IMG/VR virus record: IMGVR_UViG_3300048011_000030
Coordinates: 1 to 58,131 of that record
Reading direction: 5' to 3' (one strand)
DNA length: 58,131 nucleotides
DNA from: a virus
This document shows positions 1 to 58,131 of the stretch, piece after piece. The position numbers were made by a program, and so were the translations under genes. Positions within the stretch are counted from its first letter, which is position 1. The number at the start of each line of letters is the position of its first letter. The notes under the pieces were generated by a model, which searched no databases, had not been told where the DNA came from, and saw only the letters and a list, made by a program, of their open reading frames with translations.

Positions 1-127
1 AACTTAAATTTTTAGGGCGTCCCTCCGGGGACGTCCCGCCTAGTAGGAGATACGAACATGGCAATTAAAATCGCAGGTACTACCGTTATAGACGACAGCC
101 GGAATATTAATATACAAACGGTTCAAG
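1..127. repeat. 127-bp exact direct repeat, copy 1 (start of window)
   Basis: These bases are identical to 57357-57483. The repeat covers the intergenic hairpin, the ribosome binding site and the first 23 codons of a tail fibre gene. The identity begins at the very first base of the window and ends at base 127, after which the two copies diverge completely. A repeat of exactly 127 bases at a contig edge is what a de Bruijn assembler with k=127 leaves at a graph branch, so it may be a circularisation or strain-variant junction and not a biological terminal repeat. Confidence 0.95.
15..37 (+). promoter_or_regulatory. Stable stem-loop before the tail fibre gene
   Basis: GGGCGTCCC (15-23) pairs with GGGACGTCCC (28-37), with one bulged base, around a TCCG loop closed by C-G. 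This is the UNCG type of very stable RNA tetraloop. No T-run follows, so it is more likely an mRNA stabiliser or partial terminator than a full terminator. A ribosome binding site, AGGAGA, follows 8 bases before the ATG at 58. The same element is present at 57371-57393. Confidence 0.6.
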
Positions 128-3100
128 CAGAGGGCGGTAGCTTTACTTCAGGCGTAGATACAAACACTACTTCTGCATTAGTTGTCAATAAAGGAGATCA
201 AATCCTTGTTGATGATGGTAACTATTTACGTAACCTAATAAAGCAGGCCACAGGCAGTGACATTGAAATAGGTCAAACTGGTACATCCCTAATCACAGGT
301 ATTAACCTAATTCCAGGTAGTAGTGGCGGTAAAGCAAAGGTAACGGGCGTAGAGATTATTACTAAAGCAGGTAGTGGTCTAACTAAATCAAATGACACAC
401 TATCTCACGCTGACACATCTAGCCAAGCATCTGTGGACAACTCTAATGGCACAGTTATTCAAGATATTACTCTTGATGGGTATGGGCATATTACAAGTCT
501 GGCATCTGTTGACCTAGATAGCCGTTTTGTGAATATCACTGGCGATACTATGACGGGTGATTTGACTATTTCTTCTGCATCTCCTGAGATCAAACTAGTA
601 GATACTAATGGTTTTACTGATTCTGATGACAGAATGATCTTCCGTGCAGCCGATAACAATCTGCTGTGGCAGTGGTTTGATAACAGCGCCTCTTCCACCA
701 CTACATTGATGACACTTAACAATGTAGGTCAGCTTACTTTAGGCTCTAACACAGTATTTCACGATGGCTACCACCCCAATGCTGACGACGCAGATACTCT
801 GGACGGACAACACGGGAGTTACTATACAGGCTATACTGATACAGCTATTGCTAACTTGGTAGACAGTTCTCCTGGCACTCTAAACACTTTAAACGAGTTA
901 GCCGCAGCATTAAATGATGATGCTAACTTCTCTACTACTATAACTGATAGTATTGCGCTTAAACTACCACTAGCTGGCGGTACTATGACAGGTGACTTGA
1001 ATATGGGTGACAACAATGTCGTTGACATTGGTAAACTTAACTTCAACAACCACGAAGGTACTGACTACGGCGTAACTGGCGATGTTATGTTTGACGAGAA
1101 CTTTTATGGTGACACAGAGTATGGTTCTAATACCATCTGGTCTGGTGGTGAAGGTGGCGGTCTAGCTGTTCGTAACGAAGACGGTTGGGGTCGTATTATC
1201 ACTGACCGTAATATGCCATGGCTCACCGCGACCTTTCATGGTCTAAAGGTAGGCTCTAATACAGCCTTCCACGATGGCTACCACCCCAACGCAGACAAAT
1301 GGACTACCTCTAGAACACTGTCACTCTCTGGTGATGCTTCTGGCAGTGTAAGCTGGGATGGTTCAGCCAATGCTACTCTGAGTGTTACGGTTGCTGACAA
1401 CAGTCATGATCACGAATGGATTAACAGGGATAGCCCTAGTGACACGCCTGACTACGCACTTCAATATCTAAACACAAATGGTGTAACAACAGACAGCCCA
1501 ACAACAGACTGGTACAATATTATTCGTATGGGGCATGGTAACCCAAACACGTATTTTAACAATACCTTAGCTATGGCGATGACGGGTTCTAATGTCGGGG
1601 CTTTGTATGGTAGAACCAGAAGTAATGGCTCGGCAGGTTCTTGGAACCGTTTCTTTGCTGACAACTACCACCCTAATGCTGACAAGTGGACTACCGCTAG
1701 AACGCATACGGTGACACTGACGGGCGACGTCACAGGCACGGCGTCTCAGAGCGTTGACGGCACAGGTAACAAAACGTGGTCAATCAGCACAAACGTAGGT
1801 GACGCTGATACCGTTGATGGATACCATGGCAGTCGTTTCTTCCGTAGGCAGACAAAAACTAATGCTACAGTAGGTGCTGGCTGGATGACAGTTGCGACCT
1901 GTACCAGTGGTCGCCATTCAGGCGAGGTTATTGTTACAGACGCAGACAGTGGCGACCACGCCTATATCCGTATTGCTTGGATGCGGTCTTATGTAGACAG
2001 CAACTTCACAGTTATAAACACAGGTGGTCACGCAAACCGCATTACAGGTGCAAGGGTTCTATACCAGACATCTGATAATACATATGGCGTGAAGCTCTTA
2101 CAGGTCTATGTCACCACATCCTCTAACTATGAGGTAAATGTGTATGAGCTTGGCGATATTGCAGACTATGGTGTTCCAACAGCGGTTACTCCTGTAATTG
2201 AGAATTCCAAAACAGGCTATGCGGTGCATGGAAATGAACTCCTAGACCTAGATACTTACGGGTTCTCTGCTGAAGAAGGTGTCCAAGCTGGAGGTTTGAT
2301 AAGATCGGGATCGGGGTTTAAGGTAGGCTCCGACGATGTTTGGCACCAAGGAAACGATGGTTCAGGCTCAGGCTTAGATGCTGACCTGTTGGATGGTGTG
2401 CAGGGTAGTAGCTACCTACGAAGTGATGCAAGTGATAGCCACTCAGGTACTTTGACCCTTGATGTTGTTCAAGTTGGTAACGAGCTTAGACTGCCTAATA
2501 ATACAAGTTTAACAGATGTAAGTTTAACAGGTACATCTGACCAAGACACAGGCTTTAACTGGTCTGGCTCTAATGCTGTTAACTATGTTTCAGGGGGTGT
2601 GTTAAAGTACAACTTAAACGATGTATGGCACTCAGATAATGACGGTTCAGGCTCCGGCCTAGATGCTGATCTGCTGGATGGTGTACAGGGTAGTAGTTAC
2701 TTACGTAGTGATGCTAGTGACACCTTTACTACACTTTCGGGCACACAGCTTAACCTTGGCTCACAGGTACAGTTACAGGAAAGTACTGACCGTGCAGACT
2801 TACTACAGATCACATCGTCAACTTCTGGATGGGCTGGCTTGCAGATACGCAATAGCTCAAACGAGGGCCGCTGGTCATTTATGACTGATGGCGCAACGGC
2901 TGGTTTTTATGATGATGAAAACAACGAATGGGCTGTGCAGATGGCGGAGAACGGTGGAGTTACGCTCTACCACAATAATGTCGCTAACTTCACCACAGGT
3001 GCGACCTACATGGAAATGGCTCGCAACCTAGACATGAATAACTATGACATCCGCGGCGTAGATCAAATCTTCCACCACGGTGACACAAATACATACATGC

Positions 3101-4299
3101 AGTTCCACGCAGCAGACCAGTGGCGAGTTGTAACTGGTGGTTCAGAACGCTTAGAAGTAAACAACTCACAGATTACTTCTACTGAGCCTATTCATGCACC
3201 TAGCTTTCATGGTAGTGGCTCTAGTTTAACAGGTGTCGTGTTAAATTCTGGCGACACTATGACTGGGCCTCTAGTCATTGATACAGACAACAACTCTGGT
3301 GGCGGCTTACGGCTTACGGTAAACCAAACAAGCCCTAACCAAGACTTTTACTTTGCTCAAGAAATAGTTACTAACCTTACGGGCTCAACTGCTACCACTG
3401 GTGACAGAGAGCAAGGAGGTATATATCTAGACCTCAACAGTACAGCTACAGGTGGTGATATTAGCAATGAACACCGTGTTTATGGTGCTTATCTTGACGT
3501 ATATTCTACTGGCGATGCTGATTTAGTGTGTGGCGTTTACGCTCCTACTTACGCTGCACCAACCGAAGGAACTACTGGTCAGGTTATGGGTGGTTACTTT
3601 CTTGCATCAGACTACGGTGGTGCAGGTAATGTTACTTGGGTGAGAGGAATTGACGTAAGGGCACAGGCTGATAACAGCGGTTCTTCCCCTGCTATTGTGG
3701 AAGGTGGAAATTTTGAAGTCAGGGTCCTTAGTGACGCTGATAGTGTAGGTCAAATTTATGGCGTTAAAAGCAAGATTAAGTTTGATAGTGGAGGGGGGAC
3801 AAAACAATCCACCAGCAACCCCAGTTATGCCTTTCATGCTAGATACGAAAACAGCACTGGAGTATCACAAGGGAATAATAGTTACTTGTACTACGGCTCA
3901 GACTCCGGCGTGAGAAGTCCAAATGCTTACGGGGTTTTTATTTCAGGTGATTTAGATAACTACTTTGGGGGTAAAGTAACTGCGAATAGCTTTGTTGGTG
4001 ATGGCTCTGCTTTAACTAATTTGCCTTCAGGCTCAACAACCTACGGTGCTGTCGGGACTTATGCCTATCTTTGGAGAGACAATGCAGGAACAGTGCTTGG
4101 TTCAACACACGCTGGATCAACTTTGTTTTATGCTGTAACTAATGATGATAATACCACTGGCGCGGCAGCTAATGCCTATAAGGGGACTGGGATAGTACGT
4201 TCTTCTATTAGCCCCTCTGGCACTTGGCAAGCTATGGGTAGTGCGGGAACATACTCTACAGCTTACGGGCAAGCAACACTATATGTGAGGATATCATAA
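58..4299 (+). CDS. Long tail fibre protein (1413 aa)
   Basis: A very long, Gly/Ser/Thr/Asn/Asp-rich protein with short repeated beta-type modules, typical of a trimeric phage tail fibre that contacts the host surface. The motif FHDGYHPNAD or a close variant occurs several times. A module with GSGSGLDADLLDGVQG occurs twice (about 2350-2425 and 2645-2720), and SGDTMTG-type motifs recur. No intramolecular chaperone or enzymatic domain is evident. The start has AGGAGA 8 bases upstream. The stop overlaps the next start (TAATG), which links it to the fibre assembly gene. The first 23 residues are identical to those of the incomplete gene at 57414. This may be the receptor-binding protein and is probably fast-evolving. 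Confidence 0.85.
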   Translation: MAIKIAGTTVIDDSRNINIQTVQAEGGSFTSGVDTNTTSALVVNKGDQILVDDGNYLRNLIKQATGSDIEIGQTGTSLITGINLIPGSSGGKAKVTGVEIITKAGSGLTKSNDTLSHADTSSQASVDNSNGTVIQDITLDGYGHITSLASVDLDSRFVNITGDTMTGDLTISSASPEIKLVDTNGFTDSDDRMIFRAADNNLLWQWFDNSASSTTTLMTLNNVGQLTLGSNTVFHDGYHPNADDADTLDGQHGSYYTGYTDTAIANLVDSSPGTLNTLNELAAALNDDANFSTTITDSIALKLPLAGGTMTGDLNMGDNNVVDIGKLNFNNHEGTDYGVTGDVMFDENFYGDTEYGSNTIWSGGEGGGLAVRNEDGWGRIITDRNMPWLTATFHGLKVGSNTAFHDGYHPNADKWTTSRTLSLSGDASGSVSWDGSANATLSVTVADNSHDHEWINRDSPSDTPDYALQYLNTNGVTTDSPTTDWYNIIRMGHGNPNTYFNNTLAMAMTGSNVGALYGRTRSNGSAGSWNRFFADNYHPNADKWTTARTHTVTLTGDVTGTASQSVDGTGNKTWSISTNVGDADTVDGYHGSRFFRRQTKTNATVGAGWMTVATCTSGRHSGEVIVTDADSGDHAYIRIAWMRSYVDSNFTVINTGGHANRITGARVLYQTSDNTYGVKLLQVYVTTSSNYEVNVYELGDIADYGVPTAVTPVIENSKTGYAVHGNELLDLDTYGFSAEEGVQAGGLIRSGSGFKVGSDDVWHQGNDGSGSGLDADLLDGVQGSSYLRSDASDSHSGTLTLDVVQVGNELRLPNNTSLTDVSLTGTSDQDTGFNWSGSNAVNYVSGGVLKYNLNDVWHSDNDGSGSGLDADLLDGVQGSSYLRSDASDTFTTLSGTQLNLGSQVQLQESTDRADLLQITSSTSGWAGLQIRNSSNEGRWSFMTDGATAGFYDDENNEWAVQMAENGGVTLYHNNVANFTTGATYMEMARNLDMNNYDIRGVDQIFHHGDTNTYMQFHAADQWRVVTGGSERLEVNNSQITSTEPIHAPSFHGSGSSLTGVVLNSGDTMTGPLVIDTDNNSGGGLRLTVNQTSPNQDFYFAQEIVTNLTGSTATTGDREQGGIYLDLNSTATGGDISNEHRVYGAYLDVYSTGDADLVCGVYAPTYAAPTEGTTGQVMGGYFLASDYGGAGNVTWVRGIDVRAQADNSGSSPAIVEGGNFEVRVLSDADSVGQIYGVKSKIKFDSGGGTKQSTSNPSYAFHARYENSTGVSQGNNSYLYYGSDSGVRSPNAYGVFISGDLDNYFGGKVTANSFVGDGSALTNLPSGSTTYGAVGTYAYLWRDNAGTVLGSTHAGSTLFYAVTNDDNTTGAAANAYKGTGIVRSSISPSGTWQAMGSAGTYSTAYGQATLYVRIS

Positions 4300-4709
4300 T
4301 GAGCATTACAATAATAGAAGCCCGCAATGCGGCATCACTTCAAGCTGACAACCTTCGTATGGATGTAGAGATTAACCACCCACAGCACGGCTGGATACCC
4401 TACACACTAGACTCCGCTGATACGGACACAACCATAGACAACGATGCAGTCATGGCTCTGATTGGTACAGACTTTACAGCATATGTTGCACCTACTCAAG
4501 CAGAGTTAGATGCAGCGGCAGCGGCAGATGTCCGTGCTGATCGAGATGGACGCCTACTTGAAGTAGATGCTATTGCAGGTAATGCACTTCGCTGGGCTGC
4601 ACTTGATGCTGACACACAGGCAGCATGGGCCACATACCGCCAAGCACTCTTAGATGTACCACAGCAAGAGGGCTTTCCTGACAATGTTACGTGGCCTACT
4701 AAACCTTAA
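4299..4709 (+). CDS. Tail fibre assembly protein (136 aa)
   Basis: A short protein directly after the tail fibre gene, overlapping it by one base (TAATG). The C-terminal half has an Ala-rich helical stretch, then WATYRQALLDVPQQ and a closing segment with NVTWPTKP. That ending is the usual signature of caudoviral tail fibre assembly chaperones. Such proteins help fold or attach fibres and are not normally kept in the virion. Order and spacing support co-expression with the 1413-residue fibre. Confidence 0.75.
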   Translation: MSITIIEARNAASLQADNLRMDVEINHPQHGWIPYTLDSADTDTTIDNDAVMALIGTDFTAYVAPTQAELDAAAAADVRADRDGRLLEVDAIAGNALRWAALDADTQAAWATYRQALLDVPQQEGFPDNVTWPTKP

Positions 4710-4739
4710 TAACTTAAACAAAACTTAAAGGAGAATAAA

Positions 4740-4961
4740 ATGGAAAAGAAACAAACACAATCCATTACTATTAACGACAAAGAATACACTGCAGACCAAC
4801 TTACAGATAAGCAAAAGGTGCTGATTAGCCACTTATCTGATTTAGATCGTAAGATTGGTTCTACTAAATTTAACTTAGATCAACTACAAGTTGGTCGAGA
4901 TACCTTTGCTAAAATGCTGGAGGAAGATTTAGAGGTTCCTGAAGCAGAAGAGGCGGCATAG
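4740..4961 (+). CDS. Small DUF6447-like protein (73 aa)
   Basis: A small acidic protein with a short beta N terminus (SITINDKEYTADQL) followed by a predicted helix rich in Leu, Asp and Lys. This arrangement matches small DUF6447-type proteins common in marine phages near tail genes. The function is unknown. A strong ribosome binding site, AAAGGAG, stands before the start. It lies downstream of the fibre assembly gene and before a phage promoter, so it is probably the last gene of the fibre transcript. The family match is from memory of its pattern. Confidence 0.65.
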   Translation: MEKKQTQSITINDKEYTADQLTDKQKVLISHLSDLDRKIGSTKFNLDQLQVGRDTFAKMLEEDLEVPEAEEAA

Positions 4962-4987
4962 TCCCCTATTAAAAGGAGAAACCTAAA

Positions 4988-5041
4988 ATGGCTATTCAAA
5001 ATAACATTGCAGAATGCAACAGCCGTTTAACAATTCTCTAA
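4988..5041 (+). CDS. Possible 17-aa micro-gene
   Basis: A 17-codon frame preceded by a good ribosome binding site (AAAGGAG, 10 bases upstream) in the gap after the DUF6447-like gene. Its stop lies inside the phage promoter at 5033. The translation (MAIQNNIAECNSRLTIL) has no recognisable motif. It may be a genuine micro-protein, a translated leader or a chance frame. Confidence 0.3.
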   Translation: MAIQNNIAECNSRLTIL

Positions 5042-5055
5042 GTTCCTTATAGGGG
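5033..5055 (+). promoter_or_regulatory. Putative phage RNA polymerase promoter upstream of nrdJ
   Basis: Contains ATTCTCTAAGTTCCTTATAG followed by GGG, one of five copies of a motif with an invariant TAAGTTCCTTATAG core. The end of the motif resembles the T7 promoter initiation region (CTATAGGG), so G5052 is the predicted first transcribed base. It drives the ribonucleotide reductase and probably the tail genes downstream. The use by the T7-like polymerase encoded at 26845-29139 is inferred. Confidence 0.75.
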
Positions 5056-5071
5056 GGTCTTCGGATCCCCC
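5052..5071 (+). promoter_or_regulatory. 5'-end stem-loop with TTCG loop
   Basis: GGGGGGTC (5052-5059) pairs with GATCCCCC (5064-5071) around a TTCG tetraloop, the most stable RNA tetraloop class. The stem begins at the predicted first base of the transcript from the promoter at 5033, so nrdJ mRNA would carry a capped-like 5' hairpin that could protect it from degradation. It could also attenuate incoming transcripts, but no T-run follows directly. Confidence 0.6.
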
Positions 5072-5111
5072 TTCGGATTAATTAACACATAACAATATCA
5101 CGAGGATATAC

Positions 5112-6866
5112 ATGCGCAACATTACTTATGAGGGTCCATCTACTCCCTTGTCTCAAGAATTAGATGAAATGAAGTACAGACAAAAGGGAGAGACCTTTGA
5201 TGGTAAAGTTAAGCGCATTGCACGATCATTGTGTGATAGTGTGGAACACCAATGGATTCTAGAAGACATCATTGGTCTACAACGATTCCTTCCAGCTGGT
5301 AGAGTACAGTCTGCGATGGGTGCAGGTAAGCTTGTTACTGCTTACAACTGTTTTGTATCAGGTGATATTAAAGATAGTATGGATTCTATTATGGATCGTG
5401 CTAAAGAAGCAGCAGAAACAATGCGAAGAGGAGGTGGTATAGGTTATGATTTCTCTAAAGTACGCCCTAGAGGTACTCAAATCAAGTCATTGGAGAGCCA
5501 AGCCAGTGGGCCTATCTCTTTTATGTCTATCTTTGACGCAGTATGTCAAACAATTAGTAGTTCCGGTCATAGGCGCGGGGCGCAAATGGGCGTACTCCGT
5601 ATTGACCATCCGGATATCGTTGATTTCATTACTGCTAAACGTAATTCTGATAAGCTTACTGGTTTCAACATATCGCTAGGAATTACTGATAAGTTTATGG
5701 AAGCTCTTACTAAAGAAGATGACAGTTTTGATTTAGTGTTTGATGGCATTGTACATGAAACAGTCTCTGCAAAGGAAATCTGGGATTTAGCAATGGAGTC
5801 TACATGGGATTGGGCTGAGCCTGGTGTTCTATTTGTTGATCGTATTCAAGAGATGAATAATCTATACTACTGTGAGGACATTAGTGCTACTAACCCATGT
5901 GGTGAACAGCCCTTGCCTCCTTATGGTGCTTGCTTACTAGGCTCTTTTAACTGCACTAAATACACAATTAAAAATAAAAATGGTAAATACACATTCGACT
6001 TTGCTCAATTTAAAGAAGACATCCCACACGTTGTTCGTGCTATGGATAACGTTGTTGATCGTACTATCTACCCACTTCGGGAGCAAGAAGATGAAGCAAA
6101 GAATAAGCGGAGAATGGGACTCGGCGTTACAGGTCTTGCTAATGCAGGCGAGATGCTTGGATTCGAGTATGGTTCTAAGCCGTTCCTGCGATGGATGGAA
6201 AAAGTCTTTGCATGTCTTAGAGACAACACTTACTACGCCTCAGCAAAACTTGCAGAAGAAAAAGGAGCATTCCCCCTGTATCGTGAAGATTACCTAAAGG
6301 GTAACTTCATCCGTACACTTCCAGCATTTGTACAAAAGGAGATCCGAAAGCATGGTATTAGGAACAGTCACCTCACGTCTATTGCACCTACTGGGACAAT
6401 CTCCCTTGTGGCGGATAACATCAGTGGTGGAATCGAACCAGTCTTTTCACATTCATATGAGCGTACCATCCAGACTTTTGACGGTCCACGCTATGAGGAC
6501 GTTAAGGACTACGCCTTTGCACGAGGAGTTGAAGGACGAAAGGCAGATGACATTTCAGTTCATGAACACTTAGCTGTCCTTACTTTGGCTCAACACTACG
6601 TTGACAGTGCTTGCTCTAAAACTTGTAATGTGGGAGATGATGTTAGTTACGATGATTTCAAACGTGTTTACGAAACGGCATGGAAAGAGGGAGCCAAGGG
6701 CTGTACCACATTTAGGATCTCTGGAAAACGCTACGGAATCTTCAATGAGACCGTGGAAAAAGAAACGGAGATTGAGGGCCAGGTTGAAGGTATTACAGAG
6801 ACGGACGGAGCGAAAGCGGAGGCGTGTTTTTTTGACCCGAATACTGGGCAGCGCGAGTGCTCGTGA
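5112..6866 (+). CDS. nrdJ: Adenosylcobalamin-dependent (class II) ribonucleotide reductase
   Basis: Converts ribonucleotides to deoxyribonucleotides for phage DNA synthesis using vitamin B12. The alpha-barrel active site is visible: NPCGE with N261, C263 and E265, and the redox cysteine pair C80 (AYNCFVSG) and C281 (GSFNCTKY). A C-terminal cysteine pair (C572 and C583), which would shuttle electrons from thioredoxin or glutaredoxin, is present but spaced 10 residues apart, wider than usual. At 584 residues it is a compact member. A GAGGA site precedes the ATG. It has its own phage promoter at 5033 and lies among late tail genes, far from the other nucleotide genes (glutaredoxin, ThyX, MazG) in the leftward operon. 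Confidence 0.92.
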   Translation: MRNITYEGPSTPLSQELDEMKYRQKGETFDGKVKRIARSLCDSVEHQWILEDIIGLQRFLPAGRVQSAMGAGKLVTAYNCFVSGDIKDSMDSIMDRAKEAAETMRRGGGIGYDFSKVRPRGTQIKSLESQASGPISFMSIFDAVCQTISSSGHRRGAQMGVLRIDHPDIVDFITAKRNSDKLTGFNISLGITDKFMEALTKEDDSFDLVFDGIVHETVSAKEIWDLAMESTWDWAEPGVLFVDRIQEMNNLYYCEDISATNPCGEQPLPPYGACLLGSFNCTKYTIKNKNGKYTFDFAQFKEDIPHVVRAMDNVVDRTIYPLREQEDEAKNKRRMGLGVTGLANAGEMLGFEYGSKPFLRWMEKVFACLRDNTYYASAKLAEEKGAFPLYREDYLKGNFIRTLPAFVQKEIRKHGIRNSHLTSIAPTGTISLVADNISGGIEPVFSHSYERTIQTFDGPRYEDVKDYAFARGVEGRKADDISVHEHLAVLTLAQHYVDSACSKTCNVGDDVSYDDFKRVYETAWKEGAKGCTTFRISGKRYGIFNETVEKETEIEGQVEGITETDGAKAEACFFDPNTGQRECS

Positions 6867-6893
6867 GTTATTAGATTAAAATAGGAGGTAGCG

Positions 6894-8648
6894 ATGCCAC
6901 AACAGATTATACCAATCACAGATCTAGCATCAGCAGGTCTTGTGCAAGATACTCCTGCAGTATCGCTACCACCTAATGTCTTTTCAGATGTACACAATGT
7001 TCGCTTTAGGGATGGGGCTGTTAAACGGTTCCCATCTGATGTTGATAAGCTAACATCACTTACAAACGTTGTGTACGTTGCGTACTGGCCTTCAACACTT
7101 GGAGATCGATATGTAGTTATTACAGACAACGGATCTAATACAGTGTTCACAGTATACAACGATAGTTTCTCTGTTGTATCAGCACAAGGTGGTACTAACA
7201 CTGGGGTAACTGGTGGTAGCTGGCAACATACTTTGTTTAATGGTGGTTATCATATTATTTTTAACAATGGTAACTCTACACCTGTCTTCTTGCAAGATGA
7301 TCTGGTGGGTGTTACACCTTTACCTGGATGGGATTCCTATGCAGTTGAGGAAGAGATTACTTCTTTTGAACATGATGGTTCTTCTGGATCTACTGAGATC
7401 AAGAACACGGTGCTGGTAAATCCAGGTGCGGGTAATACCATCTCAATTAAGATAACTGCAATACCTCGGAACACATCTAGCCCAATCCACACAGAGACAG
7501 TCACTGTTGACTCATCCGGAGTTGTATCACCAGATGCCACATTGGCAGACATTGGAACGATTACACAAGTTGACTTTAGTAATAATAAATTCTTCTTTGT
7601 ACCTGAGACATCTTCAGGAGGTTCTGTATATAAGGTGTCTGTAACTACTATCCCAATCACAGCAGTAACAGCAGGTGTTGTAAGGTCTTATGGAAACCTC
7701 TTAGTTGCAGGTAACCTAAAAGAAACGGGTGGTCGTACACTCACAGGCACCATACGTACCTCTGATGTTGCTGGGCCAGGCGCTATCCCTGAGAATTGGA
7801 ACCCCTTTAAGAATGGTGCTAATACAGCAGATGAGTTTATCTTAGCAGCTACAGGAACTATTAAAGACATGGAGGAGCTTCAAGGAGTTCTCTATGTATA
7901 CACAGATTCTTCTATACACTCTGTTCAACAAACCGGATCACCTTTCGTACCATTCCAAATATCACCAGTAACAAATAACTATGGAGTTAATAATACAGGT
8001 GGTGTTATAGAGGTAGATGGTAAACATATTGTATATGGAAGTAACGACTGCTACGTATTCAGTGGTCATCCAGGATCCATATCTTCAATAGCTGATGGTA
8101 GGGTTAGGGGTTTCTTTAGGAATAACACTAATATTAAAGCTGTTAGATTTAATAAATATGATGAGGTTTGGTTCTGGTCTAGTACAACTGTGTATGTGTG
8201 GAACTATCGTAATAATGTGTGGACTAAACGAGACTTACCTACAGGTACAAACTCGATGTCTGCTATTAGAGGAGACCTTCTTCTTTCAGCACCTACAAAA
8301 CTTGTTGGTGTAGATGGAAGTTCATTCCTATCAGGGGCTGTACTAGAGCGTAAACGCATGGCAATCACCCCTGAGTTTGACACTGAGAGTGTGTCGGGTA
8401 TGGTTCTGTTGTTTGATGGATCTTCTAAAGCCAATATTAAGTATGATGGTGTAGATAAGGTTGGGGAGGCAGTTGATTTTACAACTAGACCTGCAATACC
8501 TTTTGATACTACCCTAGATTATAAAGCGGATGTTAGGATTAATGGTCGCTTCTTAAACTACAGGATTGAAAGCCAGTCAAATGAAACAACCCTTGATTGG
8601 AATCTCACAGGATATCAAATTCAAATAAGTAAGGGAGGTCGCAGGTAA
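6894..8648 (+). CDS. Probable tail nozzle (tail tubular protein B-like), 584 aa
   Basis: The N terminus holds NVFSDVHNVRFRDGAVKRF, which resembles the start of phage nozzle or tail tubular B-like proteins, where an N-terminal arm precedes a beta-propeller. The rest is beta-rich with repeated blade-like stretches (for example YVAYWPSTLGDRYVVITDNG and YGSNDCYVFSGHPGS) ending in a beta-sandwich-like segment. It would form the distal tail tube below the adaptor of 52739-53632. A strong ribosome binding site, AGGAGG, precedes the ATG. The stop overlaps the next start (TAATG). Assignment rests on pattern and context, so a different tail hub role is possible. Confidence 0.55.
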   Translation: MPQQIIPITDLASAGLVQDTPAVSLPPNVFSDVHNVRFRDGAVKRFPSDVDKLTSLTNVVYVAYWPSTLGDRYVVITDNGSNTVFTVYNDSFSVVSAQGGTNTGVTGGSWQHTLFNGGYHIIFNNGNSTPVFLQDDLVGVTPLPGWDSYAVEEEITSFEHDGSSGSTEIKNTVLVNPGAGNTISIKITAIPRNTSSPIHTETVTVDSSGVVSPDATLADIGTITQVDFSNNKFFFVPETSSGGSVYKVSVTTIPITAVTAGVVRSYGNLLVAGNLKETGGRTLTGTIRTSDVAGPGAIPENWNPFKNGANTADEFILAATGTIKDMEELQGVLYVYTDSSIHSVQQTGSPFVPFQISPVTNNYGVNNTGGVIEVDGKHIVYGSNDCYVFSGHPGSISSIADGRVRGFFRNNTNIKAVRFNKYDEVWFWSSTTVYVWNYRNNVWTKRDLPTGTNSMSAIRGDLLLSAPTKLVGVDGSSFLSGAVLERKRMAITPEFDTESVSGMVLLFDGSSKANIKYDGVDKVGEAVDFTTRPAIPFDTTLDYKADVRINGRFLNYRIESQSNETTLDWNLTGYQIQISKGGRR

Positions 8649-9436
8649 TGTCTATTATCCGACCACCCTATACCGGAGACCCTGTTTTAGATTCTTGGAC
8701 AAATCAAATAACACAAGCCCTTAATATGGGACTCCTACCAGGTGTTAACGCAAGTGGTGCTGGAATAGGTGGGGGTACGGGGTCAGATGGTGCCAATGGT
8801 AACATAACTCTGTTCCTATACAAACGCACAGCTAATGACACTGTTCCACCTGCACCTAGTTTTGTGACTTATGACTACTCCAACTTGGATAATGTAACAA
8901 TAACATCAAACAATGGGTGGACAGGGACTGTACCATCAGATGATGCTAGTTACCTATGGGTTACATTTAGGTATGTGTCTGAAACTGAGGGTACCATAAC
9001 GAGTTCGAACACTTGGCAAACCCCCGTTATTCTTTCACAGGATGGGTCTTCTGCTTTGAGTGTATATATAACTACAGACTCTGGGACGGTGTTTAAGAAT
9101 GCCGTGGGTACCCCAAAGACATTAACGGCTAATGTTAATCTTGGAGGTGTAACCCCAACAACTACAGACTATAATGGTTATGATTATGACTGGACCTATG
9201 AAGGTAATACTGTTTGCCTAACCAATGATGGGAGTAGGACTGTCCTCTCAACCAACGGGGTACCTAATACCGTAAATGGTTCTGGAGTTTGTGCCATTGG
9301 TGTTCCAGCAAACTCAGAAGATTCGGCTGCGATAACTGCATCTTTAAACACAGGAGTTCTTAGACGTATTGTGCTAGGTCCTGAAGATGTAACAACACAA
9401 GTGAGATTAGCAGTTTCTGTTAAAATAGGAGAATAA
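8648..9436 (+). CDS. Modular tail protein I (262 aa)
   Basis: First of three consecutive related tail proteins. The N terminus (SIIRPPYTGDPVLDSWTNQ) looks like an attachment segment, followed by a Gly-rich linker at about residues 35-50. The C-terminal 120 residues (from SVYITTDSGTVFKN to GPEDVTTQVRLAVSV) form an immunoglobulin-like beta module. A second copy of that module closes the next protein. The start is coupled to the nozzle gene by TAATG. Probably a virion tail or short-fibre component; the exact role is unknown. Confidence 0.6.
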   Translation: MSIIRPPYTGDPVLDSWTNQITQALNMGLLPGVNASGAGIGGGTGSDGANGNITLFLYKRTANDTVPPAPSFVTYDYSNLDNVTITSNNGWTGTVPSDDASYLWVTFRYVSETEGTITSSNTWQTPVILSQDGSSALSVYITTDSGTVFKNAVGTPKTLTANVNLGGVTPTTTDYNGYDYDWTYEGNTVCLTNDGSRTVLSTNGVPNTVNGSGVCAIGVPANSEDSAAITASLNTGVLRRIVLGPEDVTTQVRLAVSVKIGE

Positions 9437-9437
9437 T

Positions 9438-10571
9438 ATGGCACGGGTAGCCTCTAATGAAATTACAATTACCGATATTTCGGACGGTACAAATCCGATT
9501 ACAGCGTTCACAACTAACGCTAACCACACATTTGCTGCTGCAGCTAATGGTACAGTCTCTAACGTTGCTGGATTTACATCTACCTTAATTGTATTCGTAG
9601 GTCAAACACAAGCATCTTATGTCGCTACCATTGGCTCTACACCAGAAACATTTTCAATCACCAATATAGCATACGTAGGTTCATCAACTGGTTGGGGAAC
9701 CCCATCTAACGCTAGTGGTACTATTACAATCCCATCTGTTTCAGCAACAGCTGCAATCAGTGTCACTCTACGACTAACATTCAGTGTGGTGCCAACATCT
9801 ACAACAACACCTGTTACTGGTCTTACACAAGACATTACTTTGTCTGTTGTTAAAGAGGGGGCTGGTGGTCAGGTTATTGAGATTGTACCATCATCACAGA
9901 CCTTCTTTGCGAACTCCTCAGGTACTCTTAATGCTAGTCAGACTAATATTATTTTAGGTATTGAGTCTCAAGGTACTACAGGTAACATCACATTAGCTAC
10001 TTCTATTAACGGTGCTGCATTCACTACTCAAACCACTACGAGCACTGCTCAAGGTGGTATTGCTTTCTACGATGCTGATACTTCGGGTACTGTGGAAACT
10101 ACAGGTACCTTCCCAGTTACACAGAATGGTATTGCTCGCCTAGCTATTGCTCAAACAAACTTAGGGAATACTGGTAATACGTTAACAGTTAAAGTAACAG
10201 GTGCCACTGGTGGTTCAGATGCTCTTACTGTGTTTAAAGTTCAAGAAGGTGCGGCTGGTACTGGTGCTATTATCGTGTCGGTAACATCTAGTGACGGGAC
10301 GGTGTTTAAAAATAGTGCAGGAACAGCTAAGACTTTGACAGCTAATGTAACAGATGTTGATACGGGTGTTGCACCAAGCACAAGTATAACATACACCTGG
10401 ACACGGGCCAATGGTGCAGCAGTTCGTGTTACCTCCATATCTGATCGGACTGTCATTTCAACAGGTGGTGTGTTAGCCTCAGGTACAGGGTTTCCAGACA
10501 TTATTGTAGGGGTTGAAGATGTAACAACACAAGAGCGTTTCGGAGTCTCTGTAAGTGTGGCTGATACTTAA
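9438..10571 (+). CDS. Modular tail protein II (377 aa)
   Basis: The N terminus, MARVASNEITITDISDG, is closely related to that of the next protein (MPRVGSDEITIKNISDG). The middle is Thr/Ser-rich beta sequence with repeats of the type seen in bacterial Ig-like adhesins. The C terminus (VTSSDGTVFKN to VGVEDVTTQERFGVSVS) repeats the C-terminal module of the preceding protein. The three genes therefore look like products of duplication and module shuffling. GGAGA precedes the ATG. Function as a tail or adhesin component is inferred from composition and position. Confidence 0.6.
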   Translation: MARVASNEITITDISDGTNPITAFTTNANHTFAAAANGTVSNVAGFTSTLIVFVGQTQASYVATIGSTPETFSITNIAYVGSSTGWGTPSNASGTITIPSVSATAAISVTLRLTFSVVPTSTTTPVTGLTQDITLSVVKEGAGGQVIEIVPSSQTFFANSSGTLNASQTNIILGIESQGTTGNITLATSINGAAFTTQTTTSTAQGGIAFYDADTSGTVETTGTFPVTQNGIARLAIAQTNLGNTGNTLTVKVTGATGGSDALTVFKVQEGAAGTGAIIVSVTSSDGTVFKNSAGTAKTLTANVTDVDTGVAPSTSITYTWTRANGAAVRVTSISDRTVISTGGVLASGTGFPDIIVGVEDVTTQERFGVSVSVADT

Positions 10572-10583
10572 AGGAGAATAGAG

Positions 10584-12551
10584 ATGCCAAGAGTAGGATC
10601 AGATGAAATTACAATAAAAAACATATCAGATGGAGACAGCTCTCGTACAGTCTATCTGTTTCAAAATGGAACAAGCTCCCCAACAGTTCCTTTAAACACT
10701 GCTGGGTTTGTAGCCTCTACGGGTGTTGCTAGTAGTACGGGATCTTGGAGCACAATAGCCACTGTCCCAGCATCTGGTAGTACACTATACGTAGCATCTC
10801 TTAGTCTTCGTCAACCTAACTCTACAGGAAACTGGGAAGCTGTTGGTAATTGGGAAGCTAATCCAGCCTCCTCGTCTGGAGCTGATGGATCCCCAGCCCC
10901 AAGGTTTGTTTCACGTAGGTTATATGCATCCTCATCTACAGGCACACCTGGTGCTCCATCTGCTATACTAACATGGTCAACCCTTGCACTGTCTAGTATC
11001 ACAGCGGGTACCCCATCAGCAACTTGGTCGGAGACTGCACCAACAGCCATTGCTACTTCAACCACTTTGGTTTACTTTTCTGATTTACTATTCATAGATG
11101 TAACAGGTATAGCTACAACCAGTTCAAATACTGGGAGTACTCCTAAAGAGGGGATATCTTTTTCAGGTCTTGTGACATTCAACAATGGTGACTTTGCACT
11201 TGATGGCACTGCTATAACATCTATAGATGGTGGTAATATAACTACAGGTTCTATTTCAGGTAGTCCTTCTGGGGTGAATCCCCCATCAGCAGGTAGTGCA
11301 CCCACTGGTACTGAAGATGGCACGTCTTTAAACCTAACTGATGGTAACCTTACTATTGGTAACTCAACTAACTATATCAGTTGGGATGGAACGGAACTTA
11401 AAGTCCAAGGGGAGATTGTCAACATTACAAAACCGCACTTAGCTGGACTAGCAGGTGATTGGTTTTGTATCTCAGATTCTGTCACAGACCTAAGCACTGT
11501 CCTTCCGTTTAGTCTGAACGGGGCAGGTCTGTACCGTATGATAATGGTAGGTGGTGGTGGTGGTGCCAGTGCAGCCTATACAAACATTTTTGGATACACA
11601 GGTGTTTCTGGTGGTGGTGCAGGTGCGTTAGCAGTGTGGACATTTTTATGGGATGGAACATCAGCTATCCGCGTGATCATCGGTCATGGTGGCGCTGGTA
11701 AAATTCACACCACAGATGGAAGTGGTGGTGGAGCATCGTCTTTTATGGTAGATGGGGTAACCACGATCACTACAAATGGTGGGGGTGGTGGAGACCGAGG
11801 TAACTCTATCTTTACACCAGGTGGTTCTGGCGGAGATATTACATTTGCTACAAACCCTGACCCTGGTATGTATGACCTTGAAACACGGTATGGTGGTCGT
11901 GGTGGTAACTCGACTGTCTCTGGTGGTAGTACATCTCATGGTAGTGCTGGCGGTGGTGGAGTTAACTTCCTTGGAGTTGGCAATAGTACAGACCAGACTA
12001 TTACCCGTGGCGGTGACTTTGTTGCTGCAACCTCAAATGATTCCGCTGCGACTGCTGGTGGTGGTCCACAAGGTAAAGGTGGTGACATCAACAGCATGGG
12101 AGGTGACCGCTTTTCAACCGCAGCTGTATACGCTGCTCAAGGTATTTCAAGTTCGTCTAGTACTAACGCAGGTATAACATATGAGCCTGTTGTGGGGAAT
12201 GTAATTTCTACCCCCTATTTAGGTTCTGCACCACTTGGTCGTACTTATGCTGGAACCACTGATGACGAAGGTGTTGGACCCCCCGATGCTTCAGGTATTT
12301 TGGGTGGTGGTGGTGTTCTCAGAACTACTGTGGGGACTACTGCGCAAGCGTCTAAGCAATCACATGCGCCTAGCGGTTTTTTATTTGGTGGTGGTGGTGG
12401 CGGATCAGCTGTTGCTCAGCTTGGTAATGAAGACCTTGCTGAAATAACAGGTGGTAATGGAGGAATCGGGGCTGGCGGCGGTGGTGGCTTCGGATTAACT
12501 TCACGTGGTGGTAATGGTGGTGGCGGAGCACTATTCGTACTCAGACTTTAG
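10584..12551 (+). CDS. Tail protein III with glycine-rich adhesin domain (655 aa)
   Basis: Residues 1-300 are Ser/Thr-rich beta sequence sharing its first 17 residues' pattern with modular protein II. From about residue 320 to the end the protein is dominated by GG and GGGG runs (for example GGGGGGSAVAQ and GAGGGGGFGL) and ends in GGGGALFVLRL. Such glycine-rich domains form polyglycine-II bundles at the tips of phage adhesins and often contact the receptor. This makes it a second candidate receptor-binding protein besides the long fibres. AAAGGAGAATAG precedes the ATG. Confidence 0.7.
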   Translation: MPRVGSDEITIKNISDGDSSRTVYLFQNGTSSPTVPLNTAGFVASTGVASSTGSWSTIATVPASGSTLYVASLSLRQPNSTGNWEAVGNWEANPASSSGADGSPAPRFVSRRLYASSSTGTPGAPSAILTWSTLALSSITAGTPSATWSETAPTAIATSTTLVYFSDLLFIDVTGIATTSSNTGSTPKEGISFSGLVTFNNGDFALDGTAITSIDGGNITTGSISGSPSGVNPPSAGSAPTGTEDGTSLNLTDGNLTIGNSTNYISWDGTELKVQGEIVNITKPHLAGLAGDWFCISDSVTDLSTVLPFSLNGAGLYRMIMVGGGGGASAAYTNIFGYTGVSGGGAGALAVWTFLWDGTSAIRVIIGHGGAGKIHTTDGSGGGASSFMVDGVTTITTNGGGGGDRGNSIFTPGGSGGDITFATNPDPGMYDLETRYGGRGGNSTVSGGSTSHGSAGGGGVNFLGVGNSTDQTITRGGDFVAATSNDSAATAGGGPQGKGGDINSMGGDRFSTAAVYAAQGISSSSSTNAGITYEPVVGNVISTPYLGSAPLGRTYAGTTDDEGVGPPDASGILGGGGVLRTTVGTTAQASKQSHAPSGFLFGGGGGGSAVAQLGNEDLAEITGGNGGIGAGGGGGFGLTSRGGNGGGGALFVLRL

Positions 12552-12625
12552 AGGCAGTTGAATCTACTACTCACAAGATACCCTATTCTTTGACAAGTAT
12601 AGGAAGTTATAATGGAAAAACGTAA

Positions 12626-13021
12626 ATGATAAGACTATTAAGTGGCCCGGAGTTGGCAGACAAGTGGCATAAGTTAAGGCCCTTAATCGATCAAGCATTA
12701 GAACATGGAGGAGGAGCTGTGACATCTCACGGACTCTTCCTCCAATGCTTAGGTGCTGTGGGACAATGTTGGATTAGACATGAAGGTGAGGTATGTATTA
12801 CCCGCTTTGAAGAAATAGAAGGTAAGAGACAACTATCCGTCATTGCCTGCACATCACCTGGTTTGTTAGAATTCCTACCAGAGTGCATGAATATATTTGA
12901 GGATTTCGCACGTTTCAATGATTGCAAAAGGACTGTAGTCTATGGGCGCAAAGGTTGGGCACGTGCCCTTAAAGAATACGGATACTGTGAGACGTTCATA
13001 ACGCTCACTAAGGAGGTTTAA
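12626..13021 (+). CDS. Internal virion protein A-like (T7 gp13-like), 131 aa
   Basis: The C-terminal third (KRTVVYGRKGWARALKEYGY) resembles the acetyltransferase-like fold seen in T7 gp13-type proteins, which are first in the internal virion protein set of T7-like phages. Here too it directly precedes the Ala/Gly-rich and giant virion proteins. An unusual start is visible: AGGAAG at 12601 serves a five-codon frame (MEKRK, 12612-12629) whose stop overlaps this start (ATGA). Translation may therefore depend on coupling to that mini-frame. The gp13 link is from pattern and position only. Confidence 0.5.
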   Translation: MIRLLSGPELADKWHKLRPLIDQALEHGGGAVTSHGLFLQCLGAVGQCWIRHEGEVCITRFEEIEGKRQLSVIACTSPGLLEFLPECMNIFEDFARFNDCKRTVVYGRKGWARALKEYGYCETFITLTKEV

Positions 13022-13022
13022 T

Positions 13023-13697
13023 ATGGCTACGACAACAACAACATCAGGTCTTCCTGACTATGCTCAACCCTATGTAGAGGATGCTTTAGCAAATGCTACT
13101 GATCTTTACAATGTAGGAGCTATGGATAACGTTGCGGCGTTAACACCAGAACAGCTTGCTGCACTAGAGAAACAAAAGACACTTGGGGGTACTGGTGGTA
13201 TCTACGATCAGGTTGCCGCAGACAGTTACGGAGCTACCCAAGCGTACCGAGATGCTGCTGCTGGTACTGGTTTGTTTGGAGCTGATGCTTTAGGTAAGCA
13301 AATGACTTCCATGCAAGGTAGTATTGGAACTGCGGTTGAAGGTTTGCTGGGGCAGCAGAAAGGTCAGTTCTCACGAGGTGGTAACCTTGGTGGTGCTCGT
13401 GCACAACAGTCTATGGATTCAGCTGCTATGAAAGTGGGTGGTGATATGGCAGCAGCTGAGCTTGCCAATCGTCGTGCATCTGCTTTGTCTGGAGCTGGTG
13501 GTGTGTTCGGAGCTGGTGCTGGTCTCCAAAGTCAATTCGGAGCTGGTGCTAATCTACTTGGGCAAGCTGGGTCAGCGATTCAGCAGCAGAATCAGAACGA
13601 AGGTGATGCAGCTTATCAGGGTATCCAACGATTGTTTGGTCTGTATGGATCTCCTGCTTTGGGAAGCAAAAGCACCCAAGTAGGTGGAGGTAAGTGA
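13023..13697 (+). CDS. Ala/Gly/Gln-rich virion protein (224 aa)
   Basis: A low-complexity, helix-prone protein with about half Ala, Gly, Gln and Leu, including AAAGTGLFGADALGKQ and several GAG-type repeats. No enzymatic motif is present. Composition, size and place between the gp13-like and giant proteins fit a T7 gp14-like internal core or ejection protein that forms part of the channel for DNA entry. AAGGAGG stands before the ATG. The stop overlaps the next start (TGATG). Confidence 0.5.
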   Translation: MATTTTTSGLPDYAQPYVEDALANATDLYNVGAMDNVAALTPEQLAALEKQKTLGGTGGIYDQVAADSYGATQAYRDAAAGTGLFGADALGKQMTSMQGSIGTAVEGLLGQQKGQFSRGGNLGGARAQQSMDSAAMKVGGDMAAAELANRRASALSGAGGVFGAGAGLQSQFGAGANLLGQAGSAIQQQNQNEGDAAYQGIQRLFGLYGSPALGSKSTQVGGGK

Positions 13698-15187
13698 TGA
13701 GACGTATAATCCAAAAGTACCAAGAGGGTGGTGTGGTTCAGCCTGCACCTGGCCCTGCGGTGGCAACAGGTATCCCCCAAGGTGGTCATGCAGCTGCAGC
13801 TATTCAAAGTTATCTAAGTGGTCAGGCAGCTGGACCTTTATCTTACACTGCTGGACAGTCTACTGTACCTGATTACAGAGCACTCGCGGCTATAGAGAAA
13901 AAGAGACGGTTAGCGGAACAGGCTGCTGGTACTGCTGGTACCACTGGTGCTAGTGCCGTAGTGGATGGTAATACAGAACATTCGGATATGATGGATGATA
14001 GTTCTGGTCAGATTGAAACTCTTGGTGGTGGTGTTATTAACTATAGCAACGCGGGAGAGAAACAACACGCAGAGAATATTGCTAAGATTATAGCAGACGG
14101 TGGTATCAACGAAAAAACTGGACAACCTAATATTTCCTCTGGTCCTAATGTACTCTCAGCGAGTGATGTTGGTCTGTTTGGGATAGGTGATACTTACGGT
14201 CAACAGTTTCAAGAAAACTATGATGCCCAGTCTGTTCACGCAGCAAACAACCCCGAATTCGGTCAATCCACTGGTACACCTTTGTCTGAGCAAGGGTTTT
14301 ATGATAATTTCATTACGGACTATCTTAACAACAGTATGGTAGGTACAGTAGGTAAGTATTTCACAGGTAACGAAATGTTCCCTGGATTGTTACCTCCCGA
14401 CTCTGAGGTGGGGGAAGGTGAAACCTATATGGAACAACTAGATGCCTTTGGTGGTGCAGGACCAGTTATACAATCTGACAATTCCAAAGTAGATTATACA
14501 CCAACTGTAACCCTCGACACAAGTGGCGGAACTCAAACAGCCAATGGACTCACATTTAACAACACTTACACTGGTGGGTACGTAGATCAAAATATCGGAA
14601 GTGGCGGGAAGGCCCAACAACGTGCGGAGCAAGCTGCCCAAAGAATAAAAAATGCTGAAAAGGCTGCTGGAATTGCATTGTATGGCAGTGAGCAGGCATG
14701 GCTTAACGCTACGAATGGTGGTAGGAATATGGGTGGCCCCATAGGCCCTCGTGTTAAAACCTACAACAATGGAAGTCCAGGTGGTGTATCAGTAGCCAAA
14801 TCAGGTCTACGTGAAGATGAGATACGTCAGCGTCAACTTATGCAGGCACGGATGCCACAGACAGAGGCAAGTCCTCTCTCAGATATCGGATCTAAACTTG
14901 CTATGGGTGCTATCGATAAAGGTATTGGATCTGCAGCTTCTTCTATGGCAGCTAAGGAAGGTCTCGTAGGCACTCTTGGAACCGCTTTAGGTGGGAGTGC
15001 CGCTACTGGTGCCGCCACTGGTGCTGCTGGTACAGGGTTAATGGCAGCCCTTGGACCTATCGGTATTGGTATCGGCCTAGGTAAACTGTTTGGAGTATTT
15101 AACGATGGGGGTAAGGTCCCTTGCTCTTGTGGCAAAACATCTTGCAAATGTGCAAAAGAAATGAAGTCACCACTATCAGGAGAATGA
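13697..15187 (+). CDS. Internal virion protein with C-terminal hydrophobic segment (496 aa)
   Basis: I start it at the ATG overlapping the previous stop (TGATG). The body is Gly/Ala-rich. Near the C terminus a long apolar stretch (about residues 415-470, including AALGPIGIGIGLGKLFGV) could insert into membrane. It is followed by a cysteine cluster, CSCGKTSCKC, that could bind metal. The stop is one base before the ATG of the next gene, in another frame. The next gene opens with a PGEF motif that is usually internal in tail proteins, so the two may act as one unit. Function unknown; virion ejection protein inferred. Confidence 0.55.
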   Translation: MRRIIQKYQEGGVVQPAPGPAVATGIPQGGHAAAAIQSYLSGQAAGPLSYTAGQSTVPDYRALAAIEKKRRLAEQAAGTAGTTGASAVVDGNTEHSDMMDDSSGQIETLGGGVINYSNAGEKQHAENIAKIIADGGINEKTGQPNISSGPNVLSASDVGLFGIGDTYGQQFQENYDAQSVHAANNPEFGQSTGTPLSEQGFYDNFITDYLNNSMVGTVGKYFTGNEMFPGLLPPDSEVGEGETYMEQLDAFGGAGPVIQSDNSKVDYTPTVTLDTSGGTQTANGLTFNNTYTGGYVDQNIGSGGKAQQRAEQAAQRIKNAEKAAGIALYGSEQAWLNATNGGRNMGGPIGPRVKTYNNGSPGGVSVAKSGLREDEIRQRQLMQARMPQTEASPLSDIGSKLAMGAIDKGIGSAASSMAAKEGLVGTLGTALGGSAATGAATGAAGTGLMAALGPIGIGIGLGKLFGVFNDGGKVPCSCGKTSCKCAKEMKSPLSGE

Positions 15188-15188
15188 T

Positions 15189-18100
15189 ATGATCGATAAA
15201 ACAGATCCAACTAATAGGGATACTGTACCTGCGATGCTAACACCTGGGGAATTTGTCCTCAACAAGGAAGCATCAACTATGTTTGCTCCTGTGATAGAGC
15301 AAATGAATGCCGCAGGTTTACAGCATCGTGCAATAAAAAACATGGGTGGTGGTATTCCAACTTATAATAAGGGTGGTGATGTTAAACCCTCTCTTCAGCA
15401 AGGTATCGCAGAGGCAGCTGCAGCCCTTGGGGTAGATCCTATAGATCTTGCAACAATTATATCCTATGAAACTGCAGGTACCTTAAGTCCAACTCAAAAA
15501 GGACCTACTACAAAATGGGGGCAGCATCGTGGATATATTCAGTTTGGTGAACCTCAAGCTAAAGAGTATGGGGTAGACTTCTCCTCTGAAGATAGTGCTA
15601 TGTCATCTCAGCTTGGAGCAAATGGTGCTATCGTTAAGTACTTCAAGGCTCATGGGTTTGAACCAGGGATGGGTCTTATGGATCTATACTCTATTGTAAA
15701 TGCTGGTGGTCCTGGGAGGTACAATTGGTCTGATGAAAAGGCTGGTGGTGCTAAGGGTACTGTGGCTGATAAAGTAATTAAACAGATGCCGGCCCATAGG
15801 GATAAGGCAATTAAACTCTTAGGTGTTAACTTTGCACCTGAAACATCTGTTCGTCCACAATCTCGTGGAGATGTTCCTCCCCAAGCAACACCACAACTCA
15901 CAGCCCAAGCAAATCCAATTGCTGTTGAACAGGCAATCATGCAAGCTAGTGTACCACAGGTACAAGCAGCACCCCCAGTACCTACAGACTTCGGTGAAGC
16001 CTTCAAAGACGCACGAGCTGACATGGGAGCGGGAGGTACCTTTACCTTTCGTGGTCGTGATTATACTACTGATTATGTTGAAGAAAAAGATAAGACGATG
16101 ACTGCTAACATGGGTGGTTCTGTTTATCTCAATATGGGAGGTTACCCACAAGAGCACTTAGATAATTATCGTAAAGCTATAATGGCTAACATGGGTCCGG
16201 AGTACTTGGCTAGAATAGCGGAAACGGTAAGCATGGACGCTGCTCGTGAACTACAAGCGCAAGTTCGTCCAGACTATACACCAGGTAATGTAGACTATAC
16301 ACCAGGTAATGTAGAGGGAAACTTTGATTCATCTCAGTATAACGATCCTGCCTTTAAACTTAGATCAGATGGTATGATTGATTTAAGAGGCTCGGGAGGC
16401 TCAGATCGAAGGCTAGATAAAAAATTATATTTATCACAACCTAACACTGGTATGACAACAGAAGAAGCTATGGCTAAGCGTAAGAACCTTGCGTCTAATA
16501 GTTATGTACCGATGCCAGAAGTGAACAGTGATGACCCAGTTACCAACCCTTCTTCTGGATTTGGAAGCAGCCTTGAGTACAACTATGACACTTACTTAAA
16601 AGAGATGGGATATAATGATGTCCCTGCTGTTCGTGAGATGTGGAGGCGTTACCAGGATAAGATGAATGCAAAGTCAGCAGAGGTTCCAATGCCAGAAGTG
16701 AACAGTGATGAGTCATTACTTCAAGGTTCTTCCGGAAGCGTTGCGAGTGCTGCTCGTTCTTTCCCAAGTGACTACCCAATTAATATGGATGTCCCAAGGG
16801 TTGAAGGCTACAACATTCCAGCCCCTATCCCAGCCCCTAGACCAACCATGATCGGTGGTCAGTTGTACTATTTGAATGGTGATGGTCTTGTTACAGATTC
16901 AAATGGTAACCCTGTTCAAGACCCTGAGATTGGTGCTGCTGTTCAAAATAAACTTAACTATAGCCCAGAGGAATCTGCTGCTAATGCACAAGCATACAAC
17001 GAATCTATGGCTGAGCAGGCGGTATTTAATGGTGTTGCTCCACAGTCAGTGAATCCAAGCTATGATTCAATGCGTCAACAGCAAGAGTCTAATGCTGCTG
17101 AGGCAGAAAGGATTAGAGCGGAGGTTGCACAGACTGATATGGAACGTCAGGCTCTTAATGACGAGTTTAACAATAGAGGACCAGTAGTTGATTACAATAT
17201 CCCAGCTTCTATGCAGGATGCTGGTAGGATGATGGCTAACAATGTACCTATGGGGGATGGTGTTCCTAGAACAGCTGCAAGCAGTATACCAAAACCTAGT
17301 ATTAATTACTCTGGTATTTCTTTTGATGCTCTTGTAACACTTGCAAACGATGGTGATGAAAAGGCGCAAGATGAGCTGGTTCAAAGAAACGATCAAGCTA
17401 ATCTGAATGATATAGCGGTAGATGATCGTCGAAGTCGTGGGTATAGTGTGCTTACTGAAACCCCCATTGATCCTAACAGACCTCAAATAACTGGAGATTT
17501 ATCCCCAAGTGTCTACTCCGAATCTCAACAGTTGGGTATCCCTATTCCACAAGGTGTTGATTTTAATTATGAGGGTCCGGCATCTGGTGTAAGTTCACAC
17601 ACACAAGCCCTAGAAGTATTGAAGACTCCTAGCCTCCCAGAAGACGATTACGTTAAAGCAAACGAAGCTCTTAGCACACCTGATACAGTGGTTACTCCAG
17701 TAAGTCCCGACACTTTTGATCCAAGAGGTGAAGGAACTGGTCGGCAAAAATTCGCAGCTGCCTCAAAAGTTGAAGGTATAATTAATAACTTGCCTGAAGA
17801 CGATAAGAAAACCTCTAAGGACCAAGACCTTGCTGCTAAGGAAGCTGCTGCTGCAGAAGAGGCGCGCCTTACCCAAGCAGGTGGTGGTGATGCTAAAAAC
17901 ACACCTGAAGTTAAAGGGGCTATGTCTGCAATTAAAAGCATGTTTGGAGATCTGTTTGACACTAAAGAACTTGCAAGGGCTGCTATCCTATATCTAGGTG
18001 GTCGTGCTACTGGTCTTAATGGTAATCAAGCCCTTGCTTTTGCTGGTAAGAACTACCTGGCTAGGGTTGATGCTAAAGAGGGTACATACCAGAAGATCGC

Positions 18101-18968
18101 TCTTGAAGGTAAGCATACTAAAGATAGTTTAGCTGTCTATAAGAAGACCATGAATCCTGCAGACCTTGTAGCTAAAGGTCAACCTCCCATTGAAACAGGT
18201 GAGTATAAGGATTTGTATCATACCAAGTCAGGTACTCCTGTTAAGTTGATTGAAAAAGAAACATCTACTGGTAGAAAACTGTATTACTATAAAGGTGAGC
18301 AAGTAGATCTTAATGATTTTACAGCCGATGGTAGATACTCTGTTGGATCTAAAGATCATGATATATATGTTGGTCAGCTTGAAAGTGCTGTTATCTCCCA
18401 AGTTAAGGAGCTACAGGGAATCAACATGACCGATAGTGATTCTGATGGTAAAGGCTCTAAACCTATAATCGGCATCACACCAACAGGTGTTGCCACACAA
18501 GCAGCTAAGTATGTTATTAAGAATCAACTCCCTCGTGAAGTAATGCGGGATCTTGTCAGCATTGCATATCAAGATGCTGTGGCAGAGAAAATGTCAACAG
18601 GTAAGACACCCCCTTCTTTGGAACCATTCTTTGAAAGGGCTTATGTTAAAAGTAGAACAAGCAATGTTGTTAATTTTACATTGGGTAATGGTAAACCTGC
18701 ACCCGCTGCAAGTGTGAATCAATTCTTTAGGACTATCAGAGACATGGCAACTGCTGCTGAACAGGTGGAAAACCCTGACTTTAAATTATCTAGTCTTAAT
18801 GACACTCAACTTTCAACTTGGTTGTTGCAGTCCAAAACATACACAAGCTGGAATCAAATTACAGACCCTGAAGAAAAGAAATTCTTTGTTGATAGGGGTG
18901 CTAAGGAAGTTCCACCCCGTAGTGGATTCATGCAGTATGTCTTAGAAGGCTACCCCAAAACATCCTAA
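15189..18968 (+). CDS. Giant internal virion protein with transglycosylase-like domain (1259 aa)
   Basis: Opens with DTVPAMLTPGEFVLNKEA, a motif found in large phage tail and tape-measure-type proteins. Residues about 75-170 resemble a lytic transglycosylase or muramidase: ISYETAGT holds the candidate catalytic E94, followed by RGYIQFG. This would open peptidoglycan locally during DNA ejection, like T7 gp16. The remainder is long, polar and mostly helical, with short repeats (VPMPEVNSD occurs twice) and a DYTPGNV tandem duplication near 16270-16312. It follows the 496-aa protein by one base. No free endolysin is recognised in the window, which makes this domain notable. Confidence 0.65.
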   Translation: MIDKTDPTNRDTVPAMLTPGEFVLNKEASTMFAPVIEQMNAAGLQHRAIKNMGGGIPTYNKGGDVKPSLQQGIAEAAAALGVDPIDLATIISYETAGTLSPTQKGPTTKWGQHRGYIQFGEPQAKEYGVDFSSEDSAMSSQLGANGAIVKYFKAHGFEPGMGLMDLYSIVNAGGPGRYNWSDEKAGGAKGTVADKVIKQMPAHRDKAIKLLGVNFAPETSVRPQSRGDVPPQATPQLTAQANPIAVEQAIMQASVPQVQAAPPVPTDFGEAFKDARADMGAGGTFTFRGRDYTTDYVEEKDKTMTANMGGSVYLNMGGYPQEHLDNYRKAIMANMGPEYLARIAETVSMDAARELQAQVRPDYTPGNVDYTPGNVEGNFDSSQYNDPAFKLRSDGMIDLRGSGGSDRRLDKKLYLSQPNTGMTTEEAMAKRKNLASNSYVPMPEVNSDDPVTNPSSGFGSSLEYNYDTYLKEMGYNDVPAVREMWRRYQDKMNAKSAEVPMPEVNSDESLLQGSSGSVASAARSFPSDYPINMDVPRVEGYNIPAPIPAPRPTMIGGQLYYLNGDGLVTDSNGNPVQDPEIGAAVQNKLNYSPEESAANAQAYNESMAEQAVFNGVAPQSVNPSYDSMRQQQESNAAEAERIRAEVAQTDMERQALNDEFNNRGPVVDYNIPASMQDAGRMMANNVPMGDGVPRTAASSIPKPSINYSGISFDALVTLANDGDEKAQDELVQRNDQANLNDIAVDDRRSRGYSVLTETPIDPNRPQITGDLSPSVYSESQQLGIPIPQGVDFNYEGPASGVSSHTQALEVLKTPSLPEDDYVKANEALSTPDTVVTPVSPDTFDPRGEGTGRQKFAAASKVEGIINNLPEDDKKTSKDQDLAAKEAAAAEEARLTQAGGGDAKNTPEVKGAMSAIKSMFGDLFDTKELARAAILYLGGRATGLNGNQALAFAGKNYLARVDAKEGTYQKIALEGKHTKDSLAVYKKTMNPADLVAKGQPPIETGEYKDLYHTKSGTPVKLIEKETSTGRKLYYYKGEQVDLNDFTADGRYSVGSKDHDIYVGQLESAVISQVKELQGINMTDSDSDGKGSKPIIGITPTGVATQAAKYVIKNQLPREVMRDLVSIAYQDAVAEKMSTGKTPPSLEPFFERAYVKSRTSNVVNFTLGNGKPAPAASVNQFFRTIRDMATAAEQVENPDFKLSSLNDTQLSTWLLQSKTYTSWNQITDPEEKKFFVDRGAKEVPPRSGFMQYVLEGYPKTS

Positions 18969-19013
18969 GTCAAGTTAAAACAATTGGTATGAATATATAC
19001 AAGGAGATATGTA

Positions 19014-22000
19014 ATGGGAATATTAGATGATATTAATGCTTATAAACCTACTACTCTAGCAGGTACTAATAAACATTTTATCGATGGTGATTCATTGGAT
19101 AACCCAGATGGTCCCAACTATCGTATCGCTGGTTATGATTCCGCTGAGGTTTCTAAGTTGATAGGTAACAGAGTAATTGAAGGTACTGCAGGTGGTAATG
19201 CATCTGCAGAAATAACTGCTCGACTTGCAAACGAACAGGGGTTCACTAATATTGTGCCCCTGTTCAACCCCGATGGGTCTCGTATGATGGACTCAGGTGG
19301 TGGTCGCCAAATGGTTGATCTTGTCAATGAGAATGGGGAAAGTTTTTCAAGATCTATGATATCATCAGGTGCAGGTAATATAACAACCTATGCTACAGAT
19401 TCAGATGTACTTGCTAAGTCTATAGCTGAAGCTGAAAGAAATGAAGCTTTCAGGAAAGGAGATTACGAACCTTCTGCATTTGATCAAGCAGCCTATGCTA
19501 TTAAATCAGCTGAGTTATATGAGGGTGCTAAATCCTTAGGACTTAAGCAGACATTGTTTGATGAACAAGAAAGAGCTTCTTACATTAATTACTTTATGAA
19601 TCAGGGGATGTCTAGGGAAGCTGCTACAAACGAGATGAATAATTACTTTACTCGTGATGTTCAGCTTCGTAAACCAGGTGTATCACTTGACAACAAATCT
19701 CTTAACCCTGTCAGCGACTCTTGGGAACAAGGTTGGATCAGTGTAGGTGAAAGTGCCTATGGTGTTGCTAACTTAGTTGGTTCCTCTACTGGTGCTGAGG
19801 GTCTTGAGAGATGGGGTGAGGATGGTGTACGTAGGCAGCAAGGTAAGCTGGCTGAGTATGGGTACACGATTAACAACTATAAAGATGTTGACAGTATTGG
19901 GTCTGCCCTTGAGTACCTTGGGAGCACAATGGCCCTGTCATTACCCTACATGGCAATCACTGCTGGTTCTGCTATCGCTGGGACTGTAGCTGCCCCTGTC
20001 ATAGGAGCCACTGCTGCTGTCGCAGGTGCTGTAGCTATCCCCTCATTCATGTATGCGGGTCAAACCTGGAACGACATGGAAGGTGATAACGACAGTAAGT
20101 CTGCTACCATTGCTATTGGTTCTGGCATTGCTCAAGCTGTACTTGATCGCTTAGGTCTCAAAGGTATCGGTGGTATTGCTAAAAATCCAATACAAACTAT
20201 TAGAGATGATATTCCAAAAGCACTTGCCAAGGCTCGTAACATAAGCCTGTCAGAAGCTAAGTTGATTGTTAAGCAGGAAGCAGACTTTGCTATTGGGCAG
20301 TTTGCAAATGAAGCACAGAAGATTGCTAAGGCTCAACTGACAGCCAAGCAGACTTCTATGAGAGCCTTAGGAAGTGTGGGTGTTGGCTCAGTGTCTGAGG
20401 GACTGACTGAGGTTGGTCAAGAAGCTATCGGTTATCTTGCTGCTGTTCAAGGTTCGGATAAAGTATTTGACTACGAAGAGTTTCAAGAACGTTTAGCTAA
20501 TGCTGCTGTTGCTGGCACTGCCTTGGGTGGTGCCTTTTCTATTCCTGGTACAGTTAAAGATCAGATAACTTGGATGGATGCAGCTGCTCGTTTCGGAGAA
20601 CCCATACCTCAAGCAGACATTGAAAGATATGTGGAGGAAGAGAAGGCAGCTCACGGCGGGATTGTAAGGACTGTACCCCAACTCTTGACAGATGTTCAGA
20701 AAGAGGTGGATGCCTCTGATGATCTTGGTTTTAACATCAATGAGAGAGAAACTGAACACAAACAAACAACTGGTCAGAAAACATTTATGGAACGTGCATC
20801 TACGTCTGTGATGAATGTGTCTAACCTTTGGCAAGCTGCTGTTACAAATGCAATTCCAAAAGCTACGCTAGATAAGTCTAAGTCTGCTCGTGCATTGGCA
20901 TCTATCTTAGGTGGCACACTGACCCCTTTGCATGGTGGTTCTGGTATTGAAGCTGCACAACACCACCTTGTTACTTACTATAAGAACCAAGTGCATGACC
21001 CAAAAGTTTTCTATAAGAACATGGGGCTGAAGTCTTTAGCTGGTGTGTTTAAGGCTTCTGATAGGGCAAGGATAAGTGACTTAACTTACAAAGCCCTTAG
21101 GGCTGCTATTGATAAGCGTGGTAACTTCAATAAGAATCTTGTACCAAAGGACACCCCTAATAGGCAGATGATTGTTGATTTAGGTAATCAACTCATGGGT
21201 CTTGGTCAGGAGCTTCGTCAAAACCAACTAGATGCTGGTGCTGATTTGGGAAATATTAAAGCTTACCTTCTTAAGTACAAGTCAATTGATAAGACTGCTG
21301 TGTCTAAGAACCCAGAGATGTTTACAAACCTCTTGGTGTCTGAGTATAAGATCAGCCGTGCAGAAGCTTTAAGGATTACAGATGAGATCAGGGACAACCC
21401 AAACGTTTACGATCTAGACTCTGCAGATGCTATCATAAGTAATGTAGGATCTCTCAACCCACCATCACACAAGAGTAGGAAGTTTGGTCTATCTCAAAAT
21501 GAAAAGTTTGATCAGTTCTATGAGAAAGATATCTTCGCTAACGTTGCTAATGCAAGTAAGACTGCAGCTCGTTATGTAACTCAGATGAAGTATGTTGGTA
21601 AGGATGGGGAGATTGTATCTAAACTCTTGAATAACATGCAAGCTGAGGGTGTGTCCAATGAAGAGGTTAATCGTGTAGCTTCTGAGGTTAAGAATATCTT
21701 AGAGGCTGTGTCAGGTAACTACAACAGGCCGACTACTCAAGCTGGTAAGAAGCTTATGCGGTTCCAGAAGAATGTAATGTTCTGGATGACCCTATCTGCA
21801 CTACCACTTGCAACATTCTCCTCATTACCTGAAATGGCTATGACACAGGGTGCCCTTACTCGTGATCAAATCTTTGGTAAGAATGGAAGTATTAAAAACA
21901 TTGCACAAGAAGCAGTGTCTGGTTTACTACCCCAGCTTAGGAAGGTTGAAGCAAGCACTGAAGATAGAATACTCCGACAGAATACTGGGAGTGAGGGTCA

Positions 22001-23027
22001 GAAGTTGCTTCGAGAAACTGGTTTCTACGCTTGGGAAGTAGGTGCTGCAACAACCACAGGTGTCAGTGAGGTTTCAGACAGTCGTAAGAATGTTATGGAA
22101 GCTTTCTTTAGGGCTATTGGTTTGACCCAATGGACTGACTATACTCGTGCTGTTCGTGCAAGTATGGCCTATGACTTCATATCTATTAACTCTAAGATAG
22201 TATTTCAAAGAGACTCAGGATTAACACCTGATACTCGTGAGGCTCAGGAGGCAGAGCAAAAGCTGAGAAGCTTAGGGATACCTGTAGAACAGTTCGTACC
22301 TCTCAATAGTAGAATTGAAAGGGCTGGACCTGAGGGTCTTAGAGATCCTAGGTCTATGGATCTCTGGAATCAAACAATGAAGGAAGCTACCTACAACTTT
22401 ATCAACCAAGCAGTAGCCCTACCAAGTGCAGCCAATCGTCCTTTGATCTATCAGGATCCTAGGTTGGCTTTGTTCACACAGTTCCAAGGTTTTATCTCTA
22501 CCTTTACAGCAAACCATATACCTCGGATGTGGAATGACTACATTAAACGTGGTACTCCAGCAATGAAGTACAACACCTTTGTACTTATGTCTACTATGAT
22601 TGCCCTAGGATTCTTCTCACAGGCAATGAAAGACGAAATCAAGTTTGAAGATGATGATGATGAAGGTACACTGGGTAATCCATATCTGGACACACCTGAG
22701 TATGTTCGTCGTGGTGTCATGGCTTCTGGTTTGTTTGGTACAGGTGAGCGAGTCATTGATATGTTTGCACCTATCTATGGTCAACGTACTGATGGTATTG
22801 GTGGTTGGTTATACAATCAAGCCACAGGCGAAAGCCCCACAGTTGGTTACGTTGGCAGGCTTGGTGATGCAACTTTGAATGTAGCTAAGGGTGACTTTGA
22901 ACGTGCTGTGTATCAGGGTTTGAAATCAGCCCCTGGGATTGGTCCCTTTACAGACACAAACAAAAGCCTAGCTAGTCTTCTAACTGGTGGTGGTTGGAAC
23001 TATAAAGACAATAAGGAGAATCAGTAA
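19014..23027 (+). CDS. Giant internal virion protein with nuclease-like N terminus (1337 aa)
   Basis: Residues about 20-130 (IDGDSL, then YRIAGYDSAEV) resemble the staphylococcal nuclease fold, in which DGD and the downstream G-x-D-x-x-E pattern bind calcium. Catalytic competence is uncertain. A hydrophobic block at about residues 305-350 (MAITAGSAIAGTVAAPVIG) may cross membrane. The rest is helical and polar, with an apolar stretch near residue 925 and a very acidic DDDDEG segment near residue 1215. Size and position match T7 gp15/gp16-like ejection proteins. A strong AAGGAGA site precedes the ATG. The stop overlaps the ATG of the polymerase-like gene. Confidence 0.6.
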   Translation: MGILDDINAYKPTTLAGTNKHFIDGDSLDNPDGPNYRIAGYDSAEVSKLIGNRVIEGTAGGNASAEITARLANEQGFTNIVPLFNPDGSRMMDSGGGRQMVDLVNENGESFSRSMISSGAGNITTYATDSDVLAKSIAEAERNEAFRKGDYEPSAFDQAAYAIKSAELYEGAKSLGLKQTLFDEQERASYINYFMNQGMSREAATNEMNNYFTRDVQLRKPGVSLDNKSLNPVSDSWEQGWISVGESAYGVANLVGSSTGAEGLERWGEDGVRRQQGKLAEYGYTINNYKDVDSIGSALEYLGSTMALSLPYMAITAGSAIAGTVAAPVIGATAAVAGAVAIPSFMYAGQTWNDMEGDNDSKSATIAIGSGIAQAVLDRLGLKGIGGIAKNPIQTIRDDIPKALAKARNISLSEAKLIVKQEADFAIGQFANEAQKIAKAQLTAKQTSMRALGSVGVGSVSEGLTEVGQEAIGYLAAVQGSDKVFDYEEFQERLANAAVAGTALGGAFSIPGTVKDQITWMDAAARFGEPIPQADIERYVEEEKAAHGGIVRTVPQLLTDVQKEVDASDDLGFNINERETEHKQTTGQKTFMERASTSVMNVSNLWQAAVTNAIPKATLDKSKSARALASILGGTLTPLHGGSGIEAAQHHLVTYYKNQVHDPKVFYKNMGLKSLAGVFKASDRARISDLTYKALRAAIDKRGNFNKNLVPKDTPNRQMIVDLGNQLMGLGQELRQNQLDAGADLGNIKAYLLKYKSIDKTAVSKNPEMFTNLLVSEYKISRAEALRITDEIRDNPNVYDLDSADAIISNVGSLNPPSHKSRKFGLSQNEKFDQFYEKDIFANVANASKTAARYVTQMKYVGKDGEIVSKLLNNMQAEGVSNEEVNRVASEVKNILEAVSGNYNRPTTQAGKKLMRFQKNVMFWMTLSALPLATFSSLPEMAMTQGALTRDQIFGKNGSIKNIAQEAVSGLLPQLRKVEASTEDRILRQNTGSEGQKLLRETGFYAWEVGAATTTGVSEVSDSRKNVMEAFFRAIGLTQWTDYTRAVRASMAYDFISINSKIVFQRDSGLTPDTREAQEAEQKLRSLGIPVEQFVPLNSRIERAGPEGLRDPRSMDLWNQTMKEATYNFINQAVALPSAANRPLIYQDPRLALFTQFQGFISTFTANHIPRMWNDYIKRGTPAMKYNTFVLMSTMIALGFFSQAMKDEIKFEDDDDEGTLGNPYLDTPEYVRRGVMASGLFGTGERVIDMFAPIYGQRTDGIGGWLYNQATGESPTVGYVGRLGDATLNVAKGDFERAVYQGLKSAPGIGPFTDTNKSLASLLTGGGWNYKDNKENQ

Positions 23028-26000
23028 TGGCTATACCAGTGATTAAAGGGGGGAGTGCTGAGCTCCCCTCTCAGACTTTAGAAGATCGATTTGCTACAAC
23101 TGAGCAGGTACCCCCACAACAGGAAGAACCTGCACCACAATCAACAGGTATCCTACAGGACATTGCTAACACCACCCCAGAACAGATTGCAGCAATCACA
23201 CAGGTGGATGCATCTGAGTTAACACCTGATTTAATTATCCCAGAACAACAGGGGAATGATAACAGGTTCTTGGTACCTGATATGGCTACTCGTGCTAAGA
23301 CAGACAACCAAAGGTACAATAGGATCACACCTGTTCAACTCCCAAAGGTAACTGTTGCAGCACAATCTGAAGCTGGTGGTAATCTTAGATCTCGTGCAAA
23401 GACTTTGGTTCAGAATGTAAACTCTGGTAATCTTGGGTTAAACCTTACAGGTCTTGGTACCCCAGCCTACGCATTAACCAAAGGTGATTCACCTGTTTCA
23501 GGACCAGCACTTGCGGATGCTATCGCTGAATCTTCTGAAGGTAACATTGTAGCTGCTATCAGTAGGGCTGATGCAATTGTAGAATCTGAGGGTGGTATGA
23601 AGATACCTAACCCAATGTACACACAGATTGCCTCTGCTATCATTGAAGATACTTTTGGTGGTAACTTGGACAACACCCTTGATCCTCTTGCAGAGGCAAT
23701 GGGAGATCCATCTGTCCCTGTGGAAAGCCCAAACAAAACACTCACACACGCTGAGGGTAACGCACAGATAGGTAACAGGATACATCTTGAGTACCAGCGT
23801 AGGAAGAGGCAGGCCATGATAAGTCAGGGTGCTCCTGAGGCTGACCCTCAAGTTCAAGCATTGGCATCTCCAGATAAACTACCACGTAAGGAAGCGGAGA
23901 CACTGGGGGCTGCGTTCAAGCAGTTGTGGGCAGACTCTAACCCAACACTTGTCACACGAGCTGTTGATCCAAAGACCCGTCAGATAGTGTATGGTCTAAC
24001 TGCAGAAGGTGAAGCCGCTATTAAAGAGGGTGAGCTTGATCGTAAACAGATATTTCCCCGTCAGATAGTACGCCCTCAGAAAGTACCTAACCAAATGGCT
24101 GGTACTGATGTTGGTAAGAACGTAGTTCGAGCAGTGTCTGGTGGTAAGTCTGGTCAGAAGATGGGTCGGATAATAAACCAAGCTATTGATAACTTAGGTC
24201 AGGTTGGACATGTAGTCGATAAACAACGCATGAAGATTCTGTACTCTACGGTCTTGGCTACACTAGCAACCAATGATCATGAGACTTGGCAGGCTGAGAT
24301 CAACAATGTTGGTCAGTCTAGGATGGATAGATTCAATGCTGCTGCTAAGATGCAGGAGCGTAAGCTTGCAAATAATCCAGAGCTTAGAGAAGAACTCTAT
24401 AGCCCAAAGGAAAATATCAACAACTTGTTTGATAAACTAGCACAGGAAGTGCAGTCACTAGCACAGGAACGCAATGGTATCAACTACCTTACCTATAATG
24501 TTCAGGGTTTCCAAGGGAGGTTGACACCTCAGCAATCCTACTTTAACCCAGTGACATCTAAGGCTGTTCGGTTTGCCACAAGATCACCTAACCCATCTAT
24601 CATTAGACCTGGGAACAGGCAAGAGAAGAACTTGCGTCAGATGTATGCCATGATCCTGTTGTCTAAAGTTAAAGACTCTCAAGGTAATACAATTACAGAT
24701 GCTGGTGATACCTTCTTACCTGCCCAAAGGGAAGTGTTGCTCAAGGCTAGGGAGTCTGAGCTATATGGTTATGGTAAGCGGCTTGCACAAGCACTGGAGA
24801 TGACTGATGCACAGTATGAAGCTGTGTCTGAGGCTATTGCTAATGGTGTTCCCTTAGACTCTCCACAGTTCCCACAGTTTAATCAACTTAGTCTTGATCC
24901 GAATAGTGATTATGACAGTATGATTATTAAGATGATCAAGGACAAGGGGGAAGATGGTCTACTGCTAATGGATACGTTAATAGACTTCTCTAAGTACGTT
25001 GACTTTAAAAGGAACTACCCTAACGACAAGCAGTTCATTAGCTATGTCAATGCTTACATGGATGGTAAGACTAATGGTCCTGCGAGTCAGGGTATGCAGA
25101 TGGGTGAGATACCAACAGCTTTCTTAACTGGTGTTCTCAGAGCAAAAGGTAACAGGTCAACCCTCTTAGATGATGGTGACATACGCGATAAGCTTATGGG
25201 ATTAGCTAATCAGAGTATAGAAAGTGGTTGGGAAAACATCAGTGAGGATCTATTTCCACAACTGAATGATGTTGCTCGTGCTGTATTCAGTAACAGGGAT
25301 CTAGCTAAGCTGACTATCATGACCTATGGTTATGGTAAGGAGATGGAAAGTTTTGTAACTGACATTGAAGAAGTGTTGGAAGTTTTAAATGAAGAACTAA
25401 TAAAAGACTCTGAAAGTTCTTATGGCCCCAGTCTTTCTATTATAGACTCCACTATGTCACGTAGAGATTTAGCTAAGGTTCTCTTAGAGAAATACAAAGG
25501 ATCTATTGAAGGTGTTATGACCGCTGACTCAATAGAGTCTAGATCTATCATGAGGGCTGCTGCTGCACTTCACGCTGCTATGAATGAGCCTTTCATCATC
25601 AAAGGTCCAACGGGGATGGACATCCATATTGGTGGTGAATCCTCTACAGGTTATGATGCAGCATCTAAAAGTACCTATAAGAGCAGATCTCCTGAGACTG
25701 GTGAGATGGTTAAGACAACTGTTGCACACTATGAGACTGAGACTACGGCTGCTGCTACTCGTAATAGAACAAACCCAGATGGTACCATTGAAGGTACTCC
25801 TGGTGAGTTTGCTTATGGTGGATCTGTTGTTGCCCCTATTCAAGCTGTTGATGCTGCCACCGTAGCAATGACTGCCTCTGGTAAGTCTTGGGACAGGGCA
25901 GGCAAAGCATCCAATGGAAACCCATTCCTCTTAACTATCTACGATGCTTTTAAAGTAGATGCTAATGGTTATGATGTATTCCTAGAGGAGATTAATCTCA

Positions 26001-26527
26001 ACTGGATGGATGCAACCCTTGACTGGAGCTATTTAGAACAAGCACGTAACTCCTTGACTGAGGCGACTAAGCGTTTTGAAGAGAAGATGAAAGGTAGGGC
26101 GCCTGGTGACAAGCTCACAGATAATGAGAAGGTCTATATGGATTGGATGCTTAAGGTATCCCCTGCTGCCAGTGGTAATATGTACATGGCTAATCTTTGG
26201 GGACGCATGAGTAAACTAACAGGTACTGCTGGGAAGGTCAGGACAGAAGAGCAACTCCAAGAAGATCGTGTTCGCATGTCTAGGGTAATGGCTGCGGAGA
26301 TGAAGAAGGTGGGGTATGATCCATATAACCCGCCATCTGAGCCCACTGTCAATCAGCTCAAGACCTTTAAGGGTCTTCTTCGGAATGAGTTAAACTTACA
26401 TTCTAGGTTGCCAGATGTTATTAAAAGAACTAATAGCAACAAGTCAGCCCTTAAAAAAGAGCTGCTTATGAATGGATACAAAACCGAAAGCGGTAGACGT
26501 ATTCCACTGCAATACTACGCACACTAA
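23027..26527 (+). CDS. Probable virion-associated single-subunit RNA polymerase (1166 aa)
   Basis: All four hallmarks of the T7/N4 polymerase family occur in order. A GFQGR motif ends at R498 and is followed by FNP, like T7 DWRGR...FNP. Motif A is MDGKTNGPASQ with D679. Motif B is KLTIMTYGYG with K761, M765, T766, Y769 and G770, in the exact spacing of T7 K631-G640. Motif C is TIYDAF with D973, preceded by QAVDAAT (D942). The first 480 residues are unassigned and Pro/Gln-rich at the start. The gene ends the internal virion protein operon, overlapping the previous stop, so the protein is probably packaged and ejected, like N4 vRNAP. It is distinct from the T7-like polymerase at 26845-29139. 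Confidence 0.75.
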   Translation: MAIPVIKGGSAELPSQTLEDRFATTEQVPPQQEEPAPQSTGILQDIANTTPEQIAAITQVDASELTPDLIIPEQQGNDNRFLVPDMATRAKTDNQRYNRITPVQLPKVTVAAQSEAGGNLRSRAKTLVQNVNSGNLGLNLTGLGTPAYALTKGDSPVSGPALADAIAESSEGNIVAAISRADAIVESEGGMKIPNPMYTQIASAIIEDTFGGNLDNTLDPLAEAMGDPSVPVESPNKTLTHAEGNAQIGNRIHLEYQRRKRQAMISQGAPEADPQVQALASPDKLPRKEAETLGAAFKQLWADSNPTLVTRAVDPKTRQIVYGLTAEGEAAIKEGELDRKQIFPRQIVRPQKVPNQMAGTDVGKNVVRAVSGGKSGQKMGRIINQAIDNLGQVGHVVDKQRMKILYSTVLATLATNDHETWQAEINNVGQSRMDRFNAAAKMQERKLANNPELREELYSPKENINNLFDKLAQEVQSLAQERNGINYLTYNVQGFQGRLTPQQSYFNPVTSKAVRFATRSPNPSIIRPGNRQEKNLRQMYAMILLSKVKDSQGNTITDAGDTFLPAQREVLLKARESELYGYGKRLAQALEMTDAQYEAVSEAIANGVPLDSPQFPQFNQLSLDPNSDYDSMIIKMIKDKGEDGLLLMDTLIDFSKYVDFKRNYPNDKQFISYVNAYMDGKTNGPASQGMQMGEIPTAFLTGVLRAKGNRSTLLDDGDIRDKLMGLANQSIESGWENISEDLFPQLNDVARAVFSNRDLAKLTIMTYGYGKEMESFVTDIEEVLEVLNEELIKDSESSYGPSLSIIDSTMSRRDLAKVLLEKYKGSIEGVMTADSIESRSIMRAAAALHAAMNEPFIIKGPTGMDIHIGGESSTGYDAASKSTYKSRSPETGEMVKTTVAHYETETTAAATRNRTNPDGTIEGTPGEFAYGGSVVAPIQAVDAATVAMTASGKSWDRAGKASNGNPFLLTIYDAFKVDANGYDVFLEEINLNWMDATLDWSYLEQARNSLTEATKRFEEKMKGRAPGDKLTDNEKVYMDWMLKVSPAASGNMYMANLWGRMSKLTGTAGKVRTEEQLQEDRVRMSRVMAAEMKKVGYDPYNPPSEPTVNQLKTFKGLLRNELNLHSRLPDVIKRTNSNKSALKKELLMNGYKTESGRRIPLQYYAH

Positions 26528-26535
26528 AAAAAAAT

Positions 26536-26578
26536 AAGGCCCCCAAGAGAACCATTACGGTTTTCCTGGGGGCCTTTT
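26536..26578. terminator. Bidirectional terminator between the two polymerase genes
   Basis: AAGGCCCCCA (26536-26545) pairs with TGGGGGCCTT (26567-26576), enclosing a second helix formed by GAGAACC and GGTTTTC. A T-run follows on the + strand, and nine A bases precede the stem, giving a T-run on the - strand. It separates the converging virion-module and replication-module transcripts. Confidence 0.9.
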
Positions 26579-26582
26579 AATT

Positions 26583-26864
26583 TTATTTAAGCATACCTTT
26601 CTTTGCAAGGAGCTCTCGGTACTCCTTCATTTGGTCTTGCTTACGCTGTCGTGCTTCTTTATCATTGATCACACCACCCTCTAGATCTTCTGCAATACCA
26701 ATGTCCATGACACGTGGCATAAGATCCTTTGTATAAGCCAGCTCTAAATCTAAAGATGTCTTTGTTAGTGGGTTAGTGTTCCAATCAGAGATGAACTCAT
26801 CGTCATCTACTTGAACACCTCGTAGTGCTAAATGATTATATGATTTACGCGAAGAAGTAGTCAC
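26583..26864 (-). CDS. Small hypothetical protein after the RNA polymerase (93 aa)
   Basis: The last gene of the leftward operon. The GTG at 26864 is chosen because an AAGGAG site, lying inside the end of the polymerase gene, stands 10 bases upstream; a TTG at 26873 is possible but too close to it. The gene overlaps the polymerase by 20 bases. The product is charged and ends in a Lys/Arg/Gln-rich helix (KEARQRKQDQMKEYRELL). No family is recognised. Coupling to the polymerase suggests a partner or regulator, but this is only positional. Confidence 0.65.
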   Translation of the reverse strand: MTTSSRKSYNHLALRGVQVDDDEFISDWNTNPLTKTSLDLELAYTKDLMPRVMDIGIAEDLEGGVINDKEARQRKQDQMKEYRELLAKKGMLK

Positions 26865-29139
26865 TGTTTTCAATCTCCTTTATATCTAAGCTGCCCAATG
26901 TAGGTTGTTCCACATCATCTTCAGCATCTGTAATGAAGTTACGTATAACCTCAAAGTAATTATCGTAGTCGTACATGCGTATGAATACTTGTTTGGTTAG
27001 GTCGAGTAGTTTATCTACATCACAGGCATGAGTACTGAAGCTATCATGCACAGCTGCAAAGGAACCATCCCACTCAGAGATAACCAAAGCCATATGACTA
27101 GCATCCATAGAGTGTATGTAGTTAGGTGACATACCACAGATGAAACCTCTCCTGTCTGGCATACGTGTAGGTACAAGGGCTACGTGTGTAACCTGACCTG
27201 TCTTATTTCCATAGCCTTTGATGCGTCCCCTAGCTTTTCTATCTTGCATAATCCATTTCTCATAGATCACATGGAACCCTGATGGTGTACTCCATTCAAC
27301 CTTATCCTTACCCTTACCATGCTTTAGACTTGTGGTGAACTGTTTAAGTTTAACCACAACATCGTTAAGCTCATAGAGATCTTCATCAGTCTTGAAGTTC
27401 TTCTTCATTAATGTATCACGTATCTTAGACAGGCTACGATATTCAGTGTTGGCTTCGTATCCATCTGAGTCTACCTTTATGTGTGTACCTAATTGATACA
27501 TAGCTAGGTTCTGTAGGTAACTCATAGTAGATAGTGGGCCTGGACATACCTTATCAATTGCTTTGATCAGTAGTTTAGATAGCTTAGTACAGTCGTCCTG
27601 TGTGATATCATACTCTGTGTGGTAGTCCTCTGACTTACAATCGAAGAACATGTTCTCAGCGATCTTCTTAGAGCCTGCTGAGTATGCCCTAGTCATGGAG
27701 CCACGCTTAGATATACCCTTACGTATACTCTTCATAGGCATACTAGACAGTATCCCATTAAGTCTATCATCTTTACACAGATTAATCATTTCTTTAGCTG
27801 TTTGCACATAGAAGTCTTTCTGTATCTCTGAGGGTATTAGACCAACCAACTCACCAGTTTGTTCGTCCTTAGAGATTGCTCCTAGGTGTTGCCAACCATT
27901 GTTACTCCCATCAATAGGGATAGGTAGGCTAGTCATGTGGATACGATTGTCTCTGTAAGCACAATCAAATTCATACCACTCAACACAAGCAGCAAGGAAG
28001 GATACTTTCTTCTCAGCTTGACCAGAGAACTGTGAGTTCTTACCAGCCTCTATGATCTCATCCATGTACTCATTGGTCCAGATGATACGATCTTCTAGGG
28101 TCATCTTGTCAACAGAGATGTTGTCTAACCCTTCACTCTCAAGGTGTTCTTTGTAATCAGATGTACACCAATCAGGTATCTCATCGATGTTGTAGGACAT
28201 GTTGAAGACAGACGCTGTGTGTATAGCTAACCACTGTAACCCACTTTCAGTCATGGGCTTTGAGTGTTGGAACTTAAACAAGCCCCTAGCTAGATCAGAT
28301 CCTTGGAAGTTCATAAAGCTCTCACAGTAGTAGAACCTACCACGATAGTCTACATCCAGGTACTGATAGAAAGCATCTAGCTCTGATAGCTTACGTGCCT
28401 TCTCTGATATGAATGCCCACTCAACCATCTTACTCCTACGCTTGAGTTCTTTAGCATCATTGTCCTTGATAGGATCAGTAGATAGGAACAACTCTTTGTT
28501 CTCAATCATTGCATTGTAGACTGGTTTGTTTATCTTCCAAGCAGTCTGCTGAAGTTTGTTAAGGGCTTGTACCCAAGGTGCATAGGGGTCTATTGGATCA
28601 CCCTCCACCCTACCTTTGATCACTGGCCTGTGTACTCCATTGATCTGTTGTATCATACCAGATATATCTTTCGGTCGTATGATACTGGTAGAGGCTAAGG
28701 GGAAACTCCCACCTCTCTCAGGTATCACACCTAACTCATACCATCTATGAGATGCAGACACCACATGGCAGCTGTTACGGGTCTTAGCATAGGACAAGTC
28801 GATAAACCCCAGGTTGTATAGGGCTTCTATGAACAGGTCTCCTATGGACACTACAGAGCCCCAGGGAAGGGGCTCTCTATCTAGTTCTTTACCCACACTC
28901 TGACCTATCTTACTAGATGCATTAGTGAGTGTGGTTGTACCAGCTGGGCTTGAGCTGGTATCCTTAGTGAATTGCATTTGAAGTATGGAGATACTCTTAA
29001 CAACGTACCCTTCCATACGTTCATTATAGTTTCCAGACAATCTCATCAAGAGCCCAGCAAGGTGGGGTCTTCGACGTGCGGGACTCACACCATCTACCCT
29101 TTCGACAAGGTAATCAACTATCTCTTGGAGTGCTGACAT
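26845..29139 (-). CDS. T7-like DNA-dependent RNA polymerase (764 aa)
   Basis: Transcribes phage genes from phage-specific promoters. The family motifs are DVDYRGR, motif A IPIDGSNNGWQHL with D410, motif B KRGSMTRAY with K478 and Y486, and motif C VHDSFST with D699, preceded by YIHSMDASHM. At 764 residues it is about 120 shorter than T7 polymerase, mainly in the N-terminal domain that binds promoters and T7 lysozyme. The start has AGGAGA. It is near the end of the leftward early operon, so it would appear after the replication proteins, and it faces the virion polymerase gene tail to tail. It is the likely user of the five TAAGTTCCTTATAG promoters. Confidence 0.95.
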   Translation of the reverse strand: MSALQEIVDYLVERVDGVSPARRRPHLAGLLMRLSGNYNERMEGYVVKSISILQMQFTKDTSSSPAGTTTLTNASSKIGQSVGKELDREPLPWGSVVSIGDLFIEALYNLGFIDLSYAKTRNSCHVVSASHRWYELGVIPERGGSFPLASTSIIRPKDISGMIQQINGVHRPVIKGRVEGDPIDPYAPWVQALNKLQQTAWKINKPVYNAMIENKELFLSTDPIKDNDAKELKRRSKMVEWAFISEKARKLSELDAFYQYLDVDYRGRFYYCESFMNFQGSDLARGLFKFQHSKPMTESGLQWLAIHTASVFNMSYNIDEIPDWCTSDYKEHLESEGLDNISVDKMTLEDRIIWTNEYMDEIIEAGKNSQFSGQAEKKVSFLAACVEWYEFDCAYRDNRIHMTSLPIPIDGSNNGWQHLGAISKDEQTGELVGLIPSEIQKDFYVQTAKEMINLCKDDRLNGILSSMPMKSIRKGISKRGSMTRAYSAGSKKIAENMFFDCKSEDYHTEYDITQDDCTKLSKLLIKAIDKVCPGPLSTMSYLQNLAMYQLGTHIKVDSDGYEANTEYRSLSKIRDTLMKKNFKTDEDLYELNDVVVKLKQFTTSLKHGKGKDKVEWSTPSGFHVIYEKWIMQDRKARGRIKGYGNKTGQVTHVALVPTRMPDRRGFICGMSPNYIHSMDASHMALVISEWDGSFAAVHDSFSTHACDVDKLLDLTKQVFIRMYDYDNYFEVIRNFITDAEDDVEQPTLGSLDIKEIENSDYFFA

Positions 29140-29147
29140 GTATTCTC

Positions 29148-30767
29148 CTATGTAGTTATGTAATCAAAACCAACCTCTTTATTCTGAAGTCGGGTAGTCT
29201 GTGCATCATATGTTGCAGCACCAGCATCACCCGTCTTACCTGTGAACCTAGACTTAAGAACCCTGAAGTTAACAGTGTTACGTTCGTATTCATCAGATGC
29301 TGTGAGGTTCCTAGAGAATGCAATGATGTCAAAGGATATCTGTTTGATAGAACCAGAGCCCTTGATGTCATCGATGGATGCAATGTTACCATCCTCGAAC
29401 GCCTTACCACCTTGTGCTTTACGAAGGTGAGAGATCAAACCTAGCCAGATGTTGTGTCGCTTGACGATTTTGAGGAGGTCGGACATGAACTTGTCGATGG
29501 CTTCGTTACCTGATAGACCGTCACTTCCTTCTGACACTGCGATTGTGATGTGGTCGAGGACCAGATATTTACAACCCATGAGGGCCATGTATTCGATCTT
29601 ATCAATGAGGCTGTCATCTCCAACTGATCCTTGGTGGTCGAGGAGGACGAGTCTCTCATCTCCAAACACTTGTTCAAAGCCCTGTCTAAGTTCATCTTCA
29701 GCCGGAGGTGTGTTTTCATTAAGCGACTTCTTGAGTACCATGCCAATGAACTTCTCTGCCGTATCTCCAACGCTCTCTTCCAGACTGATAAGCCCCACCC
29801 GATCTTCCGTTTTGTGGAGAAGATCCAGGATAATTTCTTTGATAATAGTAGACTTACCACTGCCAGTTCCAGAAGTGAATAGAGTAATCTCACCATGTCT
29901 AATTCCTTTTAGCTTATTATTTAAACCACTCAAACAATCAGGGTAGGGTACACACTCTACGTTCTGTCGTTGAATAAATTGATCCCAGATAGGTTTACCT
30001 GTAACGATACCTGAGGGGTTCCAACTCTGTGCATTCCACACACACTCTAGTAAAGTCTTCCAACCATGCTTAAGTAATGTAGCATTAGCGTCATTCTCTG
30101 GTAGCTTTGCGACTTTAGCTTTACCTGGTTTAATCATCTTACCCAGGAAGTCAGACATTTTCTTACCAGCTTCATCCTGATCCATCATAATCACGACAGT
30201 CTTGAAGGAGTTTATCCAATCCCTTTGAGCAAGAGCACAAGAGGTAGAAGATGAAGAAGGTACAGCAACCACAGAATAGGTTCTACCGTACTTTTCTTTG
30301 TACGCTTGGGCGACACTGAGTGCGTCGACTTCTCCTTCACATATGACCAACGTAAATCCTGATGTTGATTGTTGTTGTCCGAATAGTTCGACATTCTTAA
30401 AGTCTCCATGAGTACGAAACTCTTTAGGGAGCTTACGCTCTTTGTATGCAGACAGTTCTCCATTGATAGTGTAAGGGTAGAAGTGTGATTGAGGTTTGCC
30501 ATTAACATCTACAGACATCTTGACATTGTAATGATCAACCACATCCTGAGAGATCCCACGACTAGACATTGGATAGCTTCTGTATGTACTAATCTCATCG
30601 ATTATGGATGAGTTCATAAGGAAGTCTGTGTCTTCTATAAGTTCCATTGGTTCTCTTTCATTCATAAATATAGTTGTACCACATGAGAAGCAGTGGCTTC
30701 TTGGGTTGTCATCATTATATACATGGTTAGCATCAGAGCTTCCACATTTTTCACAATTAGTTTTCAC
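29148..30767 (-). CDS. Primase-helicase (T7 gp4-like, 539 aa)
   Basis: Bifunctional replication enzyme that lays RNA primers and unwinds the fork. An N-terminal zinc ribbon (CEKCG ... CFSCG) is followed by a TOPRIM primase core (CEGEVDALS and MMDQDEAGKK). The hexameric helicase domain has a Walker A motif SGTGSGKST, a Walker B segment LVLDH, and SHLRKAQGG. The length is close to the 566 residues of T7 gp4. GTG at 30767 is chosen because AAAGGGA is 7-9 bases upstream; TTG at 30770 is the alternative. The polymerase gene follows after 8 bases. Confidence 0.93.
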   Translation of the reverse strand: MKTNCEKCGSSDANHVYNDDNPRSHCFSCGTTIFMNEREPMELIEDTDFLMNSSIIDEISTYRSYPMSSRGISQDVVDHYNVKMSVDVNGKPQSHFYPYTINGELSAYKERKLPKEFRTHGDFKNVELFGQQQSTSGFTLVICEGEVDALSVAQAYKEKYGRTYSVVAVPSSSSTSCALAQRDWINSFKTVVIMMDQDEAGKKMSDFLGKMIKPGKAKVAKLPENDANATLLKHGWKTLLECVWNAQSWNPSGIVTGKPIWDQFIQRQNVECVPYPDCLSGLNNKLKGIRHGEITLFTSGTGSGKSTIIKEIILDLLHKTEDRVGLISLEESVGDTAEKFIGMVLKKSLNENTPPAEDELRQGFEQVFGDERLVLLDHQGSVGDDSLIDKIEYMALMGCKYLVLDHITIAVSEGSDGLSGNEAIDKFMSDLLKIVKRHNIWLGLISHLRKAQGGKAFEDGNIASIDDIKGSGSIKQISFDIIAFSRNLTASDEYERNTVNFRVLKSRFTGKTGDAGAATYDAQTTRLQNKEVGFDYITT

Positions 30768-30797
30768 CAATAATCCCTTTCGGTTTTTATGTCACGA

Positions 30798-31196
30798 TTA
30801 AGATTCTTTTTCATCCGAGTCTTTGAATGCTTCGAGGCCCACTTCAAGTTCTTCTGCTTTTGTAACTCGAACCCAGAGGTACTCTCTTCCTCGTTTAACT
30901 CTGTCTCTTTGAAGGATAATTCCTTGTACGGTTTTATCATTGAACTCCTCGAATATATTTTGATAGGTATCAAGTAAAGGTTTAATTATATTATCTAAGT
31001 CAGAGGCTTTGTTAGAGAGACCAGCATACACAATGAAGTGGACAGGGCTATCTTTAAAAGCCCATGTCTCACCCATTAGTATCATTGCCATCTCCTCTTG
31101 GAACCTCTTGTAGTCAGCTGTTTTGTAGGTTGTCCTGCCCTTCCTGACAAACATCCTGTTTGCCGATAGTGGTTTCATTTGGAATAGGTTTTCCAT
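30798..31196 (-). CDS. RusA-like Holliday junction endonuclease (132 aa)
   Basis: Cuts branched DNA during replication and before packaging. The N terminus has KPLSANRMF, followed by SDLDNIIKPLLD, and then FNDKTVQGI. These match RusA, where the D-x-D-N and a later D form the metal site. It takes the place that gp3 endonuclease I has in T7. The ATG at 31196 has GGAG 7-10 bases upstream; longer upstream frames would run through the HNH gene. It overlaps that gene by 83 bases. The C-terminal tail is acidic. Confidence 0.75.
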   Translation of the reverse strand: MENLFQMKPLSANRMFVRKGRTTYKTADYKRFQEEMAMILMGETWAFKDSPVHFIVYAGLSNKASDLDNIIKPLLDTYQNIFEEFNDKTVQGIILQRDRVKRGREYLWVRVTKAEELEVGLEAFKDSDEKES

Positions 31197-31467
31197 TACG
31201 CCTCTCCGCTGTTCGGATAGCATGACAGTTATGACACACCACTTCTGTTTTAAATACTTCATTAAGTATATCACCGATATCTTTATCACAAGAGATCATT
31301 CGAGATACGTTGTGAAGCTTCTCATACTTAGGTAGATGGTCAAAGCCTAGGGCATCTGGGTGTTTATTATAACCACAATCAGTACACCCTATGTCAGTCT
31401 TCAGTATGCCTATGAACTGACGCTTGCTCTTTCGACTTATACTCTTCAATTTGTTTCTTAATGTCAT
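31114..31467 (-). CDS. HNH endonuclease-like protein (117 aa)
   Basis: Two zinc-type cysteine pairs (CTDCG and CHNCH) flank FDHLPKYEKLHNV, the arrangement of small free-standing HNH nucleases. The frame overlaps the exonuclease gene by 74 bases and the RusA-like gene by 83, both out of frame, and has no strong ribosome binding site. It could be a homing-type nuclease that settled in the replication genes, or a helper of DNA processing. If the real start is internal, the overlap would shrink, but the first cysteine pair argues for most of this frame being used. Confidence 0.65.
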   Translation of the reverse strand: MTLRNKLKSISRKSKRQFIGILKTDIGCTDCGYNKHPDALGFDHLPKYEKLHNVSRMISCDKDIGDILNEVFKTEVVCHNCHAIRTAERRNGKPIPNETTIGKQDVCQEGQDNLQNS

Positions 31468-32143
31468 CTAGTTCTTCCCAAGATGTTAGCATTGTTAATA
31501 GACGCTTGGAAGTGTCCGGATTACCGGCCCCATTTGTTCTCCAAGCAGCTCGCACCCTATTCCACCTGCGGTGCATAGGAACTCCGTGTAGTATCTTCTC
31601 TGCTTTCTTAGGTCCAATTCCCTTAATTCCAGGGATATTATCAGACCTATCACCAGTAAGACATTGGAGCATAAGCTTAAGATTAGCAGTGTCTTCATCA
31701 ACTTCTGTAATTTCTTTCTTAACGAAGTTGTAATGTGTTCCAGGAATCTGGAGAAGATCTTTGTCAATCCCAACTACTGTATACTCCTGATCAACAGACC
31801 TACACTCAGCAGCCCATATGGCAACAAGGTCATCTGCTTCCATATCATTTGCCTCAACAGCAGAATACTTCTCAACCATGTACTTGTGCCCATAGTTCAG
31901 TGCTTTTTTAACGTCAGGTTCTATCTCCTTTCGGGTTTCTTTGTAGGCAGGGTAGATCTCCTTTCGGAAATTACCCTTACCTTTAATTGCTACGAGGAAA
32001 CTATCAGACCCACAGTTACGTTGGATCTCTCTCATAGTATTGTCAATTCCCACACGTATCTCTTTCTGTTTGGTTGTTACACAAGCCATCCGAAAGTAGA
32101 TTGAGTCTGAGTCTACCAGTATTACTGCATTATCAGTGAACAT
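31394..32143 (-). CDS. 5'-3' exonuclease (T7 gp6 / FEN family, 249 aa)
   Basis: Removes RNA primers and digests host DNA. Acidic metal-binding motifs are visible: VDSDS near the N terminus, EADDLVA, and GIDKDLLQIPG. These are followed by the helix-hairpin-helix segment TGDRSDNIPGIKGIGPKKA that grips DNA. The start ATG lies in the end of the DNA polymerase gene (11-base overlap), indicating translational coupling. The length is about 50 residues less than T7 gp6. The 3' end overlaps the HNH frame. Confidence 0.9.
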   Translation of the reverse strand: MFTDNAVILVDSDSIYFRMACVTTKQKEIRVGIDNTMREIQRNCGSDSFLVAIKGKGNFRKEIYPAYKETRKEIEPDVKKALNYGHKYMVEKYSAVEANDMEADDLVAIWAAECRSVDQEYTVVGIDKDLLQIPGTHYNFVKKEITEVDEDTANLKLMLQCLTGDRSDNIPGIKGIGPKKAEKILHGVPMHRRWNRVRAAWRTNGAGNPDTSKRLLTMLTSWEELDDIKKQIEEYKSKEQASVHRHTED

Positions 32144-33971
32144 CTGCGTAGCTTTCTCCTATTACATAATCACCACCATTCATACATGTTACACCGAACA
32201 TCTCTGGACCAGCAGCAAAGGACTCTGTTAGAATTTCCCCAACACGTTTAGCATCGTCGGGGTGTGATTGGAATGCCATCTCATCATGGTAGAACAAACG
32301 AGGTTCAGCACGTAGTTTCTCTTCACGTATCTTATCCCATGCCCACATAAGTGAAGCCTTACAGGTCACACCTTCAGCAGCTTGGAGTAAGTAGTTAAGA
32401 GTTTGATGACCAGACCCACAGAATACAGGGCGTCCATCAAGAGCAGGGAACCATCCATCACCTTGTTGGTTAGATGTTTTGTTCCAGATGTTTAGAAGTT
32501 TCTTCTTGAGTTCTTCCAAACCTTTGATACCTTTAGCAAAATCAGCACGAGACTTACGCCCTACTTCGCTGTTTGATTTGCCTGATAGAACTTGTCCCAG
32601 CTTAGCATCACCAGCACCAAAGAGATAAGCATATAGATACCCTTTGGCGACACCCCTTGAGCATCCAAGAGCATCAGCATTTCTTTGGTGTTGATCCCCA
32701 TAACGGACCTCATTAGTGAAATCGTCATTCCCCACATAATGACAAAGACCACGTAGCTGGTTACCAGCACTATCGGCACCAACAATAACGTACCCTGGAT
32801 CAGGTTTAAGCATCCCACGTATCTCTTTACCCCAAGGTGTTTCAATACCTGGGAGGTTTGCGATAACTTCGTGACGTACTCTGAAGGTAGGAGTACCAAT
32901 AGTCCACATGTTACCATGAAGTCGTTTATCATCTGAGCTCTCTACCTTTTCTACCCAGCCCTCCATAAGAGAAGCTTTGTGACGCAATACATAGTACTCG
33001 TCTACCATCATACCAATTTCCCCAAGCTTAGCTAATGAGGATGTTGTGAGTTTAGGTCCAGTGGTTACCCATTCTCTTCCGATTTTCTTTCGGTTGTATT
33101 CATCTGGTTTCCATCCGATAGTGGCAAGCCAATCCTTAACCGCTTCTTGTGATCCCAGTTTAGCTTGTTCCTTAGTTGTTCGTTGGAATTTGAAATCTGG
33201 TCCCGCGAGATGGGTGTCTGTGACCGAGACTTCCGTTCCAAAATATTCAGTAAGCAGCTTGGCAGTCGTCGCATTATATTTTCCATTCTTATTGTACTTA
33301 GGTGACTTAGGTTCTTTGTCAATGTAGACAACCTTAGTACCCATCTGAGGCTCAATGATGTCAGAGATCTCAGCCATACGTTGTTGCATTGTACCTAATA
33401 GGGTTTTAGCTTCTTCCATATCAAAGTACCAGCCCCTGCTCTTGCAGAATGCATTGAACTTAGCTGTCTCATGTTCTGCTTGCATACCCAATTTAATCTT
33501 AGGATTATACGCAGCAACCTTCTTGTACTCTGAGAGTAATTCATTGTACACATCGACATTCACACGAACATCTTGCACACAATAACGTAGCATTTCACGT
33601 GAGTAAGCATCCCAACCACCTTCATATGTGATCTTGCTGTTGCCAAGGTGTTCACCCCAACCTGCAAGACCATGCTTATGTGGACGCTTGTAACGTAGAA
33701 CCTGAGACATAACCCACGTATCGTGCAAGCGTTTCTCATTAAGTGTAGTGCCACACAGCTTGTCCATGACCATATTATCAAAACCTATAATGTTATGGCC
33801 TACTAGTAGCTCTGCGTTCTGTAGTAGTGCAGCACCATCAGCGATAGAACCATGTAGGTTATCGTGATCAGAGAACTTATAGATCTGATTGGTGTCTAAG
33901 TTCTGTGCAACAATCATCCATATAGTATCCGGAGTAAGACCATTACATTCTATATCATAACATAAACGCAT
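32133..33971 (-). CDS. Family A DNA polymerase (612 aa)
   Basis: The phage replicase. An N-terminal 3'-5' proofreading domain has D6/E8 in YDIECNG, then GHNIIGFDN, and YCVQDVRVN. The polymerase domain has motif A GADSAGNQLRG (D400), motif B RGVAKGYLYAYLFGAG and motif C YHDEMAF (D563). At 612 residues it is shorter than T7 gp5 (704), and I see no clear thioredoxin-binding insertion or DnaJ-type cysteine repeat. AAGGA is 8 bases before the ATG. It is followed by an overlapping exonuclease gene. Confidence 0.94.
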   Translation of the reverse strand: MRLCYDIECNGLTPDTIWMIVAQNLDTNQIYKFSDHDNLHGSIADGAALLQNAELLVGHNIIGFDNMVMDKLCGTTLNEKRLHDTWVMSQVLRYKRPHKHGLAGWGEHLGNSKITYEGGWDAYSREMLRYCVQDVRVNVDVYNELLSEYKKVAAYNPKIKLGMQAEHETAKFNAFCKSRGWYFDMEEAKTLLGTMQQRMAEISDIIEPQMGTKVVYIDKEPKSPKYNKNGKYNATTAKLLTEYFGTEVSVTDTHLAGPDFKFQRTTKEQAKLGSQEAVKDWLATIGWKPDEYNRKKIGREWVTTGPKLTTSSLAKLGEIGMMVDEYYVLRHKASLMEGWVEKVESSDDKRLHGNMWTIGTPTFRVRHEVIANLPGIETPWGKEIRGMLKPDPGYVIVGADSAGNQLRGLCHYVGNDDFTNEVRYGDQHQRNADALGCSRGVAKGYLYAYLFGAGDAKLGQVLSGKSNSEVGRKSRADFAKGIKGLEELKKKLLNIWNKTSNQQGDGWFPALDGRPVFCGSGHQTLNYLLQAAEGVTCKASLMWAWDKIREEKLRAEPRLFYHDEMAFQSHPDDAKRVGEILTESFAAGPEMFGVTCMNGGDYVIGESYADVH

Positions 33972-33985
33972 GTTGCGTCCTTTCT

Positions 33986-34207
33986 TTACTTGTTTAAGTA
34001 CATCTTAAGATCATTATACCCACCAATAAATACATTCTTGTGGTAGATAATTGGTACAGTATTCATCATAGATCTCTCCATGATTGATTTACCTAATTCT
34101 TTTTGAATATCAATAGCATATTCAGTAAAACCTTCTCCGGTTTCTCGTAGTAATTCCTTAGCCTTGTCACAGAATGGACAATTGGATATACTATACACCT
34201 CATACAT
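33986..34207 (-). CDS. Glutaredoxin (73 aa)
   Basis: A full small glutaredoxin with the redox motif CPFC near residue 10, the cis-proline loop NTVPII and the closing GG (IGGYNDL). It would pass electrons to ribonucleotide reductase, encoded far away at 5112, to keep dNTP synthesis running. The start overlaps the DUF1289 gene end by 8 bases. It sits just upstream of the DNA polymerase, which fits a joint replication-supply function. Confidence 0.9.
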   Translation of the reverse strand: MYEVYSISNCPFCDKAKELLRETGEGFTEYAIDIQKELGKSIMERSMMNTVPIIYHKNVFIGGYNDLKMYLNK

Positions 34208-34412
34208 TTTGTTTATCCTCCAAGGATTTCATAATATTCTTACGTTTATCTTCAGAGTAGTCACGCCAATCTTGGATGTCTTTAAGAGACCTTCCACAAC
34301 TTAGACAATGATCTTCTCCTACTTTACACTCCTTAACACAAGGTGAGCTTGCGGTTGTTATTAGAGTAGTATCACTAAAGTCTGCCTCTAAAGGCCACTC
34401 ATTGTCTGTCAC
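34200..34412 (-). CDS. DUF1289-like small zinc-type protein (70 aa)
   Basis: The core, [20 protein letters not shown] followed by [13 protein letters not shown], matches the four-cysteine DUF1289 domain common in proteobacteria. Its function is unknown and it probably binds a metal. GTG at 34412 is preferred because GAGGAGG stands 6 bases upstream; longer upstream frames run through the preceding gene. Overlap with both neighbours suggests coupled translation. It looks host-derived. Confidence 0.75.
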
Positions 34413-34611
34413 GAAGCACCTCCTCATACTTGTTGAACAACTGCTCAAACTTCCACTGGTACACTTGCTGCATACCAAGAAGGGCGTTCATCAGTTCATC
34501 TTGTGTAGGGTCACGCTCACCATCACCTATCTGCTTGAAGACAACCTCAAGGTCATTGCATACCTGCCAGCAATCCATTATCATTGGTTCTAAGTCATAT
34601 AGTTTAGGCAT
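34399..34611 (-). CDS. Hypothetical helical protein (70 aa)
   Basis: Starts at ATG 34611, which overlaps the previous gene; a GTG two codons upstream is possible. The protein is acidic and helical, with [14 protein letters not shown] and [15 protein letters not shown] forming possible coiled coils. No known family is recognised. It sits between a 51-aa gene and the DUF1289 gene in a chain of overlapping frames. Confidence 0.65.
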
Positions 34612-34759
34612 CCTCACCCTCCCAGTGTAGGCCAGTTTTAATTAACGACACAAAGCCCACGTTAAAGATGGCTGCGAATGTCTTTGGGTCACACTCTACC
34701 TGCAACGTAGCACTGCCATCCTCATGCTCAGTTATTTCAGTTATCTTTACTTTACTCAT
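34604..34759 (-). CDS. Small hypothetical protein (51 aa)
   Basis: A short frame beginning [16 protein letters not shown] and ending GLHWEGEDA. Its ATG overlaps the thyX stop by 8 bases and its stop overlaps the next gene by 8 bases, the same spacing as neighbouring gene pairs, which supports that it is real. It looks like a small beta-rich, acidic protein. Function unknown. Confidence 0.65.
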
Positions 34760-35417
34760 CGTCATTCTCCGTCAGTGCATCCCAGCTGACAGGGAATAAC
34801 TCAATCATCTTGTGGTCTATCTGCTTTGCTACCTCTCGTGTCTCTACCTGTGTGTCAGGCTTGCAGCGCAGGTTACACATATCAGCGAAGGCATCCAAGC
34901 TGCCTGACCAGTACCACTCAGTCATAGTAGACTGTGGCAGTACCATCCGTGCTTGCTCAGGGGCTACACCTGCATCTAGTAAGGCATTGTACGCACAGAG
35001 TGCCTCATGTGGGCTGTCCGATACTATAGTATCATCCAGTGTTCCAAGTTTAACCTCACCCTCAGAACCCTGCTTCTTGTCAGCACTTCGCCCACGCCAC
35101 ACTTCAGGTACATAGAACTCAGGCTCATCATCTACATACCGCCTAGAAATCTCGTTCCATCTTAAGAACTTATGCTTGACTAGCTGTCGTGCTACAAATA
35201 TCGGAGCCTTAACGTGGAAGGATGCGAAGCAATGCCCAAATGGACTGATGTGGTTATGCTTGGCTAGGTAACGAATGAGCTTATCATCCTTAGCCTTTAG
35301 CTTAGGTGGTCCCCACGGGTCGTCTTCCATCTCAGATGTCTTACCGAATGACACACGGGCTGCGTTAGCTACAGTCAAGTCATTACCCATGTGGTCAATG
35401 TACGTTGCTTTAATCAT
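34752..35417 (-). CDS. thyX: Flavin-dependent thymidylate synthase ThyX (221 aa)
   Basis: Makes dTMP from dUMP with FAD and methylene-folate, supplying phage DNA synthesis. The characteristic motif is present as KHKFLRWNEISRRY (K81-Y94), where N88, E89, S91 and R93 correspond to the nucleotide and flavin site. The usual RHR at its start is KHK here (K81, H82, K83), a conservative but unusual change. The upstream HISPFGHCFASFHVKAP segment also fits the family. The start overlaps the DUF1127 gene end by 8 bases. Confidence 0.92.
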   Translation of the reverse strand: MIKATYIDHMGNDLTVANAARVSFGKTSEMEDDPWGPPKLKAKDDKLIRYLAKHNHISPFGHCFASFHVKAPIFVARQLVKHKFLRWNEISRRYVDDEPEFYVPEVWRGRSADKKQGSEGEVKLGTLDDTIVSDSPHEALCAYNALLDAGVAPEQARMVLPQSTMTEWYWSGSLDAFADMCNLRCKPDTQVETREVAKQIDHKMIELFPVSWDALTENDDE

Positions 35418-35619
35418 TCTTTTTACTTTCCTGCTCAGTGATGTTACGTACAGTTCGGTGAAAGTCTATAACACTACGTGCTACTTCGTCAATCTGAGTA
35501 CGATGTATACCCACATCACGAAGCTCTAGGTCATTAAGTTGATGGAGTGCTTTAATAGTTTCATTCATATTACGTCTGCGTCTTAGTGTTTCTCGTATCT
35601 CTTTAATCTTATCAAACAT
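35410..35619 (-). CDS. DUF1127-like protein (69 aa)
   Basis: The segment LHQLNDLELRDVGIHRTQI fits the DUF1127 pattern (helix, L-x-D-x-x-L-x-D-I-G). Small Arg-rich DUF1127 proteins are numerous in alphaproteobacteria, and some affect RNA turnover and phosphate or stress responses. The N terminus (ETLRRRRN) is also Arg-rich. Finding one in a phage suggests capture of a host regulator that could alter host RNA metabolism. Both ends overlap neighbouring genes. Confidence 0.7.
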   Translation of the reverse strand: MFDKIKEIRETLRRRRNMNETIKALHQLNDLELRDVGIHRTQIDEVARSVIDFHRTVRNITEQESKKND

Positions 35620-35797
35620 TTAAAGCTTCCTTTATTTTTTTATCAGTGTAGTCCATATACTTACTAGGTATACCATCTTCGTAACAACGTTTATACACCA
35701 TCTCTGTGAATGTTTTCTCAGTAGAGAAATCACCGAACATGTAGACATTCCGTATGATTTCTTCAATGTCCGTTGCTATTTTATTAAAGCCACCCAT
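35612..35797 (-). CDS. Small hypothetical protein (61 aa)
   Basis: A small protein, beginning MGGFNKIATDIEEIIRN, whose start overlaps the DUF3310 gene stop by one base (TAATG) and whose stop overlaps the DUF1127 gene. Charged and helical, with Tyr-rich patches (YKRCYEDGIPSKYMDY). No family is recognised. Confidence 0.6.
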   Translation of the reverse strand: MGGFNKIATDIEEIIRNVYMFGDFSTEKTFTEMVYKRCYEDGIPSKYMDYTDKKIKEALNV

Positions 35798-36042
35798 TAG
35801 ATGTAATCCCGCATATTCTTATCAAGCTGCTCTATACGCATCTCTGCGTACCGGATGACTTTACGTAGGTCTGTTATCTCTGACCCAATACCATCTTCAC
35901 CCTCATACATCTTATGACCAGCCCTCATGGAGTATTTAATAATGTTACCAACATGAAATGGTAAGTCATTCTCCATGATGAATGTAATAGGTTCTATTTT
36001 ATAACGTGTGTAGTGTGAAGGTTTGTTAACAATATCTGACAT
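35797..36042 (-). CDS. DUF3310-family protein (T7 gp1.7-like region), 81 aa
   Basis: NKPSHYTRYKIEPITFI, followed by GNIIKYSMRAGHK and DLRKVIRYAEM, is the typical DUF3310 sequence, a small phage family that includes the nucleotide-kinase-like region of T7 gp1.7. It probably acts in nucleotide metabolism. AAAGGG precedes the ATG. It is the first leftward gene after the terminase island and lies 54 bases downstream of repeat element A, a possible promoter hairpin. Confidence 0.8.
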   Translation of the reverse strand: MSDIVNKPSHYTRYKIEPITFIMENDLPFHVGNIIKYSMRAGHKMYEGEDGIGSEITDLRKVIRYAEMRIEQLDKNMRDYI

Positions 36043-36051
36043 TTTATGCCC

Positions 36052-36074
36052 TTTCTTTAAGTTCCTTATAGAGA
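36052..36074 (+). promoter_or_regulatory. Putative phage promoter for the small terminase gene
   Basis: Contains TTTCTTTAAGTTCCTTATAG followed by AGA, with the invariant TAAGTTCCTTATAG core shared by four other sites. G36071 is the predicted start of RNA. It points away from the surrounding leftward genes and toward the single + strand gene at 36146. A 7-bp hairpin (36074-36091) begins 4 bases into the predicted transcript. Confidence 0.75.
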
Positions 36075-36095
36075 AGAGAGTTGTCTCTCTTTTAA

Positions 36096-36118
36096 AATCC
36101 GACCCCCGTGGTCGGATT
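36096..36118. repeat. Repeat element A (conserved hairpin)
   Basis: AATCCGACC (36096-36104) pairs with GGTCGGATT (36110-36118) around CCCGT. It is one of four copies of an element that reads, on the - strand, as TATGAATCCG, a CC-ACA-GG-like core, CGGATT and an A/G-rich tail TTTAAAAAGAGAGA. Here it is 54 bases upstream of the DUF3310 gene and in the leader of the terminase gene on the other strand. Confidence 0.8.
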
Positions 36119-36145
36119 CATAAAGTATTATAAGAGGTAATCACT

Positions 36146-36538
36146 ATGACTAGAGAGGTTCATCCAAACAGCCTTAAGAATTTAGCACCTTCATTCACCA
36201 AAGACAATGCTCGTGAGATGCAATTAAAATCTGCAGCTTCCCGTAAGGCAGCTAGAGATGCTAGAGAAGCTTTGAAGATGAGTATGAAAGATTGGCGTCA
36301 GTACAAGGAAGATGTGCTAGATCATATTGATATGAACTCTCTTGATGTCTTGAAGATCCTTATGTTCAAAGCTTTGGACAAAGAAGATTTTGATACAGCT
36401 AGTGATCTCGCAGCAAAAGTTGCAGAGTATGAGCAACCCAAACTACAGCGCAGGGAACTCCAAATTGAGGAGATAGGTGCTGAGAGTTTGTCTGATGAAG
36501 AACTCGACGATAAGATACGAGCACTGCGGATAGTGTGA
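36146..36538 (+). CDS. Probable terminase small subunit (130 aa)
   Basis: The N terminus, HPNSLKNLAPSFTKDNARE, is typical of small terminase subunits and is followed by a Lys/Arg/Ala-rich helix and an acidic C terminus (SDEELDDKIRALRIV). This protein recognises phage DNA and guides the large subunit (42395-44047) in packaging. It stands alone on the + strand inside the leftward block, with its own promoter (36052), a ribosome binding site AAGAGGT and a terminator (36632). The separation of the two terminase genes by about 6 kb is unusual. Confidence 0.65.
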   Translation: MTREVHPNSLKNLAPSFTKDNAREMQLKSAASRKAARDAREALKMSMKDWRQYKEDVLDHIDMNSLDVLKILMFKALDKEDFDTASDLAAKVAEYEQPKLQRRELQIEEIGAESLSDEELDDKIRALRIV

Positions 36539-36568
36539 GGTTCTAGTAGAACCTGAAAGAAAATGCCT

Positions 36569-36627
36569 GTGCGCTTTGTCGGTTATCTAAAAAAACAAGT
36601 AAGTGCGCTTTGTCGGTTATCTAAAAA
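36569..36627. repeat. Tandem 25-bp repeat after the small terminase gene
   Basis: GTGCGCTTTGTCGG followed by TTATCTAAAAA occurs exactly twice, at 36569-36593 and 36603-36627, a 34-bp period with a 9-bp spacer. A shortened relative (GCTTTGTCGG) is at 39369-39378, at the edge of the structured region. Possible protein-binding or priming sites; no coding role is visible. Confidence 0.8.
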
Positions 36628-36631
36628 TTAT

Positions 36632-36676
36632 AAGAACCCAAAGATTCTCTGTGAGAGTCTCTGGGTTCTTTTTTTT
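36632..36676 (+). terminator. Intrinsic terminator of the small terminase gene
   Basis: AAGAACCCA pairs with TGGGTTCTT, with a further inner helix (TCTC and GAGA), followed by eight T bases (36669-36676). The T-run enters the stop codon of the opposite gene (36675). The reverse side has only a weak T-run, so leftward transcripts probably pass less efficiently but may not fully stop. Confidence 0.85.
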
Positions 36677-36920
36677 ATTTCCATAGGAGTCCGTGGAATC
36701 CCTCTGTAGAGTCAAAGGATTTTATAAGATCCTTAAACATCCTGGGTGACATAGTTACTACATCGTATCCCTCAATGTCTTGATTGAATTGTCTCATAGA
36801 TACATAGCCTTCGTATTCTCCAGCGTTTTCTATGATTACCCCAAGGTCAAGATCATCTCCTGAATCATCCATAATAACTATCTCAGTCGTCCAGGGTTTT
36901 TCTTCGATTGTGAATGGCAT
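36675..36920 (-). CDS. Hypothetical acidic protein (81 aa)
   Basis: Last gene of the segment between the SSB region and the terminase island. Begins MPFTIEEKPWTTEIVIMDD and ends DSTEGFHGLLWK. Strongly acidic with beta character. It starts in the stop of the preceding gene (TAATG). No family is recognised; small acidic proteins of this kind in early phage operons are sometimes DNA-mimic inhibitors, but I have no specific evidence. Confidence 0.6.
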   Translation of the reverse strand: MPFTIEEKPWTTEIVIMDDSGDDLDLGVIIENAGEYEGYVSMRQFNQDIEGYDVVTMSPRMFKDLIKSFDSTEGFHGLLWK

Positions 36921-37171
36921 TACATTTTACTTACGCCAAGGACACCACCGTTCTCCCACTCTGCATAGAGACCATGATCATTAAGAATATCATTGATTTT
37001 ATGGTTAACACCGAAGTCATCTAGTGATGCATTGTTTTCGGCATAGTAGTCAGCCCATACAGTTTCATAGTTTTCCTCTGCTGAGATTACAAAGTCATCT
37101 TCACCATAGTCTTTTACAGGTACCCCGATCTTACGAAGCTTGTTGAATGCTGTGCGATATTCTCTTTTCAT
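36920..37171 (-). CDS. Hypothetical protein (83 aa)
   Basis: The ATG at 37171 overlaps the previous stop (TGATG); a GTG one codon earlier is possible. The N terminus is basic (MKREYRTAFNKLRKIG), the rest acidic with aromatic residues (YETVWADYYAENNAS). No family is recognised. Part of a tightly coupled run. Confidence 0.6.
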   Translation of the reverse strand: MKREYRTAFNKLRKIGVPVKDYGEDDFVISAEENYETVWADYYAENNASLDDFGVNHKINDILNDHGLYAEWENGGVLGVSKM

Positions 37172-37350
37172 CACGCCATCTCCTCTGTCTCTTCTACACC
37201 CATTTGCTGAATAAACTCATCAATAATTTCACTGTCAGCTACATGATAACACTGTGTCAAGTCATGTGTGACGTAATCAATCAGACCTTCGATGTCTAAT
37301 GATTCTACATACTTATCAATAGCTGCTTCTAATTTGTCTGCTTTATACAT
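37171..37350 (-). CDS. Small acidic protein (59 aa)
   Basis: Begins MYKADKLEAAIDKYVESLD and ends GVEETEEMA. Acidic and helical. Its stop overlaps the next gene's start (TGATG), supporting its reality. No family is recognised. A candidate small early effector only by its position. Confidence 0.55.
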   Translation of the reverse strand: MYKADKLEAAIDKYVESLDIEGLIDYVTHDLTQCYHVADSEIIDEFIQQMGVEETEEMA

Positions 37351-37362
37351 TACGCCGTCTCC

Positions 37363-37677
37363 TCAACGATCATCACCAGAGCCACTGAGAGTACCTTTAG
37401 AAGCACGATTGTGTAGTTTAAGTAGGTTATCTGCTGCCAGGGTGTCAAGGTCTTCTCCGAGGTAGTGTGCGAGTACTGCTACATACCATAGGACATCTCC
37501 TAGCTCTGCTGCAATACCATCATAAGATGCACCATCACGAATACATTTCTTGATTTTGTTTGCAACTTCCCCAGCTTCTCCACATAGACCCAATGCTAAG
37601 TAGGGAATTGCTTCTGACTCTGGGAAGATTGCAGTTTCTCTAGCTTTAGTTTGATATTGATTCATATAGATTGTCAT
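37363..37677 (-). CDS. mazG: MazG-like nucleotide pyrophosphohydrolase (104 aa)
   Basis: CGEAGEVANKIKK and ELGDVLWYVAVLAHY give the EXXE and EXXD pattern of MazG-type enzymes, which hydrolyse (d)NTPs to monophosphates. In phages they are thought to adjust nucleotide pools or host alarmones. I start at ATG 37677 because AAGGA lies 13 bases upstream and the longer frame would overlap the preceding gene. It belongs to the nucleotide-supply set with thyX, glutaredoxin and nrdJ. Confidence 0.8.
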   Translation of the reverse strand: MTIYMNQYQTKARETAIFPESEAIPYLALGLCGEAGEVANKIKKCIRDGASYDGIAAELGDVLWYVAVLAHYLGEDLDTLAADNLLKLHNRASKGTLSGSGDDR

Positions 37678-37712
37678 GTTAGGAAGTTCCTTTTTAGTGA
37701 GCCAGTATGATA

Positions 37713-37946
37713 TCACTCTGTGCGGAAAGCTTCGTAGAGTTTCCACTGTGCTTCTGCTAGTTTGTTAACATCTGAGACATACAGATCATTACATTCTTGT
37801 AACATCTCTACCGCGTTTTTCATAGTTTGTTGTGCTGATTTGATTGCATCTTGTTGAATTTCAGTTAGTAACTCAAAGTTCTTTTTGTTTTCTTCAAGAC
37901 GTTTATTGAACTTTATTTTCCATTCTGGGATTTCATCAGTTTTCAT
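37713..37946 (-). CDS. Helical protein, phasin-like in outline (77 aa)
   Basis: Nearly all helix, with heptad-like leucines and Gln/Asn-rich faces (FELLTEIQQDAIKSAQQTM). The general look resembles small phasin-type or coiled-coil proteins, but the resemblance is weak. The start overlaps the stop of the preceding gene (TGATG). Function unknown. Confidence 0.55.
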   Translation of the reverse strand: MKTDEIPEWKIKFNKRLEENKKNFELLTEIQQDAIKSAQQTMKNAVEMLQECNDLYVSDVNKLAEAQWKLYEAFRTE

Positions 37947-38575
37947 CAGTATCTCTTTACTTTTTCTATAATTGTATCCACATCATTGACCTCATAGCAT
38001 AACCGACAGTCCTGACACTTTTGACCAGTGCAGTTCTGCTGCTCTACAAACTCATGGGTTAATACATTGTTGAATGTTTTATCAAAGTACCTAGGAGGCT
38101 TTGACATTACTACGCTTTTCTTAGGGTTGCTGTAGATAAGGTTTAGGTTTTTTGGTTTGTTGTTTGTTTTCATCCAACGAAACACAAGGTCTGTTCGTTT
38201 AGTCCAGAGGGCGAATTGGCACCAAGGGTTATCGACAACAATTAGCATCAAGTTGTTTAGGTGTTGCATGTTTATTAGCTCACCATGTGCATTGAATCTG
38301 AATATGCTATCGATAATCCTTGGGACTTCTTGTGGTTCTAATGGTCTTGAAGACAGTAAGTCACTATTCCGTTGTAGTGCTGGAGCCATGTTTTTTCGGA
38401 AACCGTCCAGCATTTTATGGCTGTAGCAGTCCCCGCAGATATTGTCTGTCTTGTTTTCTATGGCTTTCTTGTGTTGATCTATGCAATACTTGTTAGTCTT
38501 AGTGTTAGTACTGATTGATTTTAGACCTTGAAGTTTACCTGTCATTACAGATATGTGTACTGCGGGTTTAGTCAT
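37946..38575 (-). CDS. Cysteine-rich protein, possibly GP88-like (209 aa)
   Basis: Cysteines occur in NICGDCYS near residue 50 and in a C-terminal cluster NCTGQKCQDCRLCY, enough for a metal or iron-sulfur site. The middle has LNLIYSNPKKSV and a KTNN-rich segment. The general layout recalls the GP88 family of phage proteins, which has unknown function, but I cannot confirm this. AAGGA precedes the ATG. It is by far the largest unknown in this part of the operon. Confidence 0.6.
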   Translation of the reverse strand: MTKPAVHISVMTGKLQGLKSISTNTKTNKYCIDQHKKAIENKTDNICGDCYSHKMLDGFRKNMAPALQRNSDLLSSRPLEPQEVPRIIDSIFRFNAHGELINMQHLNNLMLIVVDNPWCQFALWTKRTDLVFRWMKTNNKPKNLNLIYSNPKKSVVMSKPPRYFDKTFNNVLTHEFVEQQNCTGQKCQDCRLCYEVNDVDTIIEKVKRY

Positions 38576-38585
38576 AAGGGGTCCT

Positions 38586-38828
38586 TTATGTGTCTATTTC
38601 TTCTACACCATCATCATCTATAGATATGAAGTCATTCTCTATACCATACGTTGCATAGAGAGCACCAATTGCTGTGAAGATCTCATGTTCTGTGTAGTCT
38701 TCATGGCTTTGCATATCTATTTCATACTCATTGTTTGTACCAATCCACATCGTCACATGGAATAGTTCATCAATTCTCCTGAATGTATCTTCTTTAGGTT
38801 TAGGCTTGAACTGGATTATTTCAGACAT
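38586..38828 (-). CDS. Hypothetical acidic protein (80 aa)
   Basis: Begins MSEIIQFKPKPKEDTFRR and ends DDDGVEEIDT. The ATG at 38828 overlaps the previous gene end by 8 bases; a GTG four codons upstream is possible. Two Asp/Glu-rich patches. No family is recognised. Confidence 0.6.
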   Translation of the reverse strand: MSEIIQFKPKPKEDTFRRIDELFHVTMWIGTNNEYEIDMQSHEDYTEHEIFTAIGALYATYGIENDFISIDDDGVEEIDT

Positions 38829-39006
38829 GAGGTTGTTCACCCATGTCCTCTGCGTAGTTATCCATACAATCGTGCATGTCTCTTAAGGTATGCCCTAAGT
38901 CTGTGAAGAGTGTTTCTGCTTCTACACGAGATAGGATGAGTGCTCGTTCTGCAATTTCGATAACCACTTCTCCTTCTGCTGTCCAGAATACATTTGATTT
39001 ATCCAT
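38821..39006 (-). CDS. Hypothetical protein (61 aa)
   Basis: Begins MDKSNVFWTAEGEVVIEI, then a helix with His and Cys (RDMHDCMDNYAED). Overlaps the next gene by 8 bases. AGGA-type sequence before the ATG. No family is recognised. Confidence 0.55.
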   Translation of the reverse strand: MDKSNVFWTAEGEVVIEIAERALILSRVEAETLFTDLGHTLRDMHDCMDNYAEDMGEQPHV

Positions 39007-39032
39007 TTGAAGCTTTTCCTCACGATAAGTTA

Positions 39033-39245
39033 TTAGTTGAAGCCACGTAGTTTGATTACGTTGCGGATGCGATCTACAGTTGATGCTGAAAGTTTAGAAC
39101 GAGATACAAACCGACCTGTTTCAACATCCCGTGCTACAGATAAATATCCTTGGTGGCCGGAGAATGAACCTACTGGTTTACCATAGCGATTTGTTACACG
39201 ACGAAATTGCAGGTTTTGGCGACCGATTGGGTTTACTGTTGTCAT
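39033..39245 (-). CDS. Basic small protein (70 aa)
   Basis: Arg-rich, with a likely nucleic-acid-binding character: RQNLQFRRVTNRYGK near the start and SASTVDRIRNVIKLRG at the end. It is the first gene after the structured noncoding region (39360-39720). No family is recognised. An RNA- or DNA-binding role is a guess from charge. Confidence 0.55.
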   Translation of the reverse strand: MTTVNPIGRQNLQFRRVTNRYGKPVGSFSGHQGYLSVARDVETGRFVSRSKLSASTVDRIRNVIKLRGFN

Positions 39246-39359
39246 AGTGTTAGCCTTTCATGACTAATTTAAGTTAAGATCTTTTTCTAGTAGTTGCAAC
39301 CATAATGTAACCAACTACCCATACTCCAAATAAAATTGATATATTAAAATGCCTCTTGT

Positions 39360-39720
39360 TGGAATTGAGCTTTGTCGGACTCTCCAAAAATCAGAGTGAC
39401 CCCTATGGGTCACGAAGGATTCTGAAGGAATCCTATAGAGATCTAAAAGATCTCTCTGAGGAATCTTGAAAACCTTTAGGTTTTTGAGACTCCGATTAAA
39501 AACAGGATCCCGTAAGGGATTCTATTTAAAAACTATGAACCCTGACCGGAGACCTCAGCGCAGCATTACTACGGGGTCTCAACAGTCAGGGGTACAGGGA
39601 CCTCAACGAGAACTTCAACAAGGAGTTCGTATCGGAGTCACCTGTATTAGTTGTCCCAACTGGAGTTTGAGCTTGAAAGGATTAAAGAACCCATACTCAA
39701 CAGTTGGAACAGACAACACG
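39360..39720. ncRNA. Structured noncoding region with eight consecutive hairpins
   Basis: No supported gene lies in 39246-39819. Hairpins follow one another: 39396-39413 (7 bp, loop CTAT), 39416-39434 (7 bp), 39437-39455 (8 bp), 39469-39484 (6 bp), 39505-39522 (7 bp, GTAA loop), 39540-39591 (7 + 6 bp), 39610-39628 (5 bp) and 39650-39717 (6 + 7 bp). The two large ones each have the same AACA bulge between their helices. This could be a structured RNA, an attenuator or a replication origin. A stretch of GCTTTGTCGG starts the region. The strand and the RNA nature are not established. Confidence 0.55.
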
Positions 39721-39784
39721 GGAGGTGTGTTGTATTAAATTGTATCAGCAGTTTATTGAGATGCTTAGCTCATTACTCTTTTTA

Positions 39785-39807
39785 AATCCGGTCCCTGTGG
39801 CCGGATT
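39785..39807. repeat. Repeat element B (conserved hairpin)
   Basis: AATCCGG pairs with CCGGATT, with a CC-ACA-GG core on the - strand. Followed on the - strand by TTTAAAAAGAG. It lies 13 bases after the SSB stop codon. Second of four copies; it could end or process the SSB transcript, or start the next one. Confidence 0.8.
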
Positions 39808-39819
39808 CATAGAGGATGT

Positions 39820-40317
39820 TTAGAACATTGCTTCTAGGTCTTCTTCTTTAGCTACACCTGTAGAAGATGTAGCAGGAGAAACATCACCAACAACATCAAA
39901 GTCGATGGAGTTAGAACCATTGTATTCTACAAGATCAGTTACTTGAATAGCAGTAAGTGAGCTCATAATACCTTGGCGTCCAGCTTTATCGTATGGGAAC
40001 TGAAACAAGATTACGTTACCACGAGATCCATTGCCTATTGTGGAGGCGTCAATTGGTTGTTTTGTGTTATCAACAACACGAACTTTACCATTGCTTTCAC
40101 CATTAGCTTTGAACTCTTTACGCTTAAGAGACGCTACCCACTTGCCATCTTTTTCTTTCATAGCAATGTGATTAGCAATGAGATTTTTAGCTACATCAGA
40201 ATTATCTGTTGCAATTTGGATCTCATACTGTGAAGTACCGAAAGGTGATTGTGGTGTTACCAGACGAGCCCAATTAAGTTCAATGTCTGAGATTAGATAG
40301 TTACGTGGCTTTTCCAT
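39820..40317 (-). CDS. Single-stranded DNA-binding protein (T7 gp2.5-like, 165 aa)
   Basis: Coats single-stranded DNA during replication and recombination and recruits the polymerase and helicase through its tail. The body is beta-rich OB-fold-like with conserved aromatic and basic positions (NVILFQFPYDKAGRQG). The tail is acidic and ends EEDLEAMF, with the terminal Phe typical of gp2.5. AAAGGAAAA precedes the ATG. The gene is bracketed by repeat elements C (upstream) and B (downstream), suggesting separate transcript control. Confidence 0.82.
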   Translation of the reverse strand: MEKPRNYLISDIELNWARLVTPQSPFGTSQYEIQIATDNSDVAKNLIANHIAMKEKDGKWVASLKRKEFKANGESNGKVRVVDNTKQPIDASTIGNGSRGNVILFQFPYDKAGRQGIMSSLTAIQVTDLVEYNGSNSIDFDVVGDVSPATSSTGVAKEEDLEAMF

Positions 40318-40361
40318 AGGTTTTCCTTTACATGGATTGTGAGAGGATATCTCTCTTTTTA

Positions 40362-40385
40362 AATCGATCCCCCTGTGGGTCGATT
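40362..40385. repeat. Repeat element C (conserved hairpin)
   Basis: AATCGA pairs with TCGATT, with a CCC-ACA-GGG core on the - strand, followed on that strand by TTTAAAAAGAGAGA. It lies 45 bases upstream of the SSB start. Third of four copies. Confidence 0.8.
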
Positions 40386-40386
40386 A

Positions 40387-40494
40387 CTATTGGTTACTGT
40401 TAGAATCTTCTTTGAGAATAATCCTAATCCAGCCATAAGCATACCAGATACAGAAGATCAGCCATGCTGCTATTAGACCTGAGAGTAATAACAT
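40387..40494 (-). CDS. Tiny membrane protein (35 aa)
   Basis: Begins MLLLSGLIAAWLIFCIWYAY, a single membrane helix, followed by a short polar tail. The start overlaps the previous stop (TAATG). It could act on the host envelope or as a small early toxin or superinfection factor, but nothing specific can be shown. Confidence 0.6.
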   Translation of the reverse strand: MLLLSGLIAAWLIFCIWYAYGWIRIILKEDSNSNQ

Positions 40495-40685
40495 TAGTTA
40501 CTTCCTTTGTTTAGATCTTTGAGCCTGGCTTCAACATGTCTCAATCTATCGTATAGGTTTTCAAGTTCATCAAGAACCCATGAGGGTCTGACACCATGAC
40601 CATACTTGTTGTGTAAGTTATAGATCTCATTTTTATACATTGAGGCACTGGTTTGAGCCAGCTCTATTTCTCCAGACATACTCAT
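40494..40685 (-). CDS. Small helical protein (63 aa)
   Basis: Begins MSMSGEIELAQTSASMY and ends HVEARLKDLNKGSN, with a likely coiled-coil C terminus. Its ATG overlaps the previous stop (ATGA) and its stop overlaps the next start. No family is recognised. Confidence 0.6.
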   Translation of the reverse strand: MSMSGEIELAQTSASMYKNEIYNLHNKYGHGVRPSWVLDELENLYDRLRHVEARLKDLNKGSN

Positions 40686-40852
40686 TGGCTATTCCTGTAA
40701 GGTTGACATGATAGGTATCCGATTGATTCTTGTAGCACATAGAAATCATCTATACGTTTAAGACAATCCTCACCTGTTAAGTTGTAATCAAGGATGTGAT
40801 CTACACCACACCCTTGGTACATTGTTAGAACTAGGATGAATACCTTAGTCAT
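40682..40852 (-). CDS. Small Cys-containing protein (56 aa)
   Basis: Begins MTKVFILVLTMYQGCG, a short apolar start that might be a signal or lipoprotein-like segment, followed by a polar body with two more cysteines (GEDC and LSCQP). The start overlaps the previous stop (TAATG); the stop overlaps the next start (ATGA). No family is recognised. Confidence 0.55.
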   Translation of the reverse strand: MTKVFILVLTMYQGCGVDHILDYNLTGEDCLKRIDDFYVLQESIGYLSCQPYRNSQ

Positions 40853-40962
40853 TATGTATACCCCAAGATTTCTTCAACATAGTACTTAGCTTTCACTTCA
40901 GTCATAAGAGGATACTTCTCTATGGTTGCTTTGATAGCCTGTTCTTTTGTTAGCTTAGTCAT
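40852..40962 (-). CDS. Tiny charged protein (36 aa)
   Basis: Begins MTKLTKEQAIKATIEKYP and ends VEEILGYT. A GAGGA-type site is 8 bases before the ATG, which overlaps the previous gene. Shape and charge resemble a small helical binding peptide. No family is recognised. Confidence 0.55.
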   Translation of the reverse strand: MTKLTKEQAIKATIEKYPLMTEVKAKYYVEEILGYT

Positions 40963-41341
40963 TTGATACATCCTCATGTGTTAAAAGTGATAGTAGTTCT
41001 CTAACTGACCAACCAGACCTACGAGACAACTCTTTCAATGTAAGATTGGGAGATGAATCGTATGTGTCTATTATGTCATCGACATCCCAGACTTTAGGGA
41101 CACCATGTGCAAGGTCTTCTTGCTTTTCAATTAGAGTACGAATATTCTGAAGAGTTTCTATGAGACTATCCAGAGTATCATCATACTTCATAATAACCCA
41201 ATCATCAGATCCTGAAGGTAAGATGGCAACCTCTTGAACTGAGGTCACTTCACTCACACCCGCTTCAAACTCTTGATGTTGTGCTATAGAGATGTTTCTG
41301 TTGAGGTGTTTTACTTTTATGTTGTTTGTATCCATTGACAT
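40955..41341 (-). CDS. Hypothetical protein with possible HTH (128 aa)
   Basis: I start it at ATG 41341, which overlaps the previous stop (TAATG); the longer frame upstream is the shadow of the neighbouring 53-aa gene. The C terminus, LTLKELSRRSGWSVRELLSL, has the spacing of a helix-turn-helix, so a DNA-binding regulator is possible. The rest is acidic. No family is recognised. Confidence 0.6.
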   Translation of the reverse strand: MSMDTNNIKVKHLNRNISIAQHQEFEAGVSEVTSVQEVAILPSGSDDWVIMKYDDTLDSLIETLQNIRTLIEKQEDLAHGVPKVWDVDDIIDTYDSSPNLTLKELSRRSGWSVRELLSLLTHEDVSND

Positions 41342-41502
41342 TATTTGACTGTCCTTTCGATAGGTGATACTTCGATGAACTCTATATGATATCCACCGAA
41401 TTCTTTTACGTGTACACCCATACCATTGGCATCGATGTAGAATACTTTGATTACTGCCCATGTTAGGATAGCAGCAAAGAGGAGCATAGAGAGTTTAGGC
41501 AT
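41341..41502 (-). CDS. Small membrane protein (53 aa)
   Basis: Begins MPKLSMLLFAAILTWAVIKV, one N-terminal membrane helix, with a polar outer or inner domain after it (DANGMGVHVKEFGGYHIEF). Overlaps its neighbours by 8 bases upstream and one base downstream. Function unknown. Confidence 0.6.
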   Translation of the reverse strand: MPKLSMLLFAAILTWAVIKVFYIDANGMGVHVKEFGGYHIEFIEVSPIERTVK

Positions 41503-41737
41503 TAGTAACTAACCCCTCTATTTCACTATCATCACCGAATAGCATAAACCAGTCTTCAGGTGTAAGACCAGTCTTTATGAACTCACGTTGATCTGCATCA
41601 AGCATTGGGAAGGCATCTTGTATATTAGCACCTTCTGACCATGCAACATAACAATCATTGAATACCGTTTGAAGCATGTCGAATTCCATTGTGTTGTTTT
41701 TCCCAGTGATGGGTGATCTGTTTGTGTAGTGTATCAT
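41495..41737 (-). CDS. First gene of the leftward operon, hypothetical (80 aa)
   Basis: I start it at ATG 41737, with GAAAGGATATACC just upstream; the longer frame would run through repeat element D. Acidic, with CYVAWSEGANIQDAF and GLTPEDWFMLFGDDS. As the first early gene it may act on the host, but no family is recognised. The promoter at 42013 lies about 280 bases upstream and element D 56 bases upstream. Confidence 0.65.
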   Translation of the reverse strand: MIHYTNRSPITGKNNTMEFDMLQTVFNDCYVAWSEGANIQDAFPMLDADQREFIKTGLTPEDWFMLFGDDSEIEGLVTNA

Positions 41738-41792
41738 GGTATATCCTTTCAAGATATATTCAGTACAGGGACAACCCCTATGTTTCTTCTTA

Positions 41793-41815
41793 GATCTGGC
41801 CCCTGTGGACAGATC
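41793..41815. repeat. Repeat element D (conserved hairpin)
   Basis: GATCTG pairs with CAGATC, with a CC-ACA-GG core on the - strand and an A/G-rich tail (TAAGAAGAAAC). It lies 56 bases upstream of the first leftward gene. Fourth and most diverged copy. Confidence 0.7.
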
Positions 41816-41837
41816 ACATACTATCGGAACCAATCAG

Positions 41838-42348
41838 GTAGAGTATCGATAGATCTATAAGAACCCAAGAGATACACATAGCTTGGTCTTATCTGAGAGT
41901 ATGCTGAGAGATACTGAGAGAGTATTGAGAGATGCTGAGAGATCTATAAGAGACTGAGAGATCTTATAGTATAGGTATATATATAGTAACCTAAGGGAGG
42001 GACTGGATAGCTTCTCCCTATAAGGAACTTAGAGAATGTTACACCATCCCCCCACAGTCTCTCACAGAATCCCACACAATCCCACAGTCCCGCTAGATCC
42101 TATGCCACAAGAGACTCTCAGAGAGCCTCACAGAACCTATAGAGGGCTCAGAGTACTCACAGTACCTAAGAGATAGACACCTACCTGAGAGAGCCTCTGA
42201 GAGATCTAGGGGGGTACTAAAAAACTATGAGGGTACCTGATAAAAAAAGTACTTATTAGGCTCTCTTTCTCAAAGACCCTCTATAAACCTCACAGGGGTA
42301 CCTCAATCTCTCACAGAACCCCCACATAATCTAAAAATAATATAGATA
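41838..42348. other. Divergent intergenic region with GAGA-type repeats, possible origin
   Basis: No supported gene lies between 41738 and 42394. The left part (41893-41971) has about seven imperfect copies of CTGAGAGAT or TGAGAGAK. An AT-rich run (41965-41988, TATATATATAG) follows, then short inverted repeats such as GAGTACTC and AGTACCT. CTCACAGAA occurs three times (near 42060, 42128 and 42310). Divergent promoters flank it at 42013 and 42349. This is a candidate replication origin and transcription control region; this is inference only. Confidence 0.5.
42013..42037 (-). promoter_or_regulatory. Putative leftward phage promoter
   Basis: On the - strand it reads ATTCTCTAAGTTCCTTATAG then GGAGA, so its end, TATAGGGAGA, is identical to the T7 promoter start region. 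G42018 is the predicted first base. The only one of five copies that points left. It would allow the T7-like polymerase to sustain early gene transcription, including its own gene. The predicted RNA begins with GGGAG, which can pair with CTCCC 14 bases later. Confidence 0.8.
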
Positions 42349-42371
42349 TATTTCTAAGTTCCTTATAGGGA
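42349..42371 (+). promoter_or_regulatory. Putative rightward phage promoter for packaging genes
   Basis: Contains TTTCTAAGTTCCTTATAG followed by GGA. Predicted first base G42368. It stands 27 bases before the large terminase ATG and starts the rightward late block. Confidence 0.78.
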
Positions 42372-42394
42372 CAATGTGACATAGAGGATACACC

Positions 42395-44047
42395 ATGAAT
42401 AACAAAGAGGTTATGACTCTTCTTAAAGAAAAGGAGAAGAGGGTTAAGCTAAAGGAGTATGAGAATAACTTCACTTCTTTTGCTGAAGAACAAATACAGA
42501 TTATAACTAAGGATACATCCAAAGGTTTCATACCCTTTAAGTTCAATGAGTGTCAGCAACGTATAACAGATGCCCTCACAGAACAACAAAAGAAGACTGG
42601 TATGGTTAGGGCTATTATACTTAAGGCTAGACAACAAGGTATTAGTACGTACTGTGCTGGTAGGGTCTTTTGGAAATCATACTTCTCACCCCATTCCAGA
42701 TCAGTAGTTATGGCTCATGACTCTGCTACATCAGATGCATTGTTTAGCATGTCTAAGAACTTGATTAGGAATATGCAAGGAGACTTAGTACCTAAGGAGA
42801 TTACATCTAATGCTAAAGAGATTAAGATACAGTCTCCTGCTTACAATGATAAAGATGCTATTGGATCTTATCGTCTCTATACAGCGGGTTCTCCGGAGGC
42901 TGGTCGTGGTACTACACCAACAATTGCTCACCTATCAGAAGTAGCCTTCTGGACCCATGATGAGAAGATCTTGGCTGGTTTGTTCCAAGGTATCTCCCAA
43001 GCACCAGGCACTGAGGTTATCTTAGAGTCTACAGCTAATGGTGCTCAAGGGGAGTTCTACAGGCTCTGGAAGGGTGCTGTTGCAGGAGAGAATGAGTATC
43101 TACCTATCTTCCTACCTTGGTTTATAACTCCTGAGTATAGGCGTACAGCCCCTGAGGGTATGGAGTTGTCAATTGAAGAGGAGACCCTCGTAGAAAACTA
43201 TGGGTTAGATAATGATCAACTCTATTGGCGTAGATTAAAAATAGCAGAAGGTGGTAAGTTAAAGTTTCAACAGGAGTACCCTGCTACAGCGGATGAGGCA
43301 TTCATTGTGTCCGGTGCTAATGTCTTTGACATTGATAAACTAAACTCCCTTATCCCTCGCCCAGAACAAAAGCGTAGTGATTGGGATCCATCCAGTAAGA
43401 TGTTTGATGATAATAGGGAAGGTAACTTGTCTATCTATGGTTATCCTAAGTGGGAGGAGCCTTATGTAATTGGGGCTGATGTCTCTTTAGGGGTAGGTCA
43501 AGACTACAGTGCTGCTGTCGTTATGAATAATAAATATGAAATTGTAGCTGTATATCGTAACAATCGTATTGATCCTAGTATGTGGGGTGAGTTGTTATTC
43601 TACTTAGGTAGATATTATAACAATGCTTTCTTAGCAGTTGAGTCTAACTCTATGGGTATTGCCACACTGCAGAAGCTAGAACAGATGGGTTATCTCAATC
43701 TGTACAAACAAACAAAGATGGCTAATGTGTCTAATGAGGAAGGTTTACGTCTAGGTTTCAGAACAACATCTGCATCTAAACCTGTAATCATTGGGAACCT
43801 AAAGAATCTAATAGACAATGAGGATATTATGATACCCTCACCTATTGTCATTAGAGAACTCAAGGACTACATCTCTACAGCTAGTGGTAAGACAGAAGCA
43901 GCCCCTGGTTGCTATGATGATACTGTTATCTCTCTTGCGATATGCGCTGAAGTTCTGCGTACACATTGGGATAAGTTGAACACGAGGAATGTGTCATGGA
44001 AAGAAAGGATCTCGGACTGGGAAGAGGACAATACCCAGTGGATTTAG
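42395..44047 (+). CDS. terL: Terminase large subunit (550 aa)
   Basis: The packaging motor and nuclease. The ATPase domain has a Walker-A-like KARQQGIST (residues 77-85), and HLSEVAFW as a Walker B-type segment. The C-terminal nuclease domain has acidic residues in IGADVSLGVGQD, LAVESNSMG and YDDTVISLA. A promoter and the ribosome binding site GAGGA precede it. The small subunit is not adjacent but at 36146. The 3' end overlaps the next small gene by 52 bases. Confidence 0.92.
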   Translation: MNNKEVMTLLKEKEKRVKLKEYENNFTSFAEEQIQIITKDTSKGFIPFKFNECQQRITDALTEQQKKTGMVRAIILKARQQGISTYCAGRVFWKSYFSPHSRSVVMAHDSATSDALFSMSKNLIRNMQGDLVPKEITSNAKEIKIQSPAYNDKDAIGSYRLYTAGSPEAGRGTTPTIAHLSEVAFWTHDEKILAGLFQGISQAPGTEVILESTANGAQGEFYRLWKGAVAGENEYLPIFLPWFITPEYRRTAPEGMELSIEEETLVENYGLDNDQLYWRRLKIAEGGKLKFQQEYPATADEAFIVSGANVFDIDKLNSLIPRPEQKRSDWDPSSKMFDDNREGNLSIYGYPKWEEPYVIGADVSLGVGQDYSAAVVMNNKYEIVAVYRNNRIDPSMWGELLFYLGRYYNNAFLAVESNSMGIATLQKLEQMGYLNLYKQTKMANVSNEEGLRLGFRTTSASKPVIIGNLKNLIDNEDIMIPSPIVIRELKDYISTASGKTEAAPGCYDDTVISLAICAEVLRTHWDKLNTRNVSWKERISDWEEDNTQWI

Positions 44048-44163
44048 AAGAAGAGTTTAACAATAAAGTATTAGAGTACTGGATAGAAGGTAAGATACCA
44101 CACGACATGGTAAATGTTAACAGTTCTGAGAGATGTCTTGAAATATACTATGGTTATGCGTAA
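43996..44163 (+). CDS. Small protein overlapping the terminase end (55 aa)
   Basis: Starts inside terL with GAGGA 8 bases upstream (ATG 43996) and ends just before the promoter at 44165. Begins MERKDLGLGRGQYPVDLEEE and ends CLEIYYGYA. Acidic. No family is recognised. An ATG at 44104 is an alternative short start. Confidence 0.5.
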   Translation: MERKDLGLGRGQYPVDLEEEFNNKVLEYWIEGKIPHDMVNVNSSERCLEIYYGYA

Positions 44164-44164
44164 G

Positions 44165-44187
44165 ATTCTCTAAGTTCCTTATAGAGA
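44165..44187 (+). promoter_or_regulatory. Putative phage promoter for the head gene block
   Basis: Contains ATTCTCTAAGTTCCTTATAG followed by AGA. Predicted first base G44184. A short hairpin, GAAT pairing with ATTC, starts 2 bases in. It precedes the 88-aa gene, the portal and the head genes. Confidence 0.78.
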
Positions 44188-44269
44188 ATAGAGATTCCTG
44201 CATTGTCCTCATAACGCGCTGGTGGTCGCGGCAGGTAAACCACCAACTAATTTTTGAGGAGTATTTAAA

Positions 44270-44536
44270 ATGAATATTATTATCGGGTTAATCTTAGCCC
44301 TTGCGGTTACTGGAAATGTAGCACCCCAAACTAAAGACGTAGTAGATCCAATGATTATCGGTCTTTCGGTAGGGGCTATCGCTGCACCACTTGCCACATC
44401 GGCTGGAGTTACTGGTAATGCATCTATCTTAGGAACCACATACACAAATGCCAGTGTCGTTGGGACTGGTGCGGGTGTTGTTGCAAGCTCTGCAGTTGCT
44501 GTAGATGGTCTTTTAGATGAAGAAACAGAAAAGTAA
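44270..44536 (+). CDS. Small hydrophobic protein (88 aa)
   Basis: Begins MNIIIGLILALAVTGNVAPQ, which looks like a signal peptide or membrane anchor. The middle is an Ala/Gly/Thr/Val-rich apolar segment (SVGAIAAPLATSAGVTGN), and the end is acidic (LLDEETEK). A strong TGAGGAG site precedes the ATG, and a hairpin GGTGGT with ACCACC (44221-44244) precedes that. Could be an early-late envelope or holin-type protein; no family is recognised. Confidence 0.6.
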   Translation: MNIIIGLILALAVTGNVAPQTKDVVDPMIIGLSVGAIAAPLATSAGVTGNASILGTTYTNASVVGTGAGVVASSAVAVDGLLDEETEK

Positions 44537-44758
44537 TATACAGTTCGTCTGGCACTAACGCAAAGTGCTACGCCACGAGGTTACACAACCTCACTCGTTA
44601 CGTTGTTTTGCAGATGGAATTCGCTACCGTATAGTTTGGGTATCAACCAACTATAGCTGAACACTGGGCAGGCGTCATCCTAGTCATGATATAAAACTGA
44701 CTACATAAAACCATAGGGCATAGCCCCAAGTTTGTTAGTTAGACCCACGGAGGGAGCT
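44537..44758. ncRNA. Structured noncoding segment upstream of the portal genes
   Basis: A 222-base gap with hairpins at 44552-44568 (GCACT/AGTGC), 44577-44592 (GAGGTT-ACAC-AACCTC), 44630-44655 (TATAGTT-x-GG with CCAACTATA) and 44716-44726 (GGGC-ATA-GCCC). No frame with a good start was found. This could be a structured RNA or leader of the portal transcript. I do not see a tRNA cloverleaf. Confidence 0.4.
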
Positions 44759-44905
44759 ATGCGATTTAATGAAACACAAGTTGAACCAAAGAAAGAGCCT
44801 AAACCTAAAAAAGAAAAGGTTGTTATCAAGGCTGGTAGTAAGGATTATGACTACGCTGAGTTAGCTAAGACTAAGAAGATTCTTACAGGAAGGGGTTCAT
44901 TCTAA
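44759..44905 (+). CDS. Lys-rich small protein before the portal (48 aa)
   Basis: Begins MRFNETQVEPKKEPKPKKEK and ends KILTGRGSF. Lys/Pro-rich N-terminal half suggests a disordered, nucleic-acid-binding or head-associated protein. GGAGGGAG precedes the ATG. The stop overlaps the portal ATG by one base (TAATG), which supports that it is real. Confidence 0.65.
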   Translation: MRFNETQVEPKKEPKPKKEKVVIKAGSKDYDYAELAKTKKILTGRGSF

Positions 44906-47061
44906 TGGCTGGTAATAAGTATAAAGAAAAGGTGTCTGATGATAGTCTAATCAATTTGATTGAGACTGGTATTCAGAACTCTACAGGGGAATGGTTAAAC
45001 TCCTCTGATATGACACGGGAACGTCAACGATCTACGTATGAATTTGCAGGTATTGCTGCAGATCACTTAGCACCACAAGGTGTATCTAGTATTGTTGACA
45101 CATCTACTACAGAAACAGTAGAAGCATACACTTCAATCTTGTCTGATTTGTTCTTAAACAATGGTAAATTGGCTAGATTCGTACCATATGACAACTCCCC
45201 AGGCTCTTTTAAGAGTGCTAGGGATGCCTCTATGATTACTAATTATGCTATCTTTAAGCAGAATAATGGGTGGGAACTTATCCAAACCTGGATAAAAAGT
45301 GCCCTATTGTGGAAGAATGGTATCATTCGGTGGGACTATGTAGAGGGTTACGACTACGAGTTTGAAGAATACGAGAAAATCTCTCAAGGCCAGTTGGATA
45401 TCCTCCTTGCTGAAGAAGGAGTTGAGATCATTGGTAACCTAAATTATGAAAATGAATTAGGTGAGTTGAACATGGAGACCGGACAGCAAGATGCTGAGTT
45501 GGTTTATGTTGATGTGCGTATTCGTCGTAAGAATGATAACTCTCGTGTTAAGATAGAAAACATCCCACCAGAATCTTTTAGGATCTCTCGTGATGCTAAG
45601 TCTATTGATGATGCTAGTTTCGTAGGTATCCAGACAATCTTAACTCGCTCAGAGATCCGTAAGATGTGGCCTGATGTTGCAGACAACATTGGTGAAGATG
45701 AATGGGATGAGCTTGGAGATGATACGACTTGGGATGGCAATGGTAGCTATGCAGAGGATATTGCAGCTCGTAAGCTAGTGACAGGTCAGAGTTACCTACA
45801 AGGTCGTATGGCTGATGACATTACAGCATTAGAAGCCAATCGGGAAGTTACCATAACAGAGTGTTGGATTAACGTTGACCGTGATGGTGATGGGGTTGCT
45901 GAACTTAAGCACTTCATTATTGCAGGTGATACAGTCTTGTACGAAAAAGACATAGATATGATTCCAATCGCTTGTCTATCACCTATAGATATCCCATATG
46001 AGTTTTATGGTTTATCTATTGCTGACTTTACACGTTCGTCTACACTAGCATCTACTGCAATCCTTCGTGGGTTTGTTGAGAATACATATCTTACAAACTA
46101 TTCACCAAAGCTTGCTGATCCAAACGTTGTTGATTTCTCTGCTCTCCAAAACATGAGACCAAAACAAATCATTCCAACCAATGGTAATCCTAATGGTGCT
46201 GTGTCATCACTACCACCAGAGGCAATTAGCTCAGGCACTGTACCACTACTCTCACACTTACAGACAATTAAAGAACAAGCAACTGGTATGTCAAAGGCTG
46301 CTCAAGGTCTTAATGATTCCTTGTACGTGTCTGGTAATAGTGAATCAAAGGTGGCTGCAGTTCAATCTGCATCTCAGAAACGTATCCAACACATTGCCCG
46401 TAGGTTTGCAGAGACAGGTATGAAGCGGCTATGTACAGGTGTGTATAAGACAATGCGGAAATGCTTGAAGACTCACTCCAAGTTTAGTTACCAAGGTGTG
46501 TTTGCTGAAATAGATATTATGTCCCTTCCATCCCGTATGGATGTGGAGGTGTTCCTGGATATCGGTGAGAACTCAAATTCAAACATGATTAAAAAGTTTG
46601 AGATGGTTGGTAGTCAAATACTGCCAGCACTGAACAGCCAGGGTCAGGGTGTTGTTATTCGTCCAGAAGCTCCTGCTATCTTAGCTACAAAACTTATAGA
46701 GTCTATGGGTATTGATAGTAATGATTACTTGGAAGACTATACAACGGATGAGTTTAAACAGAAAGCTATGGAAACTGTTAAACAACAAACTGAAAAAGCA
46801 CAGAAGGATGGTGCTATTGCACAACGTAAGATGGAAGCTGATGCATCACTCGCTGAGGCCAATGTTACATTTACCAACGCACAATCTAAGAACACTGTGG
46901 ATGACAACACTAAACAGTTGGCTATCTCTATTGATAAGCATTTCCAAGAGTGGGCAGAAATTGATATCAAGGCTCGTAAAGAAGGTATTGAACCTCCAAT
47001 GCGTCCTGATTTTAATCAGATAACAACTCTTGCAAGGGCTATGATTGCAGGAGAAGCATAA
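44905..47061 (+). CDS. Portal protein (718 aa)
   Basis: Forms the twelve-subunit channel at one capsid corner for DNA packaging and release. Sequence, length and place after the terminase fit podovirus portals of about 700 residues. Characteristic elements are an N-terminal helical wing region, a central KLARFVPYDNSPGSF segment with tryptophan-rich stretches (LIQTWIKSALLWKNGIIRWD), and a long C-terminal helical barrel rich in Glu, Gln and Lys. Followed by small membrane proteins, then scaffold and capsid. Confidence 0.8.
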   Translation: MAGNKYKEKVSDDSLINLIETGIQNSTGEWLNSSDMTRERQRSTYEFAGIAADHLAPQGVSSIVDTSTTETVEAYTSILSDLFLNNGKLARFVPYDNSPGSFKSARDASMITNYAIFKQNNGWELIQTWIKSALLWKNGIIRWDYVEGYDYEFEEYEKISQGQLDILLAEEGVEIIGNLNYENELGELNMETGQQDAELVYVDVRIRRKNDNSRVKIENIPPESFRISRDAKSIDDASFVGIQTILTRSEIRKMWPDVADNIGEDEWDELGDDTTWDGNGSYAEDIAARKLVTGQSYLQGRMADDITALEANREVTITECWINVDRDGDGVAELKHFIIAGDTVLYEKDIDMIPIACLSPIDIPYEFYGLSIADFTRSSTLASTAILRGFVENTYLTNYSPKLADPNVVDFSALQNMRPKQIIPTNGNPNGAVSSLPPEAISSGTVPLLSHLQTIKEQATGMSKAAQGLNDSLYVSGNSESKVAAVQSASQKRIQHIARRFAETGMKRLCTGVYKTMRKCLKTHSKFSYQGVFAEIDIMSLPSRMDVEVFLDIGENSNSNMIKKFEMVGSQILPALNSQGQGVVIRPEAPAILATKLIESMGIDSNDYLEDYTTDEFKQKAMETVKQQTEKAQKDGAIAQRKMEADASLAEANVTFTNAQSKNTVDDNTKQLAISIDKHFQEWAEIDIKARKEGIEPPMRPDFNQITTLARAMIAGEA

Positions 47062-47080
47062 ATACCAAGGAGGTGGGGGA

Positions 47081-47503
47081 ATGTTTGGATTACCTTTAGA
47101 ACTAATCACGATGCTTTTCTCCACCATACTTGGTGCAGTTATGTCTATCTGGGGGCAGAACACAAAGAATAAGAATGAACAGCAGAAGATGATGATAAGT
47201 GGTATGCAGCAGGCTAGGGATCATGGTAAGAAAGATGTTCACTTCGCGTGGACAAGAAGGATCATAGCCCTCTCTGCTGTATTCTCTATCATCGTGTTAC
47301 CAAAAGCGGTAGCAGTCTTTTACCCAGAAGTAAGTGTTATAGTAGGTTATACCGAAGTACATGGTGGTATAATTAATTGGATATTTGGTGGTGATGGAAC
47401 AGTGAAGTGGCAGTCAGCTACAGGATTTGTTATTACTCCGTTAGATACACACATAGTGTCAGCAATTGTTGGCCTATACTTTGGAGCGGGGTTTACTAAA
47501 TGA
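47081..47503 (+). CDS. Holin-like membrane protein (140 aa)
   Basis: I start at ATG 47081, with GGAGG 8 bases upstream. Three apolar segments are visible: LELITMLFSTILGAVMSIWG, IIALSAVFSIIVLPKAVAV and THIVSAIVGLYFGAGF. The pattern resembles three-span phage and gene-transfer-agent holins. It would set the timing of lysis. Adjacent small membrane proteins support a lysis cluster, but no endolysin gene is seen nearby. Confidence 0.6.
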   Translation: MFGLPLELITMLFSTILGAVMSIWGQNTKNKNEQQKMMISGMQQARDHGKKDVHFAWTRRIIALSAVFSIIVLPKAVAVFYPEVSVIVGYTEVHGGIINWIFGGDGTVKWQSATGFVITPLDTHIVSAIVGLYFGAGFTK

Positions 47504-47775
47504 ATCAAGATCAAGAATGGCACCTATCTAAGTCAGTGCCACTGACCTTTGTTGTAGCTATCTTCATACAAACCGTATCATTGGTTTGGTATGTATCTTC
47601 TTTAGACAACAGCATTAAGAACAATGCAAGAGAAATAGTAAGGCATGATGTACGTATTCAATCCTTAGAGACTGTGGTGCAAACTCAAGCCCTTACATTA
47701 GCTCGTATCGATGAGAACATTAAGTCTATCAGGATGATGATGGAGAAGTCAGCTCCTAGTAGAGATCCAAGGTAA
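47500..47775 (+). CDS. Membrane-anchored coiled-coil protein (91 aa)
   Basis: One N-terminal apolar segment (VPLTFVVAIFIQTVSLVWYV), then a charged helix with heptad leucines (REIVRHDVRIQSLETVVQTQ). Architecture fits an inner-membrane spanin-type or lysis accessory protein. Overlaps the holin-like gene by 4 bases (ATGA). Exact function unknown. Confidence 0.5.
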   Translation: MNQDQEWHLSKSVPLTFVVAIFIQTVSLVWYVSSLDNSIKNNAREIVRHDVRIQSLETVVQTQALTLARIDENIKSIRMMMEKSAPSRDPR

Positions 47776-47948
47776 TGTTATGTGTACTGGTATTTGTTGG
47801 GTGGGGTCACGCATGGATTGATGGTACAAACCAGCTGGCAAAGCAATGCTACTATGATTGCGGGTTGACAAAGAATGGGAGTTGGTATGACAGGATTTAT
47901 AGGGTACACCCAAATTACGTTTGTCCAAGAAGGTTGGTGTTCACATGA
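47775..47948 (+). CDS. Small Cys-containing, possibly exported protein (57 aa)
   Basis: Begins MLCVLVFVGWGHAWIDG, an apolar leader, followed by a body with three more cysteines (QCYYDCG and YVCP). Likely disulfide-stabilised outside the cytoplasm. Overlaps neighbours by one and four bases. Function unknown; it lies in the probable lysis cluster. Confidence 0.5.
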   Translation: MLCVLVFVGWGHAWIDGTNQLAKQCYYDCGLTKNGSWYDRIYRVHPNYVCPRRLVFT

Positions 47949-48412
47949 TTGATCCGATTACAGCCATATCGATTGCGGCAAGCGCCGTAAGTAATATGAA
48001 ATCTTTGATGCTTGCAGGTCGTGATGCTTCCTCCGCTCTCTCTAAGTTTGCAGGGGCTGTGTCAGATGTGAACTACGCGGCAGATAAGGCCAAGAATCCT
48101 GGAATCTTTGCGACTCTAACTGGTTCAGCTGAACAGCAAGCGATTGATGCGTTCTCAGCACACAAGAAGATGCAGGCTATGAGGAAGGAAGTTGAGACGC
48201 TGGTGCAGTTTACTTATGGGATGGATGGTCTTGAAGAATATAAAGACACGCTTCGCAAAGTACGCGCTCAACGCAAGAAGACTGCCTATCGACGTGCAGA
48301 ACTAAAACAAGCCCTAATCACTTGGTTCTTTGGTGGGGTAATAGTACTGGCTGGAATTTTTGGATTGGGAGCTGTTCTTTATCTGATCGGTAAACAGCAG
48401 GGGAAATGGTAA
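47945..48412 (+). CDS. Helical protein with C-terminal membrane segment (155 aa)
   Basis: ATG 47945 overlaps the preceding stop (ATGA). An N-terminal Ala/Ser-rich helix (DPITAISIAASAVSNMKSL) is followed by a charged middle with Lys and Arg, and a C-terminal membrane span FGGVIVLAGIFGLGAVLYLI. No family is recognised. The span suggests an envelope or lysis-related role. Confidence 0.55.
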   Translation: MIDPITAISIAASAVSNMKSLMLAGRDASSALSKFAGAVSDVNYAADKAKNPGIFATLTGSAEQQAIDAFSAHKKMQAMRKEVETLVQFTYGMDGLEEYKDTLRKVRAQRKKTAYRRAELKQALITWFFGGVIVLAGIFGLGAVLYLIGKQQGKW

Positions 48413-48425
48413 ATAGGGGATTAAA

Positions 48426-48716
48426 ATGCCAAAGAAAAAAGATTCAAGACTAGTTAATGCTGGGGTGTCAGGTTACAACAAACCTAAGCGTACCCCATCA
48501 CACCCTACTAAATCACACGTGGTGGTTGCAAAAGAAGGTGATAAGATAAAGACAATCCGTTTTGGAGAACAAGGTGCATCAACAGCTGGTGCCCCTAAGT
48601 CTGGTGAGTCTGATAAGATGAAAGCCAAACGTGCAAGCTTTAAAGCCCGTCATGGGAAGAATATCTCAAAGGGTAAGATGTCTGCTGCATATTGGGCAGA
48701 TAAAGAAAAATGGTAG
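48426..48716 (+). CDS. DUF6321-like basic protein (96 aa)
   Basis: Begins MPKKKDSRLVNAG. The second half (KTIRFGEQG, then FKARHGKNISKGK and AAYWADKEKW) fits the DUF6321 family of small, basic phage proteins of unknown function found near head genes. Two other genes nearby also begin MPKKK. Possibly a minor head or DNA-associated protein. Confidence 0.65.
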   Translation: MPKKKDSRLVNAGVSGYNKPKRTPSHPTKSHVVVAKEGDKIKTIRFGEQGASTAGAPKSGESDKMKAKRASFKARHGKNISKGKMSAAYWADKEKW

Positions 48717-48922
48717 TGGTTGGGTATTTAGGTGTAATACTAATCTGTATGAGTTCTCTAGCTGAACATTGTAACGTTATCACTAGCCCATACATATTCA
48801 TTACGGAAGAAGAGTGTCAGGTAGCCGTTTTAAATGAATCAATAAAGATTAAGAATAAGTACAGCCATGCAAACATAAACCCTAACTGCGTTGGGTTAAA
48901 GTATAATGGAGAACCTGCTTAA
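48710..48922 (+). CDS. Small exported protein with three cysteines (70 aa)
   Basis: Begins MVVVGYLGVILICMSSLAEH, a signal-like apolar leader, with further cysteines in EECQV and PNCVG. Overlaps the previous stop by 7 bases and the next start by one. Probably exported and disulfide-bonded. Function unknown. Confidence 0.5.
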   Translation: MVVVGYLGVILICMSSLAEHCNVITSPYIFITEEECQVAVLNESIKIKNKYSHANINPNCVGLKYNGEPA

Positions 48923-49104
48923 TGCCAAAGAAAAAATCAACTGTTAATGAAGCAGGTAACTACACTAAACCAACAATGCGTAAAAACCTATTTAACAAAA
49001 TCAAGTCTGGATCTAAGGGTGGTAGTGCAGGTCAATGGTCTGCACGTAAGGCACAACTGTTAGCTAGGGAGTACAAGAAAGCTGGAGGTGGTTATCGTGC
49101 CTAA
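48922..49104 (+). CDS. Basic small protein MPKKKS-type I (60 aa)
   Basis: Lys/Gly/Arg-rich. The segment SGSKGGSAGQWSARKAQLLA is a conserved pattern that I recall in small proteins of marine phages and large eukaryotic viruses. The end, YKKAGGGYR, is typical. Function unknown; a DNA or head-associated protein is likely from charge. Confidence 0.6.
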   Translation: MPKKKSTVNEAGNYTKPTMRKNLFNKIKSGSKGGSAGQWSARKAQLLAREYKKAGGGYRA

Positions 49105-49354
49105 GAAAAAATCCCAAACAAGCTTAGACAAGTGGACTAGTGAGAAGTGGGGCACTAAGAGTGGCAAGAACTCCACTCAAGGTAAAGGGGCTACAGGAGA
49201 ACGTTACCTCCCAAAAAAGGCTAGGGACTCCCTGACCTCAAAGGAATACTCTGCGACAAGTGCGGCTAAACGTAAGGGTACTAAACAGGGTAAGCAATAC
49301 GTTGCTCAACCTAAAAAGATAGCCGCTAAGACCTCTAAGTATAGGTCTAAATAA
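49097..49354 (+). CDS. Basic small protein MPKKKS-type II (85 aa)
   Basis: GTG 49097 is chosen because it yields an MPKKKS start like the neighbours and has GGAGG upstream; a GTG at 49088 is possible. Includes TSLDKWTSEKWGTKSGK, GERYLPKKA and KQYVAQPKKIA, a conserved small-protein pattern also known in large DNA viruses. Overlaps the previous gene by 8 bases. Function unknown. Confidence 0.6.
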   Translation: MPKKKSQTSLDKWTSEKWGTKSGKNSTQGKGATGERYLPKKARDSLTSKEYSATSAAKRKGTKQGKQYVAQPKKIAAKTSKYRSK

Positions 49355-49376
49355 TTATAACCAATAAGGAAACAAG

Positions 49377-49682
49377 ATGGAAAAGTATAAAGTTGCAGCA
49401 GAGAAGATGCTGAAAGGAAATACACATCCGGATCTGATAGCGAAGGAAGCACTTGTACGTGCGCAATTTTCTTCTCAACAACGGGAAGGTTTCTTCAATG
49501 AAGCCTATGGGGAGTTGCTGGTGCAATACTTTACTGCCTGGTTGGGCACAGATCCACACGAAGTTAAAACACGTGAGTTCATATATAACTCAGCCCTTGC
49601 GCTGGGAGATGTTAAACAGAAGTTGATTAACTTTGAAACATACGGAAAAAACGTACCATACATTGAGGACAACGCACAATGA
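49377..49682 (+). CDS. Hypothetical protein before the scaffold (101 aa)
   Basis: Mostly helical, beginning MEKYKVAAEKMLKGNTHPD. A segment WLGTDPHEVKTREFIYNSA follows the middle. AAGGA precedes the ATG. Overlaps the next gene by 4 bases (ATGA). Possibly a head morphogenesis helper; no family is recognised. Confidence 0.6.
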   Translation: MEKYKVAAEKMLKGNTHPDLIAKEALVRAQFSSQQREGFFNEAYGELLVQYFTAWLGTDPHEVKTREFIYNSALALGDVKQKLINFETYGKNVPYIEDNAQ

Positions 49683-49885
49683 ATAATATCGATTACGAGC
49701 AGTTGATAGCTAATATTAAAAATATGATTAACCTGTTAGAGTACGACTCTATGCGATCTCCAGGTAAAGCTAAACTGAATTGCAATCAACTTGGAGCTAT
49801 GTACGGTCTATTAGATCGATACACCTCTAAGCAAGAAACATCCGTACCAAAGGCAACCAAGCCTGCGGCTAAAAAAGAAGGATAA
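49679..49885 (+). CDS. Small hypothetical protein (68 aa)
   Basis: Begins MNNIDYEQLIANIKNMINLL and ends in a Lys/Ala/Pro tail (PKATKPAAKKEG). A flexible basic tail suggests binding of an acidic partner such as the scaffold or of DNA. Overlaps the previous gene by 4 bases. Confidence 0.55.
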   Translation: MNNIDYEQLIANIKNMINLLEYDSMRSPGKAKLNCNQLGAMYGLLDRYTSKQETSVPKATKPAAKKEG

Positions 49886-49891
49886 TATAAC

Positions 49892-50983
49892 ATGTCAGAA
49901 CAAAATGAATCTCTACCCGCAATGGATGATGTTCCCAGTTCTGCTGGTCCAAGCGAACAAGAACTCCTAGATGCCGTACTATCTAATACCGAATTTCTTC
50001 GGGATGATGATGTGCCGCTACCAGAAGAGGAGATCGAGTACGAGGATCCGGAAGCAACTGCTGAGGAAGACCCAGATGTAGCAGATGCCGCCGTTAGCGA
50101 TGAAGAGTCTGAGGAAGATACAGAAGAGACAGAAGATGAGGATGGCGCGGAAGCCCCTACCCAAGAAGCTACTGTGTTTACTGTTGATGATCTAGACTTA
50201 GATGCAAAAGTCTCTGTCAAAATTGACGGGGAGGAAATGGAAGTCTCATTTGCTGATCTGCTTAAAGGCTATCAGACAGATGCTTCACTCTCTAAAAAGG
50301 GTCGTGAACTCGGAGAGGCGCGTAAAGCCATTGATGAAGAACGTGTTGCTAAGCTATCTGAAATCACAAAGATGTCAGAGGCTACTAATGCAATGCTAAC
50401 AATGGACGAACAAAAACTGGCTAAGGAATACCATGATGTTGAAGCCAAGATTAAAGAAGCTAGGGATAGTGGGGACACTTATGAACTAAGTGATCTCAAG
50501 GATCAACGTGAACAAGCACAGCAGAAATACTGGGCTGCACGTAGTACTCGTGAGAATCTTTTAAAGAATGTTGAACAACAGAGAACAAAACTTCAGGAAG
50601 AGAAGTTTGAATCCCAAATGCAACACTTCCAAGAGGTAATCCCACAGATGATCCCTGACTTTAATGAAAAGGTTGCAGTTGAAATTCGAGACTTTGCTCT
50701 TGAGAATGGTATTGCAGACGAACTTTTAAATTCGGTTATGGACCCCAATGTTGTAAAATTCATTGATGACTATCGCAGATTAAAGAATGGAATTACGAAA
50801 GGCGCTGCAAAGCGTAAAGATATTCCAACTAAGAAGGTTCCGACTAAGAAACCAGCGGCTGCTAATAAAAAAGCAGCTGATAAAGAAAAAATGGTGAAGG
50901 CCCGTGCATTTAAAGAAGGTGCATCTAAAGATGACCAAATGGAATTCCTTCGCCAATACGCCTCCAACTCTCTAACTAAATAA
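49892..50983 (+). CDS. Scaffolding protein (363 aa)
   Basis: Directs capsid assembly. The N-terminal third is very acidic with many Glu/Asp runs (EEDPDVADAAVSDEESEEDT). A middle DDLDLDAKVSVKIDGEEMEV segment precedes a long Lys/Glu/Gln-rich coiled coil. The C-terminal part is basic (KKVPTKKPAAANKKAADKEK), as expected for the end that binds the capsid protein. Placed immediately before the capsid gene. Confidence 0.8.
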   Translation: MSEQNESLPAMDDVPSSAGPSEQELLDAVLSNTEFLRDDDVPLPEEEIEYEDPEATAEEDPDVADAAVSDEESEEDTEETEDEDGAEAPTQEATVFTVDDLDLDAKVSVKIDGEEMEVSFADLLKGYQTDASLSKKGRELGEARKAIDEERVAKLSEITKMSEATNAMLTMDEQKLAKEYHDVEAKIKEARDSGDTYELSDLKDQREQAQQKYWAARSTRENLLKNVEQQRTKLQEEKFESQMQHFQEVIPQMIPDFNEKVAVEIRDFALENGIADELLNSVMDPNVVKFIDDYRRLKNGITKGAAKRKDIPTKKVPTKKPAAANKKAADKEKMVKARAFKEGASKDDQMEFLRQYASNSLTK

Positions 50984-51004
50984 TATCCTAGGAGGATTAA
51001 TAAA

Positions 51005-52075
51005 ATGGCAACTACAGGTGGGCGTAATATCGCCACAGCTCGTGGAGCAACAGGCACTGGTAAAGACGTTTCAAACCGTGAGGATCTAGCGAATTTCATT
51101 TCGATGATCACACGTGATGAGACTCCTTTCTTGTCTTCAATCGGTAAATCTAAAGCAACCAACATCTATCACGAATGGCAAACCGACGAGCTCACAGCTC
51201 CAGGCAACTCTCGTGTAGCTGAAGGCGCAGACTTCTTGGCAGCTGGTGCTACACCTGCTTCTGGCGATGGTTCAGCTTCTACAGCAATTGGTCCAATGCG
51301 TACACGCTTGGGTAACTACACACAAATCAACAGCAAAACAATTTCTGTATCAGGTAGCCGCCGTGCAATCGATCAAGCTGGTGTTGCTGATGAGTATGCA
51401 TATCAGCTGAAAAAGCGTGGCACAGAAATGCGCCGTGATATGGAGTTTGACATTGTAAACACATACAACAAGCAGACTACTTCTGGCGCTCGTCAGACTG
51501 GTGGTTATCAGTCGTTTGTAAACAGTGGTGATACTTGTGTATTTAAAGGTGACTTTACTGCACCCTCAACAGCTAATGCTGGTACTGAAGTTATCACAGT
51601 TGCCGCTGGTGGTGCTAAAGCTGCTTTGGCTCTTACAGACATTGATTCAGTTATGCAGAAGATCTATGAGAGTGGTGGTTCAGCTACTCGTATCATGGTT
51701 TCTCCAAAACTTCGCCGTGATTTCTCTGACCTTATGGTTAATGACACAGGCGTTCGTCGTAACATCGACGAAGATGGTAAGCTCCGCCAGTCGGTAGACG
51801 TTTACATGTCAGACTTTGGTGACTTGATGGTAGTTCCAAACTACATCATGGGCCTTGCCCACACAACTACTGACGCAACCACAACACAGTTCGACGCTGC
51901 AGACTCTGCCGCATTGATCTATGATCCACAGTGGTTTGCAATGGCGACATTGCGTCCAATGCAGGAAGTTGAAGTTGGTCAGAAAGGTGACTCAACTGTT
52001 GGCATGTTTATCGAGGAATGGTCTTTGGAAGTTAAAAATCCAAAAGGCTGTGGCGCGGTTTACGGTCTAGAGTAA
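51005..52075 (+). CDS. Major capsid protein, SU10-like (356 aa)
   Basis: The shell protein. The N-terminal region NREDLANFISMITRDETPFL, followed by a WQTDEL segment and later SGSRRAIDQAGVADEYAYQL, matches the SU10-type (DUF5309) HK97-fold capsid family. It differs from the T7 gp10 family even though replication genes are T7-like. AGGAGGATTAATAAA precedes the ATG. An intrinsic terminator follows. Confidence 0.85.
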   Translation: MATTGGRNIATARGATGTGKDVSNREDLANFISMITRDETPFLSSIGKSKATNIYHEWQTDELTAPGNSRVAEGADFLAAGATPASGDGSASTAIGPMRTRLGNYTQINSKTISVSGSRRAIDQAGVADEYAYQLKKRGTEMRRDMEFDIVNTYNKQTTSGARQTGGYQSFVNSGDTCVFKGDFTAPSTANAGTEVITVAAGGAKAALALTDIDSVMQKIYESGGSATRIMVSPKLRRDFSDLMVNDTGVRRNIDEDGKLRQSVDVYMSDFGDLMVVPNYIMGLAHTTTDATTTQFDAADSAALIYDPQWFAMATLRPMQEVEVGQKGDSTVGMFIEEWSLEVKNPKGCGAVYGLE

Positions 52076-52085
52076 CTATAATAAG

Positions 52086-52117
52086 GGGAGGGAGATTATT
52101 TCTCCTTCCCTATTTTT
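52086..52117 (+). terminator. Intrinsic terminator after the major capsid gene
   Basis: GGGAGGGAGA (52086-52095) pairs with TCTCCTTCCC (52101-52110, one G-T pair), then a T-rich run with five consecutive T bases (52113-52117). It would cap the abundant capsid transcript. Confidence 0.8.
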
Positions 52118-52139
52118 ATTCTATTAGGAGGTATAGAAC

Positions 52140-52376
52140 ATGATGGTAATCAAAGGGACAATCCCAGCAGATACACTTGGAAATAACTTAGTAACAGACC
52201 TACTACACTTACCAGCAGACACTTGTGCTTGGACATCTTCACCACGATCCGGTGGTGGATATCAAATTGATAAAGCATTTTTTATTTACCCACATGGAAC
52301 TGGGAGTGTAATAATCACTAACCCAACCTTGGGATACATTGGTAAGTCTGGTCGATTCGTAGAGATGGCAACTTAA
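52140..52376 (+). CDS. Small structural-region protein (78 aa)
   Basis: Beta-rich, beginning MMVIKGTIPADTLGNNL, with a Gly/Ser/Thr-rich middle and an aromatic segment (YQIDKAFFIYPHGTG). AGGAGG is 8 bases before the first ATG. The location after the capsid suggests a head decoration or head-fibre base, unproven. Confidence 0.55.
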   Translation: MMVIKGTIPADTLGNNLVTDLLHLPADTCAWTSSPRSGGGYQIDKAFFIYPHGTGSVIITNPTLGYIGKSGRFVEMAT

Positions 52377-52391
52377 TAAGAGGAAGAGGAC

Positions 52392-52727
52392 ATGGCACGT
52401 TGGGATGTAATACCTAGCACAGAGAACAGTACGATTAAGGGTACTATCCAGTGCGATGAGGATGGGTCGAGTCACTGGCAGGTGTATCAGGATGAGAAAC
52501 CTTTCCTAGAGCAGGCTAAAAAGGATCGTGATCTTTCGGACAGTGGGTTTAATAAGAAAGACCTAGGGTTTAAAAAGTTCGCTACAGTTCCTGATATCGT
52601 AGCCATTGAAATAAAAAACAAGTGGGGCATTGATTTGCATGATTCGGCAACGATGAAAGATAAAGACATGATGGCTAAGTTCATGGTTATCTTCAAGCAA
52701 AACTACCCCCACCTCATGTCTTATTAA
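52392..52727 (+). CDS. Hypothetical head-region protein (111 aa)
   Basis: Begins MARWDVIPSTENSTIKGTIQ. A Lys/Asp-rich middle is followed by a helical end (KDKDMMAKFMVIFKQNYPHL). Position between capsid and adaptor suggests a head-completion or connector role. AGAGGAA precedes the ATG. Confidence 0.55.
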   Translation: MARWDVIPSTENSTIKGTIQCDEDGSSHWQVYQDEKPFLEQAKKDRDLSDSGFNKKDLGFKKFATVPDIVAIEIKNKWGIDLHDSATMKDKDMMAKFMVIFKQNYPHLMSY

Positions 52728-52738
52728 GGAGATTTAAG

Positions 52739-53632
52739 ATGGCAACATACGTAGAATTTGTAGGATCTGGTGACTTCACTGGTGATAACGCAGGGTTGAT
52801 TAGATCCTGGGCAAACAGAGATGTTTCTGTATTGTCTAACTCAGTGGTGACGCGGTGTTTTAATTACGCAGCAGATAAAGCTTACAGAACTCTACGTGTG
52901 CCACCACTAGAAATTACTAGGCTTTATGATGTAAATGGTACGCAAGAAGAAATTGATGCAGCAGGAGCATCAGGAGATTTACCAGATATTGGGCCAAGTG
53001 CTTATCAAGGTGGCAATGTACTCACTATGCCAACCCCCAAAGATTTAATTGATATTGTATTTATACGTAATGCTAACACAACAATTAAAAACCAAGGCAT
53101 TGTATATAACGAAAAAGTAGACGTTAGAACCTTTAATGATGGTTATAGTCAAACTAAAGATTTCAACTTTTATACCAGAATAGGAGACGAAATAAAACTT
53201 CACGGTAAGTTTGCTAGAGGAGATGTACTAGAAATTCATTACTACAGACGTTTACCCGCACTAGATGCTACTTACTCTGCTACTTACAATAACTGGAAAG
53301 CAGGACTAGGTACTTTAGATATCAGTGGCGTAGCAACAACTTACTCCGCTGCCGTAGATAAAACAGAAGCTTCTTTTGACACAAGGCTGGCAGAAGATTC
53401 TTCTTATTGGGTAGGTAATGAAGCAGCTCATTGGTTAAGAGATGAAAATGAAAGGATCGTTTTGTTTGGGGCACTGTTAGAGGTATCTATATATTTAAAT
53501 GATAATGAAGAAATACAAAAGTATCAAATATTATTTGATCAAGAGATATCAGAATTAAACAAAGAAGAGCTGATTCGTAAAACAAAAGGCGGCAACTTAG
53601 CAATGTCATTCGCATACGATAACTTGCTGTAG
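52739..53632 (+). CDS. Head-tail adaptor protein (tail tubular A / SU10-adaptor-like, 297 aa)
   Basis: Connects portal to tail nozzle. The middle and end, EIHYYRRLPALDATY, WVGNEAAHWLRDENERIV and LEVSIYLNDNEEIQKYQ, fit the adaptor pattern of T7 gp11 and SU10-type proteins: a helical core with an embedded beta domain. AAGGAG precedes the ATG. It is in the expected order after the capsid gene. Confidence 0.72.
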   Translation: MATYVEFVGSGDFTGDNAGLIRSWANRDVSVLSNSVVTRCFNYAADKAYRTLRVPPLEITRLYDVNGTQEEIDAAGASGDLPDIGPSAYQGGNVLTMPTPKDLIDIVFIRNANTTIKNQGIVYNEKVDVRTFNDGYSQTKDFNFYTRIGDEIKLHGKFARGDVLEIHYYRRLPALDATYSATYNNWKAGLGTLDISGVATTYSAAVDKTEASFDTRLAEDSSYWVGNEAAHWLRDENERIVLFGALLEVSIYLNDNEEIQKYQILFDQEISELNKEELIRKTKGGNLAMSFAYDNLL

Positions 53633-53643
53633 AGGAGTGTACG

Positions 53644-56600
53644 ATGGGATTTAGAGATTCAGATAATATAATTGAACCTGTTGACAACGGCAATGTCTTT
53701 GATCTGGCAGAACCTATTGATGATGGTAACGTTTTTGATACAGACACCGGAGCTACTGCTATATCTTCTACCAGCGAAGCTGCTGCCAGTGCCTTCGCTG
53801 CAGCAAACGCCGCAGATGGGGTTACTTTAAGTGAAACCAATGCTGCTGCAAGTGCCGCGGCGGCTGCAATAAGCGAAGCTAATGCTTCCACCTCGGAAAA
53901 CAATTCATCAACCTCAGAGAGCAATGCAGCTACTTCAGAGACAAACGCGGCTACTTCTGCAGCCAATGCTTCAACTTCAGAGACTAATTCTGCCAGCTCT
54001 GCTTTAGCTGCAGCTAGTTCTGAGAGTAACGCGGCTACTTCTGCTACAGCTTCCGCTAACTCTGCTACTGCCTCTGCCAACTCTGCTTCTTTAGCTTCAA
54101 CTTCAGAATCTAACGCAGCTACTTCTGAATCTAACGCTAGCTCTTTTGCACAAAGCGCTTTATCTTCTTTAACTTCTGTTACAAATATATTTGATAGCTT
54201 TGACGACAGGTACTTAGGATCTAAAACAAGTGACCCCACATTAGATAACGATGGTAACACCTTAATTATTGGAACTATTTACTGGAACTCTACTGAAGGG
54301 GAACTTAAATTTTATAATGGTACTATTTGGGAAGCCCCCAGTGCAGCTGCTGCTACCAGTGCAACTAACGCTGCTACGTCAGAATCTAACGCAGCTACTT
54401 CAGCTACCGCTTCTGCTACCAGCGCTACTGCCTCTGAGACATCTAACGTTGCCAGTAATACTGCTAAACTAGCTGCTCAAGCGGCACAAACCGCAGCAGA
54501 GTTAGCGGAGACTAATGCTGAAACAGCTGAGACTAATGCTTCTACTCAAGCAACTAATGCTTCCACTTCAGCAAATAACGCTGCTACGTCAGAATCTAAC
54601 GCAGCTACTTCAGCTACAGCTTCTCAAACATCTGCTACAGCATCTCAGGTTTCTCGCTTGGCTGCTGAGACAGCTGAAACTAACGCTGAAACAGCTGAAA
54701 CTAATGCTGCCGCAAGTGAAACTGCTGCTAGCACAAGTGAGACTAATGCAGCAACAAGTGCATCGACTGCTTCTACAGGTGCAACAACAGCTACAACTAA
54801 GGCTAGTGAAGCGGCTACTAGTGCAACCAATGCAGCTACGTCAGAAACTAACGCTGAGACAGCTGAGACCAATGCTGAAACAGCGGAGACTAATGCTTCT
54901 ATCTATGCAACTAACGCTGCTACTTCTGCAACTAACTCAGCAACAAGTGCAACATCTTCTGATACTGCTAGAGCAGCTAGTGTAGTAGCTAAAGTCGCTG
55001 CAGAAACAGCGGAAACTAATGCAGAAACAGCAGAAGCTAATGCTCTTGCTTCTAAAAACGCAGCAGCTACTTCAGCTACGAACTCTGCTAACTCTGCAGC
55101 AGAAGCTTCTACTTCAGAAAATAATGCTGCTGTATCTGCAGCCACTGCTACAACTAAGGCCAGCGAGTCTTCTACTTCAGCTACAGCAGCTGCGGCTTCT
55201 GCTACCTCTGCTTCTGCTTCCAAGGATGCGGCTCTTGCAGCTCTAGACAGTTTTGATGACAGATATCTTGGTCAAAAAAGCTCTGACCCTACAGTAGACA
55301 ATGATGGCGATGCTCTTGTGGCAGGTGCTTTGTATTTTAATACCACTGACTCTGTAATGAAAGTTTACGAAGGTAGTGTTTGGGTTTCAGCTTACACCTC
55401 TTTGTCTGAAGCCTTGTTAATTTCTCAAAACTTATCTGATTTAAATGATATAGCTACTGCAAGAACTAACCTGGGGGTAGAAATTGGAACTGATGTACAA
55501 GCGTACTCCAGTGTACTTGCAGCCACAACTGCATCTTATACTACTGCGATCAATACAAAAATAAATAACATAGAAACTAACGCAGATGTAACTGATGTTA
55601 CTAACGTCACTGCTGCTGGTGCACTGATGGATAGCGAGGTAACTAACCTTGATCAAGTAAAAGCCTTTAATTCCTCAGATTATGTTTCAGTATCTGGCGA
55701 TTCTATAACAGGTAACTTGTCCTTCGGCGACAACGACAAAGCCATCTTCGGCGCTGGGTCTGATTTGCAGATTTACCATGATGGATCGAATAGTTATATC
55801 AAAGATAACGGGACAGGAAACCTCCGAATAAATGCTGGTGAGCTGACACTTACGAATGCAGCCGACAATCAAAATAGAATTGTTACCACGTCTGATGGCA
55901 CTGTTTATCTTTACAACGGGGGTTCAATCAAACTCGCCACCACCAGCACAGGCGTAGACATCACGGGTACTTTGACCAGCGATGGGCTGACTGTGGATGG
56001 GTCAGGGGTGGAAGTTATTTCTGTCAACTCAACACAAAATGGTGCGCAAATTAACTTTGACAGCGCATCAACTTCAGTAGACTGGTCTATTGGTGTATCA
56101 AACAGCGCCGATGGTGACTTTTTAATTTATCAAAGTGGTTCAGGCAGCGGTGACATAAACCTTTACACAGGCGGTTTAAAACGCCAAGAAATAAACCGAA
56201 ACGGCGACATCAGCTTCTACGAGGCCACAGGCACCACGCCAAAGTTCTTCTGGGATGCGGATGCTGAGAGCTTGGGCATTGGGGTTTCTTCTATTAGTAA
56301 TATAGTAGGGACTGGTTATCCACAGCTACAAGTTGGCGGTTCAGTTTCAGGAATTATTGATATAACTTCTGGTTCAAATCTTGGCATAAGAATGTCTGCT
56401 GATGGAAACCTTCCTACTATTGCGTCAAGAACTCAAGGGTGGCCTTTACGCTTCAGCACAACACCAACTGGTGGCTCCGCCACAGAACGTATGCGCATCG
56501 ACAGCAGCGGTAATGTCGGGATTGGGGTGGCTCCTTATAGCTGGTCTAATTTAACAGCACTTCAACTTGAGAGAGCTAGTGTATCAGGCGGTGACCCTGA

Positions 56601-57363
56601 CACATACTTTACGTCTAATGGATATTATTCAACAACTGCACCTTCTGGTTGGAAATATGGGTCAGCGACTACCGCAACGCAGATGTATATGAACGCATCA
56701 GGTGGGGAGTTTGTGTTTAGGAATGCCACCTCTGGTACGACTAATGCTTCAATCTCTTGGTCAGAAGCCATGCGCATCGACAGCAGCGGTAACTTGCTGG
56801 TGGGTAAGACGAGTGCTAACAATACAACTGCTGGAACAACAATATACGGTTCGGCCCCAGGCAATATGTCTTTAGTAAGAGATAGTGGTAGTTCTATTGT
56901 AATGAACCGTCTAAACTCTGACGGCGACATTGCAGTGTTCCGCAAAAACGGCACCACTGTGGGGAGTATTGGGTCTGAGGTTGCTGATACAACTTTACAG
57001 ACCGATCTCTATATTCACGGACGCAGCACTGTTGGTGGTTCAAGCGCAAACAACTCTCGCCTTTGGTTATTAGGCGGCGACAGTGGAATTGTGTTAGATG
57101 GTCATACAAACGCCATCTTACCTACAGACGAAAACAGCTACGAAGATGCTCGTACAGATATTGGCTCTGCGGATTACCGCTTCAAAGACCTCTACCTGTC
57201 TGGCACAGTCAATGCTAACTCAGTAGACCTCGGCAGCTTTGTCGTAACAGAAACAAATGGACACTTGTACTTTTCAGTAGGAGGTGTCAACAAAATGAAA
57301 CTAGATTCCTCTGGAAACCTACAGGTAGTAGGGAACGTTGACTCTAACGCAACCATAACTTAA
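53644..57363 (+). CDS. Alanine-rich tail fibre (1239 aa)
   Basis: The N terminus has a paired motif (EPVDNGNVFDLAEPIDDGN). Then come some 500 residues of Ala/Ser/Thr/Asn/Glu repeats of the kind ATSETNAATS, a trimeric coiled-coil shaft. Two copies of a domain with FDDRYLGxKxSDPT, at about 54190-54345 and 55240-55395, interrupt and end this shaft. The C-terminal 600 residues are beta modules with MRIDSSGN-type repeats and a YHDGSNSYIKDNGTGN segment. The end is SNATIT. It is followed by the repeated leader of the next fibre gene. GAGGAG precedes the ATG. Confidence 0.85.
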   Translation: MGFRDSDNIIEPVDNGNVFDLAEPIDDGNVFDTDTGATAISSTSEAAASAFAAANAADGVTLSETNAAASAAAAAISEANASTSENNSSTSESNAATSETNAATSAANASTSETNSASSALAAASSESNAATSATASANSATASANSASLASTSESNAATSESNASSFAQSALSSLTSVTNIFDSFDDRYLGSKTSDPTLDNDGNTLIIGTIYWNSTEGELKFYNGTIWEAPSAAAATSATNAATSESNAATSATASATSATASETSNVASNTAKLAAQAAQTAAELAETNAETAETNASTQATNASTSANNAATSESNAATSATASQTSATASQVSRLAAETAETNAETAETNAAASETAASTSETNAATSASTASTGATTATTKASEAATSATNAATSETNAETAETNAETAETNASIYATNAATSATNSATSATSSDTARAASVVAKVAAETAETNAETAEANALASKNAAATSATNSANSAAEASTSENNAAVSAATATTKASESSTSATAAAASATSASASKDAALAALDSFDDRYLGQKSSDPTVDNDGDALVAGALYFNTTDSVMKVYEGSVWVSAYTSLSEALLISQNLSDLNDIATARTNLGVEIGTDVQAYSSVLAATTASYTTAINTKINNIETNADVTDVTNVTAAGALMDSEVTNLDQVKAFNSSDYVSVSGDSITGNLSFGDNDKAIFGAGSDLQIYHDGSNSYIKDNGTGNLRINAGELTLTNAADNQNRIVTTSDGTVYLYNGGSIKLATTSTGVDITGTLTSDGLTVDGSGVEVISVNSTQNGAQINFDSASTSVDWSIGVSNSADGDFLIYQSGSGSGDINLYTGGLKRQEINRNGDISFYEATGTTPKFFWDADAESLGIGVSSISNIVGTGYPQLQVGGSVSGIIDITSGSNLGIRMSADGNLPTIASRTQGWPLRFSTTPTGGSATERMRIDSSGNVGIGVAPYSWSNLTALQLERASVSGGDPDTYFTSNGYYSTTAPSGWKYGSATTATQMYMNASGGEFVFRNATSGTTNASISWSEAMRIDSSGNLLVGKTSANNTTAGTTIYGSAPGNMSLVRDSGSSIVMNRLNSDGDIAVFRKNGTTVGSIGSEVADTTLQTDLYIHGRSTVGGSSANNSRLWLLGGDSGIVLDGHTNAILPTDENSYEDARTDIGSADYRFKDLYLSGTVNANSVDLGSFVVTETNGHLYFSVGGVNKMKLDSSGNLQVVGNVDSNATIT

Positions 57364-57483
57364 ATTTTTAGGGCGTCCCTCCGGGGACGTCCCGCCTAGT
57401 AGGAGATACGAACATGGCAATTAAAATCGCAGGTACTACCGTTATAGACGACAGCCGGAATATTAATATACAAACGGTTCAAG
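57357..57483. repeat. 127-bp exact direct repeat, copy 2
   Basis: Identical to bases 1-127, after which sequence differs. It holds the stem-loop at 57371-57393, the ribosome binding site and the first codons of the gene at 57414. See copy 1 for the interpretation as a circularisation or variant junction. Confidence 0.95.
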
Positions 57484-58131
57484 TTGGAACCAACACCGTT
57501 ACTACAGCTTCTGACATTGCTCTCAGTGCTAACGTAGCAATCAACGCAGAAAACAGTTTGTCATTTGGCATGACTGATGGCACATCTGGGTATTACAGAT
57601 GGATGTTTGGCAATAACTCTAAAACCGGCGGCACAGCTGGCGGCGTTGAAAAGATGCGCCTTGATAAGGATGGCAATTTAACACTAGCCGGCACAGTAGA
57701 CGGAGTAAATATACAGACCCTTAATACTACAGCTGGTGCCGCCTTACCTAAAGCTGGCGGTACTATGAGTGGTAACTTAACAGTTAGCAAGACAAACCCT
57801 CTCATAAGGCTGTATGATAGCAACACTGGCACTGACACATTCCCTGCGATTGAATTTGACACTGCTAACACCCAAGGCGTAGCTATAGAGTTTAACGAGT
57901 TTGACACTGAACTTCCTGTTTCTGGTTACGGTCTTGTAGTCAAAGGAAGTAGTACAAACACACAATTCCCTGGCACAGGTACGTTATCTTTTAATGTCTT
58001 AGGTAATATCTATGCGGGTGCTACATCTTTAGGTTCTCTTAACAAAGTATTCCACGATGGCTACCACCCCAATGCTGACGACGCAGACACTCTGGACGGA
58101 CAACACGGGAGTTACTATACAGGCTATACTG
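57414..58131 (+). CDS. Tail fibre, incomplete at window end (alternative version of the gene at 58)
   Basis: Starts with the same 23 residues as the gene at 58, then departs completely for about 200 residues (SDIALSANVAINAENSL and onward) before returning to the same GYHPNADDADTLDGQ-type module. The last 44 bases equal 798-841, and only scattered changes precede them from about 58047. It is therefore either an alternative allele of that gene or a tandem paralog. The gene runs off the window. Confidence 0.8.
   Translation, partial: MAIKIAGTTVIDDSRNINIQTVQVGTNTVTTASDIALSANVAINAENSLSFGMTDGTSGYYRWMFGNNSKTGGTAGGVEKMRLDKDGNLTLAGTVDGVNIQTLNTTAGAALPKAGGTMSGNLTVSKTNPLIRLYDSNTGTDTFPAIEFDTANTQGVAIEFNEFDTELPVSGYGLVVKGSSTNTQFPGTGTLSFNVLGNIYAGATSLGSLNKVFHDGYHPNADDADTLDGQHGSYYTGYT

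Follow-up and report, generated by a model that had tools for sequence, protein, structure and literature searches.

A 127-base repeat in a marine podovirus contig, best read as an assembly seam, and two probable alleles of a tail-fibre gene

One test for a circular virus genome asks for the same sequence at both ends of a contig. The contig studied here (58,131 nt, analysed over its whole length and referred to below as the window) begins with a sequence that returns near the opposite end, at the start of a tail-fibre gene, and is followed there by further coding DNA. This raises two questions: does the map close at the repeat, and where does the DNA beyond the second copy come from? The window is a metagenomic virus contig that encodes a single-subunit RNA polymerase, a primase/helicase, a family A polymerase, portal, capsid and terminase. 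Its nearest isolate by terminase (62% identical) is Roseobacter phage CRP-7 (MK613349), which is short-tailed and has a genome of 58,106 bp (PMC6918029). The order of replication and structural genes is common to the two, the same adaptor and upstream tail protein lie ahead of the ribonucleotide reductase (RNR) gene in each, and the window is a CRP-7-type marine podovirus. CRP-7 is unlike the window in that another tail protein (gp48) occupies the position of the fibre, and in that its RNR gene is split around a group I intron, whereas that of the window is uninterrupted. The intron (Rfam RF00028, 79 bits) is located at 36986–37196 on the minus strand of CRP-7 (L082) with an ORF alongside, and the CRP-7 record annotates the interrupted gene as two proteins.

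Comparison of the window with itself confirmed an exact match, claimed in the original prediction, between bases 1–127 and 57357–57483 (127 of 127 identical). The first base past the repeat differs, being C at 128 and T at 57484, and the left limit of the repeat is the first base of the record and no biological border. A 40-base core is present in two copies in the window and in none of 100 shuffles (with up to 3 mismatches), so the repeat is not due to chance. Within it lie the last 7 coding bases of the ORF at 53644–57363, then a hairpin and a ribosome-binding site, and finally the opening 70 coding bases of the fibre gene (23 codons and one base). The hairpin has a 9-bp stem and is mildly unusual (z −1.9); a tRNA was looked for and none was found. 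If the map closes at the repeat, the unit is 57,356 bp in length, and 648 bases (57484–58131) run from the second copy up to the contig end. The repeat, the fibre gene and its neighbours are listed in table 1.

Table 1. Coordinates of the repeat, the two versions of the fibre gene and the flanking genes in the window.
Feature	Position	Strand	Basis or content
First repeat copy	1..127	+	Contig start; read as branch k-mer (last k-mer common to two fibre alleles)
Tail-fibre gene, allele A, complete, 1413 aa	58..4299	+	ORF; PHROG tail-fibre families, E down to 1.6e-40; Pfam Phage_T4_gp36
Allele A shaft module differing from B	128..736	+	DNA similarity to B not above shuffles
Distal shaft start, A and B alike again	737..838	+	94.3% over 105 columns versus 58027–58131
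Tail-fibre assembly chaperone	4299..4709	+	PF16778, 2e-18; phrog_4628, 1.2e-30
Ribonucleotide reductase (RNR)	5112..6866	+	PF02867, 1.5e-108; left flank in closure test; contiguous with tail genes in L103 and G001
Conserved adaptor-like gene	52739..53632	+	phrog_2941, 4.5e-14; right flank in closure test
Upstream large tail protein, 1239 aa	53644..57363	+	PHROG tail-fibre families; N-terminus matches CRP-7 gp51; stop codon inside repeat
Second repeat copy	57357..57483	+	End of ORF 53644–57363, hairpin, ribosome-binding site, first 23 fibre codons
Tail-fibre gene, allele B, open at contig end, 239 codons seen	57414..58130	+	ORF
Allele B shaft module	57484..58026	+	Part 1 matches L074 and L076; part 2 matches L068–L073
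Allele B back in A-like sequence, then contig end	58027..58131	+	Alignment to 737–838

The length of the repeat is the highest k in the metaSPAdes command used by JGI (-k 33,55,77,99,127; PMC10434106), and the authors of CheckV state that end repeats of length k stem from circular templates (PMC8116208). The window is like the contigs that they describe in having an exact repeat of a standard k that starts at base 1, and in closing on itself; it is unlike them in that its second copy does not lie at the other contig end but precedes the 648-bp branch, and would be missed by a test that looks for repeats at both ends. When head and tail were compared in 17 other large contigs, exact end repeats of 127 bp were found in G001 and G015, and one of 55 bp in G004. 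In G002 (59,879 bp), as in the window, further DNA follows the second copy: its first 127 bases recur at 57728–57854 and give way to a branch of 2,025 bases, which aligns at 94.8% to the start of G002 itself and spans primase, exonuclease and genes next to them. G016 is a mirror image, in which the last 127 bases equal head positions 89–215 and the preceding 88 bases differ at 2 sites. G002 (L173, L174) and G016 (L203, L204) are two more circular-looking contigs with closure masked by a strain branch. The remaining 12 of the 17 contigs showed no seam within the stretches compared. L132 was rejected as a seam, its repeated last 127-mer being only 69 bases from its copy, which is a short-period repeat.

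The proposal that 127 is an assembly k-mer is therefore supported both by the JGI list and by the 127- and 55-bp seams of relatives. The most plausible reading of the repeat is a de Bruijn k-mer seam that a short-read assembler, presumably of this type, left in closing a circular map. In principle, a contig built from a de Bruijn graph can start at the last k-mer common to two haplotypes, and the repeat would then have the length k whatever the true length of the shared sequence. A different reading, with a linear virion genome that truly has a direct terminal repeat of 127 bases, would suit a short-tailed phage with a single-subunit RNA polymerase, some of which have terminal repeats of this order. 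It is scarcely credible here, given that 648 further bases of coding DNA lie past the repeat, that the repeat falls inside a gene, and that the seams of relatives are located elsewhere and have k-mer lengths.

Closure of the map can be judged from the tail block, which in CRP-7 extends from the capsid genes to the RNR gene and takes in two large tail proteins on the way. In the window this block is split, with its first half at the right end and its second half at the left end. L103 unites the genes of both ends in a single contig: it matches window 52739–53684 at 75.7% and, on the left side, the 6.5 kb at 4216–10646 at 95.4%, and the two segments follow each other as closure would predict. 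G001, a circular relative of 57,406 bp that has its own exact end repeat of 127 bp, aligns colinearly with the window to either side of the tail block, and the end genes of the window are adjacent in L103, G001 and CRP-7. The adaptor-like gene sits upstream of the tail block in these three and also in G002. The gene junction has a counterpart in L037, where the upstream protein ends NSNATIT-stop and the fibre start MAIKIAG comes directly after, as in the window. Gene order in L103, G001 and CRP-7, together with the junction in L037, supports the claimed closure, and the window would be a circularly closing assembly with a unit of 57,356 bp. In the close relative L103, a single ORF of 2580 aa (2259–10001) replaces the upstream tail protein and the fibre.

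Past the repeat, the fibre gene is present in two versions, allele A at the left end of the window and allele B at the right. The chance of 239 open codons in B is about 4e-8, and B is genuine coding sequence. Compared with A, allele B keeps the first 23 codons and has about 200 codons exchanged for about 180 unlike ones, and the two versions rejoin at residue 227 of A and residue 205 of B. At the DNA level, the similarity between 128–736 and 57484–58026 (local score 26) is within that of shuffles (mean 20, maximum 31), while at the protein level part of the two modules is homologous (32% over 75 aa). The alignment of the rejoined segments includes 3 mismatches and 3 gap columns, and the contig stops there. 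The original prediction had taken 57484–58131 for a variant of 128–841 that rejoins the same module. A second haplotype is likely, as argued below, and the rejoining is seen over the last 105 columns, and over those columns only, but the stretches before them are not close variants. The variation had also been placed exactly in the receptor-facing protein. The gene is indeed a tail-fibre gene, but the segment seen to differ is the N-proximal shaft (residues ~24–226 of A, ~24–204 of B) and not the tip; the C-terminal tip of B lies past the contig end.

Since the branch anatomy of the window is also found in G002 and G016, and since closure is supported, the tail at 57484–58131 is most likely a second allele, with two alleles at one locus. 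Quite probably, the window is the circular assembly of a CRP-7-type podovirus in which the repeat is the last k-mer before two fibre alleles, and the tail is allele B of a co-occurring sister genotype. The contig would start at the 127-mer with allele A, circle the genome once back to the same k-mer, and then exit along allele B of the sister genotype for 648 bases. Allele B would keep the first 23 codons (presumed to encode the virion-anchoring end), change the N-proximal shaft and return to the A-like distal shaft. A and B would then reside in different virions of one population, and the swap may affect host range. The first interpretation of this locus is upheld as to the k-mer, closure and a likely second haplotype, and not as to the receptor-facing wording.

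Three other origins of allele B have to be weighed. An earlier suggestion was a tandem pair of paralogous fibre genes in a single genome, in the order upstream protein, fibre B, fibre A, chaperone and RNR. Although in L023 and L037 the upstream protein is separated from RNR by several tail proteins and chaperones, a true repeat would need a length of exactly one k-mer, 127. The anchor motif MAIK..TTVIDDSRN, surveyed by permissive tblastn over an enlarged set of loci, is present in many phages, but among the fetched relatives no locus has two copies, and L103 has a single ORF at the block. The same anatomy is found in single-copy replication genes in G002, the most telling case; its branch is a second version of core replication genes, diverged to the degree seen between strains, and tandem paralogy cannot account for it. 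Tandem paralogues are disfavoured by the single anchor motif per locus and the single ORF of L103, and we hold them to be very unlikely.

Tail fibres are the classic target of switching systems, and a single genome might alternate between A and B, whether by inverting a segment, by exchanging a cassette or through a diversity-generating retroelement. However, the closed genome has no opposite-strand copy of either module and, apart from two 16-mers, no duplicate; the scanned proteins include neither a recombinase nor a reverse transcriptase; and the A and B modules differ throughout, not at adenine sites. Neither an invertible or cassette switch nor a diversity-generating retroelement was recognized in the closed genome and the proteins scanned, and the odds on such switching are extremely low.

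The main rival left is that B derives from a different co-occurring phage sharing a short stretch at the fibre start, and that the 127-mer led the assembler to join both, in which case the circle would still be real and B would be no sister genotype. That fibre modules are common to unrelated phages, and that the anchor is so widespread, would fit such an origin. The exact identity nonetheless holds over 127 bases that reach from the close of the upstream gene across the intergenic hairpin and the ribosome-binding site, B comes back to A-like DNA at 94% and in register, and G002, a checked twin of the window, has a branch that is plainly a sister strain. We regard a foreign phage as an unlikely source of B, and a sister genotype remains the preferred one.

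How might two sister genotypes come to differ in this segment? L211, an unrelated phage with different genes around its fibre, has the A module (window 127–561) in that fibre at 92% DNA identity, with homology from window base 127 onward; the A module thus appears to be a mobile shaft module. At 5814–6278, L211 carries the A module and then a segment resembling the upstream tail protein of the window. Part 1 of the B module is found in the fibre of L074 (73% DNA identity, with homology from 57483 on) and also matches L076, and part 2, which ends at FHDGYHPNAD, is found in L068–L073. Because the homologies to L211 and L074 begin at the A/B junction, other phages too have a module border here. 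As the modules are found in the fibres of unrelated phages from the same junction, the most likely origin of the swap is recombination in which phages exchanged modular segments of their fibres. An exact search of viral contigs with the 42-base fibre start, with near-identical records left out, gave no match. A more tentative idea, conceivable though somewhat doubtful, is that exchange takes place preferentially at the junction after codon 23, where varied shaft modules common with unrelated phages are placed behind a constant anchor and the distal shaft stays as it is. If this is true, sister phages in one sample would differ by one module and little else.

Several further features of the window were recorded. 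The sequence TTCTCTAAGTTCCTTATAGRG occurs in five copies, at 5034–5054 (+), 36053–36073 (+), 42016–42036 (−), 42350–42370 (+) and 44166–44186 (+), with 0–2 mismatches and with none in shuffles; most copies are upstream of genes. A 17-base core of TTCTCTAAGTTCCTTATAGRG is retained upstream of RNR in L020, L023, L036 and L103, and the sequence is a candidate promoter for the phage's own RNA polymerase. An exact 25-bp direct repeat is present at 36569–36593 and 36603–36627, 34 bases apart. Within the upstream tail protein, 53900–55130 contains many short imperfect repeats, which are rich in alanine, threonine and glutamate.

Metaviromic islands and variable host-recognition genes have been described in marine phages (Mizuno et al. 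2014, PMC3909814). The window is similar in that probable variation within a population would lie inside the tail-fibre gene; it differs in that the variation is deduced from the branch of one contig and not from read recruitment, and is limited to an N-proximal shaft module. Both k-mer seams and variable host-recognition genes are already known (PMC8116208, PMC3909814), and the window adds a clean new example of an ordinary kind, in which the module borders are sharply drawn. Six contigs carry a k-mer seam (the window, G001, G002, G004, G015 and G016), and in three of the six the seam is hidden behind a strain branch, so these three would escape tests that demand the repeat at each end. The analysis offers a reading of this easily missed anatomy, a circular viral genome with the second seam copy behind a short strain branch. 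The branch marks, without recourse to reads, one site where sister phages would differ, the tail-fibre shaft module, and the case is a clean addition to what is known of modular variation in the tail fibres of marine phages.

Follow-up and report, generated by a model that had tools for sequence, protein, structure and literature searches.

A compact relative of the N4 virion RNA polymerase predicted at the end of a virion operon in uncultured phages

INTRODUCTION

Which polymerase transcribes the first genes of a phage when the gene for its T7-like RNA polymerase (RNAP) comes last in an operon that is driven from that enzyme's own promoter? The question is raised by a 58,131-nt marine phage sequence (IMG/VR record IMGVR_UViG_3300048011_000030; the whole stretch is hereafter called the window), in which the last gene of an internal virion protein operon was predicted from the letters alone to encode a second single-subunit RNAP of the packaged type. 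Here, we ask whether this gene specifies such an enzyme, how the enzyme relates to known virion RNAPs (vRNAPs), and what it would do during infection.

Phage N4 carries a vRNAP (gp50) and encodes a heterodimeric RNAPII, both of the T7-like family, and the virion enzyme starts transcription of the second-stage RNAPII (PMC4496689). Since N4 has both polymerases, the suggestion in the original prediction that a two-polymerase combination may be undescribed was too broad. What looks new is the compact, stand-alone form of the virion-type RNAP, its occurrence apparently outside Schitoviridae, and its pairing with a single-chain enzyme. In the giant N4 vRNAP, the RNAP core (residues 998 to 2103) is flanked by an N-terminal and a C-terminal domain (PMC12633501; PMC4496689). 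vRNAPs range from 2842 to 3820 aa, and an IMG/VR survey of N4-like viruses kept vRNAP-like proteins only if they had at least 2500 aa and an ExDGxxxG motif (PMC10654107). Within the literature found, T7-family RNAPs carried in virions are known so far only as giant proteins of N4-like phages, and our search, with most subscription papers beyond reach, returned no description of a compact vRNAP family.

RESULTS

Fold and invariant residues of a single-subunit RNA polymerase

The gene occupies positions 23027 to 26527 on the plus strand and encodes 1166 residues, of which 1 to 116 are predicted to be disordered and 117 to 1166 folded. Every residue named in the original prediction is present at its place. 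The first motif, GFQGR, keeps only the GR of the (D/T)xxGR consensus; it ends at R498 (24518 to 24520, plus strand) and is followed by YFNP (F506, N507, P508). Motif A contains the catalytic D679 in MDGKTNGP (25061 to 25063, plus), motif B contributes K761, Y769, and G770 in KLTIMTYGYG (25307 to 25336, plus), and motif C contains the catalytic D973 in TIYDAF (25943 to 25945, plus). These six residues align exactly with R425, D537, K631, Y639, G640, and D812 of the T7-type RNAP (Autographiviridae gp1). A further pair, K512 and R515 (24560 to 24571, plus), is the counterpart in profile alignments of N4 K437 and R440, which hold the initiating nucleotide (PMC4496689).

Homologues were gathered by IMG/VR scans with the query and with motif alignments, plus one scan with a protein of Roseobacter phage CRP-7; the most distant share 24% identity with the query. 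In an alignment of 42 full-length homologues (1116 to 1366 aa; minimum pairwise identity, 22%), 38 of the 1166 columns are invariant. All six catalytic positions fall within these 38 columns, a coincidence with a chance of about 8e-10; K512 and R515 are likewise unchanged in 42/42 proteins.

An AlphaFold (AF2) model built with 11 close sequences had a pLDDT of 44.5 and was set aside in favor of one from a deeper alignment of 25 relatives (pLDDT 78.7; pTM 0.78). All 50 matches listed by Foldseek against the PDB are single-subunit RNAPs (probability 1.00; E 8.3e-17 to 1e-12), among them yeast and human mitochondrial RNAP, T7 RNAP, and N4 vRNAP, the last represented by entries 3c3l (mini-vRNAP; E 4.4e-13) and 9pnq (E 7.8e-13). 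Query-normalized TM-scores range from 0.33 to 0.42, with the N4 entries highest among the matches listed (0.41 to 0.42); such moderate values are expected of a divergent multidomain enzyme. Almost every named match in the Foldseek viral library is a phage RNAP; virion RNAPs are among them, and one gave a TM-score of 0.43. The fold comparison with T7 and N4 polymerases that had been suggested as a check thus yielded, for a predicted model, a match rather than the lack of one. By modeled fold and motifs, the protein is a member of the T7-like single-subunit superfamily, with RNA synthesis itself as its predicted activity.

Profile affinity to virion RNA polymerases

The single sequence reveals little of this relationship. 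Pfam and PDB sequence searches with the protein alone gave no meaningful match, PDB sequence searches that included the family profile returned nothing relevant, and in PHROG the query scored weakly against phrog_414, "RNA polymerase" (E 0.011). Across the family, phrog_414 was matched by 15 of 25 members (best E 3.7e-7), and in a whole-contig search PF00940 was matched directly in one relative, at an E of 6e-6 that is below the curated cut-off.

Profile-profile comparison was more informative. We compared the compact family by hhalign with profiles of 11 Schitoviridae vRNAP cores and of ten T7-type RNAPs, the E-values being those of single comparisons. The vRNAP profile was matched with 97.2% probability and an E of 3.7e-11 over 580 columns, in an alignment that pairs R498, K512, R515, D679, K761, Y769, and D973 with N4 mini-vRNAP R424, K437, R440, D559, K670, Y678, and D951. 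The match to T7-type RNAPs was much weaker (E 0.0037), and these enzymes have D where the compact RNAP has K512. The neighboring internal virion protein, used as a negative control, gave a profile-profile E of 0.38. The packaged-type affinity claimed at the outset is therefore borne out at the profile level. The T7-type profile scores similarly against the vRNAP profile (E 1.2e-11), and the result for the compact family therefore indicates nearness to vRNAP rather than an established sister relationship. In a 99-site core-motif tree, the compact family and the vRNAPs each form one clean group, and the root cannot be placed because the tree has no independent outgroup. From these sequence comparisons, the kinship is very probably closer to vRNAPs than to T7-type RNAPs.

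Could the motifs be a chance resemblance within a large virion protein? The single sequence does lack a significant database match, as such a coincidence would predict; a fold probability of 1.00, the profile E of 3.7e-11, and phrog_414 E-values down to 3.7e-7 tell the opposite story. The fold match and profile E-values rule this explanation out for practical purposes, at a residual probability that we regard as negligible, and the gene at 23027 to 26527 almost certainly encodes an RNAP.

A virion operon facing a T7-like RNA polymerase gene

The compact RNAP gene is the last of a rightward operon, and its start overlaps by one base the stop of the preceding gene (junction TAATG). That gene (19014 to 23027, plus) specifies a 1337-aa internal-virion-type protein (phrog_6958, virion structural protein, E 7e-24) and lies directly upstream in all 45 relative loci whose contig reaches that side, always with a short overlap or close spacing. 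Further upstream in the same operon, a 1259-aa product (15189 to 18968, plus) is a probable virion or ejection protein, as suggested by its position and a weak PHROG hit of tail tape-measure type (E 0.0026).

Downstream, a strong terminator-like hairpin read from the sequence, GGCCCCCA...TGGGGGCC followed by TTTT (about 26536 to 26576), separates the gene from a convergent one on the minus strand (26845 to 29139). The latter encodes a single-chain T7-like RNAP of 764 aa (PF00940, E 8.6e-56), so the separate T7-like polymerase of the original prediction is real. It was found in 25/25 relative contigs searched whole, and it converges with the compact RNAP gene in 57/57 relative loci, several of which derive from identical or nearly identical viruses. 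Fold, profile, invariant catalytic set, and gene order agree on a second single-subunit RNAP at the end of the virion-type operon, in contrast to the T7-type RNAP, which shares the fold and does not lie in such an operon. The phage genome also encodes a T7-like primase-helicase. Its major capsid protein is SU10-type, its portal is nearest those of CRP-7 and tf/SU10-type phages, and no giant vRNAP, one of the seven hallmark genes of Schitoviridae, was seen in it.

As a separate observation, motif A of the T7-like RNAP gene (DGSNNG|WQHLG) is split in one relative (G007; also in G008) by a group I intron (L185:3760-3966; Rfam RF00028, E 1.3e-25); the gene is uninterrupted in the related locus L070.

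Promoters and the order of transcription

A T7-type promoter, TTCTCTAAGTTCCTTATAGGG, occurs in five copies in the window (0.00 expected). One copy lies upstream of the tail and internal-protein genes (5034 to 5054, plus) and another heads the leftward replication operon (42016 to 42036, minus; kept in four aligned genomes), so that both operons are preceded by it. The remaining copies stand before the terminase gene (42350 to 42370, plus), before the portal region (44166 to 44186, plus), and before a lone rightward gene (36053 to 36073, plus; also in L005 and L006). Related genomes have their own diverged versions, as expected if a T7-type polymerase and its promoter change together.

The T7-like RNAP gene is the last of the leftward operon that its own promoter heads, and a different polymerase must therefore start its transcription. 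Designation of the T7-like polymerase as early is doubtful; judged by its promoter set and by the parallel with N4 RNAPII, it more likely has a middle or late role. A conserved single-copy AT-rich element, TTAGGTTACTATATAT (41979 to 41994, minus), also heads the leftward operon; it is identical in four genomes, degenerate in two more, and a candidate early promoter. Host RNAP may drive early expression; sigma-70-like sites are not enriched at the leftward operon (23 found versus 26.6 expected), as judged from a consensus scan that is weak evidence. N4-type promoter hairpins upstream of TerL or of the leftward operon were not found above chance: hairpins with a 3-base loop and a perfect stem of 6 bp or more number 0 to 2 per genome, near chance, and shorter or imperfect stems may be present.

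The lone rightward gene (36146 to 36538, plus) is embedded in the leftward replication block. Its product is possibly a small terminase, because its weak CRP-7 match adjoins the terminase large subunit. Between convergent genes, a direct repeat, GTGCGCTTTGTCGGTTATCTAAAAA, spans 36569 to 36593 and 36603 to 36627, 34 bases apart; an adjoining hairpin, AGGTTCT-NNN-AGAACCT, keeps its stem in two relatives with changed loops.

DISCUSSION

Starting from the computed RNAP fold, invariant catalytic set, vRNAP affinity, synteny, and promoters, we propose that the compact RNAP is a free-standing protein homologous to the catalytic part of N4 vRNAP. It would be produced late, alongside the internal virion proteins, and packaged; on infection it would be ejected into the host cell, either before the DNA or together with it. 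Once inside, it would transcribe the first phage genes, including that for the T7-like RNAP, which would then take over from its own promoters. We consider this sequence-based scheme of packaging, ejection, and early transcription probable as a whole. Packaging is inferred from gene position and homology, and ejection, early transcription, and the promoter used by the compact RNAP are presumed along with it.

Resemblances to N4 are extensive. Both enzymes have the single-subunit fold, with the GR motif and motifs A, B, and C in register, a DGxTNG motif A, and the equivalent K437/R440 and K512/R515 pairs; as with gp50, the gene is the last of a late virion operon and convergent to replication genes, and both phages have a second T7-family RNAP. 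The differences are equally clear. With 1166 aa, the compact RNAP has one third the length of gp50 (about 3500 aa) and matches only the mini-vRNAP part (998 to 2103), whereas the N-terminal (about 1000 aa) and C-terminal (about 1400 aa) domains of N4 vRNAP are absent. E557 of N4 motif A is replaced by Y677, a position occupied mostly by Y, by M or T in a small number of homologues, and never by E (42/42); consequently, DGxTNG is present in the family and the E of the vRNAP-defining ExDGxxxG is absent in 42/42 members. All full-length compact relatives are far from giant size. N4 RNAPII is a gp15/gp16 heterodimer, whereas the partner of the compact RNAP is a single chain; N4 relies on hairpin promoters with a short stem and a 3-base loop, none of which stood out above chance here; and the capsid and portal resemble those of CRP-7 and SU10/tf-type phages.

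Some of these differences weigh against the proposed scheme. The compact RNAP has nothing equivalent to the N4 domains to which encapsidation and injection are ascribed, and a comparison of the 1337-aa neighbor with the gp50 N- and C-terminal domains and with gp51 detected none (E of at least 0.037). The replaced E557 and the lack of 3-base-loop hairpins above chance upstream of the leftward operon point the same way. An active RNAP that is made late and stays unpackaged, serving, for example, replication priming or late transcription of part of the genome, would explain both the intact catalytic residues and the missing encapsidation domains. We regard it as unlikely: it leaves unexplained the tight coupling to the internal-virion-type gene in every relative with a contig long enough to include that gene, the phage already has a T7-like primase-helicase and a T7-like RNAP, and the nearest relatives by profile are packaged enzymes.

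The other alternative, an ejection protein descended from a vRNAP and now purely structural, fits the location in an ejection-protein operon and gains some appeal from CRP-7, the sole related cultured phage. Its gp33 (L011:7860-11567) has the same place, size (1235 aa), and neighbors as the compact RNAP and keeps an IHDA motif C region, but it is only about 18% identical, carries arginine in place of the motif B lysine, and lacks a clear GR motif. Such changes suggest that loss may occur in a sister group. gp33 may be related to the compact RNAP as a degenerate or much changed form, a family relation that draws weak support from sequence (E about 0.15). Catalytic and nucleotide-binding residues are nevertheless invariant in 42 proteins with identities down to 22%, and a structural role for the compact RNAP itself is thus highly improbable. 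A tblastn search with the compact RNAP and three distant family members against 50,697 cultured phage records gave no match. The virion RNAP of phiKZ is multisubunit and not T7-like. The phiKZ-type and P23-45 systems resemble our packaging model in that one RNAP is carried in the virion and a second one is encoded; the tape-measure-fused P23-45 enzyme is homologous to cellular RNAPs and not T7-like (PMC10770324). The CRP-7 paper reports one T7-like RNAP and annotates gp33 as hypothetical (PMC6918029), and a further report concerns other, 30-kb phages (PMC12629253).

The compact family fails both the length (<2500 aa) and the ExDGxxxG filters of the N4-like virus survey (PMC10654107), which is probably why it was missed. 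We lean towards a broader picture in which a widespread group of uncultured marine phages, classified apart from N4, ejects a naturally occurring "mini-vRNAP" that has only the catalytic core left, with separate ejection proteins providing the packaging and membrane functions of the flanking domains and a single-chain T7-type RNAP acting as the second-stage enzyme. If true, virion-carried T7-family transcription would be older or more mobile than Schitoviridae, and a giant protein would be unnecessary for it. A natural vRNAP of core size would make testable both the need for the giant N4 domains and the notion that vRNAP-driven early transcription predates Schitoviridae. Being small, the compact RNAP may also prove useful as a new enzyme for transcription.

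Three minor features merit mention. A compact RNAP relative lies on a 10.4-kb contig (L187; DNHN01000098.1) binned in a Bacteroidetes metagenome-assembled genome; this contig is probably phage DNA, and the hint at a Bacteroidetes host is weak. The window ends share an exact 127-bp repeat (1 to 127 and 57357 to 57483) and a second similar stretch (737 to 838 and about 58027 to 58131), both within tail fiber genes, which may reflect an end overlap with variation or a duplicated fiber gene. Finally, repeats with a 21-base period run from 53884 to 55181 within a gene for a 1239-aa tail fiber-like protein.

Follow-up and report, generated by a model that had tools for sequence, protein, structure and literature searches.

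The gap behind the gene for the single-stranded DNA-binding protein (ssb) of a marine phage holds a conserved array of RNA structures, and among them is a 27-nt H-type pseudoknot of a family in which both stems covary strongly. The structure can be read from the base pairs themselves, whereas the function we infer from sequence. There is, in our judgment, about an even chance that the gap is transcribed as a structured module between cistrons, placed at the end of the ssb cistron and acting in cis on a leftward polycistronic mRNA.

The window, as we use the term here, is the whole stretch of DNA analyzed, 58,131 bases of the IMG/VR virus record IMGVR_UViG_3300048011_000030. The genes and sites that set the context of the gap are these:

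26845-29139, minus strand: T7-like RNA polymerase
39033-39245, minus strand: 70-aa ORF, the downstream neighbor of the gap
39820-40317, minus strand: ssb, encoding a gp2.5-like single-stranded DNA-binding protein (phrog_112, E 1.6e-15), upstream of the gap in transcription
42015-42032, minus strand: CTAAGTTCCTTATAGGGA, a putative promoter of the phage RNA polymerase, with all leftward genes downstream of it
42395-44047, plus strand: terminase
44905-47061, plus strand: portal
5038-5055, 36057-36074, 42354-42371 and 44170-44187, all plus strand: CTAAGTTCCTTATAGRGA sites

The gap itself (39246-39819) is bounded by the 70-aa ORF and ssb, both on the minus strand. Between 42 and 26.8 kb most genes point leftward. 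Near-identical CTAAGTTCCTTATAGRGA sites occur five times in the window (0.10 expected), and their sequence suggests that they are probably promoters of the phage's own single-subunit RNA polymerase. Because the genes run leftward and the only minus-strand copy of the promoter lies at 42015-42032, the gap is to be read on the minus strand, and the array belongs to the leftward transcription unit between ssb and the next gene. At the protein level the closest match among named phages is Roseobacter phage CRP-7, whose RNA polymerase is 35.9% identical; a DNA-level search for close relatives among named phages returned none.

An earlier note on this DNA described a dense hairpin array in the gap, and the array is indeed real and far above chance. 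On either strand the gap folds better than all of 100 dinucleotide shuffles (z of -7.7 on the plus strand and -9.5 on the minus strand). It contains five perfect Watson-Crick hairpins with stems of at least 6 and loops of 3-8, a number reached by 1 of 500 shuffles (mean 0.91); when the window is cut into overlapping tiles of 574 nt, only one other place (35589) reaches five. With composite and imperfect stems included, the gap holds about ten hairpins plus one pseudoknot, the latter (39746-39772) having escaped the earlier note. On the minus strand the elements follow a modular order, from a first hairpin through the pseudoknot and a four-stem domain of ~200 nt, which we call domain C, to five simple hairpins:

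39776-39815, minus strand: hairpin with a CCACAGGGA loop and a TTTAAAAAGAG tail, further copies of which occur in the window
39746-39772, minus strand: H-type pseudoknot TGAG-CT-AAGCA-T-CTCA-ATAAAC-TGCTG, stem 1 with 4/4 and stem 2 with 4/5 pairs
39528-39736, minus strand: domain C, four stems c1-c4
39713-39733, minus strand: c1, a 7-bp hairpin whose stem is invariant and whose loop changes by substitution and indel
39652-39711, minus strand: c2, a long composite stem
39593-39646, minus strand: c3, a composite stem with one G-C to A-U double change
39540-39591, minus strand: c4, a composite stem in which three pairs show double changes
39500-39527, minus strand: s1, terminator-like, GAATCCC-TTAC-GGGATCC-TGTTTTT
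39460-39493, minus strand: s2, a simple hairpin
39437-39455, minus strand: s3, a simple hairpin
39416-39434, minus strand: s4, a simple hairpin; varying columns 0/14 in the stem and 4/5 in the loop
39396-39413, minus strand: s5, terminator-like; varying columns 0/14 in the stem and 2/4 in the loop
39274-39351, minus strand: hydrophobic short reading frame without a recognized start codon

Close relatives keep this order, including the short frame at its end. The description of the gap as gene-free thus needs amending, since that frame is kept in relatives. A plus-strand ORF at 39466-39738 was rejected as a gene: in relative L046 the frame runs into TAA 14 codons after the ATG, and L046 and L054 have a 4-nt insertion in common. 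Hairpins with a CCACAGGGG-type loop followed by TTTAAAAAGAG recur at 36087-36118, 39776-39815, 40361-40385 and 41785-41822, which lie in several gaps between genes within the minus-strand unit. Repeats of CCGACAAAG (minus strand) precede genes at 36574-36629 (plus) and about 39372 (plus); CCGACAAAG/ACCGACAA repeats are also present in relatives L011, L079, L085, L107, L110, L123 and L143, and ACCGACAA precedes the next gene in distant relatives as well.

Relatives were collected from IMG/VR with the SSB protein (19 loci), the 70-aa neighbor (37) and an SSB alignment (53), sets that overlap; a DNA pattern gave 39 stretches that overlap the other sets, those without further similarity being chance matches. 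Domain C is nearly invariant across 15 relatives. In an alignment of 16 sequences (15 distinct) with 70 consensus pairs, 99.3% of cells are paired, a figure that falls to about 41% when the structure is slid by one column. Four pairs carry double changes, and the covariation score is reached by none of 500 shuffles; 52 of the 70 pairs never vary, so that the covariation bears on the others. A diverged homologue of c4 in L107 keeps CCCTGAC/GTCAGGG and has GAACT/AGTTC as its inner stem, and L011 has no domain C. An AACA bulge was previously assigned to both large composites (39540-39591 and 39650-39717), which have the 9-mer CTCAACAGT in common. The favored consensus fold shows a different arrangement in which UGUU is mostly paired: it joins GACA in an uninterrupted 11-bp helix of the 39652-39711 stem, and UU alone stays unpaired within the stem at 39540-39591.

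Among the simple hairpins, across 13 aligned sequences, s2, s4 and s5 together vary in 0/40 stem columns versus 8/13 loop columns, and s1 varies in 1/14 stem and 1/4 loop columns. The 10/14 columns that vary in the s3 stem are due to L046 and L054, whose shifted hairpin is misaligned there. The equivalent gaps of several relatives contain arrays as well, with five hairpins in L079 (2/300 simulations reach this count), five in L085 (0/300), four in L107 (1/300) and five in L046 (1/300); the L011 array, with three, does not clearly exceed chance (30/300). Stems are thus conserved and covarying, pairing is kept in relatives, and covariation of the pseudoknot extends over phages that differ widely, all of which bears out the earlier suggestion of a structured RNA. 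The accompanying suggestion of a cascade of attenuators is plausible from sequence: two hairpins, at 39396-39413 and 39507-39520, look terminator-like on the transcribed strand. Their equivalents in L107 are followed by T9 runs. Sites with a G+C stem and a T-run number two in the gap and nine in the 10 kb scanned, versus 5.7 expected.

The pseudoknot belongs to a family with the 27-nt layout N4-CU-NRRYA-W-N4'-nnAAAC-S2'. The window's copy, the sole convincing one found within it, lies behind a hairpin, 47 nt after the ssb stop, and has a terminal A.G mismatch in stem 2; a strict two-stem descriptor run over the window gave zero matches. Relatives bear up to three copies behind ssb with other sequence in between. 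Their stem 1 is variously TGTG/CACA, AGAG/CTCT, AGAC/GTCT, TGTC/GACA, AATC/GATT, CTTC/GAAG and others, and their stem 2 GAGCA/TGCTC, AGGCA/TGCCT, GGACA/TGTCT and others. Many relatives have two pseudoknot copies with roughly 60-250 nt more between them, which points to a deletion between such copies in the window, and the stop-proximal copy seems, on this comparison, to have been lost in this phage.

Three lines of evidence establish the covariation. First, a bait with stem 2 and the loops fixed and stem 1 free was run over IMG/VR. Among the matches listed (L150-L267), stem 1 had 4/4 pairs in 99 of 121, three in 18 and fewer in four, where about 2%, or (6/16)^4, would have a perfect stem 1 by chance. 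Second, the 625 unbaited frame matches in the listed viral loci include 48 with a perfect stem 1, 44 with a perfect stem 2 and 33 with both, versus 3.4 expected if the stems were independent. Third, the covariation score is 0.819 (shuffled mean 0.245) in an alignment of 66 sequences chosen by stem 1 only and 0.450 (shuffled mean 0.123) in one of 79 sequences selected solely on stem 2 and the loops; none of 500 shuffles reaches either value. The same bait approach applied to GTDB contigs gave a full stem 1 in 42 of 117 among the matches listed, so most of those matches look like chance.

Carriers of the pseudoknot include phages of Alphaproteobacteria, Cyanobacteria, Firmicutes and Actinobacteria, and it occurs in weaker form in enterobacterial and crAss-like phages. 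The hosts of named carriers include Roseobacter-type bacteria, Synechococcus, Microcystis, Nostoc, Staphylococcus, Streptococcus, Lactobacillus, Mycobacterium and Paracoccus. Roseobacter phage SIO1 and Celeribacter phage P12053L are cultured phages among the carriers. When 18 chosen named-phage matches were re-read, 15 had 4/4 pairs in stem 1, a count to be read with the fact that taking the best fit per match favors pairing. Stem 1 has 3/4 pairs in phiEcoM-GJ1, Erwinia phage Berlingot and cr7_1, and Vibrio phage D456 reaches 4/4 with an altered layout only. The first 50,000 bases of CRP-7 contain no convincing pseudoknot, a loose descriptor giving two non-canonical matches there.

The position of the pseudoknot bears on its function. 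Among the matches listed, 45 of 97 distinct baited pseudoknots start 5-12 nt past the stop of an ORF on the same strand, versus 2 of 97 when mirrored on the other strand and 239 of 4804 random intergenic positions (5%); the other 52 baited sites among these matches lie outside 5-12 nt of a mechanically called stop. A spacing of 5-9 nt is found for 37/97 baited (among the matches listed) and 12/33 unbaited pseudoknots. The start nearest to a stop among the matches listed, 4 nt, is also the only one closer than 5 nt. Stops 3-12 nt before a pseudoknot are TAA in 43 of 57 cases among the matches listed, versus 346 of 615 in the background. The genes concerned are diverse: among the matches listed, the 68 upstream proteins include 13 Hsp20, three of a minor head protein family and three ribonucleotide reductases, and the 64 downstream proteins include five scaffolding proteins. 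In Firmicute phages the pseudoknot precedes a scaffold or capsid gene. Since many unrelated genes precede it, ssb is not its common partner.

At this spacing the pseudoknot lies at the downstream edge of a ribosome whose A site is occupied by the stop codon, and this leads us to favor an element that marks the end of a cistron and works through the ribosome or mRNA decay. Such a ribosome would barely reach the folded pseudoknot and would not open it, so that the structure would persist and mark the cistron end. Folded, it could limit onward movement of the ribosome, entry of an exonuclease or both. In the gap studied here, domain C and the terminator-like hairpins that follow it may in addition let part of transcription stop, and as a consequence ssb would be expressed more than the genes beyond. 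Against this reading we count that the window's own pseudoknot is not stop-proximal, is a single copy and has the stem-2 mismatch. More broadly, dsDNA phages of several host phyla may use a common 27-nt H-type pseudoknot as a general cistron-end mark, one that abuts the terminating ribosome and decides the fate of ribosome or mRNA there, a proposal whose chances we place just short of even. If true, this would be among the broadest of phage RNA motifs, spanning Proteobacteria, Cyanobacteria, Firmicutes, Actinobacteria and gut crAss-like phages, and would look like an undescribed way in which phages mark the end of a gene's message. It would bear on the open question of how neighboring genes of one long phage transcript come to give differing protein levels.

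Several other explanations need to be weighed against a cistron-end mark. Possible, though we think it unlikely, is an exonuclease-resistant RNA, in which the pseudoknot would stop a 5'-to-3' exonuclease (e.g. RNase J) or a 3'-to-5' one and so stabilize the message on one side. Coremin/xrRNA elements resist Xrn1 in RNA viruses, and the common version of our pseudoknot, GUCCU..GACGUUAAACU, resembles the coremin core GUCCGAAGACGUUAAACUAC (PMC10520033). The likeness extends to a small stem followed by a GUUAAACU spacer (PMC10520033), but coremin has a second hairpin instead of a covarying stem 2. The window reads TGAG-CTAAGCAT-CTCA-ATAAACTGCTG, which differs from the core GUC-YGAD-GAC-GUUAAACUAC with its second hairpin. 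Placement before scaffold or capsid genes in Firmicute phages, where extra message might be helpful, also favors such a block. Nevertheless, coremin needs no stem 2, yet stem 2 covaries here, and a block alone leaves the 5-12-nt spacing to the stop codon unexplained. Phages of E. coli and Erwinia, hosts that are not known to have RNase J, carry the pseudoknot too, although with 3/4 stem-1 pairs.

We regard as rather doubtful a trans-acting noncoding RNA, such as an anti-host or packaging RNA, processed from the gap. The extreme sequence conservation of domain C is consistent with it, as is the ORF-poor stretch of about 650-850 nt that follows ssb in relatives L120-L136. No separate promoter was found, however, the sole minus-strand phage promoter being that at 42015-42032, and L011 does without domain C. 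In L123, L126, L131, L134 and L136 the ORF-poor sequence is apparently structured and opens with a pseudoknot about 5 nt after the stop.

Autoregulation by the phage SSB, through binding to pseudoknots behind its own gene and repression of downstream or its own synthesis, would be an analogy to T4 and appears improbable. Pseudoknots do lie directly behind ssb in many relatives and before it in L122, L130, L134 and L136, and T4 gp32 uses a ~28-nt leader pseudoknot with UUAAA elements (PMC535899). The T4/RB69 gene 32 operator is similar in that it, too, is a short H-type pseudoknot with UUAAA elements on a phage mRNA, next to an SSB gene (PMC535899). But the T4 pseudoknot is upstream of the SSB start codon and specific to that gene, whereas the window's follows the ssb stop by 47 nt and the present family, with its conserved CU / AAAC core, follows the stop codons of many genes, Hsp20, minor head and ribonucleotide reductase genes among them.

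A replication origin or other DNA-level signal, with hairpins extruded in single-stranded DNA, was the remaining suggestion of the earlier note and is highly improbable: palindromes are present and ssb is adjacent, but pseudoknot position follows the coding strand (45/97 vs 2/97 among the matches listed), the transcribed strand has the better fold z, and cumulative GC skew, which in the window follows gene direction, turns near 27 kb and 42-43 kb and not at 39.2-39.8 kb. A repeat-rich noncoding region at 41850-42390, full of GAGAGATCT-type motifs and lying between divergent promoters, is a better origin candidate than the hairpin gap.

The array corresponds to no known family in the searches made. 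At the gathering cut-off, Rfam 15 gave no match in the window, tRNAs only in 10 relatives and nothing in nine more; E-value scans of the gap and of related or pseudoknot-bearing stretches gave sub-cut-off matches or none, and the ORF-poor stretches behind ssb in the five relatives named above had no Rfam match. Weak matches in the gap to IS009, mir-769 and IS605-orfB-II fall far below cut-offs and were rejected. STAXI (RF01728) is similar in that its pseudoknots are repeated and lie close to genes for SSB and other DNA-handling proteins (PMC2864571); it is listed for Enterobacteriales, often has UUCG loops and has a 153-position model. Its tandem arrangement of at least two pseudoknots contrasts with the one in the window, and its model matched none of seven records, the window included, at E<=10. 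In the open-access literature searched, mostly at abstract level, we found neither a description of this pseudoknot nor a phage-wide RNA punctuation element.

Pseudoknots that stimulate readthrough or frameshifting likewise lie a few nucleotides downstream of the decoding site. Here, unlike in those cases, most stops are TAA, and the matches listed give no sign of an extended protein. Stop-codon readthrough is not supported as the function, the median in-frame extension of 13 codons being near the 8 of the background.

Type III antitoxins (ToxI) offer a last comparison, through H-type pseudoknots in tandem, as also seen in L016. The ToxI layout is one of tandem repeats of H-type pseudoknots next to a ToxN-like gene, unlike the single copy in the window and unlike L016, where the stems differ from copy to copy. 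L016 (2779-3020) has a tandem array of about seven pseudoknots of 31-38 nt, and L015 (3630-3770) one of about four of the same size, with stems again differing between copies; these arrays resemble the repeat antitoxin or sponge type of RNA. Finally, by eye, the pseudoknot sequence is flanked by CRISPR-like repeats in L285 (about 4608) and L308 (about 3443), both among the GTDB matches, and these copies, which have a full stem 1, look like CRISPR spacers taken from phages.
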